From contig CAMYJD010000007.1 in the NCBI GenBank assembly GCA_947258655.1, forward strand, positions 1 through 64,000: a stretch of 64,000 nucleotides of DNA, written 5' to 3'. Below the pieces are notes generated by a model. That model searched no databases. It saw nothing but the letters and a program-made list of their open reading frames with translations, and had not been told where the DNA came from. The stretch is from an uncultured Gammaproteobacteria bacterium. GTDB lineage: Bacteria; Pseudomonadota; Gammaproteobacteria; JAADHQ01. The translations under genes were made by a program, and so were the position numbers. This document shows positions 1 to 64,000 of the stretch, piece by piece. Numbering within the stretch: the first letter of the stretch is position 1; every line of letters starts with the position of its first letter.

Positions 1-2820
1 ATCGAGACTATATGTCAATGTATCACCGACATCCGGATCGGTCGCATCGGCATCGTAGCTGTACAACACCCCGACGGTAGCGGTCGTGACCGGTGTCGAC
101 GTGATCGTCGGGGCTTCATTATCATCGATAACCGTGACGGCGATATCCTGTGAATCGGTCAAGGCGCCGGAATCGGTGACCGTGACCTGGACGTCATAGA
201 TATTGTTGGCACCGGCATCGGTCGGGGTCTCGAAGTCCGGGGCGACATTGAAGATCAGGACACCGGAGTTGACATTGATTGAGAACAGCGCCTGATCGGC
301 ACCACCGGTCAGTGAGTAGGTCAGGCCGGCGCCTTCGCTGTCGATGTCATCGATGGATTGCACATCGGTGACAAAAGTCTGGTTCTCGGCCGCATTGACC
401 GTGGCCGTAGCACCGCCGCCGTCACTGATAATGGTCGGTGCCTGGTTCAGCTCGCAGGAATACACCTCGATATCGTCGATATCCCAGCCGGTTCTACCAC
501 GAGTACTGCGAGTCCCGACGCGGAACCGAAAACGTACGTCCTGACCTGCCAGGGTACTAAGATCCAGTACAGTCTTGAAGTAATCCTCCGTTTTTCCACT
601 GATTGCAGCCCGACCGGCAAGCGGATTATCAGTAGACGGATATAATCCAGCAATATAATTCGGGCCTAATACAATCAGGCTGCCGGCATCAGTCCAGCTG
701 ATACCACTGTCGGTGCTAATTTCAACTACGCCGCCGTCCACGTAGGTACCATTCGAGTAAAATTCGAATTCATATTGATGCCGGAACGTCATGAATGCAT
801 TATCGGGTAGTGTGATATCACTGCTCATTTCGACGGTCGAATCACCAACAACCGCAAGGTTTGCTCCCCTGAAAGAGTAATTGCCACTATTCGGGTTGAT
901 TGAGAAATAGATATCCGGAGTACCCGCACCACCGCTCCAGTGATTGGCGCCGGTGATAAGATTATTGATCCAGTTACCCGAACTGATGTCTTCGAGGTCA
1001 TCCTGGAAAACGAAGTCCGGTATCATTGCTGTGGAACATTGGCCTGGTAGAAGTTTTGGCGTGATATTGACCGTCAACGACATCACATCTGCTGCCCCAC
1101 TGATGCCCGAGATTTCGATTCCGGAATCGCCGACAAAGCCTGATTGATAGCGTTTCGTACTGGGGACAGTGAGATTACCTATGGCACTGACGCCCTGGCC
1201 ATGAAAGACATCGCCTCCATCACCCCGACCATTGCCTTTCTCCATGTCATAGTTGCCATCTGCCTGCAACAGTGCGACCCGATAATGTTTATTATTGCCT
1301 GGCCAGCCGGACTGCCCGGGATACCCTTCCTCCGTATTAAACGGTTTCACTTCATCGATATGCCAGACGGCAATCCCGCCCTGCGGCATGATGCTCTCGA
1401 TACCGACCGGTTGACGATTTTCAAGCAGCAGGTATTCACCTTCCGGAAACCCGCTGTCGATACGGATGATATCTGCATTGGTCTCAACCTGTGATAGTAT
1501 TGTATCGGCAGATGAGGCTACCCGCCTCGGTGTTACCCAGCCCAGCTTTATCTTGCTCCACGCAGATAAATGCGGGGGGTGCAACTGGCTGCCATCAAAG
1601 CCCCACGAATTCGCCATCATCGCCCAGCTGCCGATACCCTGGCCACCACCATTGGTGTCGTACAGATCCGGCAGGCCTAAAAAATGACCCAATTCATGAG
1701 CGATAACGCCGATGCGGCCGATGGCGGAGCCCGACGTATCCCACAGACCCGGGTTGATATTATAGGGACCAACCTTGATGCCTTCGGCGGATTCCCACTC
1801 TGGATTGATCTGCCATTTATGTGACCAGATTCTGTCTGCAGCGGACACACCGTCCGCATCTATACCACCCCATTCCGCGCCGTAGCCGGAATGCACAAAC
1901 GTGATCGCATCGATATAGCCATCGTTATCGGTATCGTAATCGCTGAAATCGATTGTAGCATCTGCAGTATCGAGCGCTTCTCTCAAGGCCTCCCATAGGG
2001 TCGCATCACCCGACTGACCGTTGGCATAATACTGTTCACTTTCCGTCACATCGATCCAACCGACGACCGTGGACTGCAGATCCAGCTGATCGTAGGAATT
2101 TTCCTTGTACACATCGTTAATGCTACCTGTCGGGGCCAACGTCGCGTCACCACCAGCCTGGTTAAACAGCACATTAAAATCCGCATCTGACGGCAAGGTT
2201 CGGGTGGTGTGGTTGGAAAAACGGATCAGAACGACCAGGTTCTTTACCGTGCCGATTGGAGCAATCGCCTGCGGTGGTGCTGTTTGCGTGCCTGGTGTTG
2301 CAGCCTCCCCTTGGGATGGCGCCAGCCTTTGCTCGCGGATTGCTTTTATCACTGCGGGCGGAGGCAGGATTTGCCTGGAAAGCCCCATCGCTTGCGGGTT
2401 TACCTTGCCGACCTCCCAGCCTGTGGGTACCAGGCGGTTTTGTTGATTCAACTGGGCATAGACAAACTTCCCATTGTCGCGAACCACGGTATAGCCTTTC
2501 ATATCCTCATGCCAATGGAAAAATTCATCACCGCGAATATGTAGCCTGACCTTTGTGCCATCGGGCTGGGTTACTTCAATGGGGTGTGGACTGGCATTGA
2601 TAGCCAGCGCATCGCCGCTGATGACGATCAGCAACAAGGCCGTGGCAAACAGCATGAGCAATGAAACAATGTTGCAGCGGATTTGCCGGCCTGCATGTTT
2701 CAGGATCGAAGATGTTTGTGTTGTTGAATTAAAAATATCCAGGGAAGTCCCGGATTGTTGATCGTCAACATCATACCCTGTACGCAATGCTGTACGTTGG
2801 AAATGGCTTGCCCCCCACAT
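1..2820 (-). CDS. Secreted M6-family metallopeptidase with cadherin-like repeats, C-terminus beyond window
   Basis: An open frame of 940 codons runs off the left edge, so the protein is complete at its N-terminus only. The ATG at 2820 follows a GAGGGAG ribosome site. About 48 residues precede a hydrophobic stretch (about 50-67) ending in ALA, an unusually long leader for a secretion signal. The zinc motif HELGHFLGLPD lies at about residues 375-385, with SWAMMANSWG downstream as the probable Met-turn. This is the pattern of immune inhibitor A-like M6 peptidases. A jelly-roll-like region ends near residue 790 and is followed by a cadherin-type domain (QAPTI start, then FETPTDAGANN and VTVIDDN). 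A second repeat (EAPTITSTPV) begins before the edge. Extracellular protein degradation is inferred. The export route cannot be seen because the C-terminus is missing. Confidence 0.9.
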   Translation of the reverse strand, partial: MWGASHFQRTALRTGYDVDDQQSGTSLDIFNSTTQTSSILKHAGRQIRCNIVSLLMLFATALLLIVISGDALAINASPHPIEVTQPDGTKVRLHIRGDEFFHWHEDMKGYTVVRDNGKFVYAQLNQQNRLVPTGWEVGKVNPQAMGLSRQILPPPAVIKAIREQRLAPSQGEAATPGTQTAPPQAIAPIGTVKNLVVLIRFSNHTTRTLPSDADFNVLFNQAGGDATLAPTGSINDVYKENSYDQLDLQSTVVGWIDVTESEQYYANGQSGDATLWEALREALDTADATIDFSDYDTDNDGYIDAITFVHSGYGAEWGGIDADGVSAADRIWSHKWQINPEWESAEGIKVGPYNINPGLWDTSGSAIGRIGVIAHELGHFLGLPDLYDTNGGGQGIGSWAMMANSWGFDGSQLHPPHLSAWSKIKLGWVTPRRVASSADTILSQVETNADIIRIDSGFPEGEYLLLENRQPVGIESIMPQGGIAVWHIDEVKPFNTEEGYPGQSGWPGNNKHYRVALLQADGNYDMEKGNGRGDGGDVFHGQGVSAIGNLTVPSTKRYQSGFVGDSGIEISGISGAADVMSLTVNITPKLLPGQCSTAMIPDFVFQDDLEDISSGNWINNLITGANHWSGGAGTPDIYFSINPNSGNYSFRGANLAVVGDSTVEMSSDITLPDNAFMTFRHQYEFEFYSNGTYVDGGVVEISTDSGISWTDAGSLIVLGPNYIAGLYPSTDNPLAGRAAISGKTEDYFKTVLDLSTLAGQDVRFRFRVGTRSTRGRTGWDIDDIEVYSCELNQAPTIISDGGGATATVNAAENQTFVTDVQSIDDIDSEGAGLTYSLTGGADQALFSINVNSGVLIFNVAPDFETPTDAGANNIYDVQVTVTDSGALTDSQDIAVTVIDDNEAPTITSTPVTTATVGVLYSYDADATDPDVGDTLTYSLD

Positions 2821-3364
2821 AGACTGGCTCCCTCTTTGTTTTTGTTGCGGATCGTCATGCATTTTTTTGCATGATTAAAATCGTGTGGAAATTACCGTGT
2901 TGTGTTTCAGCCAGACATCAATGTGTCCCCTACTACCCGACCTGGCCTGGACACGGACATTTTTCTTTTAAATCGTTTCTAACACTATCATGATCAAGTG
3001 TAAAGCAAAATCTTACAGTTCATGATGCAGCAAAAATCTATAAAAATATAGCCGCGCATAAAAGTTGCTATAAAACAAATATATAAGATCAATTATTTAT
3101 TCAATCTCTGAATTTAGGGAGTCATCAGTGCCAGAGAGCTAGATATTCGGAATTTAGATATAATTACATTTAACACTGGAGCAGGGTAGACCTTTTCCTG
3201 TTTAACATCTTTTCTGTAATTGTTTCACTGCTCATCGCGAGGATGCCTTGACCCGCAGAGTAAGGTACCCATAATGAAATCCGAAGGGGTTCTATGTGCA
3301 AGACGACTCTGCGATCTCTCAGACTTTATGTCCAGTCTTTAATGAACCAGTTCGATGACATTAT

Positions 3365-3505
3365 TTCAAAGATTGCTTCATTGCATTCGCAATGACAATT
3401 AATCATTGTGTCATCGCGAGAAGTGTTTTTTACGACGTGGCGATCTGCCGGCAAGAATAACTTCGTTTTGGAGATTGCTTCATTGCGACGCTCTCGGCCT
3501 TCCAT
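3365..3505. repeat. Dispersed intergenic inverted-repeat element (TCATTGCGAG/GGCAATCT type)
   Basis: The stretch contains GATTGCTTCATTGCATTCGCAA followed by TGTCATCGCGAGAAG and ACGTGGCGATCTGCC, then another GATTGCTTCATTGCGACGC. These are the complementary ends of a palindromic intergenic repeat type found in many bacterial genomes. A related copy lies at 13373-13546 in this window. Confidence 0.6.
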
Positions 3506-3516
3506 GGCCATCGCGT

Positions 3517-3634
3517 CATAAGGCCATCCTGGTCAAGCCGTTCGCGCCCATCCATGGGCTCCACGGCATAAGACCTTCCTGGTCAAGCCGTTCGCGCCCA
3601 TCCATGGGCTCCACGGCATAAGACCGACAAGGTC
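3517..3634. repeat. 50-bp tandem repeat, two full copies plus a partial
   Basis: Units 3517-3566 and 3567-3616 differ at only a few positions near their starts (CATAAGGCCATCC against CATAAGACCTTCC). A third partial unit begins at 3617. The unit includes CCCATCCATGGGCTCC. The same unit occurs reverse-complemented at 13391-13456, so this is a mobile or dispersed repeat, not a local duplication only. Confidence 0.85.
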
Positions 3635-3646
3635 TTCATGAACAGA

Positions 3647-5383
3647 TTACTCCAGCCGTATCGCATAGACCTCTTCCAGCGAGGTCTTGCCCTGGCGCGC
3701 CAGTTGCAGCGCGTGTTCGGTCAGTGTGACCATGCCTTCGTCGACCGCGGCCTGTTTGATGGTTTGGGCATCGACGCCAGCCGTGATCAGGCGACGGATC
3801 CTGTTCGTGACCGGCAGCAGTTCGCACACGGCGACGCGGCCATGGTAGCCGCTGTTGTTACAGGAAGGACAACCCTCGCCCTGATAAAAGGTTTCATCGG
3901 CCGCCAAACCCAGCTCCTCCAGTATATCGGCATCGGCCCTGACCGGCCTGGCGCAATGCTTGCAATTCAGGCGGATCAGGCGCTGGGCCATACCACCGAG
4001 CATCGTTGCGCTGAGCAGGTAAGGCTCGATACCCATATCCAGCAGGCGCGTGATCGAACTGGCGGCATCGTTGGTGTGCAGTGTGCTCAGCACGGTATGT
4101 CCGGTCAGCGCGGCCTTGTTGGCGATCCGCGCCGTTTCCATATCGCGGATCTCGCCGACCATGATAACATCCGGGTCATGACGGAGGATATGGCGCAAGC
4201 GTGTATTCATGACCTGGATCTGTTCGACGCCATCCATATGATATTCGACCGGGTCCTCGACGGTAATGATATGCGGGCCTTTCTTTTTCAATTCGTTCAG
4301 GACCGAGTACAAGGTCGTCGACTTGCCCGAGCCGGTTGGACCGGTGACCAGAAAGATACCGAAGGAACGATTGACCAGGTCACGCAAGATGCGCAACTCG
4401 CGCGCATCGAAACCGATCGCAGTCAACGGCTTCAGGCCGACTTCGGTATCGAGGATGCGGATGACGACGCTTTCGCCACTGACGGTCGGGATAATCGACA
4501 GGCGCAGGTCGACTTCATTCGCGCCACGCTTCATGCGTGCATGCCCGTCCTGCGGCAGATGGTGTTCGGCAATATCCATCTGTCCGATGACCTTGATGCG
4601 CGTGACCAGTGGCAACAGCATTTGGCGATTGAGGCTGCGCACGAACTGCAGTTTACCGTCGATACGGAAATAGACATTGACGCGGTCCTTTTCCGGGCGA
4701 ATATTGATATCCGAGGCCGCACGCATGACGGCCTGCTGTAACAGGGAATTGATCATGCGTACGATCGGTTTTTGCTCGACCAGCCGTGCGAGCTCGTCAC
4801 TGTCGAGTTCGTCTTCCCGTTGTGGCAACAGGTCCAGCTCGACCTCGCCGAGCATCTCGATGTCCTGCTGATGGCTGTAGTATTCACTCAGGGTCAGGCT
4901 GATATCCTGTGCGGATGCGATGACCGCCTCGACCATGCGGTTGACATGAAAGCGAATGATATCGCGTGCCTCCCAGTCCATCGGATCTTCCATGGCCAGG
5001 ATCAGTAGGCCATCCACTTCGGCCAGCGGCAGTGCATTGTATTGCAGGGCCAGATCAGTCGGCACCAGTTTCATGACCTCGGGACTGATCTCGAATTCGC
5101 GTAATTGTACAAACGGGATACCAAATTTTTTTCCCAGCGCAATACTGACCTGGGTCGGTGACACGAAACCCATTTGCACGAGCAGTTTGCCGAGGCGTAT
5201 ATGCGGATTATTGGCTTTCTCTTTGAGAACGGTCTGCAGTTGCATTTCCGTGATCAGCCCGTCTTCAGTCAGGAACTCGCCCAGATGGCGATCGGGCTGT
5301 GGCACCAGGTTGGCCAGGGCCTCGCGCAGATCATTGATATTATGCACGACCTGATAATCGAATTGTCTGATATTGTCACTCAC
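3647..5383 (-). CDS. MshE/GspE-type secretion or pilus ATPase with c-di-GMP-binding-like N-domain
   Basis: The 578-residue protein belongs to the GspE/PilB ATPase family that powers type II secretion or pilus extension from the cytoplasm. Walker A is GPTGSGKS at 348-355, followed by the Asp box (TVEDPVEY), Walker B (VIMVGEIRD) and His box (STLHTNDA). A four-cysteine zinc site (CKHC, CPSC) lies near the C-terminus. The N-terminus has two MshEN-like repeats, about 33-57 (HLGEFLTEDG) and 63-87 (RLGKLLVQMGF), which in MshE bind cyclic di-GMP. The usual SDIHIRPE reads SDINIRPE. The start is a GTG at 5383 behind AGGGG. No pilin, platform or secretin gene lies next to it, so it is an orphan, distinct from pilB at 44.6 kb. 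Its partner system is unknown. Confidence 0.9.
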   Translation of the reverse strand: MSDNIRQFDYQVVHNINDLREALANLVPQPDRHLGEFLTEDGLITEMQLQTVLKEKANNPHIRLGKLLVQMGFVSPTQVSIALGKKFGIPFVQLREFEISPEVMKLVPTDLALQYNALPLAEVDGLLILAMEDPMDWEARDIIRFHVNRMVEAVIASAQDISLTLSEYYSHQQDIEMLGEVELDLLPQREDELDSDELARLVEQKPIVRMINSLLQQAVMRAASDINIRPEKDRVNVYFRIDGKLQFVRSLNRQMLLPLVTRIKVIGQMDIAEHHLPQDGHARMKRGANEVDLRLSIIPTVSGESVVIRILDTEVGLKPLTAIGFDARELRILRDLVNRSFGIFLVTGPTGSGKSTTLYSVLNELKKKGPHIITVEDPVEYHMDGVEQIQVMNTRLRHILRHDPDVIMVGEIRDMETARIANKAALTGHTVLSTLHTNDAASSITRLLDMGIEPYLLSATMLGGMAQRLIRLNCKHCARPVRADADILEELGLAADETFYQGEGCPSCNNSGYHGRVAVCELLPVTNRIRRLITAGVDAQTIKQAAVDEGMVTLTEHALQLARQGKTSLEEVYAIRLE

Positions 5384-5616
5384 ACACTACCCCTGGCGAA
5401 CTGTGATAACCGAAGATTTCCCACACGCCTGACAGGTTATCGACAGTTTGACGGTTTTCTATAGACAAAACGGGTGCTTATGGGCCTGAGCAGGGTTGCG
5501 CGGAGTATTTCAGGCCGTAATTAACAGGAGCATAGCGTACACTGCGAGGTCATTTGAAAGATGGCCGCGGCGGTGTATGATAATGCGACATAATAATTCA
5601 GTAGTGGAATCAAACC

Positions 5617-5871
5617 ATGAGCACAACAATCTACGTGGCAAATTTACCCGAGAACACCAATGACCAGCAAATCCAGGACCTGTTCGCGCAATATGGTGAT
5701 GTCCTTTCGGTCAAGCTGATCAGTGATAATGAAACCGGTAAGATGATGGGTTACGGCTTTGTCGAAATGCCCGAAGATATCGCCAATAAGGCCATTTATG
5801 AACTGAACGGCAAGGAATTCGAAGGCAATACCCTACAGGTCAACCAGGCACGCGGTCGAAGTGATCGCTAG
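5617..5871 (+). CDS. Small RNA-binding protein with a single RRM domain
   Basis: An 84-residue protein made almost entirely of one RNA recognition motif. RNP2 is IYVANL at 5-10 and RNP1 is MGYGFVEM near 44-51. The tail is rich in Arg, Gly and Ser. Bacterial proteins of this size bind single-stranded RNA and are often cold-regulated in cyanobacteria; the target here is unknown. The start is preceded by GTGGAA at a normal distance, and TATGATAATG upstream (about 5576) resembles a -10 region. The next gene begins 5 bases after its stop, so the two are probably co-transcribed. Confidence 0.9.
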
Positions 5872-5876
5872 GATCA

Positions 5877-7418
5877 GTGACTAAAGCCAAACAGCCGCCA
5901 GGCGTAATCCAGACCCCCCGTCTGCAATTACGCCGTATAGGCATCGACACTTACCGCGAAAATGTCGCCTATCTTCACCGTGATTGCCATATCTATCGCG
6001 CCGAAGGCTTTCAAGCCCTGTCCCGGGTTTTCATTGGTGCCGATGGCGGGCATATCCTCGCTGTACTGAATGTCGTCGATGACGAGGCCATCGTCTCACC
6101 GGATGAACTGGGACTGTCGGAGCAGGCCTTCGTACAACTGGGTCTGGACGCAGGGACCCCGGTCAGGATTGAACATGCCGAGCCGCCCAAGTCGATGGGT
6201 GCGGTACGCCGCAAGATCATCGGTGAAAGCCTGAGCCAGCAGGATTTTGACACAATCAGCCGCGACATCGTCGAACATCGCTATTCGAAAATGGAAATCG
6301 CGGCCTTCCTCGTTGCGTGCAGCCAGTCGGGTCTTGAGCGCGACGAGATACTGTATCTGACCCGATCCATGCTCGAATCCGGCAAACAGCTGGACTGGGA
6401 TGAAAACCTGGTCGCCGACAAACATTGCATCGGCGGTGTCCCGGGTAACCGTGCCTCGATGTTGATCGTGCCGATCGTATCGGCGCATGGCATGCTGATC
6501 CCGAAGACGTCCAGCCGCGCGATCACATCGCCGGCCGGCACGGCCGATACGATGGAGGTACTGGCCAATGTTGAACTGCAACCGGAACAGTTGCGCCATC
6601 TGATCCACAAGGAAAGAGGATTTATTGTATGGGGCGGCACCTCCAAACTTGCCCCGGTCGATGACATCTTGATATCTGTAGAACGCCCGCTGGAGATCGA
6701 CTCGATGGGACAACTGGTTGCATCGATCCTGGCAAAAAAACTGGCAGCCGGCTCGACGCATTTGTTGATCGATATACCGGTAGGGCCAACGGCGAAGGTC
6801 AGGAAAATGAATGAGGCATTGCAATTACGCAAACTGTTCGAATTTGTCGGCGATCAACTGGGCCTGCATACGGAGGTCATTATTACCGATGGCAAGCAAC
6901 CGATAGGAAGAGGTATAGGCCCGGCACTGGAGGCGCGTGATGTCATGCAGGTGCTCGCGAATGAACCCAACGCCCCGCATGACCTCAGGCAACGGGCCCT
7001 GCAACTGGCCGGCAGGATCATCGAGTTCGACCCGGATGTCAGAGGCGGCCAGGGCTACGCCATCGCCAGGGATATTCTCGATTCCGGACGCGCGCTGGAA
7101 AAAATGCAACGTATCATCAGCGGTCAGGGTGCCACAACGGAGGCTGTCGCATTGGGCTCACTGACCCATGAGGTGTGCGCACCACACAGTGGCATGGTCG
7201 AGTCCATCGATAACCTGCAGATGGCACGCATCGCACGCATGGCCGGCGCACCGATGGACAAGGGGGCCGGCGTTGACCTGTCCAAAAAACTGGGTGATGC
7301 TGTCAACAAGGGGGAACTGCTCTACCGCATCCATGCGGAGTTCAGGTCCGACTTCCAGTTTGCCTGCGACCTGGCCCACAGAGACAGCGGTTACACGATA
7401 GCAAAAGAAAAACATTAA
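5877..7418 (+). CDS. AMP phosphorylase/thymidine phosphorylase family enzyme
   Basis: The 513-residue protein has the length of archaeal-type AMP phosphorylases. An extra N-terminal domain of about 90 residues precedes the nucleoside phosphorylase fold, whereas classic DeoA has about 440 residues. Recognisable segments are the [12 protein letters not shown] phosphate loop, [20 protein letters not shown] and the [11 protein letters not shown] region. The family cleaves nucleoside monophosphates or nucleosides with phosphate, giving ribose 1,5-bisphosphate from AMP. The start is a GTG at 5877 behind AGGATC, five bases after the RRM gene. The PRPP synthetase gene starts at the next base after the stop, which suggests a shared role in phosphoribose metabolism. 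Substrate (AMP, CMP, UMP or thymidine) cannot be settled by eye. Confidence 0.85.
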
Positions 7419-8330
7419 GTGACGGACACAGACACATCTGCCGACAAGCATAGCCTGAGTCTGCTGCATTTCCCGCACAGTGTCGACAGCGCCAGTGCCC
7501 TGGCAAAGCGGCTCGGCATTGACTGCCACCAGATCGATGTGCATCGCTTCCCCGACCATGAGGCACGTATTACCCTGCCTGACATCGACAATGAAGCCGT
7601 GGCCATTTACCTGAGTCTTGATGACCCAGACCATAAACTGATCGAGTTGATGCTGGCCTGCGCGGCCTTAACGGAAGCGGGCATACGCTCCATAATCCTG
7701 ATTGCACCCTATCTGTGTTATATGCGCCAGGACATCGCCTTCCAGCGTGGACAGGCGGTCAGCCAGCGCATCGTTGGCCAGTTCCTGGCCTCACTCGTCG
7801 ATATTATCATCACTGTCGATCCACACCTGCATCGCACGACCGAGCTGGGCGATGCCGTACCGGCGAAACAGGCCATTGCCCTGTCCAGCGCCGGATTACA
7901 GGCCGAACATATCAATCAGCATTTTCCCGGTGCACTGCTGATCGGACCAGACCGCGAATCGGAACAATGGGTCGGTCGCATTGCAGCACTGAGCGGATGC
8001 GACTATCTGGTCGCCGACAAGCAACGCCGCGGTGACCGCTCGGTACAGATCACGTTGCCCGAGGCCGCAATCAGCGGCCGCCAGGTGCTGCTGATCGATG
8101 ATATGGCCAGTACCGGGCAAACGCTGGCGGCCTGTGCGCACATCCTGCAGCAACGTCAGGCAGAGGAAATCCATGCATTGATCACGCATGCACTATTTAC
8201 CCGCCAGGCAGAACAACTGCTCACCCGGGCCGGTATCGCCTCGGTCTGCAGTACCGACTCGATCAGTCATCCCAGTAACTGCATCAGCCTGACCCCGTTA
8301 CTGGCCGCTACCCTGCAAGGCCTTATTTGA
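7419..8330 (+). CDS. Ribose-phosphate pyrophosphokinase-like protein (PRPP synthetase)
   Basis: A 303-residue protein of the PRPP synthetase family, which makes PRPP from ribose 5-phosphate and ATP. It shows FPDHEARITL (usually FPDGE), the ATP-binding RQD in YMRQDIAF, DPHLHRTTEL at the metal-binding histidine, a short flexible-loop equivalent DKQRRGDRS and the PRPP loop LLIDDMASTGQT. The sequence resembles the short archaeal-like class more than the main bacterial Prs of about 315 residues. It begins with GTG immediately after the phosphorylase stop, so the two genes look translationally coupled. It is probably a second, specialised PRPP synthetase; the housekeeping prs is not in the window. 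Confidence 0.85.
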   Translation: MTDTDTSADKHSLSLLHFPHSVDSASALAKRLGIDCHQIDVHRFPDHEARITLPDIDNEAVAIYLSLDDPDHKLIELMLACAALTEAGIRSIILIAPYLCYMRQDIAFQRGQAVSQRIVGQFLASLVDIIITVDPHLHRTTELGDAVPAKQAIALSSAGLQAEHINQHFPGALLIGPDRESEQWVGRIAALSGCDYLVADKQRRGDRSVQITLPEAAISGRQVLLIDDMASTGQTLAACAHILQQRQAEEIHALITHALFTRQAEQLLTRAGIASVCSTDSISHPSNCISLTPLLAATLQGLI

Positions 8331-8333
8331 TCC

Positions 8334-8996
8334 ATGCGCCCGTCCGCCCCTCCCGGATCTTTCTTTATTTTCCTGTTGGCGTTGATGCTGCTGTTTATTG
8401 TCATCCAGTTACAGGCCATCGGCTTTGTGTTCAGTAAGCTCGGTCTTTCCCGCAATGGCGCGACGCTGCTGTTATTCAGTTCACTGTTGGGCAGCATGCT
8501 TAACCTGCCCTTGTTCCGCATTCGCTCGACGGTACCCATTCAACGACCGTCGCTGCCGTTTATGGATAGTTTGTGGCAACGCCGGTCGGCACCAGGCTAT
8601 ACAATGATTGCATTGAACACAGGAGGGGCATTGATACCGGTCGCTTTCTCGATCTACCTGATGTACTACCATCATTTACCGTTTACCCAATTGATCATCG
8701 CTATCGGCATCACCAGCCTGATCAGTTACCTGGTCAGCAGACCGATGCCGGGCATCGGCATTGGTATGCCGATCTTTATTGCACCGATTACTGCGGCGCT
8801 GACAGCGTTGCTTATCGATCCGGCCCATGCCGCACCCCTGGCCTATATCGGTGGTACACTGGGCGTGCTGATCGGCGCTGACCTGCTGCGACTGGGCAGC
8901 ATCCGCAGCATGGGCGTGCCGGTTGCCGCTATTGGCGGAGCAGGTACATTTGATGGCATCTTTATTACCGGCATTATCGCCGTATTACTGACATGA
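8334..8996 (+). CDS. DUF1614 family integral membrane protein
   Basis: A 220-residue hydrophobic protein with about six or seven membrane segments. It contains ALNTGGALIPVAFSIYL and a glycine-rich segment GIGIGMPIFIAPITAAL, which I recognise as the DUF1614 pattern. Its function is unknown. It starts 3 bases after the PRPP synthetase stop and overlaps the following SDR gene by 4 bases (ATGA). It is therefore part of the same operon as the phosphorylase. A transport role for a nucleoside or related solute would suit the context but is only a guess. Confidence 0.75.
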   Translation: MRPSAPPGSFFIFLLALMLLFIVIQLQAIGFVFSKLGLSRNGATLLLFSSLLGSMLNLPLFRIRSTVPIQRPSLPFMDSLWQRRSAPGYTMIALNTGGALIPVAFSIYLMYYHHLPFTQLIIAIGITSLISYLVSRPMPGIGIGMPIFIAPITAALTALLIDPAHAAPLAYIGGTLGVLIGADLLRLGSIRSMGVPVAAIGGAGTFDGIFITGIIAVLLT

Positions 8997-9850
8997 ACAA
9001 CAACACGCAGGATAAAAACATACTCATCAGCGGTTGCTCCAGCGGCATCGGTCTGTGTGTCGCCACAGGCCTGCAGCAACGCGGCTATCGCGTCTTTGCC
9101 ACAGCGCGCAAACAGGCCGATGTCGAGCGCCTCAACAGTGAAGGGCTGGAATCGCTGCAGCTGGACCTCGATGACAGCGTATCGATTCAGCATGCCATCG
9201 ATGAGGTCCTGTCACGTACGGGGGGCAGATTGTACGGGCTGTTTAACAACGGTGGCTATGCGCAACCGGGAGCGGTCGAGGACCTGTCACGCGAGGCGAT
9301 ACGCGCACAATTTGAAACCAACCTGTTCGGCTGGCTCGAACTGAGCAACCTGGTGATCCCGGTCATGCGTCGACAAGGTTATGGACGTATTATCCAGAAC
9401 AGCTCCGTGCTCGGCATGATCCCGTTCAAGTTCCGCGGCGCCTATGTGGCCTCGAAATTTGCACTCGAAGGGCTATCAAGCACGCTACGCGTCGAACTCG
9501 CGGATACATCGATACATGTGTGCCTGATAGAACCCGGGCCGATCACCAGCAGGATTCGCGAGAACTCGCTGCTGGCGCTGGAAAAATATGTCGATACCGA
9601 TAACAGCGTGCATCGCGATGCCTACCACCATGTACTCGAACGCCTGCGCAAACCGGGAGCGGTCATGAAGTCGACGCTGCCACCGGAGGCCGTACTCAAA
9701 CGCGTGATCCATGCGCTGGAAAGTCGCAAACCCAAGATCCGTTATTACGTCACGACACCGACCTATGTTGCCGGCATACTGCGTCGCATCCTGCCTTACC
9801 GGATGCTCGACCGGGTGCTGATAAGAAGTTCGTCCGGAGGTAAACGCTAG
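8993..9850 (+). CDS. Short-chain dehydrogenase/reductase (SDR)
   Basis: A 285-residue classical SDR. The nucleotide-binding motif GCSSGIG sits near residue 14. NNGGYA stands in place of the usual NNAG, the catalytic Ser is in IIQNSSVLG and the catalytic YVASK motif lies near residues 150-154. The C-terminus is basic and hydrophobic (RRILPYRMLDRVLIR), suggesting peripheral membrane contact. The family reduces or oxidises carbonyls and alcohols with NAD(P). The substrate is unknown. The ATG overlaps the end of the DUF1614 gene, so it closes the operon that starts with the RRM gene. Confidence 0.9.
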   Translation: MNNNTQDKNILISGCSSGIGLCVATGLQQRGYRVFATARKQADVERLNSEGLESLQLDLDDSVSIQHAIDEVLSRTGGRLYGLFNNGGYAQPGAVEDLSREAIRAQFETNLFGWLELSNLVIPVMRRQGYGRIIQNSSVLGMIPFKFRGAYVASKFALEGLSSTLRVELADTSIHVCLIEPGPITSRIRENSLLALEKYVDTDNSVHRDAYHHVLERLRKPGAVMKSTLPPEAVLKRVIHALESRKPKIRYYVTTPTYVAGILRRILPYRMLDRVLIRSSSGGKR

Positions 9851-9936
9851 ACCTGGAACCGACACTACAGGACTGCGGACATGCCTGCAGCAGCTGCCAT
9901 CTGTTTCGACGATCCGCTATGAACTATGCCCGGATC

Positions 9937-10719
9937 TTATTCCTGCTCACCATGCGCGGGCCAGTTATGCGCATCGATCGTTTCCTGATAGGCATGCCAG
10001 GTTGCATGGCCGATCAATGGCAACAGTACGATCAAAGTCAGGGTAAAAAATCCGACGAACACGCATAACGTTATAATCAGCCCCCATAACAACATCACGC
10101 CCTTGTTGCGGAAGCAGGCATTGATACTGGTGATCACCGCCGTGACGACATCGACCTTGCGGTCCAGCAACATCGGCAGCGATAAGGCACTGGCGCAGAA
10201 TATTACCGCGGAAAACAGCGCACCGACGGCCGTACCGACACCAAGAAATATGGCAAGATCACTCAGATCGGGTTCGGCTTCAACAGGAAAGAAGATATGG
10301 ATAGTCGATGCCGCGCGCGCCCAGATCAGGAAAACCACCAGCAGGATCGCCGCAAATATCATTTCGTTGGAAAAATGCTTTCTGCCCTCCTGCAGGCAAT
10401 AACCGAGCACGGGCTTCTTGCCGCCCTGGATCTGGCGGCTGATTGAGTACAGGCCGAATGCCAGCACCGGCCCGACAAACATGAAGCCGGCCAGCATCGC
10501 CACCATCATGATGAAACTGCCTATCTGGTATGACAGATAGGCGACCGCATAACTGATCAGCATTAACACAAATCCGTACAGCAGGCTTTGCCTGGGCGCT
10601 GTGCGTATATCCTGCCAGCCCAGGCGCATCCAGCGCCACGGTGCTCCCATGTCGAGCTGCCTGCACGGCGCCACAAACGGCATACTGGAAGGATCAATAT
10701 GATCAGATGATCCTGACAT
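9937..10719 (-). CDS. DUF2189 family inner-membrane protein
   Basis: A 260-residue membrane protein with a polar N-terminus followed by about six membrane segments. The N-terminal part (WRWMRLGWQDIRTAPRQSLL) and the segment GPVLAFGLYSISRQ match the DUF2189 pattern. Its function is unknown. An AAGGAG ribosome site stands just upstream of the ATG at 10719. It stands alone, convergent with the SDR gene, and is separated by 160 bases from the next minus-strand gene. Confidence 0.75.
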   Translation of the reverse strand: MSGSSDHIDPSSMPFVAPCRQLDMGAPWRWMRLGWQDIRTAPRQSLLYGFVLMLISYAVAYLSYQIGSFIMMVAMLAGFMFVGPVLAFGLYSISRQIQGGKKPVLGYCLQEGRKHFSNEMIFAAILLVVFLIWARAASTIHIFFPVEAEPDLSDLAIFLGVGTAVGALFSAVIFCASALSLPMLLDRKVDVVTAVITSINACFRNKGVMLLWGLIITLCVFVGFFTLTLIVLLPLIGHATWHAYQETIDAHNWPAHGEQE

Positions 10720-10879
10720 GGCGAAAACTCCTTAAAACACTTTCATTATAATTATCAGGAGCCGATGGCCTGGCTGGCAAGTCATCTGCCCTTGTTCACA
10801 TCATAGTACAGTCGCAACAGATGCAAGCAATCATGTAATTCTGCCAGGGTATAGAGCCATCAACAAACCTCGCACATGC

Positions 10880-11116
10880 CTACAAGCCGATCATTTCCGA
10901 ATGACCCGCCAGTCTGCTGACCGTTGCGAGCATATGCATAGACGTCGTAACGTCCGGGTTATATTCGACAATCAACAAATGATTTCTGTTTTCGGGCATA
11001 TGCACACTGACCACACCCTGCTGTTGGCGCAGTGTCGTCTCGACCTTGTCACGGGTATCGGCATCGGTTTCCCGGTCCATATGAATAGTGACGTCTGTCA
11101 GTTTAATATCAGCCAT
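10880..11116 (-). CDS. Small HMA-like ferredoxin-fold protein without CXXC
   Basis: A 78-residue protein with the beta-alpha-beta-beta-alpha-beta look of heavy-metal-associated domains (VTIHMDRETDADTRDKVE, then GVVSVHMPENR, then LLIVEYNPD). The metal-binding CXXC motif is absent and there is no cysteine at all. Histidines and methionines are present (HMPE, SMHM, GHSEM) but no known metal site can be named. The ATG is preceded by a strong GGAGGG site. The role is unknown; a binding or dimerisation module is possible. Confidence 0.7.
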   Translation of the reverse strand: MADIKLTDVTIHMDRETDADTRDKVETTLRQQQGVVSVHMPENRNHLLIVEYNPDVTTSMHMLATVSRLAGHSEMIGL

Positions 11117-11564
11117 TGTATTCCCTCCTGATTGGATAATGGAAACTGTATATTGTTACAACAGGCGATGCCGACCACAGATCCTTTTCAGTATATAGTC
11201 AACGCCGTTGCTGCTATTATGAAGTATAGTTGTTCCCGCTACAAATGCAGTGTAATCGCCATGCAGGATTTTGTATTCGTAAGCGGCTGCGCTGCACATT
11301 AATTACTGCCTGAATTAAACACAACATGACACTCCGGCAACTCAATTCACGATTTCATTAAACGCTAATATAAGCAATCAAACTGGTTCAACATGCTTTA
11401 CGGGCATTACACTGTTATTGACTGTATCAATCCGTATGCCGTGACAGTCCGGGGTAATTGTAAAGCCGCACAAACACTCAAGAGTTCTGGCGACAGGACG
11501 AAAACCAGTATATTCATATATTATAAAGGAACATGCTCACTGCTAAGTGAGCGGGATAAACCTT
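11117..11564. other. Intergenic leader of the MotB/MotA-like pair
   Basis: About 450 bases without a supported gene. It carries the divergent promoters of the HMA-like gene and the MotB-like gene. A perfect 7-bp hairpin (GCTCACT, loop GCTA, AGTGAGC) at 11535-11552 ends 12 bases before the ATG at 11565, and an AAGGA at 11526-11530 lies upstream of it. Confidence 0.6.
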
Positions 11565-12452
11565 ATGTCAGAAATCGATACAGATGCCAGCGACAAAGAC
11601 GCGTCAGGCAAAAACCCTGATCCGCAGTCAGCGTCACAGATCGAGCCGATTAAAGTCAGCAGATCACGACGGCCATCGAGCCCTGCGTGGTCTCTCGATC
11701 AGCACAGGGATAGTGGACTGCGCACAGAGTACTTCATCAGCGATGATGACAACATCTGGTCGATACCCTGGGCCAACCTGATGATGGTGTTGTTTGCGAT
11801 CGTGTTTATGCTCATCAGTCTGCAGAGCAGGGATTCACAAACGCAAACGACTGTAGTCGGCATGAGCGCCACTCATCAACCGGCGTCGCAGCAGTCAGTG
11901 AATCCGGTCCCGATTGGAAAAGCGCACAGCACCGATACTGTATCGCAACTATCTTTGCCAAGCGCTGCGACAGCTGTCACGCCAACGAGCCTGTTGGTGC
12001 ATATCACGAAATCACTGGGTGTGGCAGACAACGGCCAGGTCACGACTACACAAATGCCCGACCAGTCCATCAAGTTAAGCCTGGCCGCGGACATGCTTTT
12101 CGAATCCAATACTGCGCAACTGACCCAACAGGCACACGTCATCCTCGACCAGGTTTCCGGTTTGCTGCACAACATGCAGCGGCAAATCCACATCGTCGGC
12201 CATACCGACGATCAGGCCGTCGCCAGCGAGCGATACCAGGATAACTGGGCGCTGTCGCTGGCGCGCGCGAGTGCGGTGACGAGATACCTTATCGATCCTG
12301 GCAAGATCAATGGCGCCAGGTTTATAGTCAGCGGACGGGCGCAGTATGCGCCGCTGGCATCGAATCTGATCGCAAGTTCCCGCGCCATGAACAGACGCGT
12401 GGACATTATTATCACACCTGGTACTTACCCGCCAGTGGAGAGTAAATCATGA
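11565..12452 (+). CDS. MotB/OmpA-like protein with Asn at the ion-channel Asp position
   Basis: A 295-residue protein with a polar N-terminus of about 60 residues, one membrane helix (about 70-87, LMMVLFAIVFMLISL) and a C-terminal OmpA/MotB peptidoglycan-binding domain (IVGHTDDQAV, RASAVTRYL, VSGRAQYAP). MotB proteins anchor stator complexes to peptidoglycan and conduct ions through an Asp at the helix start (YADFMT or FADLMT). Here the equivalent reads WANLMM, with Asn71 encoded by AAC. The start at 11565 was chosen over an in-frame GTG at 11547 because GCGGG lies close upstream. The MotA-like gene overlaps its stop, so the two form one unit. No flagellar gene is near. Confidence 0.85.
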   Translation: MSEIDTDASDKDASGKNPDPQSASQIEPIKVSRSRRPSSPAWSLDQHRDSGLRTEYFISDDDNIWSIPWANLMMVLFAIVFMLISLQSRDSQTQTTVVGMSATHQPASQQSVNPVPIGKAHSTDTVSQLSLPSAATAVTPTSLLVHITKSLGVADNGQVTTTQMPDQSIKLSLAADMLFESNTAQLTQQAHVILDQVSGLLHNMQRQIHIVGHTDDQAVASERYQDNWALSLARASAVTRYLIDPGKINGARFIVSGRAQYAPLASNLIASSRAMNRRVDIIITPGTYPPVESKS

Positions 12453-13261
12453 TGACACGCTATAACTGGCTGGCTGTTGCGCTATTCGCCAGCCTGTTTG
12501 TAACCAGTTTCTATGTATACGATAATGCCGCGCTGTTTTTTAATCCCCTCGGCCTGCTGGTCGTGATCTCGGGCACACTCGGCGCGATGTTCCTGAGCTA
12601 TTCCTCTACCGACATCGTTGCCGCCGCGCGTGTCGCCCATAATGCCTATACAGTAGAGCCGCCAACGACCGATGAAATCGTTGACACGCTAATGGACCTG
12701 TCGGTGCGCTCACGCCGCAAAGGCATGCTGGCGCTGGAGGATGCCGAGGAGGAGACGACCGTGAGTTTTTTACGCCGCGCCCTGGAGATGCTGGTCGACA
12801 GTTACAGCGCCGACGAATTACGCGACATCCTCTATACCGAGATGCATTACTTTCATGAACGCCGAATCCACCATGAGCGCCTGTTTCGCCATGCCGCGCG
12901 CCTGGCTCCTGCGTTCGGTGTCGCCGGCAGTATCGTCGGCCTGATTGCAATGCTGTCCGGCTATGGCGAGCAGCATTTTATTATGCAGAACATGGCGGTC
13001 GCATTGACATCGATCCTGTACGGCATCGTTATAGGCAACTTCATCCTCAATCCGATTGCCGAAAACATCAATGCCAAGACCGGTCGTGAACTAATGATGC
13101 AGAAGCTGGTAACTGACGGTGTCATGGCCATCCAGTCCGAGCAGAATTCAGTACGCCTGGCAAAAAAACTGGAGTCGTTTCTGACACCGGCCGCGCGTCA
13201 GGCCAGTGGACATTCATTCGACGAAATCAGGGAGCGTGTGCGCAAGCTGCAGTCCGAATGA
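12449..13261 (+). CDS. MotA/PomA-like membrane protein
   Basis: A 270-residue protein of the MotA/TolQ/ExbB family. It has two N-terminal membrane helices (WLAVALFASLFVTSFYVY and FNPLGLLVVISGTLGAMFL), a charged cytoplasmic domain (about 50-145) and two C-terminal helices. The third helix contains LAPAFGVAGSIVGLI with the conserved proline at 154. The fourth contains ALTSILYGIVIGNFILNPIAENI-like residues typical of PomA. Its ATG overlaps the MotB-like stop (ATGATGA) behind GGAGAG. With its partner it should form a stator-like complex, but the missing Asp in the MotB-like partner makes ion-driven work doubtful or different. A role outside flagellar motility is likely because no flagellar genes adjoin it. 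Confidence 0.88.
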   Translation: MMTRYNWLAVALFASLFVTSFYVYDNAALFFNPLGLLVVISGTLGAMFLSYSSTDIVAAARVAHNAYTVEPPTTDEIVDTLMDLSVRSRRKGMLALEDAEEETTVSFLRRALEMLVDSYSADELRDILYTEMHYFHERRIHHERLFRHAARLAPAFGVAGSIVGLIAMLSGYGEQHFIMQNMAVALTSILYGIVIGNFILNPIAENINAKTGRELMMQKLVTDGVMAIQSEQNSVRLAKKLESFLTPAARQASGHSFDEIRERVRKLQSE

Positions 13262-13745
13262 ACTATGCTACTGATACCCCATACCTGTTGCTGACCCATC
13301 CATGAATTATATATTCCAAGATGCAGGGATTTTTTATATAGGGAACCTCTGATTAATTCAATATCCTGAGTCATTGCGAGCTTTTTGACCAGGAAGGTCT
13401 TATGCCGTGGAGCCCACGGATGGGCGGGAGCGGCTTGGCCAGGATGGCCTTATTGCCGTTTATCTAAAATGCAAATGATTGGCACTATGGTCGCGGAGCC
13501 CATGGAAGGGCGAGAGCGATGCAGCGTGGCAATCTGTCAAATAGAAGCATACCATGACAGGCCGCCTTTATATCTCTATTGAATGCCCCTTCGAATTGCT
13601 TTACCGAAGGGTATCCTTTAGGACGGAGCTGCTCTCGACTGCCAGTTCCAGACGTAGTCTAACGATTACATCCTTGCAATCATAGTGCCTGCTTCCATGC
13701 AGTGTTTGCGCAATGACTTATTACGTAGCCATATCGATGAGATAC
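13262..13745. other. Intergenic region with dispersed repeat
   Basis: No gene is supported. The centre is an inverted copy of the repeat family seen at 3365-3634. A 7-bp stem (CCCTTCG at 13587, CGAAGGG at 13605) without a T-run follows. GGGAACCTCTGATTAATTC at about 13341 resembles the edge of a further repeat unit. The open frame across 13385-13582 is made of repeat sequence and is not counted as a gene. Confidence 0.6.
13373..13546. repeat. Dispersed repeat, inverted copy of the 3.4-3.6 kb family
   Basis: The element starts with TCATTGCGAG and ends with GCAGCGTGGCAATCTG, the two typical ends. Inside, 13391-13456 is the reverse complement of about 1.3 units of the 50-bp repeat at 3517-3616, including GGTCTTATGCCGTGGAGCC. 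A second partial unit (GGAGCCCATGGAAGGGCGAG) follows at about 13496. Confidence 0.8.
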
Positions 13746-16343
13746 TCAGGCCGCCGAAGCTGTCCTGGCAGACTTGCTGTAGACCATTTCGTCACCTTGA
13801 ACATCCACCTTGATGACATCTCCCGGTTTGTAATGCCCGGCCAGAATTTCCTGGGCCAGCGAGTTTTCCAGTTGTTGCTGGATCGCGCGCTTCAGCGGCC
13901 GTGCGCCATAAACAGGATCGAAGCCGGCCTCTCCGAGACGATCGAGTGCCGCCTCACTTAGTTCGAGCTCCATATCACGATCCTGCAGGCGTTGGCGCAG
14001 ATAAGCGATCTGGATATCGGTAATCACGCGGATCTGTTCGCGACCCAAGGGATGGAACACGACGACCTCGTCGATGCGATTGATAAATTCAGGACGGAAG
14101 TGCGCACCAACACTGTCCATGACCGCGTGCTTCATCGCTTCGTAATTATCCTCCCCGGACATCTCCTGGATCTGTTGTGAACCCAGATTCGAGGTCATGA
14201 CAATAACGGTGTTCCTGAAGTCGACGGTACGTCCCTGACCATCGGTCAGACGCCCATCATCGAGGACCTGCAGCAGCACATTGAATACATCGGGATGCGC
14301 CTTCTCGACCTCATCGAGCAGAATCACCGAATAGGGACGCCGGCGTACGGCCTCGGTCAGGTAACCACCCTCTTCATAGCCGACATATCCCGGCGGAGCA
14401 CCGATCAGTCTGGCCACGGCATGCTTCTCCATGAACTCGGACATATCCAGGCGCACGATGGCCTCTTCGGTATCGAACAGAAATGCGGCCAGTGCCTTGG
14501 TTAGTTCGGTCTTGCCAACACCGGTTGGACCGAGAAACAGGAACGAACCGTTCGGTCGGTTCGGATCCGACAGTCCCGCACGTGAGCGGCGGATGGCATC
14601 ACTGACAGCGACGACCGCCTCGTCCTGACCAACGACACGTTTGCGCAGGTCATCTTCCATATGCAACAGTCTTTCACGTTCCCCCTCGAGCATCTTCGAG
14701 ACCGGGATACCGGTCCAGCGCGAAACCACTTCGGCAATCTCTTCGTCGGTGACACGATTGCGCAGCAACTGCATGGTTTGTTCCTCGGCCTCGGTGGCCA
14801 TCTGCAGCGATTTTTCCAGGTCCGGGATCTGCCCGTACTGCAGTTCCGACATGCGCGCCAGATCGCCGGCGCGTCGGGCTGTTTCCATTTCCTGGCGTGC
14901 ACGCTCGAGCTCCTCCTTGATGTGTGTCGCCCCCTGCAAGGCCGCCTTTTCTGACTTCCAGATCTCTTCCAGATCCGAAAACTCACGTTCCAGGCTGCTG
15001 ATCTCGGTCTCGAGGTTCTGCAGGCGTTTTTTCGAGGCCTCATCGGTCTCTTTCTTGACCGCCTCACGTTCAATCTTGAGCTGGATCAGACGGCGTTCAA
15101 GCTTGTCCATTTCTTCCGGTTTGGAATCGATTTCCATACGAATGCGACTGGCTGCCTCATCAATCAGGTCGATGGCCTTGTCCGGCAACTTGCGGTCGGT
15201 GATATAACGATGTGACAGTGTTGCCGCTGCAACAATCGCCGGGTCGGTTACATCGACACCATGATGCAATTCATATTTCTCTTTAAGTCCACGCAGGATG
15301 GCTATCGTATCTTCTACGGAAGGTTCATCGACCAGCACCTTCTGGAAACGACGCTCGAGGGCCGCATCCTTTTCTACATACTGGCGATACTCGTCCAGTG
15401 TCGTTGCACCGACACAATGCAGTTCACCGCGTGCCAGGGCCGGTTTGAGCATGTTTCCGGCATCCATGGCACCTTCGGCCTTACCGGCACCGACCATGGT
15501 ATGGATCTCATCGATAAACAGGATAATCTGTCCTTCCTGTTTGGCCAGGTCATTCATGACCGCCTTCAGGCGTTCCTCAAACTCACCACGGTATTTGGCC
15601 CCGGCAAGCAAGGCGCCGAGGTCGAGGGCGAGGATACGTTTGCCACGCAGACCTTCCGGGATCTCGCTATTAACGATACGCTGCGCCAGCCCCTCGATGA
15701 TCGCCGTTTTACCGACACCCGGTTCACCAATCAGCACCGGATTGTTTTTTGTGCGCCGCTGCAGGACCTGGATAGTACGACGGATCTCGTCATCGCGACC
15801 GATTACCGGGTCGAGCTTGCCCTGTTCGGCACGCTCGGTCAGATCGATGGTGTATTTTTCCAGCGCCTGACGCTGGTCCTCGGCATTCGGATCATCGACG
15901 CTCTGTCCGCCACGCATATCCGTAATGGCCGACTCAAGCCCGCCCTTGCTGGCACCGGCATCGCGTAACATGTTACCCAGTTGACCCTTGTCTTCCAGTG
16001 CCGCCAGCACGAACAGTTCACTGGAGATATAGTTGTCGTTGCGCTGCTGGGCCAGCTTGTCGGTCAGATTCAACAGTTTGCCGAGATCATTGGACAGATG
16101 CACATCACCACCCACGCCCTCGACGGCGGGCAGGCGATCCATGGCCTCGCCGAGCTGCGAGCGCAGTTTATTGACATTGGTTCCTGCCTGCGTCAACAGG
16201 TGACGGATACTGCCACCGTCCTGATCCAGCAGCGCGATCATGACATGAACCGGCTCTATAAACTGGTGGTCGCGACCGACCGCCAGGCTCTGAGCATCGG
16301 CCAGGGCCAGTTGAAACTTGCTGGTTAGTTTATCCATTCTCAT
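13746..16343 (-). CDS. clpB: ATP-dependent disaggregase ClpB
   Basis: An 865-residue Hsp100 chaperone that pulls polypeptides out of aggregates together with DnaK. It has the N-domain (about 1-145), NBD1 with GEPGVGKTA, the coiled-coil middle domain (about 400-530, rich in Glu and Arg), NBD2 with GPTGVGKTE and the C-terminal domain. The pore loop [10 protein letters not shown] and GYVGYEEGG are present. I place the start at the ATG at 16343 ([14 protein letters not shown]), which matches the family N-terminus and follows GAGGTGG; a GTG nine bases upstream is possible. It stands downstream of the SOR-like gene, separated by a terminator, so it has its own promoter. Confidence 0.98.
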
Positions 16344-16422
16344 TCGAGCCACCTCATGTTTATGAATTCTTGTCTAATGGCATATAAATGTAGACAGTGT
16401 TATAGAAATTCAAGCCTGCAAA

Positions 16423-16452
16423 CAAAAAACCCGGCATGCAAGCATACCGGGC
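16423..16452 (-). terminator. Rho-independent terminator of the SOR-like gene
   Basis: CCGGCATGC and GCATACCGG form a stem with one mismatch and a two-base loop. On the minus strand the stem is followed by a run of six T. It lies 24 bases beyond the stop of the gene at 16477. Confidence 0.8.
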
Positions 16453-16476
16453 CTCGTTTTGGATTATTATTTATAA

Positions 16477-16893
16477 TCAAACGCTTGCAGTATTCAACCA
16501 GGTATCGTGCTTGTTACAGACACTCAACACATGTAACTCGCCTCTGTAGGAACCCAGGTCAAATGTCGATACTGCGACCTTGTCCTTCATCGGGTCAAAC
16601 ATGCGTTCTGTAATGAAATTATAGTCCTTATCCAGCAACATGTGTTTGACGATATAATGTTCATAGCCGTTCATTGCATGGCTGGTCATGACCTTGATCT
16701 TGCCGCCCTGCAGTTTTTCCACGAGTGGAAAATGACCGCCTATCTTCTTAGACCAACGTCCCGGATTCTCCCTGGTATAATAAAGGCCTCCTGCCATCGG
16801 CGCAGGACCGCTGCCCTTGGCGGATACCAATGTAGGCGCGGCAACGCCACTGACCCCCAACAAACCCAGTTTTAACAGTGCTCTTCTATCCAT
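16477..16893 (-). CDS. Tat-exported superoxide reductase-like (desulfoferrodoxin family) protein
   Basis: The start at 16893 follows AAGGAAA and gives 138 residues. The N-terminus MDRRALLKLGLLGVSG looks like a twin-arginine signal. The mature domain carries the five iron ligands expected of superoxide reductase: His54 (GGHFP), His72 (TSHAM), His79 (EHYI), Cys126 and His129 (VCNKHDTW). The family reduces superoxide to hydrogen peroxide at a Fe(His)4Cys centre without making oxygen. The EKHxP motif of classical enzymes is replaced by IGGHFP, so the catalytic lysine and glutamate are missing. Periplasmic location is inferred. It could be a redox or sulfur-compound binding relative instead of a true reductase. 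The gene has its own terminator. Confidence 0.8.
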   Translation of the reverse strand: MDRRALLKLGLLGVSGVAAPTLVSAKGSGPAPMAGGLYYTRENPGRWSKKIGGHFPLVEKLQGGKIKVMTSHAMNGYEHYIVKHMLLDKDYNFITERMFDPMKDKVAVSTFDLGSYRGELHVLSVCNKHDTWLNTASV

Positions 16894-17019
16894 AATATTT
16901 CCTTCTATATATACGAGTTTTTCCATACAACACCCATTAACACGCACTATCCTAGAGCGAATGAGCGCACAGTCAAGCGAAAATTGTGCGCTCCTCTCGG
17001 CGTTAAATTATAACAAGCA

Positions 17020-17047
17020 TAAAAAAGGGGAGCTTACGCTCCCCTCT
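17020..17047 (-). terminator. Rho-independent terminator of the OmpA/TSP3 gene
   Basis: AGGGGAGC and GCTCCCCT form a perfect 8-bp stem with a TTAC loop, followed on the minus strand by six T. It lies just beyond the stop at 17070. Confidence 0.92.
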
Positions 17048-17069
17048 TATGTACGCAAAGCGAGTGAAA

Positions 17070-17969
17070 TTATTTCAGTCTCAACTCTACCCTGCGGTTC
17101 TGTGCACGACCGTCACGCGTCTTGTTGCTGGCGATCGGGCTGTCCGGTCCATAACCGCGTGCGGTAAGATTGCCGGCCGCAACGCCTTTACCGATCAGGT
17201 ACTGACGTACAGATTCAGCACGCCTCTTCGACAGCATGACATTGTAGCTGCGTGCACCACTGCTATCGGTATGACCAGCCACTTCTACTTTCTGGTCTGG
17301 ATAGCGCTTCAGTGTCGCCGCCATGTCATCCAGTACCGCGGATGATGCTGCTGTCAGTTGGGCACTGTTATTGCCGAAGTTCACGCCGCGCAACTGGATA
17401 CGTCCTTTCAGCTCACAACCCTTGTTATCGACCTTGATGCCACTGGCTGTACCTGGACATTTGTCGAGGTAATCGGCTATACCGTCACCGTCGCTATCCT
17501 TGGGGCAACCATTGCTATCAACAGGTGCGCCGGCCGGGGTTCCAGGACATCTATCCAGGTAATCGGCAACGCCATCACCATCGCTGTCTTTGGGACAACC
17601 ACTGCCATCAACCGTGGCGCCTGCAGGTGTACCTGCACAGTTATCCTTGTAATCAGCAACGCCGTCACCATCCGAATCCAGTGGGCAGCCTTCGCCGTCT
17701 ACTTTTGCATTGGCTGGCGTATCAGGACATTTGTCCTTGGCGTCAGCAACACCGTCACCGTCCTTGTCATCTATGCCGCCTTCACAAGAAGCAATCGAAT
17801 GTTTCGGCGCCCACGATCCCGTCCTGACACAGTAGCCGTAATTGTCGTGTACGAGCTGGCCAGCGCTATCAACAGCATAACCAATTATATCTTTAGCGAT
17901 AGCCTGGTTTGCTGACACCAGACCCAGAGACATCATCACTACGTATGCAACGAATGACAGATATTTCAT
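17070..17969 (-). CDS. OmpA-family outer-membrane protein with thrombospondin type 3 repeats
   Basis: A 299-residue protein with a signal peptide (about 1-25, ending NQAIA). A short domain with two Cys follows (YGYCVRTGSW, ASCEGG), then about five calcium-binding TSP3-type repeats (DSDGDGVADY, CPGTPAGAPVD) and a C-terminal OmpA domain (VAGHTDSSGARSYN, KRRAESVRQYL, ARGYGPDSPI). The last domain binds peptidoglycan. There is no room for a full eight-strand barrel before the repeats, so it is probably a periplasmic or outer-membrane-attached linker. The ATG at 17969 follows AAGGAGAG. The gene is monocistronic with a terminator. Confidence 0.9.
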   Translation of the reverse strand: MKYLSFVAYVVMMSLGLVSANQAIAKDIIGYAVDSAGQLVHDNYGYCVRTGSWAPKHSIASCEGGIDDKDGDGVADAKDKCPDTPANAKVDGEGCPLDSDGDGVADYKDNCAGTPAGATVDGSGCPKDSDGDGVADYLDRCPGTPAGAPVDSNGCPKDSDGDGIADYLDKCPGTASGIKVDNKGCELKGRIQLRGVNFGNNSAQLTAASSAVLDDMAATLKRYPDQKVEVAGHTDSSGARSYNVMLSKRRAESVRQYLIGKGVAAGNLTARGYGPDSPIASNKTRDGRAQNRRVELRLK

Positions 17970-18213
17970 CAATACTCTCCTTAAAAATTATTAATTAAGC
18001 ATTTATGCAACGCGAAGCCTGATGCCTGTGTGCATTCCTGATGAGCGGATATTACAGAATATAAAACTGCCTGGAAAGTGGAAAAACACCAAATTTACAG
18101 TTGTTAACATAGGCGTAACATTTTAATAATGATTGCCAGAGCGACATACGATGTGGCGGCCGGACTAATACAGACTGTGTCTGGTTTGACCTGTAATGTA
18201 GTTTTTTACTTCA

Positions 18214-18711
18214 CTATTTTTTTTGATAGACCTTGCGTTTAAACAAGTCATTACGTCGACTGACCAGACGGTCGAGAAATAGCATACCCTGCAGGTGATC
18301 GATTTCATGCTGGACTGCGCGCGCCTCAAAACCTTCGCAAGCAAATTCCTGTTGCTCGCCACGTTCATTCAGTGCCTGAACGGTGATGCGTTCTGCACGG
18401 ATGACATTACCGGTATAATCCGGTACCGACATACAACCTTCACGCCCGACTGCCAGGCCTTCCCAGTGAGTCAGCTCCGGGTTGATCAGAATCATGCAAC
18501 CATGGCTCGCTATCTTTGGTCGCGACGAAACATCGACAATGACAATCTGCTTGCTATAACCGACCTGTGGTGCGGCAATGCCGACACCGCCGGGGCCGGC
18601 ACGCATGGTCTGCTCGAGTTCACGAATGAAATCACACAACTGATCATCAAAATTGTCGACGGCAGCAGACACCTGCTTCAGACGTGGATCGGGGTACTTG
18701 ATTATGTCCAT
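18214..18711 (-). CDS. def: Peptide deformylase
   Basis: A 165-residue metalloenzyme that removes the formyl group from new protein N-termini. The three family motifs are present: GVGIAAPQVG, EGCMSVP with the metal Cys, and QHEIDH with the two metal His. It is not in the usual def-fmt position, so it may be a second copy or a relocated one; fmt is not in the window. It lies 2 bases after the ACT-domain gene and is probably co-transcribed with it. Confidence 0.96.
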   Translation of the reverse strand: MDIIKYPDPRLKQVSAAVDNFDDQLCDFIRELEQTMRAGPGGVGIAAPQVGYSKQIVIVDVSSRPKIASHGCMILINPELTHWEGLAVGREGCMSVPDYTGNVIRAERITVQALNERGEQQEFACEGFEARAVQHEIDHLQGMLFLDRLVSRRNDLFKRKVYQKK

Positions 18712-18713
18712 AC

Positions 18714-19235
18714 CTAGCCAACCATGGTATCGATCTCGTCGATGCGTGCATCAATACCATCTCGAGTCACAATCTGCAGAGCCGAACGCAGGGACTCGAT
18801 TCCTTCGACAGCATGACCTTCGATAATCATGATATAGATTGGCTCCTGCTCGGTACCGCCGACATCGGTTTCGAGGTCGGTTATATCCAGACCGGCCTCG
18901 GCCAGCGCACCGACGACCTGGGAAACGATACCGGCGCGATCCGCGCCATTGACATGAATACGGACATCGGGAATATGATGGTGATGTAGTTGGCCCTTGA
19001 TCCTGTCGATATGTGCGTGCAGGCCCAGTGAGTCAATGACCGGCTCGATCAGATCATCGAGTGCATGCTTGCTGAGTTCGGTCTGTACCATCATCATGAT
19101 CGAAAAATTACCACCCAGGCGCATCATCGAGGCCTCGCCCAGGTTACAGCCGCCCTCATACAATGCATGGGTCAGATGCGCAACGATACCGCGCCTGTCC
19201 TCGCCGACAACGGTTAACATGTACCAATGATTCAT
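18714..19235 (-). CDS. Tandem ACT-domain protein, GcvR-like
   Basis: A 173-residue protein with two ACT domains. The first begins WYMLTVVGEDRRGIVAHLTHAL and the second IHVNGADRAGIVSQVVGAL. GcvR-type proteins sense glycine or another amino acid and modulate a transcription factor by direct contact, without binding DNA. The start was set at the ATG at 19235 behind GGGAGAA; an upstream in-frame start adds seven unlikely residues. No glycine cleavage genes are nearby, so the ligand is not shown. Confidence 0.85.
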   Translation of the reverse strand: MNHWYMLTVVGEDRRGIVAHLTHALYEGGCNLGEASMMRLGGNFSIMMMVQTELSKHALDDLIEPVIDSLGLHAHIDRIKGQLHHHHIPDVRIHVNGADRAGIVSQVVGALAEAGLDITDLETDVGGTEQEPIYIMIIEGHAVEGIESLRSALQIVTRDGIDARIDEIDTMVG

Positions 19236-19265
19236 CGTCTGTTCTCCCACATGCAATCAATCTGC

Positions 19266-20051
19266 CTAATGCAGACTGGAATGTGCCACATAGATTACAA
19301 CAACACCCATGACAATCAATGCTATCTGCTTGATGGTCTCGGACAACTGGGTCTTTTTATGTAGCCCTGGCAACAGGTCTGCCATAGCTATATAAATAAA
19401 ACTGGACGCGGCCACGGCCAGCACATACGGAATCACATTACTGAAACCACTCAGACTCATATAGGCCAACAGCGCGCCGAATACCGTGGTCAGACTGGAG
19501 GCGACATTCATGACGAAGGATTTCGTGCGACTCAGTCCACTGTGTAACAGGATAGCGAAATCACCGACTTCCTGCGGGATCTCGTGTGTGGCCACCGCGA
19601 TACTGGTGACAACACCGAGATGAATATCGGTCATGAAAGCCGCCGCAATCAGGATCCCGTCAACAAAATTATGCAGGCCGTCACCGAACAGTATCAACGC
19701 AATCGTAGAGCGTTCCTTGCCCTTGTCAAAGGCATCATGTGGAGCATGCGCCTCACAATGGTCGGAGTGACAGTGCCGCCACAGCACCATCTTTTCCAAC
19801 AGGAAAAATCCCAGTATGCCCAGCAATACGGTCAGGCCGATATGGTGAAAATCGGTTTGCGGCGTTTCCATGGAATGTGGCAGCAGGGCCAGGAATGCCG
19901 CACCCAGCAACGCACCGATGGCAAAACTGACAAAATGTGGCAGCATGCCGAGGCGAAAATGCTCCGGCAACAACAAAAAGGTCGATGCCGCTATTACACT
20001 GAGGACGCCGCCCAGCAGGCTAAAGATAATTATCCAGTAAATCAGGTCCAT
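19266..20051 (-). CDS. ZIP-family metal transporter
   Basis: A 261-residue membrane protein with about eight helices. A His-rich loop (HCHSDHCEAHAPHDAF) lies between helices 3 and 4. The metal-site helices carry DGLHNFVDGILI and ATHEIPQEVGDFAILLHSG, which are the HNxxDG and HEIPxExG motifs of the ZIP family. It takes up zinc or another divalent metal into the cytoplasm. It is probably the first gene of a run with the ACT-domain gene and def (spacing 30 and 2 bases). Confidence 0.93.
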   Translation of the reverse strand: MDLIYWIIIFSLLGGVLSVIAASTFLLLPEHFRLGMLPHFVSFAIGALLGAAFLALLPHSMETPQTDFHHIGLTVLLGILGFFLLEKMVLWRHCHSDHCEAHAPHDAFDKGKERSTIALILFGDGLHNFVDGILIAAAFMTDIHLGVVTSIAVATHEIPQEVGDFAILLHSGLSRTKSFVMNVASSLTTVFGALLAYMSLSGFSNVIPYVLAVAASSFIYIAMADLLPGLHKKTQLSETIKQIALIVMGVVVIYVAHSSLH

Positions 20052-20114
20052 CAGTCGTATCAGCTTATTATTTAACAGGCATGACTATAGCACACGGCGT
20101 AACATAAATAATGC

Positions 20115-20855
20115 TCATGTCCCGATCCAGATTAACGAGGCCATGCGTCCGGTATTGCCGTCGCGCCGATAGGAATAAAAACGTGACGCGTCGGTGTATG
20201 TGCAATAATCACCACCGTAGATGCCATTGACACCCACAAGTTGCAGGCGTTGCCGGGCCAACTGATATATGTCTGCCAGATACTTGCCGTCTTGTGTAGC
20301 AACAAAGGCCTGGCGCGCCTGGGCATCATGTTGTGCGAACGCCTGCAATACCTCTGCACCGACCTCGAATACCTCGGGACCAATCGCCGGACCCATCCAT
20401 ACCAGTAGATCCCGTGGTGGCGACTGAAAATATTGCAGCGCCGACTCCAGCACACCGGCAGCGAGTCCACGCCAGCCCGCATGTACCGCGGCCACTTCGG
20501 TACCGCTGCGATTACAGATCAATGCCGGCAGGCAGTCCGCGGTCAGCACGGCACACACCTTGTTGGGTGTACTTGTGTAACTGCCATCGGCCCTGGTATC
20601 TTGGCCCGGAACGTGTTCATCCAGTGATAATACGCGGTTCCCATGTACCTGCTGCAGCCATAGCGGTTCGCTTGCCAGCCCCAGTCTCTGCATTAACAGG
20701 GCGCGATTGCGGCCAACATGCACGCTATTGTCATGCACATGCAAGCCCAGGTTCCAGCTGTCATAGGGTACCTGGCTATTACCTGGATGACGCATGCTGG
20801 TACAAGCCTTGATATGTGCCGGCGCCGGCCAGTCGGGTTGTATACAGTAATCCAC
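20115..20855 (-). CDS. pgeF: Peptidoglycan editing factor PgeF (multicopper laccase-like YfiH family)
   Basis: A 246-residue protein of the YfiH family, which removes wrongly incorporated L-Ser from peptidoglycan precursors and was earlier called polyphenol oxidase. Motifs are LQQVHGNRVL, DGSYTSTPNKVCAVLTADC with the catalytic Cys, AAVHAGWRGL and GPAIGPEVFEVG. It begins with GTG at 20855, overlapping the rluD stop by one base, the usual rluD-pgeF coupling. Confidence 0.95.
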   Translation of the reverse strand: MDYCIQPDWPAPAHIKACTSMRHPGNSQVPYDSWNLGLHVHDNSVHVGRNRALLMQRLGLASEPLWLQQVHGNRVLSLDEHVPGQDTRADGSYTSTPNKVCAVLTADCLPALICNRSGTEVAAVHAGWRGLAAGVLESALQYFQSPPRDLLVWMGPAIGPEVFEVGAEVLQAFAQHDAQARQAFVATQDGKYLADIYQLARQRLQLVGVNGIYGGDYCTYTDASRFYSYRRDGNTGRMASLIWIGT

Positions 20856-21814
20856 TATCCTGATTCCTGCATGTCCTGGTCGAGGGCGTTTATTAACTGC
20901 TGCATGTCATCGGGTAACGCGGCCGTCCACTGCATGATCTCACCAGTTTGCGGATGAGGAACACCCAGCTGAATAGCATGCAAGGCCTGGCGAGAAAAAT
21001 GTTGCAGGCACTGGCGTAGCTCGGGCGATGCATTGGGCGGCATACGCATGCGCCCACCATAGACGGGATCGCCGACGATCGGATAGCGGCGCTGGGCCAT
21101 GTGCACCCTGATCTGATGCGTGCGCCCGGTTTCCAGCTGCACCCGAACCCAGGTGTGCATGCGAAAACGTTTGAGGACACGATAATGGGTAACGGCAGGT
21201 TTGCCGCTGGCAACCACAGCCATGCGCTTGCGGTCGACCGGATGGCGGCCGATAGGCTCATCGATCGTCCCCCCTGCCGTCATGACACCATGAACGATGG
21301 CTTCATATTCTCTTTTTATCTGGCGGGCCTGCATCGCAGCGACAAGATGATGATGGGCCTCAAGGGTCTTGGCCACAACCATCAGACCCGTCGTGTTCTT
21401 GTCGAGGCGATGGACGATCCCCGCGCGCGGCAACGTGGCCAGCTGCGAACAATGGTGTAACAGCGCATTCAGCAATGTGCCATCCACATTGCCGGCGCCC
21501 GGGTGGACGACCAGGTTCTGCGGCTTGTTCAATACCAGTATGGCATCATCCTCGTAGACAATATCCAGATCGATGGCCTGTGCTACGAAGGCCGGATTAA
21601 CATCCTCGATAGCGGCATCCACGACCACCGCTTCCCCACCCAGTACGCGGTCGCGCGGGCGCCGGACCTGGCCATCCAGCAATATGTCTCCGGCCTTGAT
21701 CCATTGGCTCAGACGCGCACGGGAATAATCGGGAAACAGGCGTGCGAGCGCCTGATCCAGACGTAAATCCGCCATCTCCTCAGGAACCCGGGCATGTAAT
21801 TGTATTTTGTGCAT
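20855..21814 (-). CDS. rluD: 23S rRNA pseudouridine synthase RluD
   Basis: A protein of 319 residues with an N-terminal S4 RNA-binding domain (DLRLDQALARLFPDYSRARL) and the RsuA/RluA catalytic domain. The catalytic Asp lies in GIVHRLDKNTTGLMVVAKT. RluD makes pseudouridines 1911, 1915 and 1917 in helix 69 of 23S rRNA. I chose the ATG at 21814 (MHKIQLHARV); a GTG at 21838 would add eight residues. It is divergent from bamD and coupled to pgeF, the usual order in gammaproteobacteria. Confidence 0.96.
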   Translation of the reverse strand: MHKIQLHARVPEEMADLRLDQALARLFPDYSRARLSQWIKAGDILLDGQVRRPRDRVLGGEAVVVDAAIEDVNPAFVAQAIDLDIVYEDDAILVLNKPQNLVVHPGAGNVDGTLLNALLHHCSQLATLPRAGIVHRLDKNTTGLMVVAKTLEAHHHLVAAMQARQIKREYEAIVHGVMTAGGTIDEPIGRHPVDRKRMAVVASGKPAVTHYRVLKRFRMHTWVRVQLETGRTHQIRVHMAQRRYPIVGDPVYGGRMRMPPNASPELRQCLQHFSRQALHAIQLGVPHPQTGEIMQWTAALPDDMQQLINALDQDMQESG

Positions 21815-22026
21815 GAATCTGATTATTCCACTGGGCACAGAACCGCTACGCGGACGTATTGAAAAAAACCTTTCCGAACAGAACCTTATACCTTATTCAT
21901 AGGGTCACTGGCAATGCCTGCATGCTGTTTTTTTATCATCGGTGTGGATTTTTTAAATAAAAAAAGCCACGCCACAGAGCGGCAATACTTTACCTATCGC
22001 ACGCGCTCCAGTACCCTTACGCCCCT

Positions 22027-22812
22027 ATGCGAAATTCTCCTTTATTGTACTTATTGCTGTTAGGCCTGTTGTTACAGGGCTGCTCCTTGTTACCGGCACC
22101 TGATGACGACACCGAAAACTGGTCCGCGCGCAAAATCTATACAGAAGCCAAGAACGCGCTCAATGGCGGCGATTATGAAAATGCCATCAATTATTACGAG
22201 ATCCTCGAATCCCGTTACCCATTCGGACGCTTCGCCAAACAGGGGCAGATCGAGATAGCCTATGCCTATTACAAATTTGATGAACCTGAATCGGCGCTTG
22301 CCGCAGCAGACCGGTTTATCAAGCTGCATCCCAATCACCCCCATGTCGATTACGCCTATTACCTGAAAGGGCTGATCTACTTTAGTCGCAATATCGGTTT
22401 CCTCGGCAGGCTGTTCCAGCAGGACAGTTCAAGTCGCGACCCGGAATCATCGCGACAGGCTTTCCATGAATTCGCCACATTGGTCAAGAAATTCCCCAAC
22501 AGCCGTTATGCCAGCGAGGCGCGCCTGCGCGCACTGTATCTGCGTAACAGCCTGGCCGAGCATGAATTGCATGTAGCCCAATACTACATGCGTCGTACTG
22601 CCTATGTCGCTGCAGTCAACCGCTGCAAGTACATTCTTGAAAATTATGATCGCTCATCAGCGGTTCCAGGTGCACTCGACATCATGGTAAAGGCCTATGA
22701 AAAGCTGGGCCTGGATGACCTGGCCGCCGATGCGCGCAGGATTCTGCAGGCCTCTTACCCGGACCACCAGATCAGCAAGCAATCGAAAAAATCCTGGTGG
22801 AATCCGCTCTAG
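22027..22812 (+). CDS. bamD: Outer membrane assembly lipoprotein BamD
   Basis: A 261-residue lipoprotein with signal peptide and lipobox LLQGCS, cleaved before Cys19. TPR-like repeats follow (NALNGGDYENAINYYEIL, GQIEIAYAYYKFDEPESAL). BamD works with BamA to fold beta-barrel proteins into the outer membrane. The motif SRYPFGRFAKQ is strongly typical. It is transcribed alone, divergent from rluD. Confidence 0.96.
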   Translation: MRNSPLLYLLLLGLLLQGCSLLPAPDDDTENWSARKIYTEAKNALNGGDYENAINYYEILESRYPFGRFAKQGQIEIAYAYYKFDEPESALAAADRFIKLHPNHPHVDYAYYLKGLIYFSRNIGFLGRLFQQDSSSRDPESSRQAFHEFATLVKKFPNSRYASEARLRALYLRNSLAEHELHVAQYYMRRTAYVAAVNRCKYILENYDRSSAVPGALDIMVKAYEKLGLDDLAADARRILQASYPDHQISKQSKKSWWNPL

Positions 22813-22891
22813 CCCCTGACCCTGACGGAGAAAGACCTGCCTTGCCTTTATCAAGGTCTGGCCGCCACATCAGCAATCTATTCGAGCATAT

Positions 22892-22922
22892 AAAAAGGCC
22901 TGACAGTATGCCTGCCAGGCCG
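22892..22922 (-). terminator. Rho-independent terminator of glnB
   Basis: GGCCTGACAG and CTGCCAGGCC pair with one mismatch around a TATGC loop. On the minus strand the stem is followed by a T-run. It lies about 30 bases after the glnB stop and faces the end of bamD, so it may serve both genes. Confidence 0.88.
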
Positions 22923-22950
22923 GGTTGCGGATAAGTTGTCAGGACCTGGT

Positions 22951-23307
<357 letters not shown>

Positions 23308-23488
23308 CTACTAAGCTTTAAGGGTATGACCAACAATTATTGTACTGGTAACGCTTGCCAGGGCAGGCACCAGCTATATTCATTTACTTAACTGATGATT
23401 CTGCATAGTATAATTACCGCTGACACTAACGCAAACAATAAAATAAAAAAGATTCCGTAAGCGCATGGCATTGGAAGGGCGTTTTGCA

Positions 23489-25129
23489 CTATTCAGGCAC
23501 ATTTCGCCTGAATCCCGATGTAATCGGATAGCGTCGGTCCCTGCCAAAGGCGCGATGTGTGATCTTGATGCCGGGCGCGGCCTGACGGCGCTTGTATTCA
23601 TTCAGGTCTACCATCCGCACCACCTTGTTAACTGTTTGCGCGTCAAAACCTGCGCTGATGATGTCCTCGGGGCACTGGTCCTGCTCTACATAGCGTTCAA
23701 GGATATCATCGAGTATGTCATAGGGTGGCAGGCTGTCTTCGTCTTTCTGGTCGGGTGCCAGCTCTGCCGATGGCGGCCTTTCGATGACGCGTTCAGGGAT
23801 CACGGTGCCTTCGCGATTGCAATAATGACAGAGCCGATAGACCAACGTTTTCGGGACATCCTTCAAGACACAGAAACCTCCGGCCATGTCGCCATAGAGG
23901 GTCGCATAACCGACCGACATTTCACTCTTGTTACCCGTGGTCAGGACCATCTTGCCTTTTTTATTCGAGATGGCCATCAGCATCACGGCGCGGCAGCGTG
24001 CCTGTATATTCTCTTCGGTCGTATCCACCGGCTTGTTCATGAACTCATGCTCGAGGCTTTTGAGAAAGGTCCTGAATACCGGCTCGATCGGTATGACCTG
24101 AAAATCGCTGCCGAGGATACGCGCCTCTTCGCGCGCATCCTCGACACTCATGTCCATTGTATAACGGGATGGCATCGATACCCCTTCTACACGGTCGGCA
24201 CCAAGGGCTGCGACGGCAATGGCCAGCGTCAGGGCCGAATCGACACCGCCGGACAGGCCAATGACGACCCCGTTAAATCCATTCTTGTTGACGTAATCAC
24301 GTACGCCCATCACCAGGGCATGGTAGGCACTTTCATCGTCCGCCATCGGCTCCGCACACACGCTGCTGCTGATTTCCATACCATTATCATTCAATACACA
24401 GTCCAGTGCATATAGCCCCTCTTCGAACGCAGGGGCCCGGCTGACAATCTCTCCATGCCGGTCCATGACCATCGATTCACCATCGAATACCAGTTCATCC
24501 TGCCCGCCGAGCAGGTTGACGTAGACAATAGGTATCGCGTTCTCGCTGATCCGCTGACTGAGGATCTGCTCACGCTCCCGTCCCTTGCCAACCTGGAAAG
24601 GAGACGCATTCAGGTTGATGATCAGACGTGCACCGGCATCGACGGCCAGTTGCATCGGCCGGCTTTCCCAGATGTCTTCACAGATCGTAATACCGAGCGG
24701 GATACCGTCATATTCAAATACACAGGCACTGTCGCCGGCAATGAAATAGCGCTTTTCATCAAACACGCTGTAATTCGGCAGGCAATGTTTTTTGTATTCG
24801 ACCTCGATCCTGCCATTGCGAATCAGGCCGGCCATATTAAAAATTTCACCATCGACCTGGCGCGGGTAACCTATAATCACACCGGTGTTACCGATTTCTG
24901 CACACAGGGTCTGCAGGGCACGCTCCACACGCGCATACAGTCCCGATCGCAGCAACAGGTCCTCGGGCGGATAACCGGTCAAGGTCAGCTCCGGGAACAC
25001 GACCAGCTGCAGTTGCTGCTGCTTTGCCTGTTGCACAAACTCCAGCACCTTACGGGTATTACCCTCGATATCACCGACCAGCAGATTGACCTGCGCCATG
25101 CCGATCCGAAGTGTGTGTGTCGCGCTCAT
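23489..25129 (-). CDS. nadE: Glutamine-dependent NAD+ synthetase
   Basis: A 546-residue two-domain enzyme making NAD from deamido-NAD. The N-terminal nitrilase-type glutaminase has the catalytic Glu in FPELTLTGYPPEDLL, Lys in EYKKHCLPNY and Cys in ITICEDIW. The C-terminal synthetase has the pyrophosphate loop GLSGGVDSALT. Three in-frame starts (TTG, ATG, ATG) sit together; I chose the ATG at 25129 because it is best spaced from AGGGA. It follows sucD by nine bases and is probably co-transcribed with sucCD. Confidence 0.96.
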   Translation of the reverse strand: MSATHTLRIGMAQVNLLVGDIEGNTRKVLEFVQQAKQQQLQLVVFPELTLTGYPPEDLLLRSGLYARVERALQTLCAEIGNTGVIIGYPRQVDGEIFNMAGLIRNGRIEVEYKKHCLPNYSVFDEKRYFIAGDSACVFEYDGIPLGITICEDIWESRPMQLAVDAGARLIINLNASPFQVGKGREREQILSQRISENAIPIVYVNLLGGQDELVFDGESMVMDRHGEIVSRAPAFEEGLYALDCVLNDNGMEISSSVCAEPMADDESAYHALVMGVRDYVNKNGFNGVVIGLSGGVDSALTLAIAVAALGADRVEGVSMPSRYTMDMSVEDAREEARILGSDFQVIPIEPVFRTFLKSLEHEFMNKPVDTTEENIQARCRAVMLMAISNKKGKMVLTTGNKSEMSVGYATLYGDMAGGFCVLKDVPKTLVYRLCHYCNREGTVIPERVIERPPSAELAPDQKDEDSLPPYDILDDILERYVEQDQCPEDIISAGFDAQTVNKVVRMVDLNEYKRRQAAPGIKITHRAFGRDRRYPITSGFRRNVPE

Positions 25130-25138
25130 CATCAATCC

Positions 25139-26011
25139 CTAGACCGGCAACAGCTCGGCCATGCGCCGGCCTATTTCAGCAGGTGATCGCACTGTGGCCA
25201 CGCCCGCGGCCTCGAGTGCGGCAAATTTTTCCTCGGCTGTGCCCTTGCCACCCGCAATGATTGCACCGGCATGGCCCATGCGCTTGCCGGGCGGGGCCGT
25301 AACGCCGGCGATATAGGCAACCACCGGTTTACTAACATGGGCCTTGATATATTCGGCTGCCGCTTCCTCATCGGTACCACCGATTTCGCCGACCATGACG
25401 ATACCTTCGGTCTGCGCATCGGCCTCGAACAGCTCGAGGCAGTCGATAAAGTCCATGCCATGGATCGGATCACCGCCGATACCGACACAGGTACTTTGAC
25501 CGAGGCCAGCCATGCTGGTCTGATGCACAGCCTCATAGGTCAATGTACCCGAACGCGAGACAATACCGATACTGCCGGCCTGATGGATATTGCCCGGCAT
25601 GATACCTATCTTGCAGGCGTCCGGTGTGATCAGCCCGGGACAGTTGGGACCGATCAGGTGTGCGTCATAGTGTGCCAAAGCCGCCTTGACCTTGATCATA
25701 TCGAGCACTGGAATGCCTTCGGTAATACAGGCAATCACGTTGATGCCGGCATCGGCGGCCTCGAGGATGGCGTCCATTGCGAAGGGTGCCGGTACATAGA
25801 TCATCGTCGCATTGGCGCCGGTCGCATTGACGGCATCATGTACGGTATTGAAAACCGGCAGGTCCAGATGCCGTTGCCCGCCCTTGCCGGGCGTCACACC
25901 GCCGACCATGCGGGTACCGTAGGCGATGGCCTGTTCGGAATGAAACGTGCCCTGCTTGCCGGTAAAGCCCTGACAGATCACACGTGTATTGTTATCAATT
26001 AGAATACTCAT
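25139..26011 (-). CDS. sucD: Succinyl-CoA ligase subunit alpha
   Basis: The 290-residue alpha subunit binds CoA and carries the active-site histidine phosphorylated during catalysis ([14 protein letters not shown]). It also shows the CoA-binding Rossmann motif ([15 protein letters not shown]) and [10 protein letters not shown]. With SucC it converts succinyl-CoA to succinate in the citric acid cycle with gain of ATP or GTP. The ATG at 26011 gives the family N-terminus [15 protein letters not shown]. It lies 13 bases after sucC. Confidence 0.97.
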
Positions 26012-26024
26012 AAGACTGGCCCTG

Positions 26025-27191
26025 CTACACGGATTGCGCTGCGGCGACAACCGACCTGGCCGCCTCGGTTAGATCGGAAGAGCTGACGATATCGAGGCCG
26101 CTGTTTTCCAGTATTGCGCGCCCGCGATCGACGTTGGTTCCCTGCAGGCGCACGACCACGGGCAGACGCGTTTCGACCTGCTGCAATGCACTGACGATAC
26201 CCTCTGCAATCAGGTCACAGCGGACAATGCCGCCGAAGATATTGACCAGTATCGCGCGTACATTACTATCCGAGAGGATGATCTTGAAGGCCTCGGCAAC
26301 ACGCTCGGCCGTCGTGCCACCGCCGACATCGAGAAAATTGGCCGGCTCGCCGCCGTGCAGCTTGATCAGGTCCATCGTCGCCATGGCCAGACCGGCGCCA
26401 TTGACCATACAGCCGATCGAACCATCCAGCGTAACGTAATTCAGATCATGCTGCGCCGCCATATGTTCTTTTTCATCCTGCTGCGATTCGTCATACAGCT
26501 CTGCCAGATCGGCATGACGATATAATGCATTGGCATCGATATTGATCTTGGCGTCCAGCGCCATCAACGCGCCTGTGTCGGTAACAATCAGCGGATTGAT
26601 CTCGACCAGACTGGCATCCTGATCGACAAACATACGATACAATGCCATCAGCAGACGGGTAAAGCTGCGTATCTGTTCGCCCTCGAGCTGCAACCCAAAG
26701 GCCAATTGACGGCACTGGTATGCCTGTAATCCTGCCGCCGGGTCGACATGGACACTGAGTATTTTATCCGCTTGCGTCGCGGCAACCTCTTCGATATCCA
26801 TGCCGCCCTCGGACGAGGCCATCAGCACCAGGCGTTCGGAGTTGCGATCCACGAGCATACCGAGGTATAACTCTCGCGCAATCGCAGACACCTGCTCAAT
26901 CAATAATACATTGATTGGCAAGCCTTTTTCATCGGTCTGCGGGGTTACCAGGCGACTGCCCAGGAGATTATCCGCAGCTACCTCGACCGCGGCCAGATCA
27001 TCGCAAAGCCTGACACCCCCGCCCTTGCCTCGACCACCGGCATGCACCTGTGCCTTGACGACCCAGCGCTCACCACCAAGCGCCTGTGCGTAACTGACCG
27101 CCTCATCGACCGTGCGTGCGGCACGACCGGCGGGTATTGCAATACCATAGTCGGAAAACAGTTTTTTCGACTGATATTCATGTAAATTCAT
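26025..27191 (-). CDS. sucC: Succinyl-CoA ligase [ADP-forming] subunit beta
   Basis: The 388-residue beta subunit has an ATP-grasp nucleotide-binding domain ([19 protein letters not shown]) and a C-terminal CoA ligase domain ([30 protein letters not shown]). The N-terminus [16 protein letters not shown] is typical. It heads the sucC-sucD-nadE run and diverges from the PP0621-pilS-pilR genes. Confidence 0.97.
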
Positions 27192-27342
27192 CAGAATGGG
27201 CCTTCGAACTTGTTCTCATGGCATGTATTGTGGAACAAATTACCCACGGAGGCAAAACCGGCTTGCTGTTTGCTGCGAGACTTGCAGTTTTAGGCGCAAG
27301 TATCCACACTATGCAGGATTACAAACCAGAATCTTTATATAT

Positions 27343-27561
27343 ATGCGCTATTTACTACTGATTATTGCCATTGTGCTCGGAATCCTGATCGTGAAGCAAT
27401 TATACGGCTCACGTAAAAAAACCGGAAACGGCAACATCACAAAAACCACGGTCACGGTCCGCTGCGCGCAATGCGGTGTCCATATTCCCCAGGAAGAGGC
27501 ACTGACGGCAGATGGTAAGTACTTTTGTTCAGATGAACACCGTAGACTGCATCACTCCTGA
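27343..27561 (+). CDS. PP0621-family small membrane protein
   Basis: A 72-residue protein with one N-terminal membrane helix (MRYLLLIIAIVLGILIVKQL) and a probable zinc ribbon (CAQCGVHIPQ, then FCSDEHRRLH). The family, of unknown function, is commonly found directly upstream of pilS, as here (52 bases). The ATG at 27343 was chosen because the upstream extension is non-hydrophobic and unlike the family. Confidence 0.82.
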   Translation: MRYLLLIIAIVLGILIVKQLYGSRKKTGNGNITKTTVTVRCAQCGVHIPQEEALTADGKYFCSDEHRRLHHS

Positions 27562-27612
27562 GCGCAATCCGTCCATGAACCATGCTGTAAACGCTAAACG
27601 GATGCCCAGATC

Positions 27613-29244
27613 ATGAAGATGCCGGGCTGGAATATACTGGATACAACGGCCGGCATAGAATTCCAAATTCCTGAATGGCGGCCGCTGGCCTACTTCAATT
27701 ATTACCGCCTGGTGTTGTCCGGTCTATTCGTTGTGCTGTTTGCTACCGGCCCTACGCCGAGTCTGCTTGGCTCGCATAATCCTTCACTATTTCTGGGCAC
27801 TGCGGCCTTTTATCTGGTCTTTAGCCTGTTCAGCCTGTTCAGTATCTATGCGCGGGCACCCGGGTTTTCGACACAAACACAACTGCAGACCCTGGTCGAT
27901 ATAAGCGCACTAACCCTGTTGATGCATAGCAGTGGTGGCCTGACCACAGGCCTGGGGATCCTGCTGGTCATTGCGATTGCCGGCAGCAGTATGATCCTGG
28001 CGGGCCGGCTGGCGCTGATGTTTGCCGCTGTGGCATCGATCGCGATATTGATCGAACAGATCCATGCCCACCTCAATGAGTCGTTCGCGACCACGTCATA
28101 TACCCAGGCCGGCATTCTCGGCGCAACCTTTTTTGCCACGGCACTGCTATCACATGTCCTCGCCAGACGTATCCGCAAGAGCGAAGAACTGGCCGCACAA
28201 CGTGGCGTCGATCTCGCCAATATGCAGCAGGTCAATGAATACATTATCCAGAACATGGATGCCGGTATTATCGTCGTCGACCAGGACATGAATACACGCC
28301 TTGTCAATGAATCGGCCTGGCATTATCTGGGCATGCCCGAACTGAAGCAATACCAGCCGCTGGGCCAGGTCTCGGAAGAACTGGCCACACAACTGCGTGA
28401 TTGGAAACAGGACCCGGACGTCACCATCAAACCATTCCGGCCACATGCCAATGCCGCCAATATCCAGGCCAGATTCACTCCGCTCGGACAAGACCGGGAA
28501 AACGGCACACTAATCCTGCTGGAAGACTCCAGCCATGTCACCCAACAGCTGCAACAGATGAAACTGGCCTCCCTTGGCCGCCTGACCGCCAGTATCGCCC
28601 ATGAGATCCGCAATCCACTCGGAGCCATCAGCCATGCTGCGCAGCTGCTACAGGAGTCGCCCGGACTGGAAGGCGCAGACTACCGCCTGTCCGAGATCAT
28701 CCAGACCCACTCCGAACGCATGAACACGATTGTCGAGAACATCCTGCAACTGTCCCGACGTGACCGCACCAATCCGAAGATCATCGAACTGAAGGCCTGG
28801 ACCGAGGATTTCGCACGCGAGTTTTGCAATACCGAGCGCCTCGAGCCTTCCAGCATAAGCGTCGATATTTTCCCCGAAAATACCATGATCCAGATGGATA
28901 CCGGCCATCTGCATCAAATTCTGTGGAACCTGTGCCAGAACGCGATCAAGTATGGCCATGCTGATGGCCAACCCGTCAGGATCACACTCAGGGGCGGCAT
29001 TACCGAGGAATCCAGAGGGCCGTTTCTTGACGTCATTGATCCCGGCGAAGGCATATCGCCCGAGCTTGCCGAGCAAATATTCGAACCGTTTTTTACCACC
29101 AGTAACGAAGGCACCGGTCTTGGCCTGTATATCAGCAAGGAAATGTGTGAATGCAACAAGGCCAGAATCAGTTATCATGTGGTACCGGGTGGCGGTAGTT
29201 GTTTCCGCCTGTCCTTTTTTGATCCGAGACGAATCAAGCAATGA
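27613..29244 (+). CDS. pilS: Type IV pilus sensor histidine kinase PilS
   Basis: A 543-residue kinase. About six N-terminal membrane helices (to about residue 190) are followed by a short coiled region, a PAS-like domain (about 205-310, NMDAGIIVVDQDMNTRLVN), HisKA with the phosphorylated His330 (SIAHEIRNPLGA) and an ATPase domain (LCQNAIKYG, DPGEGI, TGLGLYIS). In Pseudomonas, PilS senses pilin in the membrane and controls PilR to set pilin transcription. Its stop overlaps the pilR start (ATGA), and the pilin genes with sigma-54-like promoters lie 5 kb away. Confidence 0.95.
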   Translation: MKMPGWNILDTTAGIEFQIPEWRPLAYFNYYRLVLSGLFVVLFATGPTPSLLGSHNPSLFLGTAAFYLVFSLFSLFSIYARAPGFSTQTQLQTLVDISALTLLMHSSGGLTTGLGILLVIAIAGSSMILAGRLALMFAAVASIAILIEQIHAHLNESFATTSYTQAGILGATFFATALLSHVLARRIRKSEELAAQRGVDLANMQQVNEYIIQNMDAGIIVVDQDMNTRLVNESAWHYLGMPELKQYQPLGQVSEELATQLRDWKQDPDVTIKPFRPHANAANIQARFTPLGQDRENGTLILLEDSSHVTQQLQQMKLASLGRLTASIAHEIRNPLGAISHAAQLLQESPGLEGADYRLSEIIQTHSERMNTIVENILQLSRRDRTNPKIIELKAWTEDFAREFCNTERLEPSSISVDIFPENTMIQMDTGHLHQILWNLCQNAIKYGHADGQPVRITLRGGITEESRGPFLDVIDPGEGISPELAEQIFEPFFTTSNEGTGLGLYISKEMCECNKARISYHVVPGGGSCFRLSFFDPRRIKQ

Positions 29245-30569
29245 GTGTACAACGCACCCTGATCATCGATGACGAACCGGATATCCGTGAGCTGCTTGAA
29301 CTGACCCTCAATCGCATGGGTATCGACACCGATGCGGCCGCCGACCTGGGCCAGGCCCGCACCATGCTGCAACACACGCACTATGACCTGTGCCTGACCG
29401 ACATGCGCCTGCCCGATGGCAATGGCATTGAACTGGTAGAATGGATCCAGCAACACCTGCCCAACCTGCCGGTCGCGGTCATCACGGCCCATGGCAATAT
29501 GGAACTGGCCGTACAGGCACTGAAGGCCGGCGCCTTCGACTTCGTATCCAAACCGGTCGACCTCGAAGACCTGCGCAACCTGGTACAGTCGGCACTGAAA
29601 CTGTCGAACACGGCCCATCAGGGCAAAAACCTGCGCAGCCGCCATGAACTACTTGGCGATTCCGCGCCGATGCAGAAAATCCGCGGCACCATCGCCAAAC
29701 TGGCGCGCAGCCAGGCTCCGGTCTATATCAGCGGCGAATCCGGTACCGGCAAGGAACTCGTCGCGCGACTGATCCATAACAAGGGCCCGAGGGCCGACCA
29801 CCCGTTCGTGCCGGTCAACTGCGGCGCGATCCCGAGCGAACTGATGGAGAGCGAATTCTTCGGCCACAAGAAAGGCAGCTTCACCGGCGCGATCAACGAC
29901 AAGGTTGGCCTGTTCCAGGCTGCTGATGGTGGCACACTGTTCCTCGATGAGGTTGCAGAACTACCAATGTCCATGCAGGTAAAACTGCTGCGCGCGATCC
30001 AGGAAAAGGCCGTGCGCCCGGTCGGCGAACACAAGGAAACACATGTCGATGTGCGCATCCTCAGCGCTACGCATAAAGACCTCGACAAACAGGTTACCGA
30101 TGGCCTGTTTCGTCAGGACCTGTACTACCGTCTGCATGTCATACAGTTGACCGTACCACCTCTACGGGAGCGTAGAGAGGATATCGTAATTCTGGCGCGT
30201 CACATCCTCAATAAAATAGCGGCTGCACATTCAACAAAAACACCCGAGATTGGCAAGGACGCATTAAATGCATTGCTTGCCTACCCATTCCCCGGCAATG
30301 TACGTGAACTTGAAAATATCCTTGAACGTGCGATCGCATTGTGTGAAGGCAGTGTGATTGAACCGGAAGATCTGCAACTGCCTGAGCATAATCAGACATC
30401 TGGACTGGAAAGTGCTTCACAACTGGATGAGTACATGGAAGACAAGGAAAAGCAGGCCCTGTTAGAGGCCCTGAAAAAAACACGTTATAATAAAACCGCA
30501 GCAGCTAAACTGTTGGGCATTAGTTACAGATCGATACGATATAAATTAAAGAAACTGGGCATAGAATAA
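29241..30569 (+). CDS. pilR: Sigma-54 response regulator PilR
   Basis: A 442-residue NtrC-type activator. The receiver domain has the phosphorylated Asp54 (LTDMRLPDGNG). The AAA+ domain has Walker A GESGTGKE at 165-172, the sigma-54 contact loop GSFTGA and the GGTLFLDEV Walker B. The C-terminal Fis-type helix-turn-helix (KTAAAKLLGISYRSIRYKLK) binds DNA. With PilS it should activate the two pilin promoters at 35.1 and 35.9 kb. The last 130 codons are richer in A and T than the rest. Confidence 0.96.
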   Translation: MSVQRTLIIDDEPDIRELLELTLNRMGIDTDAAADLGQARTMLQHTHYDLCLTDMRLPDGNGIELVEWIQQHLPNLPVAVITAHGNMELAVQALKAGAFDFVSKPVDLEDLRNLVQSALKLSNTAHQGKNLRSRHELLGDSAPMQKIRGTIAKLARSQAPVYISGESGTGKELVARLIHNKGPRADHPFVPVNCGAIPSELMESEFFGHKKGSFTGAINDKVGLFQAADGGTLFLDEVAELPMSMQVKLLRAIQEKAVRPVGEHKETHVDVRILSATHKDLDKQVTDGLFRQDLYYRLHVIQLTVPPLRERREDIVILARHILNKIAAAHSTKTPEIGKDALNALLAYPFPGNVRELENILERAIALCEGSVIEPEDLQLPEHNQTSGLESASQLDEYMEDKEKQALLEALKKTRYNKTAAAKLLGISYRSIRYKLKKLGIE

Positions 30570-30630
30570 TAACAAATAATAAAACCACACATACCCCAGG
30601 ATTCAGGCAACACCCGGCAAAAACTATAAA

Positions 30631-32520
30631 TCAATCTGTGCTTACGCCCTCTTCAAAACGTTTTCCGATATCGTCTATAAATTCGGAATAATTCCTTCCT
30701 GTCTTATTGGAGACATTCACAGCCTTTTGGTAATAGATTTGCGCCTTGTCATACTGTTTATTGTCAATAAACCATTCGCTTACCAGAAATAGTGGCACTG
30801 GATTTTCATCAAATTGATAAAACGCAGCATCTAGCGCGGCCACAGCGTCATATAAACGGTTATCACGATGAAGGTAATGCGCCTTGTACATTAATAATTT
30901 CTGACGCGCTAGTTTGCTACGCACACGTGCCCGCAAAGCGTGGTCAACAAGGTCAATAAAATACATTGAATCAAACTTACAATGCTCATCCAGCCCGAGA
31001 TTAGCAAGATTCATAATAGCTTCGCTAGCATATAAATCCACAAGACTCTCCTTGTTCATGCTGATCTGGTTAAAATCATCGGCTTGCAAAGCCCCCTTCT
31101 GCATGCAATTCATATATAAAAGATTTACCTGGAAGCCTACGCCATCGAAACGTTTAAGCAAATGCCTGGCCCTTGCATAAAATCCATTCTCTGCATACAT
31201 ATTGGCCACAATCACTGCCAGCCTTCGGGAATCCGGTCGTTGTTTTTGCATATACAGATACATACTGTTCTCGGAACTCCATGCTTGCACACGAAAACCA
31301 AGCAATAGTGCTGCAAATATAACCACAAACACCGGAACGGCTTTCATAACCCACTCTTTTCGATGAAGCAACTTGACTAACAATATACCCAGGCATAGCA
31401 CTATCCCATAAGACGCCAGATAATTTCTGTGTTCAAACATGAGCTCCAATGGAAAAATAGTTGATTCAAGCACATGCGATGCAAAAAACATAAAAACACC
31501 TACCGCCAAGAGTGGGTATTTTTTCCTGGCTAAAACCGAACCAATCAGTAACGCAAGCAATAGCAGCAGCGAAAATAGCGTCTGCGGCGGAGACAGTAAA
31601 TTACTTGACACATTAATGTCATCATGAAAGAAACCAAAATTAGACGGTAGCGGGAAAAGAATCTGGACCAGATATAAGACCAAAACACGGAGTTGCGTAA
31701 GGACCCTTTCAATAAGTGTAAAGTCTCGTGTAGCATATCCGCGCAAGACCCAGTGATCAAAGTCAACAGAAAGAAAGTACAGCCCAATTACTAGTGGCAA
31801 AATCAAAAAGCCGGTAAATATTGCCAGCAGATACTTTTTCTGCCCCTCGACACTATAAAATCTGAAAACAAATACTTCGACAATTAAAAGCATCAATGGA
31901 AGCAGGATACCATTCTCTTTGCTGAATGCAGACATCGGAAAACACAGTAGAAAAGCCGCAAGGATGTATAGCCAACCTGAAGATATTTTACCCTTATCTA
32001 TGGCCTGCCTGCCGACGGTATAGGACAGCATACCCAGAAATATAAACAACGCCGACAACTGCGACATTCTCTGCACTGTATATAACACAGTACTAACTTG
32101 GAGTGGGTGTAATAACCATAGCGCAGTTACAAGCAAAGCAATATTGCGACTATCGCTTTTTGTATAAAAATTGCGACACAAACGCACGGTCAGCAGAAAG
32201 ATAACGATACCGATAACAATATGGATGAGCACATTGGTTAATTTCCAGTACCAGGTGTCATCCCCGTGCAACACTGCATTCAAGACAAATGTTGCCATCG
32301 AGACCGGACGACCCAGATAACCACTACGACTATGCAAATGCTCGCCGATATCAGTACTCGAAAAATCGGCAGCCAGCGAAAACAAGGGCGTTAATTGCGG
32401 ATTGTCATCCAGAAAGAACGGCCCCTTCAGACCCGGCAGATATATCGATACGCAAAGGGTAATGACAAGCGTGAGTAAAAGAGTGGTCTGGAAAGGATAT
32501 TTTACAGGAACAGGTTTCAT
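30631..32520 (-). CDS. TMTC-like multi-membrane protein with C-terminal TPRs, second of a tandem pair
   Basis: A 629-residue protein with about 11-12 membrane helices up to about residue 410 and a soluble C-terminal part with TPR-like repeats (AENGFYARARHLLKRF, DNKQYDKAQIYYQKAV). The first periplasmic loop has FFLDDNPQL and GRPVSMATFVLN. This resembles the Asp-containing loop and RP motif of the protein O-mannosyltransferase/TMTC (GT39-like) superfamily, which transfers a sugar from a lipid carrier. It starts at the base after its paralogue's stop. Its position next to pilin genes suggests a pilin or surface-protein glycosyltransferase, by inference. Function within the family is unproven. 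Confidence 0.75.
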   Translation of the reverse strand: MKPVPVKYPFQTTLLLTLVITLCVSIYLPGLKGPFFLDDNPQLTPLFSLAADFSSTDIGEHLHSRSGYLGRPVSMATFVLNAVLHGDDTWYWKLTNVLIHIVIGIVIFLLTVRLCRNFYTKSDSRNIALLVTALWLLHPLQVSTVLYTVQRMSQLSALFIFLGMLSYTVGRQAIDKGKISSGWLYILAAFLLCFPMSAFSKENGILLPLMLLIVEVFVFRFYSVEGQKKYLLAIFTGFLILPLVIGLYFLSVDFDHWVLRGYATRDFTLIERVLTQLRVLVLYLVQILFPLPSNFGFFHDDINVSSNLLSPPQTLFSLLLLLALLIGSVLARKKYPLLAVGVFMFFASHVLESTIFPLELMFEHRNYLASYGIVLCLGILLVKLLHRKEWVMKAVPVFVVIFAALLLGFRVQAWSSENSMYLYMQKQRPDSRRLAVIVANMYAENGFYARARHLLKRFDGVGFQVNLLYMNCMQKGALQADDFNQISMNKESLVDLYASEAIMNLANLGLDEHCKFDSMYFIDLVDHALRARVRSKLARQKLLMYKAHYLHRDNRLYDAVAALDAAFYQFDENPVPLFLVSEWFIDNKQYDKAQIYYQKAVNVSNKTGRNYSEFIDDIGKRFEEGVSTD

Positions 32521-34464
32521 CTATCGTTCTATATACTCTTTCCCGGTAATAGATTTATACATCTTCATATAATCCTTACGTTCAGTAGAGCTTGCCGTAG
32601 ATTCAAGCATGTTCACAACCACATCACGCGCCTCATCCAATTTACCTTCAACTTGTAAAACATGTGCATAGACCTTGGCGATACTGACGTGTTGCGGCAC
32701 TAAACTATATGCCTTTTTTGCATGATATTTCAACATTTCCATGTTGCGCATGTCACTGTAAAGTTTAGCAATCAGCAGATGCAAGACACCCTGATTATGG
32801 TCTGCCTGCAAATAGGGGTTCTTTAGCAGTGCTTCAACCATCAACAGCAATTGCTCCGGACCTTCCCAACGGTTTCTGCTTGCATCGGTAATATAAAATT
32901 TCATTTGCGACAAAATACTTATATAGATCCTGTTTTTTTCGAAAGCTGTAATCATTTCATTGAACATCTCCTTGGATAATTCCCCTTTACGGATATGTTC
33001 GAGTGACATGATCGTTATGTAAACGTTTGCATAAGGTCTCTCTGCAGCCAGTGCTGCCTGAATGGCCTCCCAGGCCTTATCATATTTCTGGTAAATAATA
33101 AAAGTACGCGCGAGCTCTACATTTGCACGATAGGAGCGCGGATGCCTGTCCGCCTCTTCAGCCACAAGACGGAATTCGGATGACCACTGTTCCGAGCGCA
33201 CAAAGGTCAAATACGCCAGTAATATTACAAGCACCGTCAATAACGCGGGCAGCAATTTCCTTAATTTAAGACTTCTGCTATAGATCTCGGCCATCAATAC
33301 CATTGCGGCAAATATCAGCCCGGCAGAAGGTAGATAATTGCGATGTTCATACGCAATTTCCAGTCCGATAACAGTCGACTCAATCAGATGACCCAATAAG
33401 AACCAGAGTAGACCAAAACTGATCAGTGGCCTGATATTTCTGAGAATAATGGCCAGCACGATAAACAGTACCACCCCAATTAGTGAAACAAGAGTAGTCG
33501 CTGGCTGTAAAAGGCCTTTTGAGATAGGAATGAAATCCAGATACAGACCCATGCCACCGATACTGGGAATAACGATCGAAGAGATGTATAACCAAAACAT
33601 TCGCAACTGGGTCATCAGGCGCTCCAGCATCGTAAAATCACGAAGCCGATACCCGCCCTCAAAGAAGGACGGATCATAGATTAGATAAGCTGCAAGCGAT
33701 GTAATAACCAGCACAAGCGTGACATACAACCACTTGACCAGCCTGCTGATAGCAACAAACCTTAAAGCAACTATTTCCGTTAGCAGACATAGCAACGGGA
33801 AAATAACGGCGTTTTCCTTGCTGAATATCGCCAATGGCCAGACCAACAATATAGCCGCCCACAAATAGCCATGCCCTTTCCGCCCCTGTAGTTGATCTAG
33901 ACGACATTTCAGATAAAAGACTAGGCCGATCAACATAAACAACATCGACATCTGCGCCATACGCTGGACGACATACATGACGGTGCTGACATTTAACGGG
34001 TGGATTAGCCAGACCAGTGTGGCCAGTAATGCAATATGGGTATGCATCCCGCCGACCACATTTTGTGACGTGGCTTGCGAGGCTCTCTGGGCAAGATGTT
34101 GGGCCTGCAACAATAATCGTAGCGCTGTGAACAGGACATAGCCGACGAGCAGATGGATAAACAGATTGGTGACTTTATACCAGTAGGGATCGAGGCCGGA
34201 AAAATAATAATTCAATGCAAAGGTAATTCTGGATATCGGCCTGCTGTAAAGACTGTAAACATTGGTTTTGATACTGACAAAACTCTGCTTCAGGGATTCC
34301 CAGCTCAACTCGCTGATATGTACATTTTTATTATTATAGATATTACTGTAATCATCATGCAGAAAAGAGCCCGGGAGTGCAGGATAAAATAACACAATCA
34401 CCAGCACAGCGATTGCCAACAATGACAGATTCAATTGCTTTCCGGGTGCAAGGTCTATGTTCAT
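32521..34464 (-). CDS. TMTC-like multi-membrane protein with C-terminal TPRs, first of a tandem pair
   Basis: A 647-residue paralogue of the downstream protein with the same plan. The first loop carries FLHDDYSNIYNN and SRPISRITFALN, then LFIHLLVGYVLF, aligning closely with GRPVSMATFVLN and VLIHIVIGIVIF of its neighbour. About 12 helices end near residue 425, followed by TPR-like repeats (IYQKYDKAWEAIQAAL, LYSDMRNMEMLKYHAKKAY). The Asp pair in the first loop is the likely catalytic site in a GT-C transferase reading. It lies 82 bases after the first pilin gene, behind that gene's terminator. Confidence 0.75.
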   Translation of the reverse strand: MNIDLAPGKQLNLSLLAIAVLVIVLFYPALPGSFLHDDYSNIYNNKNVHISELSWESLKQSFVSIKTNVYSLYSRPISRITFALNYYFSGLDPYWYKVTNLFIHLLVGYVLFTALRLLLQAQHLAQRASQATSQNVVGGMHTHIALLATLVWLIHPLNVSTVMYVVQRMAQMSMLFMLIGLVFYLKCRLDQLQGRKGHGYLWAAILLVWPLAIFSKENAVIFPLLCLLTEIVALRFVAISRLVKWLYVTLVLVITSLAAYLIYDPSFFEGGYRLRDFTMLERLMTQLRMFWLYISSIVIPSIGGMGLYLDFIPISKGLLQPATTLVSLIGVVLFIVLAIILRNIRPLISFGLLWFLLGHLIESTVIGLEIAYEHRNYLPSAGLIFAAMVLMAEIYSRSLKLRKLLPALLTVLVILLAYLTFVRSEQWSSEFRLVAEEADRHPRSYRANVELARTFIIYQKYDKAWEAIQAALAAERPYANVYITIMSLEHIRKGELSKEMFNEMITAFEKNRIYISILSQMKFYITDASRNRWEGPEQLLLMVEALLKNPYLQADHNQGVLHLLIAKLYSDMRNMEMLKYHAKKAYSLVPQHVSIAKVYAHVLQVEGKLDEARDVVVNMLESTASSTERKDYMKMYKSITGKEYIER

Positions 34465-34483
34465 AATATTTAAGGATCAACCA

Positions 34484-34518
34484 CAAAAAAAGCGCTGCAC
34501 AAATAGGGCAGCGCTTTC
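34484..34518 (-). terminator. Rho-independent terminator of the first pilin gene
   Basis: AGCGCTGC at 34491 and GCAGCGCT at 34508 form a perfect stem around a 9-base loop, followed on the minus strand by seven T. It separates the pilin gene from the TMTC-like genes and would allow high pilin transcription with limited read-through. Confidence 0.92.
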
Positions 34519-34546
34519 ATTACCGAATTGCTGGCAATTATAGGGA

Positions 34547-34975
34547 TTAACGACAGTTTGACGGACGATACTTCGCGTCCAGGCCACCCGATGTACATGT
34601 CCACTCAACGCCTTTTGTAGACCCTGTACCGGAAAATATGATGTCATCGCCGGCAGTTGTATCACCACCTAGATCTTCAAATTGTACAGTGATAGTGCCA
34701 TTGTTACTATCGGTTCGAGTAACTGTAACACCCTGGACAATGTCAGTAGTGATGTCCGCGACACCGGATTCTGTTTGGTCCGGGAAATCGTTGTTTGACA
34801 GATAGTATTCAGAGACGGCCGTCTTCGCTGAAGAAGCAAAACCAATACCTTCTGTGACCTTGGCGCGGATTGTATAGTCCTGATAGGCCGGGATCGCAAT
34901 CGCGGCCAGGATACCGATGATCGCAACCACGATCATGAGTTCGATAAGGGTGAAACCCTGTTGTGTACGTTTCAT
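34547..34975 (-). CDS. pilA: Type IVa major pilin-like protein
   Basis: A 142-residue prepilin with leader MKRTQQG, cleaved before Phe8 by PilD. The conserved helix [20 protein letters not shown] contains Glu at mature position 5. The C-terminal disulfide loop runs from Cys in EWTCTSG to Cys in YRPSNCR. It is the polymerising subunit of type IV pili. A sigma-54-like promoter lies at 35100-35115 and a strong terminator follows. It is similar to the second pilin but divergent in the middle. Which of the two is the main subunit cannot be told from sequence. Confidence 0.95.
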
Positions 34976-35099
34976 TTAAAATCTCCTAAGTATATTCAAC
35001 GTTGTATAACTTGCATGACATCATGAAAAATTTGTTCTGCTTCTGAAAATAACACTGTCAAATGACATGGCATTTACAGAAACGGCTGAAATATTAATA

Positions 35100-35115
35100 A
35101 GCATAATTCATGCCA
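35100..35115 (-). promoter_or_regulatory. Sigma-54-like promoter of the first pilin gene
   Basis: On the minus strand the sequence reads TGGCATGAATTATGCT. It has the invariant GG and GC separated by ten bases and differs from the consensus TGGCACRNNNNTTGCW at two positions. Transcription would begin near 35089, about 113 bases before the ATG. PilR, encoded 5 kb away, is the expected activator. Confidence 0.75.
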
Positions 35116-35221
35116 ATCACTTAAAACAATACTCAATATCGCGAACACCTCCAATATAATAGATTATTCAATCAGTTATAATTTACATCAAAATTCTGGA
35201 CGACTGCCCATATGATTAAGC

Positions 35222-35248
35222 TGACAATATTTGTCACATAATGACAAA
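35222..35248. promoter_or_regulatory. Candidate PilR binding cluster (TGTCA palindromes)
   Basis: TGACAA-TAT-TTGTCA and TTTGTCA-CATAA-TGACAAA overlap to give three TGTCA half-sites. They lie 107-148 bases upstream of the sigma-54-like promoter on the minus strand, a normal distance for an enhancer-binding protein. Published Pseudomonas PilR sites contain TGTC elements, so PilR is the natural candidate. Confidence 0.55.
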
Positions 35249-35391
35249 TAGTGGCAAATGCTATTCAGTAATTTGACGCCACGAATGCTATGTGTAGCAT
35301 TGTTGGTAAAAGTGATAGCACAGGCGTTGCAGAACAATCCCGTCACCACTCGTCATTCAAGACCAATCAAAGACACGAATTCGATAATTAA

Positions 35392-35823
35392 CTAACGACA
35401 ATTACTGGGCCTGTATTTGCTAGGCACGGTACTCGCCGTTGAACACGACCATTCAACCAGGCTGGCGGAGCTGTCACCGAGACTCGTGAACTGTAAATTT
35501 TGTCCATCTGTTACAGAGGCACCGATGTCTCTATAAGAAATAGTCAGTACCGCGCTGTTCGTGGAATTCCTTGTTAATACAACACTTTTTACAATATCGG
35601 TGGATGAATTAGTGACACCTGCCTGTGTCTGAGTGGGCATGTTGTTATTTGAAAGAAAGAATTCTACAATCGAGGACTTTGCCGACAAGGCATAACTGAT
35701 ACCCTCAGTAATCTTCGCTCGCGTGACATAATCCTGGTATGCCGGAATCGCGATAGCAGCCAGAATTCCGATTATGGCAACGACAATCATAAGCTCAATT
35801 AGAGTAAAACCACGCTGTATCAT
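35392..35823 (-). CDS. Second type IVa pilin
   Basis: A 143-residue prepilin with short leader MIQRG and the same N-terminal helix [20 protein letters not shown]. It has a C-terminal disulfide loop (EWSCSTAS to YRPSNCR). The last eight residues, KYRPSNCR, are identical in both pilins, while the middle differs widely. It has its own sigma-54-like promoter at 35864-35879. Tandem divergent pilins occur in several gammaproteobacteria; this may be an alternative major subunit. Confidence 0.94.
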
Positions 35824-36199
35824 ACGTATAACCTGCTCTTAATTATTCAATGTATTAATATAAAGCATGAATCACGCCAGTTTTCAGGACTGATTTCACA
35901 CTTACTGTCATTAATCATTCCTATATAAGAATACGCTTCATTTCTTATTAAAAATATAAGACCACAAGGTACAAGCAAAAGATGATTTCGAACTGATTAT
36001 CGACCACTTCGACAAAATCTGAACCTGAGGTAGATTGAAATTTTTTCGATATTTCTGGCGCATCCGAATATAACAATGCAGAACAGTTACAAAAATTCAT
36101 CAACAAGAATTACTTCTCCAGTTTGTAGATATTTGTCCGTTATATATAGTAAGTAGACCTAACAAGGTTTGAATAATGAGGGATAATTAAGATTAGTAA
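35824..36199. other. Intergenic region upstream of the second pilin
   Basis: An AT-rich stretch with the sigma-54-like promoter near its left end. Beyond about 35900 nothing recognisable is present up to the decayed aminotransferase gene. Confidence 0.6.
35864..35879 (-). promoter_or_regulatory. Sigma-54-like promoter of the second pilin gene
   Basis: On the minus strand the sequence reads TGGCGTGATTCATGCT, with GG and GC ten bases apart. It is very similar to the first pilin's promoter (TGGCATGAATTATGCT). The start of transcription would be near 35853, giving a leader of about 30 bases. Confidence 0.72.
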
Positions 36200-36800
36200 C
36201 AATACACCACTTAAACGAGACGACTTTTTGATATTTGCTGCCCTCCTGATTCAGGAGGATGAGATTGATGAGGTCATTGATCGCCTAAAGCCAGGATGGC
36301 TTGGGATGGTGTCTCAGGCACAGAGATTTGAAGCGGATTTCGCTGCATGAAAGAATATGCACAGCTCACATGTAGCCACTGTAAATTCAATCACGGCTGC
36401 AATTCATGCCAGTATGATTGCTGCGAGGATTGACCCCGGATGAGGTGAGAACATCAGCAATGACATTCTGTGCAACGATCAATGCCATTATCCACAGCCG
36501 TGCGATACCGGGTCTGGTCGATATAATCCATTCACCTTTAACTTAAATACCGATCAGATTGAGCAGAAAATCAGCGCTAGAACCAAAGCCATCGTTCCGG
36601 TGCAATTCGCTGGATATCCGGGTGAGATGGATAAAATCATGTCAATTGCACAGCAATATAGACTCAAGGTTATAGAAAACTATGCACATGCCATTGAAAG
36701 CAGTTACAAGGGCCAGGAACCGAGACATTTGCTGACTTTGGATACTTCAGTTTATGTGACGAAAAACCTCACCATCGGAGAGGGCGGTAAATATAAAAGT
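36200..36800 (+). pseudogene. Decayed DegT/DnrJ/EryC1/StrS sugar aminotransferase
   Basis: Translation in shifting frames gives family segments in the right order: EDEIDEVIDRLKPGWL, SQAQRFEADFAA, AAIHASMIAARIDPG, SAMTFCATINAIIHSR, FTFNLNTDQIEQKIS, AIVPVQFAGYPGEMDKI, KVIENYAHAIE and the PLP-lysine motif VTKNLTIGEGG. Stops and frameshifts interrupt it (for example TGA after FAA and after RIDPG), and the C-terminal half is missing. The intact enzyme would have made an amino sugar nucleotide for a surface glycan. It marks the left end of the glycan island. Confidence 0.88.
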
Positions 36801-36966
36801 CGATCTATAAAAAGATATGTAATTGTAGTATTTTGGATAGTATATTCTTTATATTCAGCTTGATTTTGGTTTATCGCGTGATCTTGTAATCGGACAGTAC
36901 ATGGCTTACTGTACGAAACCATTTTAAAAACATAATCCATCAGTCTAACTTGCATCAAGTCATCAC

Positions 36967-38244
36967 ATGAATTCAGATAATACTCAAACTAGGGAAGGCA
37001 AATGCAGACGGGTAGTTCTGACCGGCACTTATTGCTCGAAGAACAAGGGAGACGCCGCCATGCAGCAGGTTTTTGCAGCCGAGCTACAAAAACGATATCC
37101 CGAAGCAGAAGTAGTAATCGCCTCGCCCTTTCCTCAGCTTGATACCCCCTACTATGCTCATGTAACCGTAATACGAAGTCGCCGGCGAAACCTGCCACTC
37201 GCAACGCTACACTGGTTGATTCTGGACTTCATGCGCCTGCTTGGCTATACACCGCACCGCTACCCCATTGGTGAAGAGATCGACACGATGATTAATGCCG
37301 ATGCGATTGTCGACTTGAGCGGTGATATGCTAACCGAAGACTATGGCTTTCTGGTAGGCTACTCACACTTCCTACCCTTGCTACAAGCACAAGCATTAGG
37401 ACGACAAGTCGTCATTTGTGCACAATCGGTTGGCCCATTTCGCAGACTGGCGCCGCTGGCGAAACGCATTTTCTCCCGCGCTAAACTGGTAACCATCCGC
37501 GAAACACTCAGCACTAACCTACTAGCTGAGCTGGCAGAACCCGCTATCTCGCCCGTACACACGGCTGACCTGGCATTTATGCTAAAACCAGCACCCTTGA
37601 TTCGTATCGATACTATCCTCACCGCCGAAAACATTCCGCCTCACACTCGGCCACGATTAGGCGTATCCGTAAGTGCCTTGCTGGCAAACAAAACCAACCG
37701 GAACCTCGGCACAAGCGACCAGGACAAGCTGGCGATTTTTGCCGAGGCACTGGACCAGGTAGTGGACAAGCTTGGCGTTGAAGTCCTGCTAGTACCGCAT
37801 GTTTATGGGCCCCGCCCGTCAGGTGATGACCGGCAGGTGGGCCAACGCATGGCGGCACAAATGCAGCATACCCCGCTGTGCCTCAATGGCGAATACCGCC
37901 CGGAAGAGATCAAGGGCATAATTGCAAGCTGTGATGCCTTTGTTGGCTGTCGCATGCATGCCAATATCGCTGCACTCGACAATGGTATCCCGGTACTCGC
38001 CATTGGCTACAGTCACAAGACCCGTGGTATTCTTAATGACCTTGGACTATCAGAATGGGTTATTCCCGTAAACGATCTCGAAGCGCAACGGCTCAGCGCG
38101 TCTATTATAAAACTGTTTGCAGAGGCAACGACCTATCGGCAGCAATTGTCTACAACGTTGCCGGAAATGAAAAAACGAGCACAGCAAAACATCGAAGCAG
38201 TAATACAACTAATAATTGAGCGACCAGGAGTAGCGGCAAAATGA
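36967..38244 (+). CDS. Polysaccharide pyruvyl transferase family protein
   Basis: A 425-residue protein of the PF04230 family. The N-terminal LTGTYCSKNKGDAAMQQVF and the C-terminal GCRMHANIAALDNGIPVLAIGYSHKT regions are typical. Members transfer pyruvate from phosphoenolpyruvate onto sugars of capsules or exopolysaccharides, and some have diverged to other activities. No ribosome site is clear before the ATG, and no membrane segment is seen. It is the first intact gene of the island and overlaps the next by 4 bases (ATGA). Confidence 0.82.
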   Translation: MNSDNTQTREGKCRRVVLTGTYCSKNKGDAAMQQVFAAELQKRYPEAEVVIASPFPQLDTPYYAHVTVIRSRRRNLPLATLHWLILDFMRLLGYTPHRYPIGEEIDTMINADAIVDLSGDMLTEDYGFLVGYSHFLPLLQAQALGRQVVICAQSVGPFRRLAPLAKRIFSRAKLVTIRETLSTNLLAELAEPAISPVHTADLAFMLKPAPLIRIDTILTAENIPPHTRPRLGVSVSALLANKTNRNLGTSDQDKLAIFAEALDQVVDKLGVEVLLVPHVYGPRPSGDDRQVGQRMAAQMQHTPLCLNGEYRPEEIKGIIASCDAFVGCRMHANIAALDNGIPVLAIGYSHKTRGILNDLGLSEWVIPVNDLEAQRLSASIIKLFAEATTYRQQLSTTLPEMKKRAQQNIEAVIQLIIERPGVAAK

Positions 38245-40127
38245 ATCGCTTTGCCGGATTAACCGGCACTGTTGGAAAAGAGAGCGAGCGCGAAGGCCGA
38301 CTGCGCATGGCGTTCGGCAACGACCAAACCGACCTGACAATAATCAGTCCAATACCCGGAGTGTCTCTAGCCTGGTGTGGTAACAACGATCTGACTGCAG
38401 TGGCGAACACGGCGAATAACTTTGCACTCGCACATGGCTCAGCATACCGACTACATGGCACAAACGCCCCGTCGATCGCCGTGGACAATGTGCACGCTTT
38501 GGCCGAATTGCTGCTGGAACGAACAAGCTTGGGCGATGCACTCCTGGATGGACTGGACGGCTCCTTCATTAGCGTAACGGGAACCCGGCACGGCGGCTTC
38601 GCTTTGGCAGGCGACCCAAGCGGAAACCGTGCCCCCTATTTTTCCATTGAGAATAATGAACTCGCATTTACCAACCACCCGCTCGTGTGCGCTCGGCTAC
38701 TAAACAAACCACAGATAGACCGGGGCCTGGAAGACTTCTTGTTGATTTATGGTTTTCTCCCCGATGGCCGCACTATCTACAAGGGCGTACATCAGTTGAC
38801 TCCCCAAACCATGCTCATGTTCGAAAACGGGCAGTGCAAGCATATGCCCATGAACCTGGCACAACAAGATACTTCCTATGAGGAGGCACCTGAATCCGAA
38901 GAGTCACTCTATGATCGCCTCTATGACGTCCTCCTTGGTTGCATGGAAGACCAACTTGCATCAACTGCCGAAGTCGGCGTACTCCTCGGCGGCTTCGACT
39001 CGGCGCTTGTTGCATCTTTGTTATGTCGCCTGGGCAAGCGCGTGCATACATATTCATTTCATTATGCCGATATGCAATATAATCAACCGCACACTGATAC
39101 CTTGTCTTCATACCTCGGCTGCAAGCATAGCTGGATAAATATTACCCCAGATGTAATCGCAACCGGACTGGAACAATATGCCGAGCACTGTGTGCAACCC
39201 ACCAACTGGCTCAACTATATTATTCAGACCATACATGTGTGTGAGCATATGCGGCGCGATGGAATTGATTATGCGTATTCCGGCGATGGCTGTGATGCGG
39301 TTTTCCTTGGCTACCCCGGCACATACAAGCGCACCCGCGCATTCGCGAACCTACCACAACTGCCCACTGGCTTGATAGATATACTCATACGCGCATTAAA
39401 CTGGCCGAGCCTGGACCGTCGCATAGGTCACCCCTACCGGGTTGCGATGAACCTACTGCGCGCAATGGCCCGGCCAATGCCGAGCCGGGCATTCCTGACA
39501 TTCCGCGTAATGGATGAAATGACCGTAAAGTCACTGCGCAAGACTAATAGCGTGAAACAAGACGAAACACTCGAGTCAATCGTGCACCGCTTGGCCGAAC
39601 CATTTACTGACCTGTCAATTCAACGTCTCGGATATGCTGCCAAGAGCCTGGTATCACCGAATCGTACCAAATTGATTGCCAGCACCGATGTTACGGGCGT
39701 GCGCGTGCATACACCCTATTTACACCCAACTCTACGCAAATTCGCCGCCACAATCCCCGATCACCTGCTGCGTGAACAGACACAAAACGCACTGCAGGAT
39801 CCAGGCAAGATTTGTCTGTCACGTATGGCAGCAAAACATCGACTATTGCCGACAGAGATCATTCAACAACAAAAACTTGCCGCGATTGACAGTCCTATTG
39901 ACAACTGGTTCGCTACCGAATTGCGTCCCTCGCTTGAGCGGGCCATCAAGGGGCTTCCGTTCAGTACAGATACCCAGCATACCAATTCACTTATCGAGAC
40001 AACAGCGGCGGAAAAATTCTACAAACGCTACATTGGCTCGACGAGTGTAATCAGTGACGCTATCTCATTACTCGCAACATATGGCGCGATGGCGGGCGCA
40101 CTACATGACAACGGAGCGCAGCAATGA
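38241..40127 (+). CDS. Asparagine synthetase-like protein with a dead glutaminase domain
   Basis: A 628-residue AsnB homologue. The N-terminal domain has the Ntn-glutaminase shape (ALLDGLDGSFISVTG, DPSGNRAPYF) but begins MNRFAGLTG where active enzymes begin MCGIAG, so the nucleophile Cys2 is missing. The synthetase domain has the pyrophosphate loop as VGVLLGGFDSALVAS, lacking the first Ser of SGGxDS, and then YAYSGDGCDAVFLGYPGTYKR. Such homologues in glycan clusters may form amides or adenylate an acid, as beta-lactam synthetase does without glutamine. The substrate is unknown. It is coupled to its neighbours by 4-base overlaps on both sides. Confidence 0.85.
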   Translation: MNRFAGLTGTVGKESEREGRLRMAFGNDQTDLTIISPIPGVSLAWCGNNDLTAVANTANNFALAHGSAYRLHGTNAPSIAVDNVHALAELLLERTSLGDALLDGLDGSFISVTGTRHGGFALAGDPSGNRAPYFSIENNELAFTNHPLVCARLLNKPQIDRGLEDFLLIYGFLPDGRTIYKGVHQLTPQTMLMFENGQCKHMPMNLAQQDTSYEEAPESEESLYDRLYDVLLGCMEDQLASTAEVGVLLGGFDSALVASLLCRLGKRVHTYSFHYADMQYNQPHTDTLSSYLGCKHSWINITPDVIATGLEQYAEHCVQPTNWLNYIIQTIHVCEHMRRDGIDYAYSGDGCDAVFLGYPGTYKRTRAFANLPQLPTGLIDILIRALNWPSLDRRIGHPYRVAMNLLRAMARPMPSRAFLTFRVMDEMTVKSLRKTNSVKQDETLESIVHRLAEPFTDLSIQRLGYAAKSLVSPNRTKLIASTDVTGVRVHTPYLHPTLRKFAATIPDHLLREQTQNALQDPGKICLSRMAAKHRLLPTEIIQQQKLAAIDSPIDNWFATELRPSLERAIKGLPFSTDTQHTNSLIETTAAEKFYKRYIGSTSVISDAISLLATYGAMAGALHDNGAQQ

Positions 40128-41134
40128 CCATGAAAGCAGAGGCATGGTACAGACGCACTAGCTTCCGTATTGCCGCCTCAGTGGTGCTCTTGCTGCTTTG
40201 CCTCAGTCTGGTTAATCCTGGCGAGTTCGCACAGGTATTGATCAATATCAACCTCTGGTATCTGCTAGTCGCATTGTTGCTCAATATTATTGGCACGGTA
40301 TTGGCCAGGGCCTGGATTGCACACCTGACTACGCATGCCTCCGGTCTAACACTCGGCTTCGCTGAGCTTGTGCGGATCAATCTCATCGCACGCTTTTACA
40401 CAATCGCATTGCCACGCGGCGCCTCGGCCGCCATTCGCTGGCATCATTACCGCAAGGGTGGCTCAGGGCACGCGGCGGCGGCGCTGCTGATCTTCGAAAA
40501 CATGGTGTCAATCTTCACCCTGTTTTTGAGTGCCGCAGTTATCCTCGGCCTCGAGTCCAGAGAGGCTGTTACCTCTGCACAGATATTACTTCCCGTGACC
40601 TGGCTAGGTACATTGGCCACTGCACTGATACTCCTTCCGTTCATGTATCAACCCAGCGCTAAAATATTTCGCAAGCTACTGCAACCATTACTTTTACGAC
40701 CGGGTCGCCTCGCGGATGCGATCAGCAAGCTACTGACAGCCATAAAAAGCTATCATGACATCCCTATTCGACGAGTAGGATCAATCTTTTTTGTCAGCCT
40801 GTTCGGTTATGTATTTTTCATACTTAGTGCATGGGTTTTGGCAGAAGGAATGGCACTTGGCTTGAGTCTTGCCGCGATTGCATGGATTCGTTCAATCACC
40901 TTGCTGATCGCACTGGTACCTATAACTATCGCCGGACTCGGCTTGCGTGAAGGCGTCCTCATTGCACTATTAAGCAACTACGGAATATCAGCATCAACTG
41001 CATTTGCTTACGCAATAACATCGTTTGCCATTCAACTGGTGCTGGGCTTGTTCGGCGCAATACTCGAGACACATCGCTTACTTGTAAACAAGGAAGATAC
41101 ACGCGCCAATGAATCAGACAAGGAGACATCATGA
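40124..41134 (+). CDS. Flippase-like membrane protein (lysylphosphatidylglycerol synthase TM/AglD family)
   Basis: A 336-residue membrane protein with about eight helices, resembling the UPF0104 transmembrane region of MprF and AglD. LYTIALPRG-like residues appear as FYTIALPRGASAAIRWH, and VPITIAGLGLREGVLIALL is a typical motif. In glycan clusters this family is thought to move lipid-linked sugars or act with a lipid-linked glycosyltransferase. It overlaps both neighbours by 4 bases. Confidence 0.83.
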   Translation: MTMKAEAWYRRTSFRIAASVVLLLLCLSLVNPGEFAQVLININLWYLLVALLLNIIGTVLARAWIAHLTTHASGLTLGFAELVRINLIARFYTIALPRGASAAIRWHHYRKGGSGHAAAALLIFENMVSIFTLFLSAAVILGLESREAVTSAQILLPVTWLGTLATALILLPFMYQPSAKIFRKLLQPLLLRPGRLADAISKLLTAIKSYHDIPIRRVGSIFFVSLFGYVFFILSAWVLAEGMALGLSLAAIAWIRSITLLIALVPITIAGLGLREGVLIALLSNYGISASTAFAYAITSFAIQLVLGLFGAILETHRLLVNKEDTRANESDKETS

Positions 41135-41754
41135 GACTACGCGCACGACCAGTGGTCAATCTTAATCGCATACGCAAGGCGAAGATGATCGAGGCCTTTC
41201 TTCATGATGCGTTCGATCAAACACCAAGCGGCCTTCGTGTGCTCGACATCGGCTCTGGTAACGGTGACATTTGTGCGTATTTTTCTGCAAATAATTTCAC
41301 TGTAGGTGTTGATATTCAGGACCAATTCAGGCCTGAATATCATGGATTACCACACTGCGTGGCTCGCTCAGAGGCCTTGCCCTTTGCAGATGCCAGCTTT
41401 GACGTAGTCATCTCTCACCATGTAATTGAACATGTAGACAATCACGATCTTCACATCTCTGAAATTCACCGTATTCTGGATGCCGACGGTGTCTGCTATC
41501 TGGGAACGCCGAACCTGAGCTCACCCTTCATGCGTGGCCACATCGGTAATCCGATGGTGCTCAAATATTCACAAATGCGATCACTATTCGAGCGCAATGG
41601 TTTCGAGGTGGAAGAATACTACCTACGCTGGCTGCATGAACCGGACCGTTATCATTGCGAGACTCGTCTGGGACGTTTCATCCCCACCCCACTCCTCCAT
41701 CTGATGCGATACTGGTTTCCCAGCCAGTGCTTTTTACTCAGACACCGTCTTTAA
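41131..41754 (+). CDS. Class I SAM-dependent methyltransferase
   Basis: A 207-residue methyltransferase with motif I VLDIGSGNGDICAYF, the acidic VGVDIQDQ at the end of strand 2, and DVVISHHVIEHVDNHD as motif III/IV. Its N-terminus is basic. It probably methylates a sugar or lipid-linked intermediate. The last bases overlap the convergent glycosyltransferase gene by 4 bases, so the plus-strand operon ends here. Confidence 0.88.
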   Translation: MRLRARPVVNLNRIRKAKMIEAFLHDAFDQTPSGLRVLDIGSGNGDICAYFSANNFTVGVDIQDQFRPEYHGLPHCVARSEALPFADASFDVVISHHVIEHVDNHDLHISEIHRILDADGVCYLGTPNLSSPFMRGHIGNPMVLKYSQMRSLFERNGFEVEEYYLRWLHEPDRYHCETRLGRFIPTPLLHLMRYWFPSQCFLLRHRL

Positions 41755-42923
41755 ATCAATTCATCGTAAAGCGCGGAATGTGCAGAGGCAACCTCCGCCC
41801 AGGAATTAGCCCGAATACATTGCAGTTGTGCTTCACGATCGGCTTGCAAACCGTTGGGCCGAGATAATTTTTCGATCATGATCGAGGCCAGCGCATTGTC
41901 ATCACCCGGGGTGACAATCCAGCTCGGATCAATAGCCAGATCCGGCAACCCGCCCACATCGGTTACTAAAACCGGACACCCTTGTGCGGCTGCACGACAG
42001 GCAGCGCCGGACTGACTACTAAAACGAACATAAGGAAATACTGCAAATTCCGATAACCTGATAAGGGCGTCAATTTTTACATCTGATTGAAATCCTTCGA
42101 GCATGTGCACCCGTTCAGCCAACCCCGGTTGTGCTAGCGCAGTGTGCAGGCGCTCTGCGTCATGGTCGGTGCCGAGCATCTTTGCAACAATACGAGCACC
42201 AAACCCAGAGTGGCCTGTCCACAGACGCCCGGCAATGACGAGATCCACATCGGCTAGCTTTTCTACTACATGCGACCATGCAGAAAGTAGAACATCGACA
42301 CCCTTGTAACCACGAAGATTGCCGAATACACAGACATAACGCCGCGCAGGGTCGAGTCCGAGCAGGGCATGGTCCCCGGCTTCAATCGTAGCTGGCGACG
42401 ACTCGACACAGGCTCCATGAGGAATGGTATGGATACGTTCAGCGTCTACGTCAAAGCGTGAGGTAAGTATTGCAGCTCCACGCGCGTTGTGAACAACCAG
42501 AGTGTCGGACAGATTCACCAGCTTTTGCTCGCATGGCCTGGTCCAGTCAAGCACTTCATGTGCGCCAGGATTGTGCATCGTTACAACTACACGCTTCCCC
42601 TTGCGCCGGGCCATACCGGCAAGTGGTGCAAGATAACACGCCATCGGAGCGGACCAATGCTGTATGTGTATGATGTCGGCATCCATATTCGCCACGCGGC
42701 GCCACGACCATGGTCTTCCCCAATGTAACTCGCCAACCGATTTCGACATATCTTTTTTTGCTGCAGGGTGTAAAAAGCCAGGATAAGCTGCACGGTAATC
42801 CACCGGGTACACCTGTAAATCCTGGATCGCATGGAGGGCTTCTAACAGGGGGCTGCAGTATGGACTAAGTCCACGAACTGGCTGACCAAATTGACAGACT
42901 AATAAAACACTCGCTGCACTCAT
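41751..42923 (-). CDS. GT4-type glycosyltransferase (GT-B fold)
   Basis: A 390-residue transferase with an N-terminal VCQFGQPVRGLSPYCSPLL acceptor-domain start and a C-terminal sugar-nucleotide domain. FGNLRGYKGVDVLLSAW and EFAVFPYVRFSSQSGAACRAAAQGCPVLVTDVGGLPD are spread over about 220-340, with the position of the catalytic Glu taken by Gly or Ser in the usual EPFG-like region. Sugar donor and acceptor are unknown. It is convergent with the methyltransferase and lies 141 bases from the GT2 gene. Confidence 0.85.
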   Translation of the reverse strand: MSAASVLLVCQFGQPVRGLSPYCSPLLEALHAIQDLQVYPVDYRAAYPGFLHPAAKKDMSKSVGELHWGRPWSWRRVANMDADIIHIQHWSAPMACYLAPLAGMARRKGKRVVVTMHNPGAHEVLDWTRPCEQKLVNLSDTLVVHNARGAAILTSRFDVDAERIHTIPHGACVESSPATIEAGDHALLGLDPARRYVCVFGNLRGYKGVDVLLSAWSHVVEKLADVDLVIAGRLWTGHSGFGARIVAKMLGTDHDAERLHTALAQPGLAERVHMLEGFQSDVKIDALIRLSEFAVFPYVRFSSQSGAACRAAAQGCPVLVTDVGGLPDLAIDPSWIVTPGDDNALASIMIEKLSRPNGLQADREAQLQCIRANSWAEVASAHSALYDELI

Positions 42924-43064
42924 AATGAGAAAAATTTAAAAATCATGGCTGTTATCAATCAGACTCTGATTTCATACACTGCTATTATCCCGCTACTGTG
43001 CATGCTGAGCGTGGCAATTGACCCGATGTATCAAGGTTAGCGGGCGGAATGACTCGTATATCTT

Positions 43065-43931
43065 TCAGTTATCTTGCCTACTGAACATGAGCGTCGTAAT
43101 TTGCTCAGAAATCAAACCAATCAGAAAAACTATGACGGATGTTACCAGTAGCAGTGCGCTCATATTGGTAAAGCGGGCTTCCGTTAAATAGGTAAATATA
43201 TAGTACCCACATCCCAAGATAAAAAATCCCAGACTGATTGGCAAGTATAGTTTCAGTGGCGAATATAATGTTCCGACCTTGAAGATAATTAACAGGAATC
43301 TGGCGCCATCCTTGAAGAGTCTGATATGGCTTTTCCCTTTCCTGGAAAACACCTTTATTGGCACATAGCCTACGGAATAACCCGCACGAAAAAAAGACAT
43401 CGTTATCGTAGTTGGATACGAGAAACCGTTGGGCAGTAAAAAGAGAAATTGCCTGAACTTCTTTGCATTGACAACACGAAACCCGGATGTAAGGTCACGA
43501 ACAGAATGTCCCGACATCCAACTGGCGAGATAATTATATATTTTGTTCGCGACTCCCCTGGACACACTGGCCTGAGACTTAAAATTCCTGGACCCTACAA
43601 CCATATGAAAACCACAAAGATATTTCTCCATGAGCTTTTCAATATCATCCGGATTATGTTGACCATCAGCATCCATAAACACAAGAACTTCCCCTGATGC
43701 GGCCCTGGCCCCTGTTTTAATGGCTGCCCCGTTCCCCTTGGCATAAGGATGTGTAATTACCCTGACATCACTTGCATTGCAGACTTCCAGAGTATTATCA
43801 GTTGAACCGTCATTCACTACTATAATTTCTGTATCAGGATATTTTTTTCGCAAAACAGGTAACAAATCTGCGAGATGCTCTGCTTCATTTTTTGCCGGCA
43901 GAATTATTGATATATTGACCGCTTTCATCAT
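43065..43931 (-). CDS. GT2-family glycosyltransferase, dolichol-phosphate mannosyltransferase type, membrane-anchored
   Basis: A 288-residue protein. The GT2 catalytic domain has SIILPAKNEAEHL, VVNDGSTDNT and the DxD motif in FMDADGQHN. The C-terminus has two membrane helices (about 218-243 and 255-278). The layout matches transferases that load a sugar onto undecaprenyl or polyprenyl phosphate. Such a lipid-phosphate sugar would be the donor for TMTC/PMT-like transferases at 30.6-34.5 kb, a link that is inferred. Two ATGs are adjacent (43931 and 43928); either may be used. Confidence 0.9.
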   Translation of the reverse strand: MMKAVNISIILPAKNEAEHLADLLPVLRKKYPDTEIIVVNDGSTDNTLEVCNASDVRVITHPYAKGNGAAIKTGARAASGEVLVFMDADGQHNPDDIEKLMEKYLCGFHMVVGSRNFKSQASVSRGVANKIYNYLASWMSGHSVRDLTSGFRVVNAKKFRQFLFLLPNGFSYPTTITMSFFRAGYSVGYVPIKVFSRKGKSHIRLFKDGARFLLIIFKVGTLYSPLKLYLPISLGFFILGCGYYIFTYLTEARFTNMSALLLVTSVIVFLIGLISEQITTLMFSRQDN

Positions 43932-44653
43932 TTTTCTTCAAAATACCTGTATAGGCTAGTAGGCGTATGATGCTAACAGAGATTCTACGATTCAAGCAAT
44001 TACACTTCATGTACAGAAGGTTTTGTAGATAACGTTTCCGGATGAGGAGGGTATCAAACCTGCTGGCCATGGACTCCTGGCTCCTGAGAAATCCCGTCTC
44101 AGCAGGATTATCAATTTGACGGATATTGATATTAGCAGTGAGCCACTCGTCAAATAACATCTAGTTTGACAAGGAAAAAACTTCATCGATTGATTGTCTA
44201 TAGATAATTAGTTTTTACTTATATACTGAATCTTAATTGTTGAGATTAACAAGATTTACCATAATTAAATCATAATGTTATATAAATTTATATAATATGA
44301 ATACATCTACTTATGTTATATTATAGTTTTGGTTTGTGTTACCGATATAAAGTATACAAGTTTTAATAACATTGCTTTACCTGATAATCAACCTGGTCAC
44401 AAGAAACACTTAACATATTGAAATAAATAAGGTTAAATATAGAGCGGCAACTGAAAACACAGTTTTACCCCAGGTACCTCATTATCCATAAAATGATGTT
44501 CCGTATTTAATTTTAATATTGATTATCAAGATAATTTAACTTATCGAAAGTGAACAATGGCATAATCAGGCGTATATATTTACTCTTGAGCGGTATTACA
44601 GGATAACGGAATACGATCAAAGACACGACTACTCTGGATAGAATGTTAGATTA
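43932..44653. other. AT-rich intergenic region between the glycan island and pilB
   Basis: About 720 bases without a recognisable gene. 44170-44600 is strongly AT-rich compared with the flanks. A 91-codon frame on the minus strand (43885-44160) overlaps the GT2 start and has no family resemblance. The pilB promoter must lie near the right end; no clear consensus is seen. Confidence 0.6.
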
Positions 44654-46372
44654 ATGGCAACAACTAACCCGAAAATACAACTAAGTGGATTGGCACGCCG
44701 ATTGGTGCATGATGGCCTTCTTGCAGAAGAGATAGCCGAAACTGCGCTGAAAGAAGCCAGGAAAAAAAAGATAACACTGGTTACCCACCTGGTTGATAAC
44801 AAGATCCTGAACGGCAAGCAAATAGCGAACGCCGCATCGCAGGAATTTGGCGTCCCGTTGTTTGACATCAACAGCCTCGATCTCGAGGCCTCGGCCAGTT
44901 ACATCAAACTGGTCGATGAAAAACTGATCCGTAAGCATAATACACTGCCATTGATGCAAAGGGGTAACCGCCTGTTTGTCGCCATATCAGATCCGACCAA
45001 TCTGCAGGCGCTGGACGAGATCAAGTTTAATACGGGTATCAATACCGATGCCGTGCTGGTTGAGGAAGAACAACTCAAGGCAGTCCTGGAAAAAGCACTC
45101 GAGGCGCAGGCTGAGCCCATGGAAGGCTTGCTGGATGAAGATCTCGATAACCTGTCGATTGAAGGCGGAGAAGATACTGGCGCCAAGGACGAGGACGAGG
45201 GTGATATCGATGATACACCCGTGGTACGTTTCGTTAACAAGGTGCTGCTGGATGCGATCAATAAGGGCGCCTCGGATATCCACTTCGAGGCCTATGAAAA
45301 GACATACCGTGTGCGCTTCAGACAGGACGGCATACTGCATGAAATAGCGGCACCGCCGATCAATCTTGCCTCGCGTGTAACTGCGCGTATCAAGGTCATG
45401 GCACGCATGGACATCGCTGAACGCCGTGTCCCGCAGGACGGTCGTATCAAGATGAATATTTCCAAGACACGTGCAGTGGATTTTCGTGTCAACACCTGCC
45501 CGACTCTGTTCGGCGAAAAGATTGTTATGCGTATCCTCGATTCCAGCGCCGCGAATCTGGATATCGATGTTCTCGGTTATGAGGATCACCAGAAAAAGCT
45601 GTTTCTCGATGCCATCCATAAGCCCTGGGGACTGGTGCTGGTTACCGGCCCGACCGGTAGTGGTAAGACCGTGTCGCTGTATACCGCACTGAACATCCTG
45701 AACAAACCGGACAAGAATATCTCGACTGCGGAAGACCCGGTGGAAATCAACCTGCCCGGTATCAACCAGGTGCACATGAACGTCAAGACCGGTATGACCT
45801 TCTCGGCGGCATTACGCGCCTTCCTGCGTCAGGACCCGGATATCATCATGGTTGGTGAGATTCGTGACCTGGAAACGGCTGAAATCGCGATCAAGGCCGC
45901 GCAAACGGGCCATCTGGTTCTGTCGACATTGCATACCAACGATGCACCGCAGACATTGACACGTCTGGTCAATATGGGAATCCCGCCGTTTAATATCGCC
46001 TCATCCATCAGCCTGATCATCGCCCAACGCCTGGCCCGGCGCCTGTGCTCGCATTGCAAAAAGGAAGAAAAAATTCCAGCGGAGGCACTATTGGCGGAAG
46101 GTTTCGTACAGGATGAAATTGCCGACCTGAAGGTCTTTGGTCCGATAGGCTGCGATCAATGCACCAACGGTTACAAAGGCCGTGTGGGCGTTTACCAGGT
46201 CATGCCGGTGTCTGAAGAAACCGGCAGAATCATCATGGCTGGGGGTAATGCACTCGAGATCGCCAAGCAGGCCAAAGAGGAAGGCATCAATGACCTGCGT
46301 CGCTCTGGTTTAAATAAAGTTAAAGAAGGGCTAACGAGTCTGGAAGAAATCAACCGGATTACAAAGGATTAA
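44654..46372 (+). CDS. pilB: Type IV pilus extension ATPase PilB
   Basis: A 572-residue hexameric ATPase driving pilus assembly at the inner membrane. The MshEN-like N-domain is followed by an acidic linker (about 155-187, EDTGAKDEDEGDIDD) and the C-terminal ATPase with SDIHFEAYEK, Walker A GPTGSGKT at 332-339, Walker B IIMVGEIRD, His box STLHTNDA and zinc cysteines (CSHC, CDQC). It is followed 3 bases later by pilC. It is separated from the pilins by the glycan island. Confidence 0.97.
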   Translation: MATTNPKIQLSGLARRLVHDGLLAEEIAETALKEARKKKITLVTHLVDNKILNGKQIANAASQEFGVPLFDINSLDLEASASYIKLVDEKLIRKHNTLPLMQRGNRLFVAISDPTNLQALDEIKFNTGINTDAVLVEEEQLKAVLEKALEAQAEPMEGLLDEDLDNLSIEGGEDTGAKDEDEGDIDDTPVVRFVNKVLLDAINKGASDIHFEAYEKTYRVRFRQDGILHEIAAPPINLASRVTARIKVMARMDIAERRVPQDGRIKMNISKTRAVDFRVNTCPTLFGEKIVMRILDSSAANLDIDVLGYEDHQKKLFLDAIHKPWGLVLVTGPTGSGKTVSLYTALNILNKPDKNISTAEDPVEINLPGINQVHMNVKTGMTFSAALRAFLRQDPDIIMVGEIRDLETAEIAIKAAQTGHLVLSTLHTNDAPQTLTRLVNMGIPPFNIASSISLIIAQRLARRLCSHCKKEEKIPAEALLAEGFVQDEIADLKVFGPIGCDQCTNGYKGRVGVYQVMPVSEETGRIIMAGGNALEIAKQAKEEGINDLRRSGLNKVKEGLTSLEEINRITKD

Positions 46373-46375
46373 TCA

Positions 46376-47596
46376 ATGGCAGAAAAAGCTATCAAACAGA
46401 ATGTTTTTCTTTGGGAAGGCTCTGACAAGCGCGGTGTCAAGGTCAAGGGCGAGAGCCAGGGTAGCAATCCCGCCATGATCAAGGCAGAACTGCGCAGACG
46501 CGGCATCGTACCGAAAAAGGTCCGCAAGAAATCTACACTGTTCAGCGCCAACACGGGTAAAAAAATCATACCCAGGGATATTGCCATATTCAGCCGCCAG
46601 TTGGCGACAATGATGTCTTCCGGTGTACCACTGGTACAGGCCTTCGAGATCATTGGCCGCGGTCATGATAATCCACGTATGCAGGAACTGTTACTGACCA
46701 TCAAGAACGATGTCGAGTCCGGTAATCCGTTGGCCGAATCACTGGCCAAGCACCCACTGCAATTCGATGAACTGTTCTGCAACCTGGTCAGGGCCGGTGA
46801 GCATGCCGGTATCCTCGAGACCCTGTTACACAAGATCGCGACCTACAAGGAAAAGACCGAGGCGATCAAGGCCAAGATCAAGAAGGCCCTGTTCTACCCG
46901 ACCGCCGTTATTGTCGTCGCCGCCATTGTTACGGCGATCCTGCTGATTTTCGTCGTACCCCAGTTCGAAGAACTGTTCAGCGGCTTCGGTGCCAGTCTGC
47001 CTGCCTTTACGCAGATGGTCATCGGCCTGTCGCAGTTTATGCAGAACTGGTGGTTTGTGGTGCTGATTGGCGTCATTGCCGTCATCTACGGATTTATTCA
47101 GCTAAAGCGGCGCTCGGTCAAGTTTGGCCATATGCTGGATAAGGCCGCTCTAAAGACCCCGATCGTCGGCGTGATCCTGAACAAGGCCGCGATAGCACGC
47201 TATGCCCGCACACTATCAACGATGTTTGCGGCCGGTGTGCCGCTGGTTGAAGCCATGGATTCCGTCGCCGGCGCAACCGGTAATATCGTCTACTCCGATG
47301 CGATCATACGCATACGTGATGAGGTCGCAACCGGCCGCCAGTTGAATGCGGCGATGAAGGATGCAGGGCTGTTCCCGAACATGGTCGTGCAAATGGTCGC
47401 GATCGGTGAGGAATCGGGTGCCCTCGATGACATGCTGGCCAAGGTCGCCGATTTCTATGAAGACGAGGTCGATAATGCCGTCGATTCACTGAGCAGTCTG
47501 CTCGAACCGCTGATCATGGCAGTCCTCGGCGTCCTGGTGGGTGGTCTGGTCATCGCGATGTACCTGCCTATCTTCAAGCTTGGTTCGGTTGTCTAG
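46376..47596 (+). CDS. pilC: Type IV pilus inner-membrane platform protein PilC
   Basis: A 406-residue protein of the GspF/PilC family with two cytoplasmic helical domains (IAIFSRQLATMMSSGVPL and ARYARTLSTMFAAGVPL) and three membrane helices. It couples PilB to pilin assembly. It is translationally close to pilB and followed by a strong stem-loop before pilD. Confidence 0.97.
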   Translation: MAEKAIKQNVFLWEGSDKRGVKVKGESQGSNPAMIKAELRRRGIVPKKVRKKSTLFSANTGKKIIPRDIAIFSRQLATMMSSGVPLVQAFEIIGRGHDNPRMQELLLTIKNDVESGNPLAESLAKHPLQFDELFCNLVRAGEHAGILETLLHKIATYKEKTEAIKAKIKKALFYPTAVIVVAAIVTAILLIFVVPQFEELFSGFGASLPAFTQMVIGLSQFMQNWWFVVLIGVIAVIYGFIQLKRRSVKFGHMLDKAALKTPIVGVILNKAAIARYARTLSTMFAAGVPLVEAMDSVAGATGNIVYSDAIIRIRDEVATGRQLNAAMKDAGLFPNMVVQMVAIGEESGALDDMLAKVADFYEDEVDNAVDSLSSLLEPLIMAVLGVLVGGLVIAMYLPIFKLGSVV

Positions 47597-47604
47597 ACAT
47601 CTCG

Positions 47605-47635
47605 CAACCGTGATACGCCCGGCGTATCACGGTTG
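47605..47635 (+). other. Strong stem-loop between pilC and pilD
   Basis: CAACCGTGATACGC and GCGTATCACGGTTG form a perfect 14-bp stem with a 3-base loop. No T-run follows, so it is not a classical terminator. It could stabilise the pilBC message, act as a processing site or attenuate pilD. Confidence 0.75.
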
Positions 47636-47648
47636 TCGTCAAACCTGA

Positions 47649-48530
47649 ATGTTGATCCTCGAATATCTGGGCTCCCATCCGCTTGCCTTTACCATCACCA
47701 GCCTGATTCTGGGTCTGATGGTCGGCAGTTTTCTGAATGTCGTCATCTATCGCCTGCCGGTCATGTTGCAGGCAGAGTGGCATAGCCAGTGCAAGGAATT
47801 TCTTGAACTTGACCAGGATGCGTCAGAACAAAACAAAAGATTCAACCTGGCCACACCAGCATCGACCTGCCCACACTGCGATCACAAGATAAAACCATGG
47901 GAAAATATCCCGGTATTCAGTTATCTGTTGTTACTGGGAAGATGCTCGCAGTGTAAAAACAGGATCTCGCTGCGCTACCCGTTGATCGAACTGCTGTGTG
48001 GCCTGATGACCGCCTTTATTGCCTGGCATTTCGGCTTTGGCCTGCAGACCCTGGCCGCCATGGTGTTGACCTGGTCGCTGATCGCACTATCAATGATCGA
48101 TTACGATACCAAGTTATTGCCTGACATCATTACCTTGCCGCTGCTGTGGCTGGGCCTATTGCTGAATATCAATGGTACATTTGCCAGCCTGGAAGACAGC
48201 GTCATCGGCGCTATGGCCGGCTACCTGTCTCTGTGGAGCATTTACCAGGTTCATCATTTACTGACCGGTAAGGAAGGCATGGGCTATGGTGACTTCAAAC
48301 TGCTGGCGCTATTCGGTGCCTGGCTGGGCTGGCAATCATTATTGATGATCGCGCTGCTGTCATCGGTAGTCGGCGCCATTGTTGGGATCAGCCTGATAAT
48401 CATCATGGGCAGGGACCGGCAATTACCTATTCCATTCGGCCCCTATCTCGCCATGGCAGGCTGGATCAGCCTCGTCTGGGGAGAAGCACTGTTACAGACC
48501 TATATGGGTTTTGCCGGTCTGAATGTGTAA
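47649..48530 (+). CDS. pilD: Prepilin peptidase and N-methyltransferase PilD
   Basis: A 293-residue membrane protease that cleaves prepilin leaders and methylates the new N-terminal Phe. The N-terminal domain has paired cysteines (CPHC, CSQC). The catalytic Asp residues lie in MIDYDTKLLPD and GYGDFKLLA. It would process both pilins in the window and any other type IV-like prepilin. Confidence 0.97.
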   Translation: MLILEYLGSHPLAFTITSLILGLMVGSFLNVVIYRLPVMLQAEWHSQCKEFLELDQDASEQNKRFNLATPASTCPHCDHKIKPWENIPVFSYLLLLGRCSQCKNRISLRYPLIELLCGLMTAFIAWHFGFGLQTLAAMVLTWSLIALSMIDYDTKLLPDIITLPLLWLGLLLNINGTFASLEDSVIGAMAGYLSLWSIYQVHHLLTGKEGMGYGDFKLLALFGAWLGWQSLLMIALLSSVVGAIVGISLIIIMGRDRQLPIPFGPYLAMAGWISLVWGEALLQTYMGFAGLNV

Positions 48531-48563
48531 CATAGATTAATAGCCTACTGGCAGAATAAACGT

Positions 48564-49166
48564 ATGCTTACTATTGGACTCACAGGCGGGATTGGTTGTG
48601 GTAAATCCATGGCTGCTACAATTTTTGCGGAATTACAGGTACCAGTCATTGACGCAGATACGATCGCCCATCAAATCGTCGCCCCCGGACAGCCAATATT
48701 GCAGCAGCTGTTCGAGCAATTTGGCAGCGAATTGAAGCAGAGCGATGGCTCGCTTGACCGTGCGGCGCTGCGTGCACGGGTATTCAGCGACAGTACCAGT
48801 CGCAAGCGACTCGAGGCCATTATGCACCCGGCCATCCGCGCGGAAATGCAACGTCAGCTACAGTCCATCGATGCGGACTACTGTATACTGGTCATTCCGC
48901 TCTTGCTGGAGAGCGGACAGCAGGATATGTGTGACCGCATCCTGGTCCTGGATTGCGTACAAAGCACGCAACGCGCCCGCGTCCTGCAACGTCCCGGCCT
49001 GACAGAGGAACAATTTAATGCCATCGTGCAGGCCCAATGTTCACGCCAGCAACGTCTGGACGCTGCAGATGATATAATTAACAATGATAGCGATGATATC
49101 AACTCGCTAAGGCAACAGATCCTTGCCCTGCATCGACAATATATAAAAATGAGTAAAAATGCCTGA
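48564..49166 (+). CDS. coaE: Dephospho-CoA kinase
   Basis: A 200-residue P-loop kinase that makes the last step of coenzyme A synthesis. The Walker A motif is GLTGGIGCGKS, and DADTIAHQIV and HPAIRAEM are typical. It follows pilD by 33 bases, the standard pilBCD-coaE order. Confidence 0.96.
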   Translation: MLTIGLTGGIGCGKSMAATIFAELQVPVIDADTIAHQIVAPGQPILQQLFEQFGSELKQSDGSLDRAALRARVFSDSTSRKRLEAIMHPAIRAEMQRQLQSIDADYCILVIPLLLESGQQDMCDRILVLDCVQSTQRARVLQRPGLTEEQFNAIVQAQCSRQQRLDAADDIINNDSDDINSLRQQILALHRQYIKMSKNA

Positions 49167-49250
49167 ATATTGCACCCATGTCATGCTATCTTTGCTAGCA
49201 TCTACATTGATGAAAACGCCAAACGGCCGCAATTCACGGATAGGCAAGAC

Positions 49251-50018
49251 GTGAGAAAGACAAGTTATGAACAGCCCCTGAACGAGCGTATCCGTGCGTT
49301 CCTGCGCCTGGAGTTCCTGTTTAAACAGGCCGACTACAGCCTCAATGGCACATCCACGTGGAACAGCCGTGCCGCACTGGAAACCATCATCGAGATACAT
49401 GACCTGGTCAGTCGCGTTGACCTGAAAACAGAGATACTGAAAGAACTGGAGCGGCATACCCAGAGCCTGAACCGCTTGCTCGAGAACCCCCAGGTTGACC
49501 CCAAGCGCCTCAACCAAGTATTACGGTCACTGGACTCGTTCAGCAACAAGCTATTCTCTGATAACCTGCCGTTTGGCCATGCCCTCAAACACAATGAATT
49601 TATCACCAGTATCCGTCAGCGCACGACCGTGCCGGGGGGCACCTGTGAAATGGATCTGCCCGGTTACCATTTCTGGCTACAGAAAAGCAGTGAGGAACGC
49701 ATCACTACGCTGACGAACTGGATCTCCGGCTTTGACACGATGCGCAAGGCCATTGAAATGATCCTGCAACTGATCCGTGACAGTGCCGTACCACGCTGGG
49801 AACTGGCCGAAAACGGCTTTTTTCAACGCAATCTGGATCCTGGCAATCCTTGCCAGATCCTGCGCATCAGCCTGCCGGCAGAACAGGATTGCTACCCGGA
49901 AATCAGCGGCGGCAAACACCGCTTTACGGTACGCTTCATGCGCCAGGAAAATGAGCAGACCCGTCCCAAACAGGTCAACCAGGACATTGAGTTTGAAATG
50001 TCCTGCTGCATGATCTAG
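49251..50018 (+). CDS. zapD: Cell division protein ZapD
   Basis: A 255-residue protein that cross-links FtsZ filaments. EQPLNERIRAFLRLEFLFKQ, ETIIEIHDLVSRVDLKTEIL and FDLPGYHFWL-like residues (MDLPGYHFWLQ), VPGGTCE and YPEISGGKHRFTVRFM match the family. I chose the GTG at 49251 because it gives the family N-terminus; an ATG at 49170 would add 27 residues of unlikely sequence. Confidence 0.93.
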   Translation: MRKTSYEQPLNERIRAFLRLEFLFKQADYSLNGTSTWNSRAALETIIEIHDLVSRVDLKTEILKELERHTQSLNRLLENPQVDPKRLNQVLRSLDSFSNKLFSDNLPFGHALKHNEFITSIRQRTTVPGGTCEMDLPGYHFWLQKSSEERITTLTNWISGFDTMRKAIEMILQLIRDSAVPRWELAENGFFQRNLDPGNPCQILRISLPAEQDCYPEISGGKHRFTVRFMRQENEQTRPKQVNQDIEFEMSCCMI

Positions 50019-50085
50019 CCCCCATTTCTCACGAATCCCGGATGCTGGCGAAGAGATTGTGCGTCTGAACGCCGCTCTGGAATAA

Positions 50086-50109
50086 AAGTGGTAGCCGTAG
50101 CTACCACTT
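50086..50109. terminator. Hairpin after zapD, possible terminator
   Basis: AAGTGGTAGC and GCTACCACTT form a perfect 10-bp stem with a CGTA loop. The minus-strand side is followed by CTTTTATT, so it would stop minus-strand transcripts better than zapD transcripts. Confidence 0.55.
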
Positions 50110-50277
50110 GCATGAAGAGCAAGTTCAGGCGTGCAAGATCGAGTCAGGGCCGGGATAAGCATTACTTGTAACAAACTGCTTTTTCACTGTGTTCCTTAAC
50201 AACACAATGTCCCGTTCCTGCATGCCTAATCACGCTGATCCTGTGAAAAATGCGGGCTAGCCTGTATACTATTGGCT

Positions 50278-50466
50278 ATGAAACACGATAGACAACACGG
50301 CACTGTCCATTGTCCGACCTGTAACAAACCGGTTGAGTGGAGCGCGGCATCGCGCTGGAAACCATTTTGCAGCAAACGTTGCAGCCTGATAGACCTCGGC
50401 GAATGGTTCGATGAAAAACCGCGCATCCCGGACACGGCAGAACAACCCGAACATGACGAGCACTGA
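50278..50466 (+). CDS. yacG: DNA gyrase inhibitor / zinc-ribbon protein YacG
   Basis: A 62-residue protein with four zinc cysteines, CPTC near residue 12 and CSKRC near residue 34, then the conserved [13 protein letters not shown]. YacG binds GyrB and blocks DNA binding. No good ribosome site precedes the ATG. The usual neighbours zapD and coaE are present. Confidence 0.92.
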
Positions 50467-50490
50467 TGGTCAGATCAGTAAAAACTGCTG

Positions 50491-50994
50491 TTACTTTACC
50501 AGTGTAAATCCGTAATCGGCCGTATAGATTTTTTTCTGTGCAATCACTTCAACGCGGGCAAGCCAGTCACTGCGTCCACTAGTGCAGATTGGCAGAATGA
50601 CCATGCCACTCCAGGCGCCCGTTTCGGTATTGAACTGCAGTTTTTGCTGCAAATCACCCATATCCATAGCCTGCATGCTAAAAATCAGCCTGACATCTAT
50701 GTGCTGCGGATTTTGCACACCATCGATTTGCACTTGCACGGGAAAGGCCTTTAATGCGCTGGGCCTGTCCTGCAATGCAAGCAACACATGAATGCCTTCC
50801 CTGCTAGCGCTGCAGGCAGATTGACTGATATCACAGGCAGCGTCGACGATCAGGCGATATTGTTCATAGACTTCATGATGCCGATCGCCGGCAAAATAGC
50901 CTTGACGCAGTTGCAGGAAAAATGCGATCAGTAACATTATCGACACGATCAGCAAGCTGCGCATATTGATAAAGCGCTGCCAGCGCACACTCAT
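50491..50994 (-). CDS. Hypothetical protein with one N-terminal membrane anchor
   Basis: A 167-residue protein I do not recognise. It has a membrane helix near residues 13-30 (LLIVSIMLLIAFFLQL) and a periplasmic domain with three cysteines (ACDISQSAC and LPICTSGRSDW). The MDMGDLQQKL and W-containing C-terminal part faintly resemble FixH-like domains. Its ATG overlaps the Nudix/ThiE gene stop (ATGA), so translation is coupled. The larger open frame continuing upstream runs into the overlapping gene and is not used. Confidence 0.75.
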   Translation of the reverse strand: MSVRWQRFINMRSLLIVSIMLLIAFFLQLRQGYFAGDRHHEVYEQYRLIVDAACDISQSACSASREGIHVLLALQDRPSALKAFPVQVQIDGVQNPQHIDVRLIFSMQAMDMGDLQQKLQFNTETGAWSGMVILPICTSGRSDWLARVEVIAQKKIYTADYGFTLVK

Positions 50995-51986
50995 GCTTGT
51001 CCACACCATAAAGAGCGAATAGCGGCAATGCCCTGGGCGCCATACAATTGGGCATTGCTGATATCGGCCTCGCCCAGACCTCCGAGGGCGTACGCAGGCA
51101 TCTGCGCGAGCTCGGTCAGTTGCCGACATTTATCCCAGCCAAGGGGTAGCGCACCTGGATGGCTGCGGGTGGCCTTAATTGGCGATACAACAATAAAATC
51201 AGCACCGATGCTGTTGGCCTGGCGTACCTCGGCAGAATCATGGCAGGATGCAGACAGGTAGACATCCGCGGGAACCGGTCTTTGCGCCAGGACGAGCAGG
51301 CGGGAACTGCTCAAATGCAGACCATCGGCCGGACAACGCTGAAACACCTCCTGCGTTCGGTTAAGTATCACGCGTGCGTCGTAACGATGCGCCAGTTCTA
51401 TGATTTGCCCGGCCATATCCATGTACTGGTCATCATCGACATCATTATCCCGGTACTGGATCAGGCGTATTCCGGATTGCAAACACACCTGCAGACTATC
51501 GATGAATGCAGCACCACGCGCGCTCCTGGCCGGGGTGATAAGATAACGATCGGGGAGTTGCACGGCATGAATAATGGGCAGGTTTGCGGCCGGCATCGGC
51601 CATTCATGCAGATCAGCGTGGTTGACCCACTGCACCGCCTGCCCTTCCCTACCGTAAGCTGTGCCATCATAGGCTTCTATCCGATGCACATCCAGCAGCA
51701 CCTTGCGCTCGGCATAATCATGGCGGATGCGGATCAACGGACGCATGCGGGTCACGCTTATCCCTACCTCCTCCTGCAGCTCACGCGTCAATGCATCAGC
51801 AACCTGTTCACCGGCCTCGACCTTGCCACCCGGGAATTCCCACAGGCCGCCCTGATGCACATGCCCGGGGCGCCGGGCCAACAGCACCTGCGTTCCATTG
51901 TCGATAACAGCCACGGCAACGTGAATTATTCCGGCTTCTGCAGACACGGTAGATATAACAGTCGACTCAGGTGCGGTATTCTGCAT
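50991..51986 (-). CDS. Nudix hydrolase fused to a thiamine-phosphate-synthase-like domain
   Basis: A 331-residue two-domain protein. The N-terminal MutT-like domain has a Nudix box GGKVEAGEQVADALTRELQEE and probably hydrolyses 8-oxo-dGTP. The C-terminal ThiE-like domain (YLITPARSARG, LIQYRDND, GLHLSSSRLL, PIKATRSHPG, ALGGLG) lacks the canonical phosphate-binding residues and may not make thiamine phosphate. The same fusion is known in other gammaproteobacteria. The ATG at 51986 lies inside the end of argJ (20-base overlap), so it is probably coupled. Confidence 0.9.
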   Translation of the reverse strand: MQNTAPESTVISTVSAEAGIIHVAVAVIDNGTQVLLARRPGHVHQGGLWEFPGGKVEAGEQVADALTRELQEEVGISVTRMRPLIRIRHDYAERKVLLDVHRIEAYDGTAYGREGQAVQWVNHADLHEWPMPAANLPIIHAVQLPDRYLITPARSARGAAFIDSLQVCLQSGIRLIQYRDNDVDDDQYMDMAGQIIELAHRYDARVILNRTQEVFQRCPADGLHLSSSRLLVLAQRPVPADVYLSASCHDSAEVRQANSIGADFIVVSPIKATRSHPGALPLGWDKCRQLTELAQMPAYALGGLGEADISNAQLYGAQGIAAIRSLWCGQA

Positions 51987-53181
51987 TGATCTTGACGTAG
52001 TCGTAGGACAGATCGGTTGTCCACACCGTCTCGCTAACCTGGCCACGGCCAAGACAGATACGAATCGTAATTTCTTCCTGTGCCATAACGGCCTGCCCCT
52101 GTTCCTCACTATAGGTGCCTGCGCGCCCACCGTTCTTTACGATGCAGACGTTATCAAGATAGATATCGATATCCTCGACCAACATATCACTGACACCGGC
52201 GCGGCCAACGGCTGCGAGAATACGCCCCCAGTTCGGGTCACTGGCAAAAAATGCCGTCTTGACCAATGGCGAATGGGCGACTGTATAGGCCACATCGAGA
52301 CATTCCTGCCGGTCCCTGCCCTGCTCGACCTGTACGCTGATAAATTTTGTTACCCCTTCACCATCGCGGATAATGCTCTGCGCCAGATGCAGGCACACAT
52401 CAGCGAGTGCATCAACAAACAGTTGCTGCTCCTGACTGTCACGACGAATCTGCACGCCACTCGTGGCAGTGGCCAGCAACATACAGGCATCGTTGGTCGA
52501 CGTATCGCCATCCACCGTGATGCGATTAAACGAGGTTTCTACTGCCTGTCCCAGGCACTCCTGCAACAAGCCCTGCTCGATATCGGCATCGGTCGCGATA
52601 AAGGCCAGCATCGTGGCCATATCAGGACGGATCATTCCCGAGCCCTTGGCAATACCGGTCAATGTGATTGATTTACCGGATAGTTCCAATCTGAGCGAAG
52701 CACCCTTGGCCACGGTATCCGTGGTCATAATCGCTTCCGCGGCACGAGACCATTGGTCTGTATGCAGCTCGCTGGCCAGCGCGGGTAATACTGCCTGGAT
52801 TTTTTCGGCCGCTAGGGATTCACCGATGACTCCGGTGGAAAAAGGCAACACCTGCTGTGGCTGACAGCCAAGCGCCTGTGCCGCGCTTGCACAGCATGCC
52901 AGTGCGGCCTGCATACCCTGTTCACCGGTACCGGCATTGGCGTTACCGGAATTGATCAACAATGCCCGGGTGCTGGCAGCAGACATATGTTGTTTGGCAA
53001 TAACAACCGGAGCGGCGCAAAAGGCATTTTGGGTAAAAACGCCGGCACAGGCCGAACCTTCATCACAGCTGATCAACACGACATCATTACGCCCCTGATA
53101 ACGCACACCCGCCTCGGTCACGGCAAGACGCACGCCGTCGACGGGATATAATGGGGGCAATTCTTTTGCACCGATGGCCAT
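51967..53181 (-). CDS. argJ: Bifunctional glutamate N-acetyltransferase / ornithine acetyltransferase ArgJ
   Basis: A 404-residue self-cleaving enzyme of arginine synthesis. The cleavage site is the Thr in KGSGMIRPDMATMLAFIATDAD, with the Thr as the new N-terminus and nucleophile. GVFTQNAFCAAPV, GNANAGTG and DPNWGRIL are typical. It recycles the acetyl group from acetyl-ornithine to glutamate. The ATG at 53181 lies five bases after AGGTGA; a GTG at 53190 is less likely. Confidence 0.96.
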   Translation of the reverse strand: MAIGAKELPPLYPVDGVRLAVTEAGVRYQGRNDVVLISCDEGSACAGVFTQNAFCAAPVVIAKQHMSAASTRALLINSGNANAGTGEQGMQAALACCASAAQALGCQPQQVLPFSTGVIGESLAAEKIQAVLPALASELHTDQWSRAAEAIMTTDTVAKGASLRLELSGKSITLTGIAKGSGMIRPDMATMLAFIATDADIEQGLLQECLGQAVETSFNRITVDGDTSTNDACMLLATATSGVQIRRDSQEQQLFVDALADVCLHLAQSIIRDGEGVTKFISVQVEQGRDRQECLDVAYTVAHSPLVKTAFFASDPNWGRILAAVGRAGVSDMLVEDIDIYLDNVCIVKNGGRAGTYSEEQGQAVMAQEEITIRICLGRGQVSETVWTTDLSYDYVKINAEYRT

Positions 53182-53306
53182 GTGATTCACCTGATCAGAT
53201 AATCAATATTAATAAAAAACCTAGATTAACCTCAAAATGCCTTCCAGGCCAGCCTGACAGCCAGGTTATTGCATTCAGTAGGTAGATTTTTGACAGATTT
53301 ACAGGC

Positions 53307-53342
53307 AAAAAAAAACAGCAATCCGGAGATTGCTGTTTTTCT
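53307..53342 (-). terminator. Rho-independent terminator of secA
   Basis: AACAGCAATC and GATTGCTGTT form a perfect 10-bp stem with a CGGA loop, followed on the minus strand by at least eight T. It lies just after secA and before argJ, so these are separate transcription units. Confidence 0.95.
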
Positions 53343-53357
53343 CATATCAGACCTCAC

Positions 53358-56060
53358 TCAGGTGAGCTTGCCGTGACACTGTTTGTATTTTTTGCCCGAA
53401 CCACAGGGACAGGGTTCATTACGCCCGATCTTTTCCCCATTGCGTACAAACGGCTTTTCCTGTTCGAGCGGCTCTTCCTCTGCCTCGTCGGCAGTTGCTG
53501 CGGGTGCGGCCGCATGTTCAAACTGCATCGGCGCATGACTGCGACGCTGTTCTTCTACGGCCTCGACATCCTCTTCGGCGCTGACCTTGACCTTGGATAA
53601 TACCGTGACTACGTCATACTTGATGCGCTCCAGCAGGTCCGTGAACATCTCGAAGGCCTCGCGCTTGTATTCCTGCTTCGGATTCTTCTGTGCATAACCG
53701 CGCAGGTGTATGCCCTGGCGCAGGTAATCCATCGCTGCCAGGTGTTCCTTCCACATCGAATCCAGCACCTGTAACATGATTGCCTTTTCGAAGTGACGTA
53801 ATACCCCGGCACCGGCCTGCGCCTCCTTTTCGTCATACTGTTTTTCAAGCTCAGCAACGATACGTTCCCGCAATGGTTCTTCATGCAGGTCTTCATCTTC
53901 ATCGAGCCAATGCTGGATATCCAGCTTCAGGTCGAATTCACGTTCGAGCGCTTCGGTCAGCCCGGGAACATCCCATTGCTCATCCAGGCTGCCGGGTGGA
54001 ATATAGCCATTGATAACATCATTGGCGACATCGACGCGAATGGCCCTGATCGTGTCTGAAATATCATCGGTCGCCATCAGTTCATTACGTTGCTCATAGA
54101 TGACCTTGCGCTGGTCATTGGCCACGTCATCGAATTCAAGCAGGTTCTTGCGGATGTCGAAGTTGTAGGTCTCTACCTTGCGTTGGGCATTGGCAATGGC
54201 CTTGCTGACCCAGGGATGTTCGATGGACTCGCCTTGTTCCATGCCCAGTTTCTGCATCAGACCTCCGACTCGCTCCGAAGCGAATATGCGCATCAGATTA
54301 TCTTCCAGGGACAGGTAAAACCGCGATGAGCCGGCATCACCCTGACGACCGGAGCGACCGCGTAATTGATTATCGATACGACGTGATTCATGCCGTTCGG
54401 TACCGATAATATGCAGGCCTCCCTGCTCAAGTACCTTGTCATGTCGCTGTTGCCAGGTCTCGTGCATTGCCTGCTCGCGCGCGGCATCAAGGTTGCCGGC
54501 CTGCTGCAACTCGACCTCGAGGTTACCGCCAAGGACTATGTCGGTACCGCGGCCGGCCATATTGGTTGCAATCGTAACCGCTGATGAACGCCCAGCCTGG
54601 GCGACGATCTCGGCCTCGCGTGCGTGTTGCTTCGCGTTCAGGACCTCGTGCTTGATCTTGGCCTTGTTTAACAAGTCCGAAATGTATTCCGATACCTCGA
54701 TCGATGTGGTACCAACCAGTACCGGCTGGCCGCGTTCGACACAATCCTTGATATCTTCGACAATAGCGACATATTTGTCCTCCTGGGTCAGATACACCTG
54801 GTCGGCATGATCCTTACGCACCATCGGCCTGTGCGTCGGAATGACGATAACCTCAAGTCCGTAGATGGACTGGAACTCGAAGGCCTCGGTGTCGGCGGTA
54901 CCGGTCATGCCTGATAACTTATTATACAAACGGAAATAATTCTGGAATGTGATCGAGGCCAGGGTCTGATTCTCACTCTGCACCTTGACGAGCTCCTTGG
55001 CCTCGACGGCCTGGTGCAGTCCATCAGACCAGCGTCGCCCGGCCAGGGTGCGGCCGGTAAATTCATCGACGATAACGACCTCGCCATTCCTGACAATATA
55101 ATCGACATCCTTTTCAAACAGCACATGCGCGCGGATCGCAGCGTTGACATGATGCATCAACATGATATTACCCGCATCATACAGGCTTTCGTTTTCCTGC
55201 AGCAGGCCTTCGCTGGTCAACAGCTCCTCGATGTGCTGATGTCCGGATTCGGTCAGGTAAACCTGCTTGGCCTTTTCATCGACACTAAAATCACCCGGAC
55301 CGTCTTCCTCTTGCTGGCGTTGTAACTGCGGAATCAGTTTGTTGATGCGATTATAGATCTCCGGGTTCTCTTCGGTAGGGCCGGAGATAATCAACGGTGT
55401 CCTCGCCTCGTCGATCAGAATGGAATCCACTTCATCAACAACGGCGAAGTTCAGTTCGCGCTGCACCTTTTCCTCGCTACTGAACGCCATATTGTCACGT
55501 AGATAATCGAAACCGAATTCATTATTGGTTCCATAGGTAATATCTGCTGCATAGGCTGCCTGTCTGTCAGCATGCTTCATATCATTGACGATGACACCGG
55601 TACTGAGACCGAGGAAACCGTATAAGCGCCCCATCCACTCGGCATCTCGCCGGGCGAGGTAGTCATTGACAGTAACGACATGCACGCCATTGCTACTCAG
55701 TGCATTCAGATAGGTCGCCAAAGTCGCGACCAGGGTCTTGCCTTCACCGGTGCGCATCTCGGCAATCTTACCCTGATGGAGAACCATACCGCCGATCATT
55801 TGTTCATCAAAATGACGCATATTGAGGATGCGCTTGCCGGCCTCACGGCACACGGCAAAGGCCTCAGGCAGCAAGTCATCCAGTGAATCGCCCTGCTGGT
55901 AACGCTGACGAAATTCATCTGTCTTAGCCCGCAACTCATCGTCACTCAGACCGCTGAGGCTGTCTTCCAGTTCGTTGATGGCACGAACAGTTTTACTGAT
56001 TTTTTTCAGGTAGCGATCATTGCGACTACCGAACATTTTTCTGAATACTTTGGCAACCAT
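53358..56060 (-). CDS. secA: Preprotein translocase ATPase SecA
   Basis: A 900-residue motor of Sec secretion. Walker A is MRTGEGKTL near residue 104, [15 protein letters not shown] is the DEAD-type site, and the NBD2 and helical wing regions follow. The C-terminal zinc motif [14 protein letters not shown] binds SecB. SecA is not accompanied by secM. The intervening region upstream (56061-56262) holds the promoter and the M23 gene terminator. Confidence 0.98.
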
Positions 56061-56213
56061 GGTCTGATGAATTTAATTGTATGTGTTGTAAAATGAGTGC
56101 GTAATCATAACTGATTTACAGCATTTTCTCATGCCTAAAAGCATATACTCCTGAAATCCGACCCATAATCAGGAGGAATGTTCAAAATAACCGTGCTGGG
56201 AGGATATGTATAA

Positions 56214-56240
56214 TAAAAATACCCCTGCCGGGGTATTCTT
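56214..56240 (-). terminator. Rho-independent terminator of the M23 peptidase gene
   Basis: AATACCCC and GGGGTATT form a perfect 8-bp stem around TGCC, followed on the minus strand by a T-rich tract. It lies 23 bases after the stop at 56263. Confidence 0.9.
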
Positions 56241-56262
56241 CAATCTGGGTTGACACACGTAT

Positions 56263-57195
56263 TTAGCGCGTGGCGGCCAGATGCTTGAGCGGATCTACGA
56301 CACGTCCATTCTTGACGACTTCGAAGTGAACATGTGGTCCGGTTGAGCGACCGCTACTGCCCATTTTCGCAATCAGTTGTCCCTTTTTAATCTTGTCGCC
56401 CAGTTTTACCAGGTTTTCTGAATTATGCGCATAACGTGTTGCGTAACCGTTACCATGGTCTATCTCGACCATGTTGCCGTATCCATAGCGTTTACCCGAC
56501 CAGGTGACGACACCGGTGGCCACTGAAATGACGTCAGCGCCCATTTTTCCGGCGAAATCAACACCCTTGTGAAAGTCGCGCTTACCACTGAAAGGATCAT
56601 TACGCATACCATAGAATGAAGACATCCAGCCTTTCTTGATCGGACGCCCGGTTGGCAGGGCCTTTTCCTGCAGCTCTCCATACAACATCATCGATTCGAG
56701 AATACTGAGTTGCTGCTCGCGATCCTGCAATTGCCGGGTCAGCTCATCCAGCGCGGCAATGACATCGGTAGAATTGGCGGGTGGCAGATCCATGCTACTT
56801 TCCGGTCCACCCAGGGCCGGGGCCTGGGTGAAATTGAATTCTCCCTTGTCCAGCTTGGCCATCTCGGTCAGGCGGCTACCCAATGCATCGACACGATAGA
56901 CGTGTGCCTGCAACTCGCCCAGTCGCCGGGACAGCGCATCGACATGGGCCTGGGTATTTTTTTTACTTTCTGCCAGTGCCAGTTTTTGTGACTCGACAGT
57001 CTTTTTCCATTCCTGCACAATCATTGGATCGATGGATTTATTGATCTGGACAACGCCGCCAATCCAGTAACCCACGGACATCAGCGCGGTCGATAACAGC
57101 AGGAAAAAGGCTAGCATACTGATATAAAAACCGGGATGCGACGAATTCAGATTTAACGGTTTTTTACCAGATTTATTAAACAGGATAACATTCAT
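56263..57195 (-). CDS. M23-family peptidoglycan endopeptidase-like protein
   Basis: A 310-residue protein with one N-terminal membrane anchor (about 26-48), a long coiled-coil (about 55-110), a linker and a C-terminal M23 domain with HKGVDFAGKMGADV and GPHVHFEVV as zinc site. MSSFYGMRNDPFSGKRDFH is typical of the family. It probably cuts or regulates peptidoglycan cross-links. It sits between secA and the DciA-like gene, the common place in gammaproteobacteria. It diverges from the DciA-like gene with 72 bases between. Confidence 0.92.
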   Translation of the reverse strand: MNVILFNKSGKKPLNLNSSHPGFYISMLAFFLLLSTALMSVGYWIGGVVQINKSIDPMIVQEWKKTVESQKLALAESKKNTQAHVDALSRRLGELQAHVYRVDALGSRLTEMAKLDKGEFNFTQAPALGGPESSMDLPPANSTDVIAALDELTRQLQDREQQLSILESMMLYGELQEKALPTGRPIKKGWMSSFYGMRNDPFSGKRDFHKGVDFAGKMGADVISVATGVVTWSGKRYGYGNMVEIDHGNGYATRYAHNSENLVKLGDKIKKGQLIAKMGSSGRSTGPHVHFEVVKNGRVVDPLKHLAATR

Positions 57196-57267
57196 TGTAT
57201 TTTTGCCTGTATATTCAAATACCCCAAAGGGCCTAGTATCATAATATATATGTATTAACGGCGAAAG

Positions 57268-57735
57268 ATGTCAAAACTAAAGTACCAAAAGCTACACAAG
57301 CTATTGAAAAATAACGCTTTGATTGCCAACTCAATCACAGAAACGCTGTATGCACTTCAAAATATAGAGATTTTCTTACAGGATCATGTACAGCAAACGC
57401 TCCTGCAACATATAAAACCACTTAATATATCAGGTAAAACATTGGTCCTGATGGTCGATTCACCGGCCTGGAAATCAAGACTCAGATTCCTGCTGCCCGA
57501 TCTGGAAAAAAAACTGCAGCAACACACGGGTGGTAAAATCAATCATATTTCGATCAAGATTATCCCCGCTACTGACAGGCAAAAACGCAAAACTGTTGGT
57601 CATAACAATGCGCGCATACCGCTGTCGACGAATAGCCAGGCAATAATAACAAGTCTCGCCGACACGCTGGACGACTCAAGGCTCAAGGCCTCGCTGCTCA
57701 GACTGAGTCAGAAGAAAAACCGCAATAAGCGCTGA
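57268..57735 (+). CDS. DciA-like (DUF721) protein
   Basis: A 155-residue protein with a DUF721-type domain (IKPLNISGKTLVLMVDSPAWKSRLRFLLPDLEKKL spread over 50-85) and a basic C-terminal tail. DciA proteins load the replicative helicase in bacteria lacking DnaC, and their gene lies near secA or lpxC in many gammaproteobacteria. The residues NALIANSI mark the start of the domain. The assignment rests on position and the short domain. Confidence 0.75.
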   Translation: MSKLKYQKLHKLLKNNALIANSITETLYALQNIEIFLQDHVQQTLLQHIKPLNISGKTLVLMVDSPAWKSRLRFLLPDLEKKLQQHTGGKINHISIKIIPATDRQKRKTVGHNNARIPLSTNSQAIITSLADTLDDSRLKASLLRLSQKKNRNKR

Positions 57736-57802
57736 TAAACGGGGATTGATTAACGTGGTATAAAACTTTCGTACCCAAATCCCTTTGTCCATTCAGTCCT
57801 GA

Positions 57803-58714
57803 TCAGGTTGCCTGAACCGGCTGCATATACAGGATCGGGGCCGATCCCACATCATCAAACGTTACTTCTTCCCAGGCCTGCTTATCCGCCAGTAATGCGC
57901 ACAGCAGACGATTATTCAGCGCATGTCCTGATTTATAACCACTGAAGGCGCCGATCAGACTATGACCGAGTAAATACAGGTCACCGATAGCATCAAGGAT
58001 CTTGTGTTTGACAAACTCGTCTTCGTAACGCAAGCCATCTTCATTGAGTACACGATAGTCATCAACGACAATCGCATTATCAAGGCTCCCGCCCAATGCC
58101 AGTTCACGTTCTCGCAATTGCTCTATATCACTCATAAAGCCGAAGGTACGCGCCCGACTGACCTCTTTTACAAATGACGTCGTGGAAAAATCGACCTCGG
58201 CCCGTTGCTCCCTGGATTTGAATACCGGATGATCAAAGTCAATCGAAAAACCAACCTTGAAGCCTTCAAAGGGATCAAACTGCGCCCATTTGTCATCTTC
58301 CTGAACCTTGATCGAACGTTTGATTCGAATAAAACGTTTGGCGGCATTCTGTTCGACTATACCGGCCGACTGGATCAGAAATACAAAGGGTCCGGCACTA
58401 CCGTCCATAATCGGTACTTCCGGTGCACTGACATCGACATAGGCATTATCGATACCGAGTCCGGCCATCGCTGACAACAGGTGTTCAACAGTAGAAATTC
58501 TGACATCGCCCTTGACCAGGCTGGTTGACAGGCGTGTATCACCGACATTTTCGGGACTGGCCTTGATCTCGACAGGACTTTCCAGGTCGACACGTCGAAA
58601 GATGATGCCGCTGTTTACCGCCGCGGGTCTCAAGGTAAGGTAGACCTTCTTGCCGGTATGCAGACCAACACCTGTCGCCCTGATGATATTTTTTAAGGTT
58701 CTCTGCCTGATCAT
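57803..58714 (-). CDS. lpxC: UDP-3-O-acyl-N-acetylglucosamine deacetylase LpxC
   Basis: A 303-residue zinc deacetylase and first committed enzyme of lipid A synthesis. It shows [13 protein letters not shown] with zinc His, [17 protein letters not shown] with further zinc ligands, and [11 protein letters not shown] with the catalytic His. The ATG at 58714 (MIRQRTLKN) follows AGGA and matches the family N-terminus. It stands at the end of the division cluster after ftsZ. Confidence 0.97.
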
Positions 58715-58870
58715 AAAATCCTGTTCCATCTGTGTGGCGACTGATTTGAGCCCACTAATGGTGCAATAATATCACAGCTAGTAAAACCTGAATAGTGAGG
58801 CAGTTCAAAGTATTAGCCTCTAGCCTACGTGCCTGGATCAAAGCACTTGCACAACTACAACAAAACAGAC

Positions 58871-58927
58871 AGACAACCGCATTACCCTAGACGGGAGGGG
58901 TTAATGCCAAGAGTAATGCGATTGTCT
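58871..58927 (-). terminator. Inverted repeat downstream of ftsZ, terminator-like
   Basis: AGACAACCGCATTAC (58871) and GTAATGCGATTGTCT (58913) pair over 15 bases with one mismatch, and the enclosed sequence can form a second smaller stem. On the minus strand a T-rich tract follows (GTCTGTTTTGTTG). It probably ends ftsZ transcripts or protects them. Confidence 0.6.
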
Positions 58928-58942
58928 ATATATTACAATTAC

Positions 58943-60097
58943 TTAGTCTGCCTGCTTGCGTAAAAATGCCGGAATATCAAGATAATCCAAATCTGCATCC
59001 AGCGGCGGAACCGTCGTATCACCGCCCACCACCTTGTTACGGATAACGGTAGGACGGTCCAGTTCGCCATAATCGACTTCACCACTCTTGTTGCGATGAA
59101 CCATCTTCACCGGCGCAACTTCTTCGACCTGTACTCCGCGACCCTGGCCTATTCCGGTTGCGACGACGGTGACGCGCAGTTCATCACTGAGGGTAGGATC
59201 GATCACGGTGCCGACGACCACGTTGGCCTCATCCGAGGCAAAGTCCTTGATCGCCATACCGACCTCTTCGAACTCACCAATACTCATATCCAGACCGGCA
59301 GTCACATTAACAAGTATCCCACGTGCACCCGTCAGATCGACGTCTTCAAGCAACGGACTAGCTGCCGCAGCCTCTGCCGCTTCACGGGCACGGTCTTCAC
59401 CGCTGGATACGCCACTGCCCATCATGGCCATACCCATTTCCGACATCACAGTACGCACATCGGCAAAGTCAACATTGATCAGGCCCGGGCGTGTGATCAG
59501 TTCTGCAATGCCCTGGACCGCGCCCAGCAATACATCATTGGCAGACTTGAACGCATCGAGCAGACTGATCGACTTGCCCAGTACCTGCAATAATTTTTCA
59601 TTCGGTATCGTGATCAGCGAATCAACGTTCTTGCCCAACTCATCGATGCCGGTATTGGCAGCACCCATACGCTTCTTGCCTTCGAAGCCAAACGGCTTGG
59701 TGACAACGGCCACTGTCAGGATACCCATCTCACGCGCCATTTGCGCAACGATCGGTGCTGCACCGGTACCAGTGCCTCCACCCATACCGGCCGTAATAAA
59801 CAACATATCGGAGCCCTGAATGACCTCCATGATACGTTCACGATCTTCGATTGCCGCCTGCCGGCCGATCTCGGGATTGGCTCCGGCACCGAGTCCCTTG
59901 GTGATATTACTGCCGATCTGCAATGTGGTCTTGGCCTGCGTGCTGGTCAAGGCCTGTGCATCGGTGTTCAGGCAAATAAAGTCAACGCCCTCGATACCGG
60001 CCTTGACCATATGTTGCACGGCATTACCACCACCGCCGCCAACGCCAACAACCTTTATTACTGCGTTCTCACTAAAAGAATCCATTAGTTCAAACAT
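58943..60097 (-). CDS. ftsZ: Cell division GTPase FtsZ
   Basis: A 384-residue tubulin homologue that forms the Z-ring. [15 protein letters not shown], the tubulin signature [14 protein letters not shown] and the C-terminal partner-binding peptide [14 protein letters not shown] are all present. It is downstream of ftsA with a 76-base gap. ZapD, encoded at 49.2 kb, is its bundling partner. Confidence 0.98.
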
Positions 60098-60173
60098 GAT
60101 TACCCCTCCTCAGTCGATTAAGACTTTTCTGTAAAACAACACTCGTTGCGCAGCCGTTATCAACGACAGCGCC

Positions 60174-61401
60174 TCAAAAATTACCCTGAAACCAGCTTTT
60201 CATTCTGGCCCAGATCCCTTTCACGCCTGTACCCGAAGGCATATCGGACAGACGCTGTTCGCTGTTCTTTTTACCAAACAGCAATAAACCCACACCGGTG
60301 GCATAAATCGGATTACGCACAACATCGACCAGACCGGTCACATATTGCGGTGATCCCAGGCGCACCGGTATATGAAAAATTTCCTCGGCCAGTTCAATCA
60401 GGCCTTCCATTTTTGAACTGCCACCGGTCAATACGATACCGGCTGCGACCAGGTCCTCGAAGCCACTGCGGCGCAGCTCGGCCTGTACCAATGTCATTAA
60501 TTCCTCATAACGCGGCTCGACGACCTCGGCCAGTGTCTGCCGTGCCAGACGGCGCGGTGCGCGGTCACCGACGCTGGGTACCTCGATGGTTTCTTCCGAA
60601 CTCGCCAGTTGGCGCAAGGCGCAGGCAAACTTGACCTTTATTTCCTCGGCATACTGGGTCGGTGTACGCAGCGCAACGGCAATATCGTTGGTGACCTGAT
60701 CGCCGGCGATCGGAATGACCGCCGTGTGCCTGATGGATCCTTCGGTAAACACGGCGATATCGGTCGTGCCGCCACCGATATCCACCATACACACCCCCAG
60801 CTCCTTTTCATCATCGGTCAGCACCGAATAACTGGATGCCATTTGCTCGAGGATAATATCGTCCACTTCCAGACCGCAGCGACGCACACATTTAACAATG
60901 TTCTGCGCGGCACTGACGGCACCGGTGATCATGTGCACCTTGGCCTCCAGGCGTACGCCGGACATACCAACGGGCTCCTGAATGCCTTCCTGGTTATCAA
61001 TCAGGAATTCCTGTGGAATGATATGCAGGATGCGCTGATCGGCCGGTATCGCCACGGCACGCGCAGCATCAATGACACGATCGACATCGGCATGCGAGAC
61101 CTCCTTATCCCTGATAGCAACGATGCCATGCGAGTTGAGGCTGCGTATGTGACTACCGGCAATGCCGGCAAACACCGAATGGATCTGACAACCGGCCATC
61201 AACTCTGCTTCCTCGACAGCCCGCTGGATCGACTGCACCGTCGATTCAATATTGACGACGACACCTTTCTTCAGCCCTCTGGAAGGATGCGATCCGAGGC
61301 CGATGATCTCAATGTCACCCGATACAGTGACCTCACCGACAATGGCGACGACCTTCGAGGTCCCTATATCCAGCCCGACGATCAGGTTGCGCTCTGATTT
61401 C

Positions 61402-61409
<8 letters not shown>
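60174..61409 (-). CDS. ftsA: Cell division protein FtsA
   Basis: A 411-residue actin-fold protein that anchors FtsZ to the membrane. GLDIGTSKVVAIVGEV, DIGGGTTDIAVF and VLTGGSSKMEGL are the nucleotide-binding parts, and the amphipathic C-terminus WARMKSWFQGNF is the membrane anchor. The ATG at 61409 (MSRKSERN) overlaps ftsQ by 8 bases. Confidence 0.97.

Positions 61410-64000
<2,591 letters not shown>

Follow-up and report, generated by a model that had tools for sequence, protein, structure and literature searches.

A 64,000-nucleotide stretch of DNA from an uncultured Gammaproteobacteria bacterium (contig CAMYJD010000007.1; hereafter the window, meaning the whole stretch that was analysed) contains a MotB-like gene followed by a MotA-like gene, and in the MotB-like protein an asparagine, Asn71, occupies the place where flagellar stators carry an aspartate. 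Ion-driven stators are held to need this Asp of the B helix, and its replacement by Asn is the standard dead control (PMC6677748, PMC9389320, PMC6663468). What use, then, can a bacterium have for a stator-like pair with Asn at this position?

Both open reading frames are present in the window, with an ATGA overlap between the genes; the features discussed below are collected in Table 1. The B subunit consists of one membrane helix and an OmpA-like domain, the architecture of flagellar stator B subunits, as seen with Pfam, profile comparison, the AF2 model and Foldseek; the plug model MotB_plug (PF13677) gives 11.5 bits against a cut-off of 24. The A subunit matches solved PomA and MotA chains in phmmer searches, with 26-29% identity to PomA, and its model has the MotA fold (Foldseek TM 0.75 to 8brd, by query length). 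In NCBIfam, A and B resemble stator subunits, yet all of their scores are under the curated stator cut-offs.

Table 1. Coordinates in the window of the gene pair and of the residues and domains discussed in the text.
Feature	Position	Strand	Evidence
MotB-like B subunit (295 aa) with a cytoplasmic N-terminus, a single membrane helix, a linker and an OmpA-like domain	11565..12452	+	ORF; Pfam OmpA E=6e-17; AF2 model
A subunit, MotA/PomA-like, 270 aa	12449..13261	+	ORF; Pfam MotA_ExbB E=3.7e-14; PDB PomA/MotA E ~1e-33; Foldseek 8brd, 8ucs
B membrane helix, residues 65-92	11757..11840	+	Sequence; AF2-modelled helix 69-92; sister comparison
Asn71 codon AAC, at the position of the essential Asp of MotB	11775..11777	+	Sequence; Asp in 12/12 other family members; AAT in sister
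B linker, residues 93-155, fast-evolving	11841..12029	+	Sister comparison: residues 89-155 are 16.7% identical
OmpA-like peptidoglycan-binding domain of B, residues 156-287	12030..12425	+	Pfam match 178-277; pLDDT mostly 81-96 from residue 160; Foldseek MotS, PomB
Ala229 of B, instead of the N-W-E-L-S Glu invariant in Asp members	12249..12251	+	Family alignment
Arg89 of A, equivalent of PomA R88, rotor interface	12713..12715	+	Arg in 11/12 Asp members, both Asn members and 27/28 outgroup MotAs
Glu97 of A, equivalent of PomA E96, rotor interface	12737..12739	+	Glu in 14/14 family members and 24/28 outgroup MotAs
Pro154 of A, TM3, kept	12908..12910	+	Pro in 28/28 outgroup MotAs, 12/12 Asp members and both Asn members
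Ile189 of A, TM4, instead of the ion-path Thr (PomA T186)	13013..13015	+	Alignment to PomA; family and outgroup alignment

Several known systems can be compared with the pair. With the sodium-driven PomA/PomB stator of Vibrio (8bri, 8brd, 8zyv) it shares the A fold, the B helix with its OmpA-like domain, the proline of TM3 and the rotor-face Arg and Glu, but it has Asn for Asp24 and Ile for Thr186, the B gene comes first, and the genes lie outside a flagellar cluster. The same four differences separate it from MotP/MotS and the Gram-positive MotA/MotB (8ucs, 6ysf, 9ljk), although among NCBIfam models A scores best against MotP (E=1.9e-48, with a score well under that model's cut-off) and the best Foldseek match of B is MotS. 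The scaffold is plainly PomAB/MotPS-like; because the residues that define ion binding are replaced, however, we do not file the pair as an ion-driven stator. The ExbB/TolQ fold of ExbBD/TolQR-type transporters is not supported for A, with Foldseek E values >0.007 to ExbB/TolQ, against 4e-12 to PomA. The OmpA part of B also matches models of ZorB from the Zorya ZorA/ZorB pair, but A matches no ZorA model (PADLOC), no ZorC or ZorD is recognised among the neighbours, the adjoining ones being a DUF2189 gene and a ClpB-like ORF; a Zorya defence system is thus ruled out.

The first point to settle is whether the asparagine is really there. The original prediction had placed Asn71 at the essential Asp through a gap-free alignment of the membrane helix, and this placement holds. 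A motif W-x-[VI]-P-W-[SA]-[DN]-[LF]-M is common to all 14 members of the family described below, without gaps, and the family profile aligns its [DN] position with the Asp of W-L-A-T-F-S-D in solved MotB (8ucs/6ysf); a misaligned register is thereby ruled out. A sequencing or assembly error at Asn71 is ruled out as well, since a sister species has Asn in a synonymously different codon (AAT instead of AAC). This sister, G003, is the metagenome-assembled genome of uncultured Gammaproteobacteria bacterium isolate ES_Gamma_034 (contig CAMYJO010000002.1). When B is used to search 56 relatives, G003 is the one genome of the same genus with a full-length match (46%, E=9.8e-71), and the order of genes is the same as in the window: GspE/PilB-like, DUF1614, SDR, DUF2189, B, A and ClpB-like (names without a family match are read from sequence). 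The pair is absent from the two other genomes of the genus, which are 95% and 79% complete (G001 and G002).

Searches with A show how rare such pairs are. At E<=1e-38, eight of 369 genomes of the class match; at E<=1e-50, the window's own genome is alone among 398 in the phylum draw; and in the orders of four carriers, whose draws overlap, the matching genomes number 4/41, 3/17, 4/36 and 1/1. The result is a family with 14 carriers, all with the B gene before the A gene, the order that had been pointed out for the window. Twelve carriers have Asp and two have Asn, namely the window's genome (G000) and G003. The Asp members are direct homologues with the same gene order (A is 53-62% identical between the window and, for example, L066, L067 and L086), but they keep the B-helix Asp, the Thr of A and a conserved anchor. 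In a tree of A with 28 outgroup MotAs, the 14 family members are monophyletic (support 100/100), the two Asn members group within it as a single clade (100/99), and the group uniting that clade with eight Asp members has support of 91/97. Both species of the genus that carry the pair have Asn, so that, among the homologues collected, the residue appears fixed in the clade; the Asn form is known from these two genomes only. Asp homologues in close relatives would be a sign of error or decay. They are instead confined to lineages outside the genus (12 of the 14 members); the change is thus derived and not an error. The same conclusion follows from the nested position of the Asn clade: judged from the sequences, Asp is ancestral and Asn is derived.

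A DNA pattern for Asn-type MotB was also run over the 369 genomes of the class. It gives 52 matches, and the MotB-like ones are the window gene and the sister gene; no wider Asn-type set is found in these genomes. The sensitivity of the pattern can be gauged from its Asp-for-Asn version, which recovers 18 of 22 Asp MotB-like genes, the 22 being unique genes that pass the hydrophobicity and OmpA-motif filters and including only three of the 12 Asp-family B genes. A limited literature search, in one open-access collection, returned no report of a natural Asn-type MotB; in a survey from 2025 that covers MotAB together with non-flagellar homologues, the main text does not contain the terms aspartate, asparagine, D32 or D22 (PMC12505986).

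The A subunit carries a change of its own. Seven of the 81 A positions that are invariant in the 12 Asp members are altered in at least one Asn member, and one of these is Thr to Ile at residue 189, where the alignment puts PomA T186. This site is Thr in all 12 Asp members and in all 27 readable outgroup MotAs (one of the 28, a broken G003 copy, is gapped here), and Ile in the two Asn members only. No substitute Asp or Glu is seen in the membrane core when the sequences of A and B and the family alignment are inspected by eye. The TM3 proline, said from the outset to be retained, is indeed kept (Table 1). Published mutants suggest what such changes do. In the reported results on PomAB, any one of T158A, T186A and PomB-D24N is enough to eliminate motility, ion transport and the Na+-specific signal; the T158A and T186A complexes still form and are stable ‘as observed with D24N’ (PMC6677748). 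Borrelia MotB-D24N is described as having no motility, yet about 7 of 16 stator sites are occupied, and an E. coli MotB Asp-to-Asn mutant is likewise given as non-motile (PMC6663468); D22N appears as a protonation mimic in work on C. jejuni (PMC9389320). The laboratory D24N, D32N and D22N mutants have the same Asp-to-Asn change, and the Borrelia mutant assembles and does not drive (PMC6663468), but in the window the change is natural and fixed, and is joined by a second, compensating or permissive change in TM4. Since Asn71 is real and a second conserved ion-path residue has gone, the usual proton or sodium pathway is very probably broken, as originally proposed, and the complex likely does not conduct by the canonical route. 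Because D24N complexes assemble, partly dock and give no drive, we commit to an ion-dead stator derivative.

A pair that has lost its ion path could simply be eroding, and the comparison of window and sister bears on this. Synonymous differences are near saturation (pS 0.63 for A and 0.65 for B), which makes dN/dS ratios rough. Both reading frames are intact in both species. A is 91% identical (91.4%) with a dN of 0.052; among the eight neighbours compared, leaving B aside, ClpB alone has a lower value (0.036). Residues 59-88 of B show 90% identity (dN 0.049, pS 0.45), and its OmpA part shows 56% in the segment comparison. Asn has therefore been kept across saturated synonymous divergence; the identity of the helix, the synonymous change of the Asn codon and the low dN of A together indicate that the helix with its Asn is preserved and that A is not decaying. 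On these sequence comparisons, A and the B helix are under strong purifying selection, with decay unlikely for these parts, and the pair as a whole is probably functional and under selection.

The peptidoglycan anchor behaves differently from these parts. Thirteen of the 41 anchor sites invariant in Asp members are changed in the Asn pair, including the Glu of NWELS, which is Ala in both Asn members, and the Arg of LSxxRA, which is Gln in the sister only. The Asn pair, at 91.4% identity in A, has an anchor identity of 61.5%, compared with 82.9-87.2% for six Asp pairs whose A identity is 89.2-91.4%; in the A tree, the branch leading to the two Asn members measures 0.30, versus 1.05 and 0.52 on either side of the root at which the anchor tree is drawn. 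In A. baumannii OmpA, D271 and R286 are reported to bind diaminopimelate (PMC6572160). Their counterparts by motif match are Asp215, present in both species, and Arg234, present in the window and replaced by Gln in the sister. The description of the complex as peptidoglycan-anchored is thus weakened: the OmpA-like domain is there, and is still modelled confidently by AF2, but it has drifted, in the sister as far as the loss of the Arg that by motif matches the diaminopimelate-binding one. The membrane core is conserved in the Asn pair, and so is the face turned to the cytoplasm. A ring that generates no torque would depend less on being held firmly to the wall, and the drift agrees with this; a brake would need some anchor, and this is the weakest point of a reading that involves the motor.

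No flagellar gene is recognised among the large ORFs of the window, in agreement with the original prediction. FliG is encoded on another contig of the same genome (C1), and the flagellum of this organism is read from the FliG_C match (E=4.2e-42). FliG_C is found in 12 of the 14 carriers, G000 and G003 among them. Two Asp carriers, G266 (97% complete) and G823 (94%), give no FliG_C match, so membership of the family may not always go with a flagellum; G823 is also the sole member with His at the rotor-face Arg. A simple scan of window positions 11301-11600, within the allowed mismatches, finds no sigma28- or sigma54-type promoter close upstream of B, and weak sites of these types in the rest of the intergenic region, as well as in the sister, are judged to be chance. 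Rfam gives no match in the window at the gathering threshold. In the six contexts read, the genes around the pair vary from lineage to lineage, and there is no common neighbour apart from one genus with Asp-type pairs, that of G822, where a PilZ-type gene related to the one in G822 adjoins the pair in 3/3 genomes. In G822 it follows the pair (L144:6811-7560; Pfam PilZ), and G824 and G823 have related sequence adjoining their pairs (L085; L087). Another PilZ gene lies ~4 kb from the pair in G767, and none is present at the window's pair. Abstracts describe PilZ proteins as flagellar brakes acting on MotA.

The reading that we prefer, tentatively and with a probability of about 0.42, is a non-conducting stator derivative that is still under selection, most likely as a unit of the flagellar motor that docks passively or works like a brake. 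The pair would encode a stator unit (A5:B2 by homology) whose ancestor was an auxiliary stator of PomAB-like type, driven by ions. The two residues predicted to bind the coupling ion inside the channel have been replaced in this genus, the B-helix Asp by Asn71 and the Thr of A-TM4 by Ile189, and neither torque nor passage of H+ or Na+ along the known route is to be expected of the complex. With the membrane core and the cytoplasmic rotor-facing surface retained and the peptidoglycan anchor relaxed, it could take up a place in the motor, or touch it, without making torque, as a passive brake, spacer or competitor. Taken separately, passive action at the flagellar motor is a possibility that we put somewhat short of even odds. 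A more general claim, that the pair represents a natural class of ion-dead stators, in which an auxiliary stator is switched off by paired B-Asp-to-Asn and A-Thr186-to-Ile changes, the wall anchor is released and the rotor-facing ring is kept as a passive motor regulator, is rather unlikely. If the preferred reading is true, a lineage that fixed this change and lost the TM4 Thr, yet preserved the complex, would indicate that stator-type rings have uses that are free of ion flow, and it would provide a natural system in which docking is separated from torque.

The main rival is a non-energised membrane scaffold, or a gating or sensory complex, outside the flagellum, in which A and B work with a different binding partner and can do without ion coupling. 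The lack of flagellar neighbours, the lineage-dependent contexts, the two Asp carriers lacking a FliG_C match and the loss of both ion-path residues would all suit it; against this, no partner gene is conserved, the rotor-facing Arg and Glu are still present, and FliG accompanies the family in 12 of 14 carriers. We regard it as rather unlikely. A functionless pair in early decay, with A persisting for now, is less probable again. It would account for the accelerated anchor, the Arg lost in the sister and the absence of the pair from two congeners, but not readily for intact frames in both species at near-saturated dS, the low dN of A, the 90% identity of the B helix and an anchor that is still confidently modelled.

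Two further explanations are both quite improbable. The least probable has the Asn-type B pairing with the Asp-type B of another stator and so tuning or poisoning it. B is dimeric in known stators, and the window's genome has three further stator pairs, all with Asp; however, the B helix of the family is strongly unlike those of other MotBs, and A has a matching change of its own in Ile189. Scarcely better is conduction by another route, with the ion held by Asn71 and backbone carbonyls, or a hydrated ion passing without a carboxylate. The channel-lining helices of A do retain S161, T187 and S188, but D24N alone is reported to abolish PomAB transport (PMC6677748) and the equivalent changes to abolish motility with Borrelia and E. 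coli MotB (PMC6663468), the Thr186 equivalent is lost with no acidic replacement seen by eye, and A has gained aromatic residues at the TM3-TM4 loop (I173Y and V178F, trimmed-alignment numbering).

Some minor observations can be added. In the third stator pair of the sister G003 (L146:4647-6655, contig C14), the A frame stops after 197 aa, between TM3 and TM4; the B gene of that pair is intact, as is the counterpart A gene in the window's genome (L003/L076, 278 codons). Elsewhere in the window, positions 50491-51129 encode a membrane-anchored protein with no Pfam match, between a Nudix/ThiE-like gene and a divergent ORF, and the short protein encoded at 16477-16899 matches desulfoferrodoxin below threshold (E=0.0067). 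At 5877-8330, a thymidine-phosphorylase-like gene and a phosphoribosyl-pyrophosphate-synthetase-like gene abut (7418/7419) and, as read from sequence, form a candidate nucleotide-salvage pair. Finally, an OmpA-like protein with repeated DSDGDGV-type calcium-binding repeats is encoded at 17070-17972, with a syntenic copy in the sister (L034:11069-12106).

Follow-up and report, generated by a model that had tools for sequence, protein, structure and literature searches.

This study addresses the question of what two adjoining genes for multi-pass membrane proteins do when they lie directly beside the pilin genes in a type IV pilus gene cluster. The window, i.e., the whole stretch of 64,000 nucleotides that was analyzed, derives from an uncultured Gammaproteobacteria bacterium (contig CAMYJD010000007.1). 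A first-pass annotation had placed two paralogous ORFs between pilR and two pilins, with a GT2 transferase in the same locus, and had proposed a role in O-glycosylation. This arrangement was found as described, and the whole block lies within the pil cluster, with pilSR at one edge and pilB at the other:

27613-29244, plus strand: PilS sensor kinase, conserved flank by sequence, congener orthologues 75-85% identical
29241-30569, plus strand: PilR response regulator, conserved flank by sequence, congener orthologues 75-81% identical
30631-32520, minus strand: putative GT-C transferase B, 629 aa, paralogue of A, grouping with second- or third-position copies of the tandem loci L035, L059 and L100
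32521-34464, minus strand: putative GT-C transferase A, 647 aa, membrane domain ~1-440 with D37-D38 in the first periplasmic loop, TPR tail ~441-647
34489-34517, minus strand: terminator-like hairpin (10-bp stem, T tract) separating pilin 1 from transferase A, may serve as an attenuator
34547-34975, minus strand: type IVa pilin 1, 142 aa (Pfam Pilin, E 7.7e-23), likely acceptor protein
35392-35823, minus strand: type IVa pilin 2, 143 aa (Pfam Pilin, E 1.9e-16), likely acceptor protein
36222-36812, plus strand: decayed remnant of a DegT/DnrJ/EryC1-type aminotransferase
36967-42923, no single strand: glycan-type genes between pilins and GT2, relation to the cassette uncertain (pyruvyl transferase, Asn-synthase-like amidotransferase, flippase-like LPG_synthase_TM protein, methyltransferase on the plus strand, GT4 on the minus strand)
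43065-43931, minus strand: GT2 with hydrophobic C-terminal segments, polyprenyl-phosphate-sugar synthase-like (relatives AglJ, PpgS, ArnC, DPMS), predicted donor maker
44654-46372, plus strand: PilB-type ATPase (T2SSE and MshEN)

The ORFs of A and B are both intact and abutting, and with 31% identity over 494 aa (E 2e-67) they are paralogues. Recent duplication was rejected as their origin, since the two fall into separate clades of the family tree. Intact homologues of the aminotransferase remnant are found directly after the transferase in several other loci. The sigma54 consensus showed a weak excess over the whole window. In our view the two GT-C genes and the GT2 gene very probably constitute a pilin-glycosylation cassette, a reading that is strongly supported by genomic context.

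The AlphaFold2 models of A and B (pLDDT 93.2 and 94.7, respectively) comprise a GT-C membrane domain up to about residue 440, followed by a TPR tail from about residue 441 to the end. With Foldseek alone the top ranks were all taken by TPR proteins and further proteins with helical repeats, and the GT-C matches were obtained in a second look with VIA-align. In the latter the predicted structures matched STT3, Pmt4, AglB, ArnT, PglB and AftB with Z of 13.8-19.4 across 300-360 residues, the highest values for the two proteins being those for STT3 (19.2/19.4), Pmt4 (16.6/17.7) and ArnT (15.5/16.9). According to this predicted fold and the acidic residues in the first periplasmic loop, both proteins would be members of the GT-C superfamily, and thereby the fold which the first-pass annotation had set as a check on its own proposal is predicted for A as well as for B. 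Its count of about 12 helices each is better read as about 11 transmembrane helices plus juxtamembrane helices. The motifs it had pointed out are present as HDDY and RPIS in A and as LDDN and RPVS in B. Nine residues (D37, D38, R75, Q167, R168, K216, R282, H374 and R375 in the numbering of A) are identical in all 102 aligned members of the family, including the Asp pair, whose conservation across homologues the first-pass annotation had named as a further check. The predicted inner loops contain 18.3 Lys and Arg per 100 residues vs. 2.8 in the outer loops, which assigns the motifs, the Asp pair among them, and the tail to the periplasm.

The annotated soluble TPR-like tails were borne out by the TPR fold in the models. 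Single-sequence Pfam scores for the tail are weak in both window proteins; despite this the tail is real, as the family profile matched TPR structures with E 3.7e-59. For the membrane domain no Pfam or NCBIfam model and, by sequence, no PDB entry was matched, and searches of phage, plasmid and E. coli collections returned no match.

The architecture resembles that of TMTC1-4, the eukaryotic O-mannosyltransferases of cadherins (PMC7801869). These share with the window family an N-terminal GT-C domain of about 11 transmembrane helices, with DD in the first outer loop and, in part, the RP-, KE- and E.R.Y-type motifs, as well as a C-terminal TPR domain on the side of the active site, a position deduced here from the charge bias; their targets are likewise adhesive surface proteins, if the predicted pilin target is correct. 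In contrast to TMTC1-4, the window family is bacterial and tied to pilins. Comparison of the single motifs yielded a graded picture: DD in EL1 (M1) is present in 102/102 members, and of SHKSYRP in EL1 (M2) just RP is retained (R75 102/102, P76 97/102). KE(T/Q)xxT in EL3 (M4) is represented by K216 (102/102) and E217 (96/102) with mostly Asn at the next position, and ERxxY in EL5 (M7) reads EHRNY with the Arg displaced by one (E373 101/102, H374 and R375 102/102, Y377 98/102). RxD in EL2 (M3) is absent, the invariant R168 being followed by Met and a mostly small residue in place of Asp, and DW in EL4 (M5) is reduced to D310 (96/102) without Trp. Membership in TMTC was rejected, since none of 52 members matched PF08409 (DUF1736, TM7-TM8 loop) at E<=1. 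A PF08409 survey of 60 genomes gave no match, and its controls likewise gave none, so that it is uninformative.

A GT-C enzyme acting on pilins has been reported before, namely TfpW of the group IV pilin cassette of Pseudomonas aeruginosa Pa5196/PA7, which adds D-arabinofuranose (accessible text of PMC11841053). The proposal of the first-pass annotation of a system different from PilO/TfpO and PglL is supported as far as these ligases are concerned, the family being devoid of the Wzy_C-type domain of TfpO, PglL and TfpM; the system is not as new as was stated there, TfpW having gone unnamed. As described in that source, the TfpW gene too follows immediately on pilA within its cassette, and a terminator separates pilin and accessory gene; the same text describes neither a TPR tail nor a dedicated adjacent GT2 for TfpW, both of which belong to the window family. 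The common niche with TfpW, the order of the TMTC-like motifs (DD, RP, KE, D, E.R.Y) and the TPR domain on the same membrane side would allow the family to be classified as a diverged branch of TfpW or TMTC and not as a separate GT-C family. We regard this as somewhat doubtful, a TMTC branch being opposed by the PF08409 result and the incomplete RxD and DW motifs; it is a matter of classification, compatible with the functional reading.

Among 276 gammaproteobacterial genomes sampled, 78 (28%) carry the GT-C family and 74 the specific GT2. Both genes occur together in 72 genomes, the GT-C family alone in six, GT2 alone in two and neither in 196 (counts without phylogeny correction), which makes the coupling proposed by the first-pass annotation a strong one. 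The family is also found in many Beta-proteobacteria. In 60 of 74 cases GT2 lies within 10 kb of a family gene, and in 45 it is on the same strand and no more than 500 nt away, with one to five GT-C copies per GT2; in the window the distance to the transferases is 8.6 kb. The window GT2 resembles the AglJ, PpgS and PgfS models with scores below their equivalog cutoffs (63 bits for PgfS), as well as the structures of DPMS and ArnC. Judged by these similarities it is a predicted polyprenyl-phosphate-sugar synthase-like donor maker. No GtrA flippase was found in the bacterium's own genome and no recurrent flippase gene across the surveyed loci; the LPG_synthase_TM protein (40124-41134) is a weak candidate.

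Coupling to pilins was equally apparent. A pilin ends no more than 500 nt upstream of the transferase in 58 of 70 loci from Gamma- and Beta-proteobacteria; in the other 12 no pilin was found within this distance, ten of them having no pilin motif in the whole locus. In 51 of 64 loci a hairpin terminator occupies the gap between pilin and transferase, 0.4 being expected. The order pilin, terminator, transferase is the layout of known pilin-accessory cassettes. PF00114 pilins are encoded in 76 of 78 family-bearing genomes vs. 107 of 198 others. In Mantel tests without phylogeny correction, pilin distance was correlated with the distance of the adjacent transferase (r 0.37, p 0.001) and did not track that of GT2 (r 0.06, p 0.15). 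Within the transferase, the TPR tail tracks pilin divergence most (partial r 0.22-0.25 beyond the membrane part, p 0.001, likewise uncorrected for phylogeny). Part of the correlation between pilin and transferase could stem from neighboring genes being transferred together. A comparison of congeners showed a hypervariable cassette between conserved flanks. Linked pilins are slightly enriched in Ser/Thr (23.2% vs. 20.1%, p 0.005), with no single Ser/Thr column universal among them. A conserved C-terminal Ser/Thr acceptor as in TfpO was rejected on this ground and on account of the window pilins ending in Arg.

These data also bear on other possible roles. The GT-C proteins might instead act on a different surface polymer, such as LPS or exopolysaccharide, or on exported proteins other than pilins, the proximity to pilins being regulatory or historical. 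The pyruvyl transferase, GT4, methyltransferase and amidotransferase genes in the same locus would fit such a role, as would the recurrence of GT4-type genes near many loci, the copies without a pilin in their locus and the O antigen modification by GT-C plus GT2 in three-component systems (PMC11127046). We nevertheless consider it unlikely, as the flanking glycan genes change and pilin, GT-C and GT2 remain, the pilin lies immediately upstream in most gamma- and betaproteobacterial loci, covariation exists with the pilin and not with GT2, and a protein-binding TPR tail would be odd on a polysaccharide enzyme. A loss of catalysis, with the proteins serving as TfpY-like pilin chaperones or assembly factors, would agree with the cassette layout and with the unmodified pilins reported for TfpY and TfpZ strains (PMC11841053); it is highly improbable in view of the near-obligate GT2 partner and the invariant Asp pair, K216 and R282 plus the EHRNY motif in a GT-C fold.

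The first-pass annotation had further suggested that each tandem copy serves one of the two pilins. The window has two of each, as have eight surveyed loci, and the covariation of pilin and tail suggests selectivity. Nevertheless, copy numbers and pilin counts do not match: 27 loci have one pilin and one copy, nine have two pilins and one copy, two have one pilin and two copies and one has one pilin and three copies. Both searched congeners with the cassette combine two pilins with one copy, and of the tandem loci with which B groups, L035 and L059 have a single pilin. A one-to-one assignment thus has little probability.

For the pilin-glycosylation cassette we infer the following sequence of events. 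On the cytoplasmic side of the inner membrane, GT2 would couple one sugar to undecaprenyl phosphate, and a flippase would then turn the sugar-lipid over. The GT-C pair would take the sugar from the lipid at an active site in its periplasmic loops, where the Asp pair and conserved Lys and Arg residues lie, and pass it to pilin still residing in the inner membrane prior to assembly. The periplasmic TPR tail may bind and select the pilin. The tandem copies would share one common donor and probably act on different sites or in successive steps, not one per pilin. Points against this reading are the 12 loci without a pilin close by, the lack of a Ser/Thr position common to all linked pilins and the small size of their Ser/Thr enrichment, the negative flippase searches and the distance of the window GT2 from the transferases.

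The closest precedents are TfpW, TMTC1-4, PgfS/M1/M2 and FlmG. In Streptococcus mutans, PgfS-PgfM1-PgfE-PgfM2 modify a surface adhesin encoded by an adjacent gene, and deletions of PgfM1 and PgfM2 suggest successive steps (accessible text of PMC5856776). A GT2 with two multi-pass membrane proteins is common to both systems; that of S. mutans differs in being Gram-positive, in its substrate Cnm/WapA and in including an epimerase, and the same text mentions no TPR tails. In FlmG of Caulobacter a glycosyltransferase is fused to a TPR domain, and the N-terminal domain that contains the TPR is reported to bind the filament subunit and to determine its selection. FlmG is a precedent for substrate choice by TPR, although it is cytoplasmic, of GT-B type and acts on flagellin (PMC7591256). 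Three-component periplasmic glycosylation (GtrA/GtrB/Gtr and GT136 systems) likewise combines a polyprenyl-phosphate-sugar synthase with a GT-C transferase, but its acceptor is O antigen and a dedicated flippase lies in the cluster (PMC11127046), none being found for the window family. PilO/TfpO, TfpM, PglS and PglL also modify pilins in the periplasm, with linkage to pilin genes for TfpO, TfpM and PglS; they carry a domain of the O-antigen-ligase type and transfer glycans that are already assembled (PMC12645811). What sets the window family apart from such O-oligosaccharyltransferases is its GT-C fold, its TPR tail and its association with a GT2, and the two window pilins have Arg instead of Ser/Thr at their end. 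Wzy_C (PF04932) matched neither the window proteins nor 52 membrane domains at E<=1. In the bacterium's own genome two weak Wzy_C matches under the cutoff lie on contigs other than that of the window, and PglL_A gave no match in a search without positive control.

In the literature searched, which covered few subscription journals, no earlier description of this system was found. Tentatively, we propose an unnamed but widespread class of pilin glycosyltransferase whose periplasmic TPR tail would recognize the pilin and whose TMTC-like GT-C domain would hand over a single sugar from polyprenyl phosphate. Tandem copies would draw on this one donor to lengthen the glycan or to add further ones, and pilin, tail and enzyme would be swapped together as a hypervariable cassette, which would make the class a bacterial counterpart of adhesin-specific TMTC glycosylation. 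If the pilin-glycosylation reading is true, a function would be given to a large protein family which is nameless in the Pfam, NCBIfam and PDB collections searched and which occurs in over a quarter of the sampled gammaproteobacterial genomes and in many Beta-proteobacteria. Pilin glycosylation would be predicted in hundreds of species without record of any, by a GT-C transferase simpler than the O-antigen-ligase type, with a single sugar, its own donor synthase and its own recognition domain, and the question whether a detachable TPR tail decides which protein is glycosylated would become testable. Since pilin glycans protect the pili of P. aeruginosa from phages (PMC11841053), such protection would be a natural candidate explanation for a hypervariable cassette within conserved flanks.

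The two GT-C transferase genes are intact, abutting ORFs whose products, A and B, are 31% identical across 494 aa. As the first-pass annotation described, they lie between pilR, whose 3' end is downstream in gene direction, and two type IVa pilins upstream, and this block is enclosed by the pil cluster.

Features of the pil cluster and the enclosed block
27613-30569: pilS-pilR, edge of the pil cluster
30631-32520 (-): GT-C transferase B, 629 aa, intact ORF abutting A
32521-34464 (-): GT-C transferase A, 647 aa, intact ORF abutting B
43065-43931 (-): GT2, predicted polyprenyl-phosphate-sugar synthase-like gene, between pilins and pilB
from 44654: PilB, same pil cluster

Besides GT2, the interval from the pilins to pilB holds glycan-type genes: those for a pyruvyl transferase, an Asn-synthase-like amidotransferase, an LPG_synthase_TM protein, a methyltransferase and a GT4. 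A decayed DegT/DnrJ/EryC1-type aminotransferase with in-frame stops (36222-36812, +) is 45% identical over 205 aa to that of the related locus L084. Undecayed homologues directly follow the GT-C gene 3' in L067, L072, L077, L078, L082, L084 and L091, a hint that such loci involve an amino sugar.

AlphaFold2 models built with 102 natural relatives for A and 64 for B reached pLDDT values of 93.2 and 94.7. In these models the membrane domain of both proteins is a GT-C fold: VIA-align of Foldseek candidates gave STT3 (Z 19.2), Pmt4 (16.6), AglB (15.9), ArnT (15.5), PglB (14.7) and AftB (13.8) for A (residues ~3-440) and STT3 (19.4), the Pmt1-Pmt2 complex (18.6), Pmt4 (17.7) and ArnT (16.9) for B; Z ~13 may be background for helical proteins, the best matches nonetheless being nearly all GT-C enzymes. 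All 102 members are identical at D37, D38, R75, W152, Q167, R168, K216, R282, H374, R375 and S444 (numbering of A), so that the expected Asp pair is conserved throughout. Structure matches and the family profile place the TPR tail from residue ~441 to the C-terminal end. Of the early description, this tail stood, and the count of about 12 helices was revised to ~11 predicted TM helices. Since K/R density is 18.3 per 100 residues in predicted inner loops vs 2.8 in outer loops (conserved active-site-like residues excluded), the N-terminus would be inside and the catalytic loops and tail outside.

A contig profile scan found at least 585 relatives, of which the 80 nearest to the query, mostly gamma- and betaproteobacterial, were kept; an evenly drawn survey of 276 gammaproteobacterial genomes, free of this bias, contained the family in 78. 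Among 52 members, the membrane domain gave no consistent match to any Pfam family; searched against PDB sequences it had no hit up to E 10, PHROGs gave no match, and the models that whole members hit in NCBIfam were nearly all TPR models. Neither A and B nor any of the 52 membrane domains matched Wzy_C, and identity with the Wzy_C-type ligases (TfpO, TfpM, PglS, PglL) was rejected, in agreement with the original view that no known pilin ligase is behind A and B. Filing under the eukaryotic TMTC was likewise rejected, PF08409 being absent and two TMTC motifs failing, although the order DD, RP, KE, D, E.R.Y resembles TMTC motifs M1, M2, M4, M5, M7 (PMC7801869). By analogy, the mode of action may be like that of TMTC, Pgf of S. 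mutans and perhaps TfpW of P. aeruginosa.

The suggested partnership with GT2 was borne out: 72 of the 276 genomes carry both genes, 196 neither, six the GT-C gene alone and two GT2 alone (Fisher odds ratio 1176, p 2e-56, no correction for phylogeny). Orthologues of GT2 are present in 74 genomes and share 53-65% identity with the window's GT2. In 60 of the 74 cases a GT-C gene is no more than 10 kb away, and in 45 of them it is on the same strand at a distance of up to 500 nt. GT2 resembles the AglJ and PpgS models and the solved structures of DPMS, ArnC and sll0501, and is most likely the enzyme that produces the polyprenyl-phosphate donor. GtrA was absent from the window's genome, and no flippase gene recurred across surveyed loci. 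An LPG_synthase_TM/flippase-like protein near the cassette (40124-41134, +; L030:14706-15656; other surveyed loci) is a possible donor flippase. In one surveyed genome (G037:C1:1405144-1407764) both GT-C gene and GT2 bear in-frame stops near pilin genes; this cassette is apparently decaying whole, as if both were lost together. In several Xanthomonadales loci a ~660-aa protein without Pfam match adjoins GT2 (L070:14163-16145, L092:16647-19592), and in L092 GT2 reads in one frame with ~700 further residues.

The anticipated link to pilins was also found. Of 70 loci that extend far enough upstream, 58 have a same-strand pilin that stops at most 500 nt short of the GT-C gene, and 76 of the 78 genomes with the family encode PF00114 pilins, vs 107 of the 198 others. 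Linked pilins are only slightly above 23 comparison pilins in Ser/Thr content. Between pilin and GT-C gene, 51 of 64 loci have a terminator-like hairpin, against 0.4 expected when the bases are shuffled; the window's hairpin has a 10-bp stem (34489-34517), in a gap with a fold energy of -24.4 kcal/mol (z -4.2). P. aeruginosa pilin-accessory cassettes have the same layout, and there accessory expression is tuned by the terminator (PMC11841053); on other grounds, too, one would expect a terminator behind a highly expressed pilin. Twelve of the 70 loci lack an adjacent pilin, ten of them any pilin motif in the locus, and these copies may work in trans or have other proteins as targets. In L074, L044 and L052 the GT-C gene and GT2 are adjoining or near with no detectable pilin in the locus, and non-pilin targets are possible.

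The idea that each tandem copy serves one pilin is not supported: pilin and copy numbers disagree across loci, and both congeners have two pilins and one GT-C. A and B fall into separate old clades, A pairing with the single-copy locus L023 and B grouping with the copies that stand second or third in tandem loci L035, L059 and L100 (98% SH-aLRT). Genomes have one to five GT-C matches, some of them fragments, and all but one GT2-bearing genome have a single GT2 above threshold. Because one GT2 accompanies several GT-C copies, successive addition or different sites would be the simpler reading; successive steps are proposed for S. mutans PgfM1 and PgfM2 (PMC5856776).

In the two congeners (L125, L126), compared with window 22000-44000, PilS, PilR, SucC and SucD share 74-91% identity with their window counterparts, whereas pilins (38-49%), GT-C (~30%) and GT2 (54-55%) are far more diverged, which suggests cassette exchange or diversifying selection. 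The congeners read pilS-pilR-pilin-pilin-GT-C-GT2 in one direction with a single GT-C in the cassette, whereas the window has its pilin/GT-C block in the opposite orientation to pilSR, with two GT-C copies and GT2 8.6 kb away.

Distances of pilin head domains correlate with those of the adjacent GT-C (Mantel r 0.37, p 0.001, 47 loci; 0.38 with GT2 distance removed) and not with those of GT2 (r 0.06, p 0.15, 47 loci); the correlations are modest and linkage contributes. With the membrane part removed, the TPR tail still follows the pilin (partial Mantel 0.22-0.25, p 0.001 throughout; 35, 45 or 57 loci), and with the tail removed little is left for the membrane part (0.06-0.13, same loci), such tests being known as liberal. 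FlmG, whose flagellin specificity comes from a TPR-containing N-terminal domain (PMC7591256), is a precedent for a substrate-choosing TPR, and the covariation of tail over membrane part is the pattern that a pilin-reading TPR tail would give.
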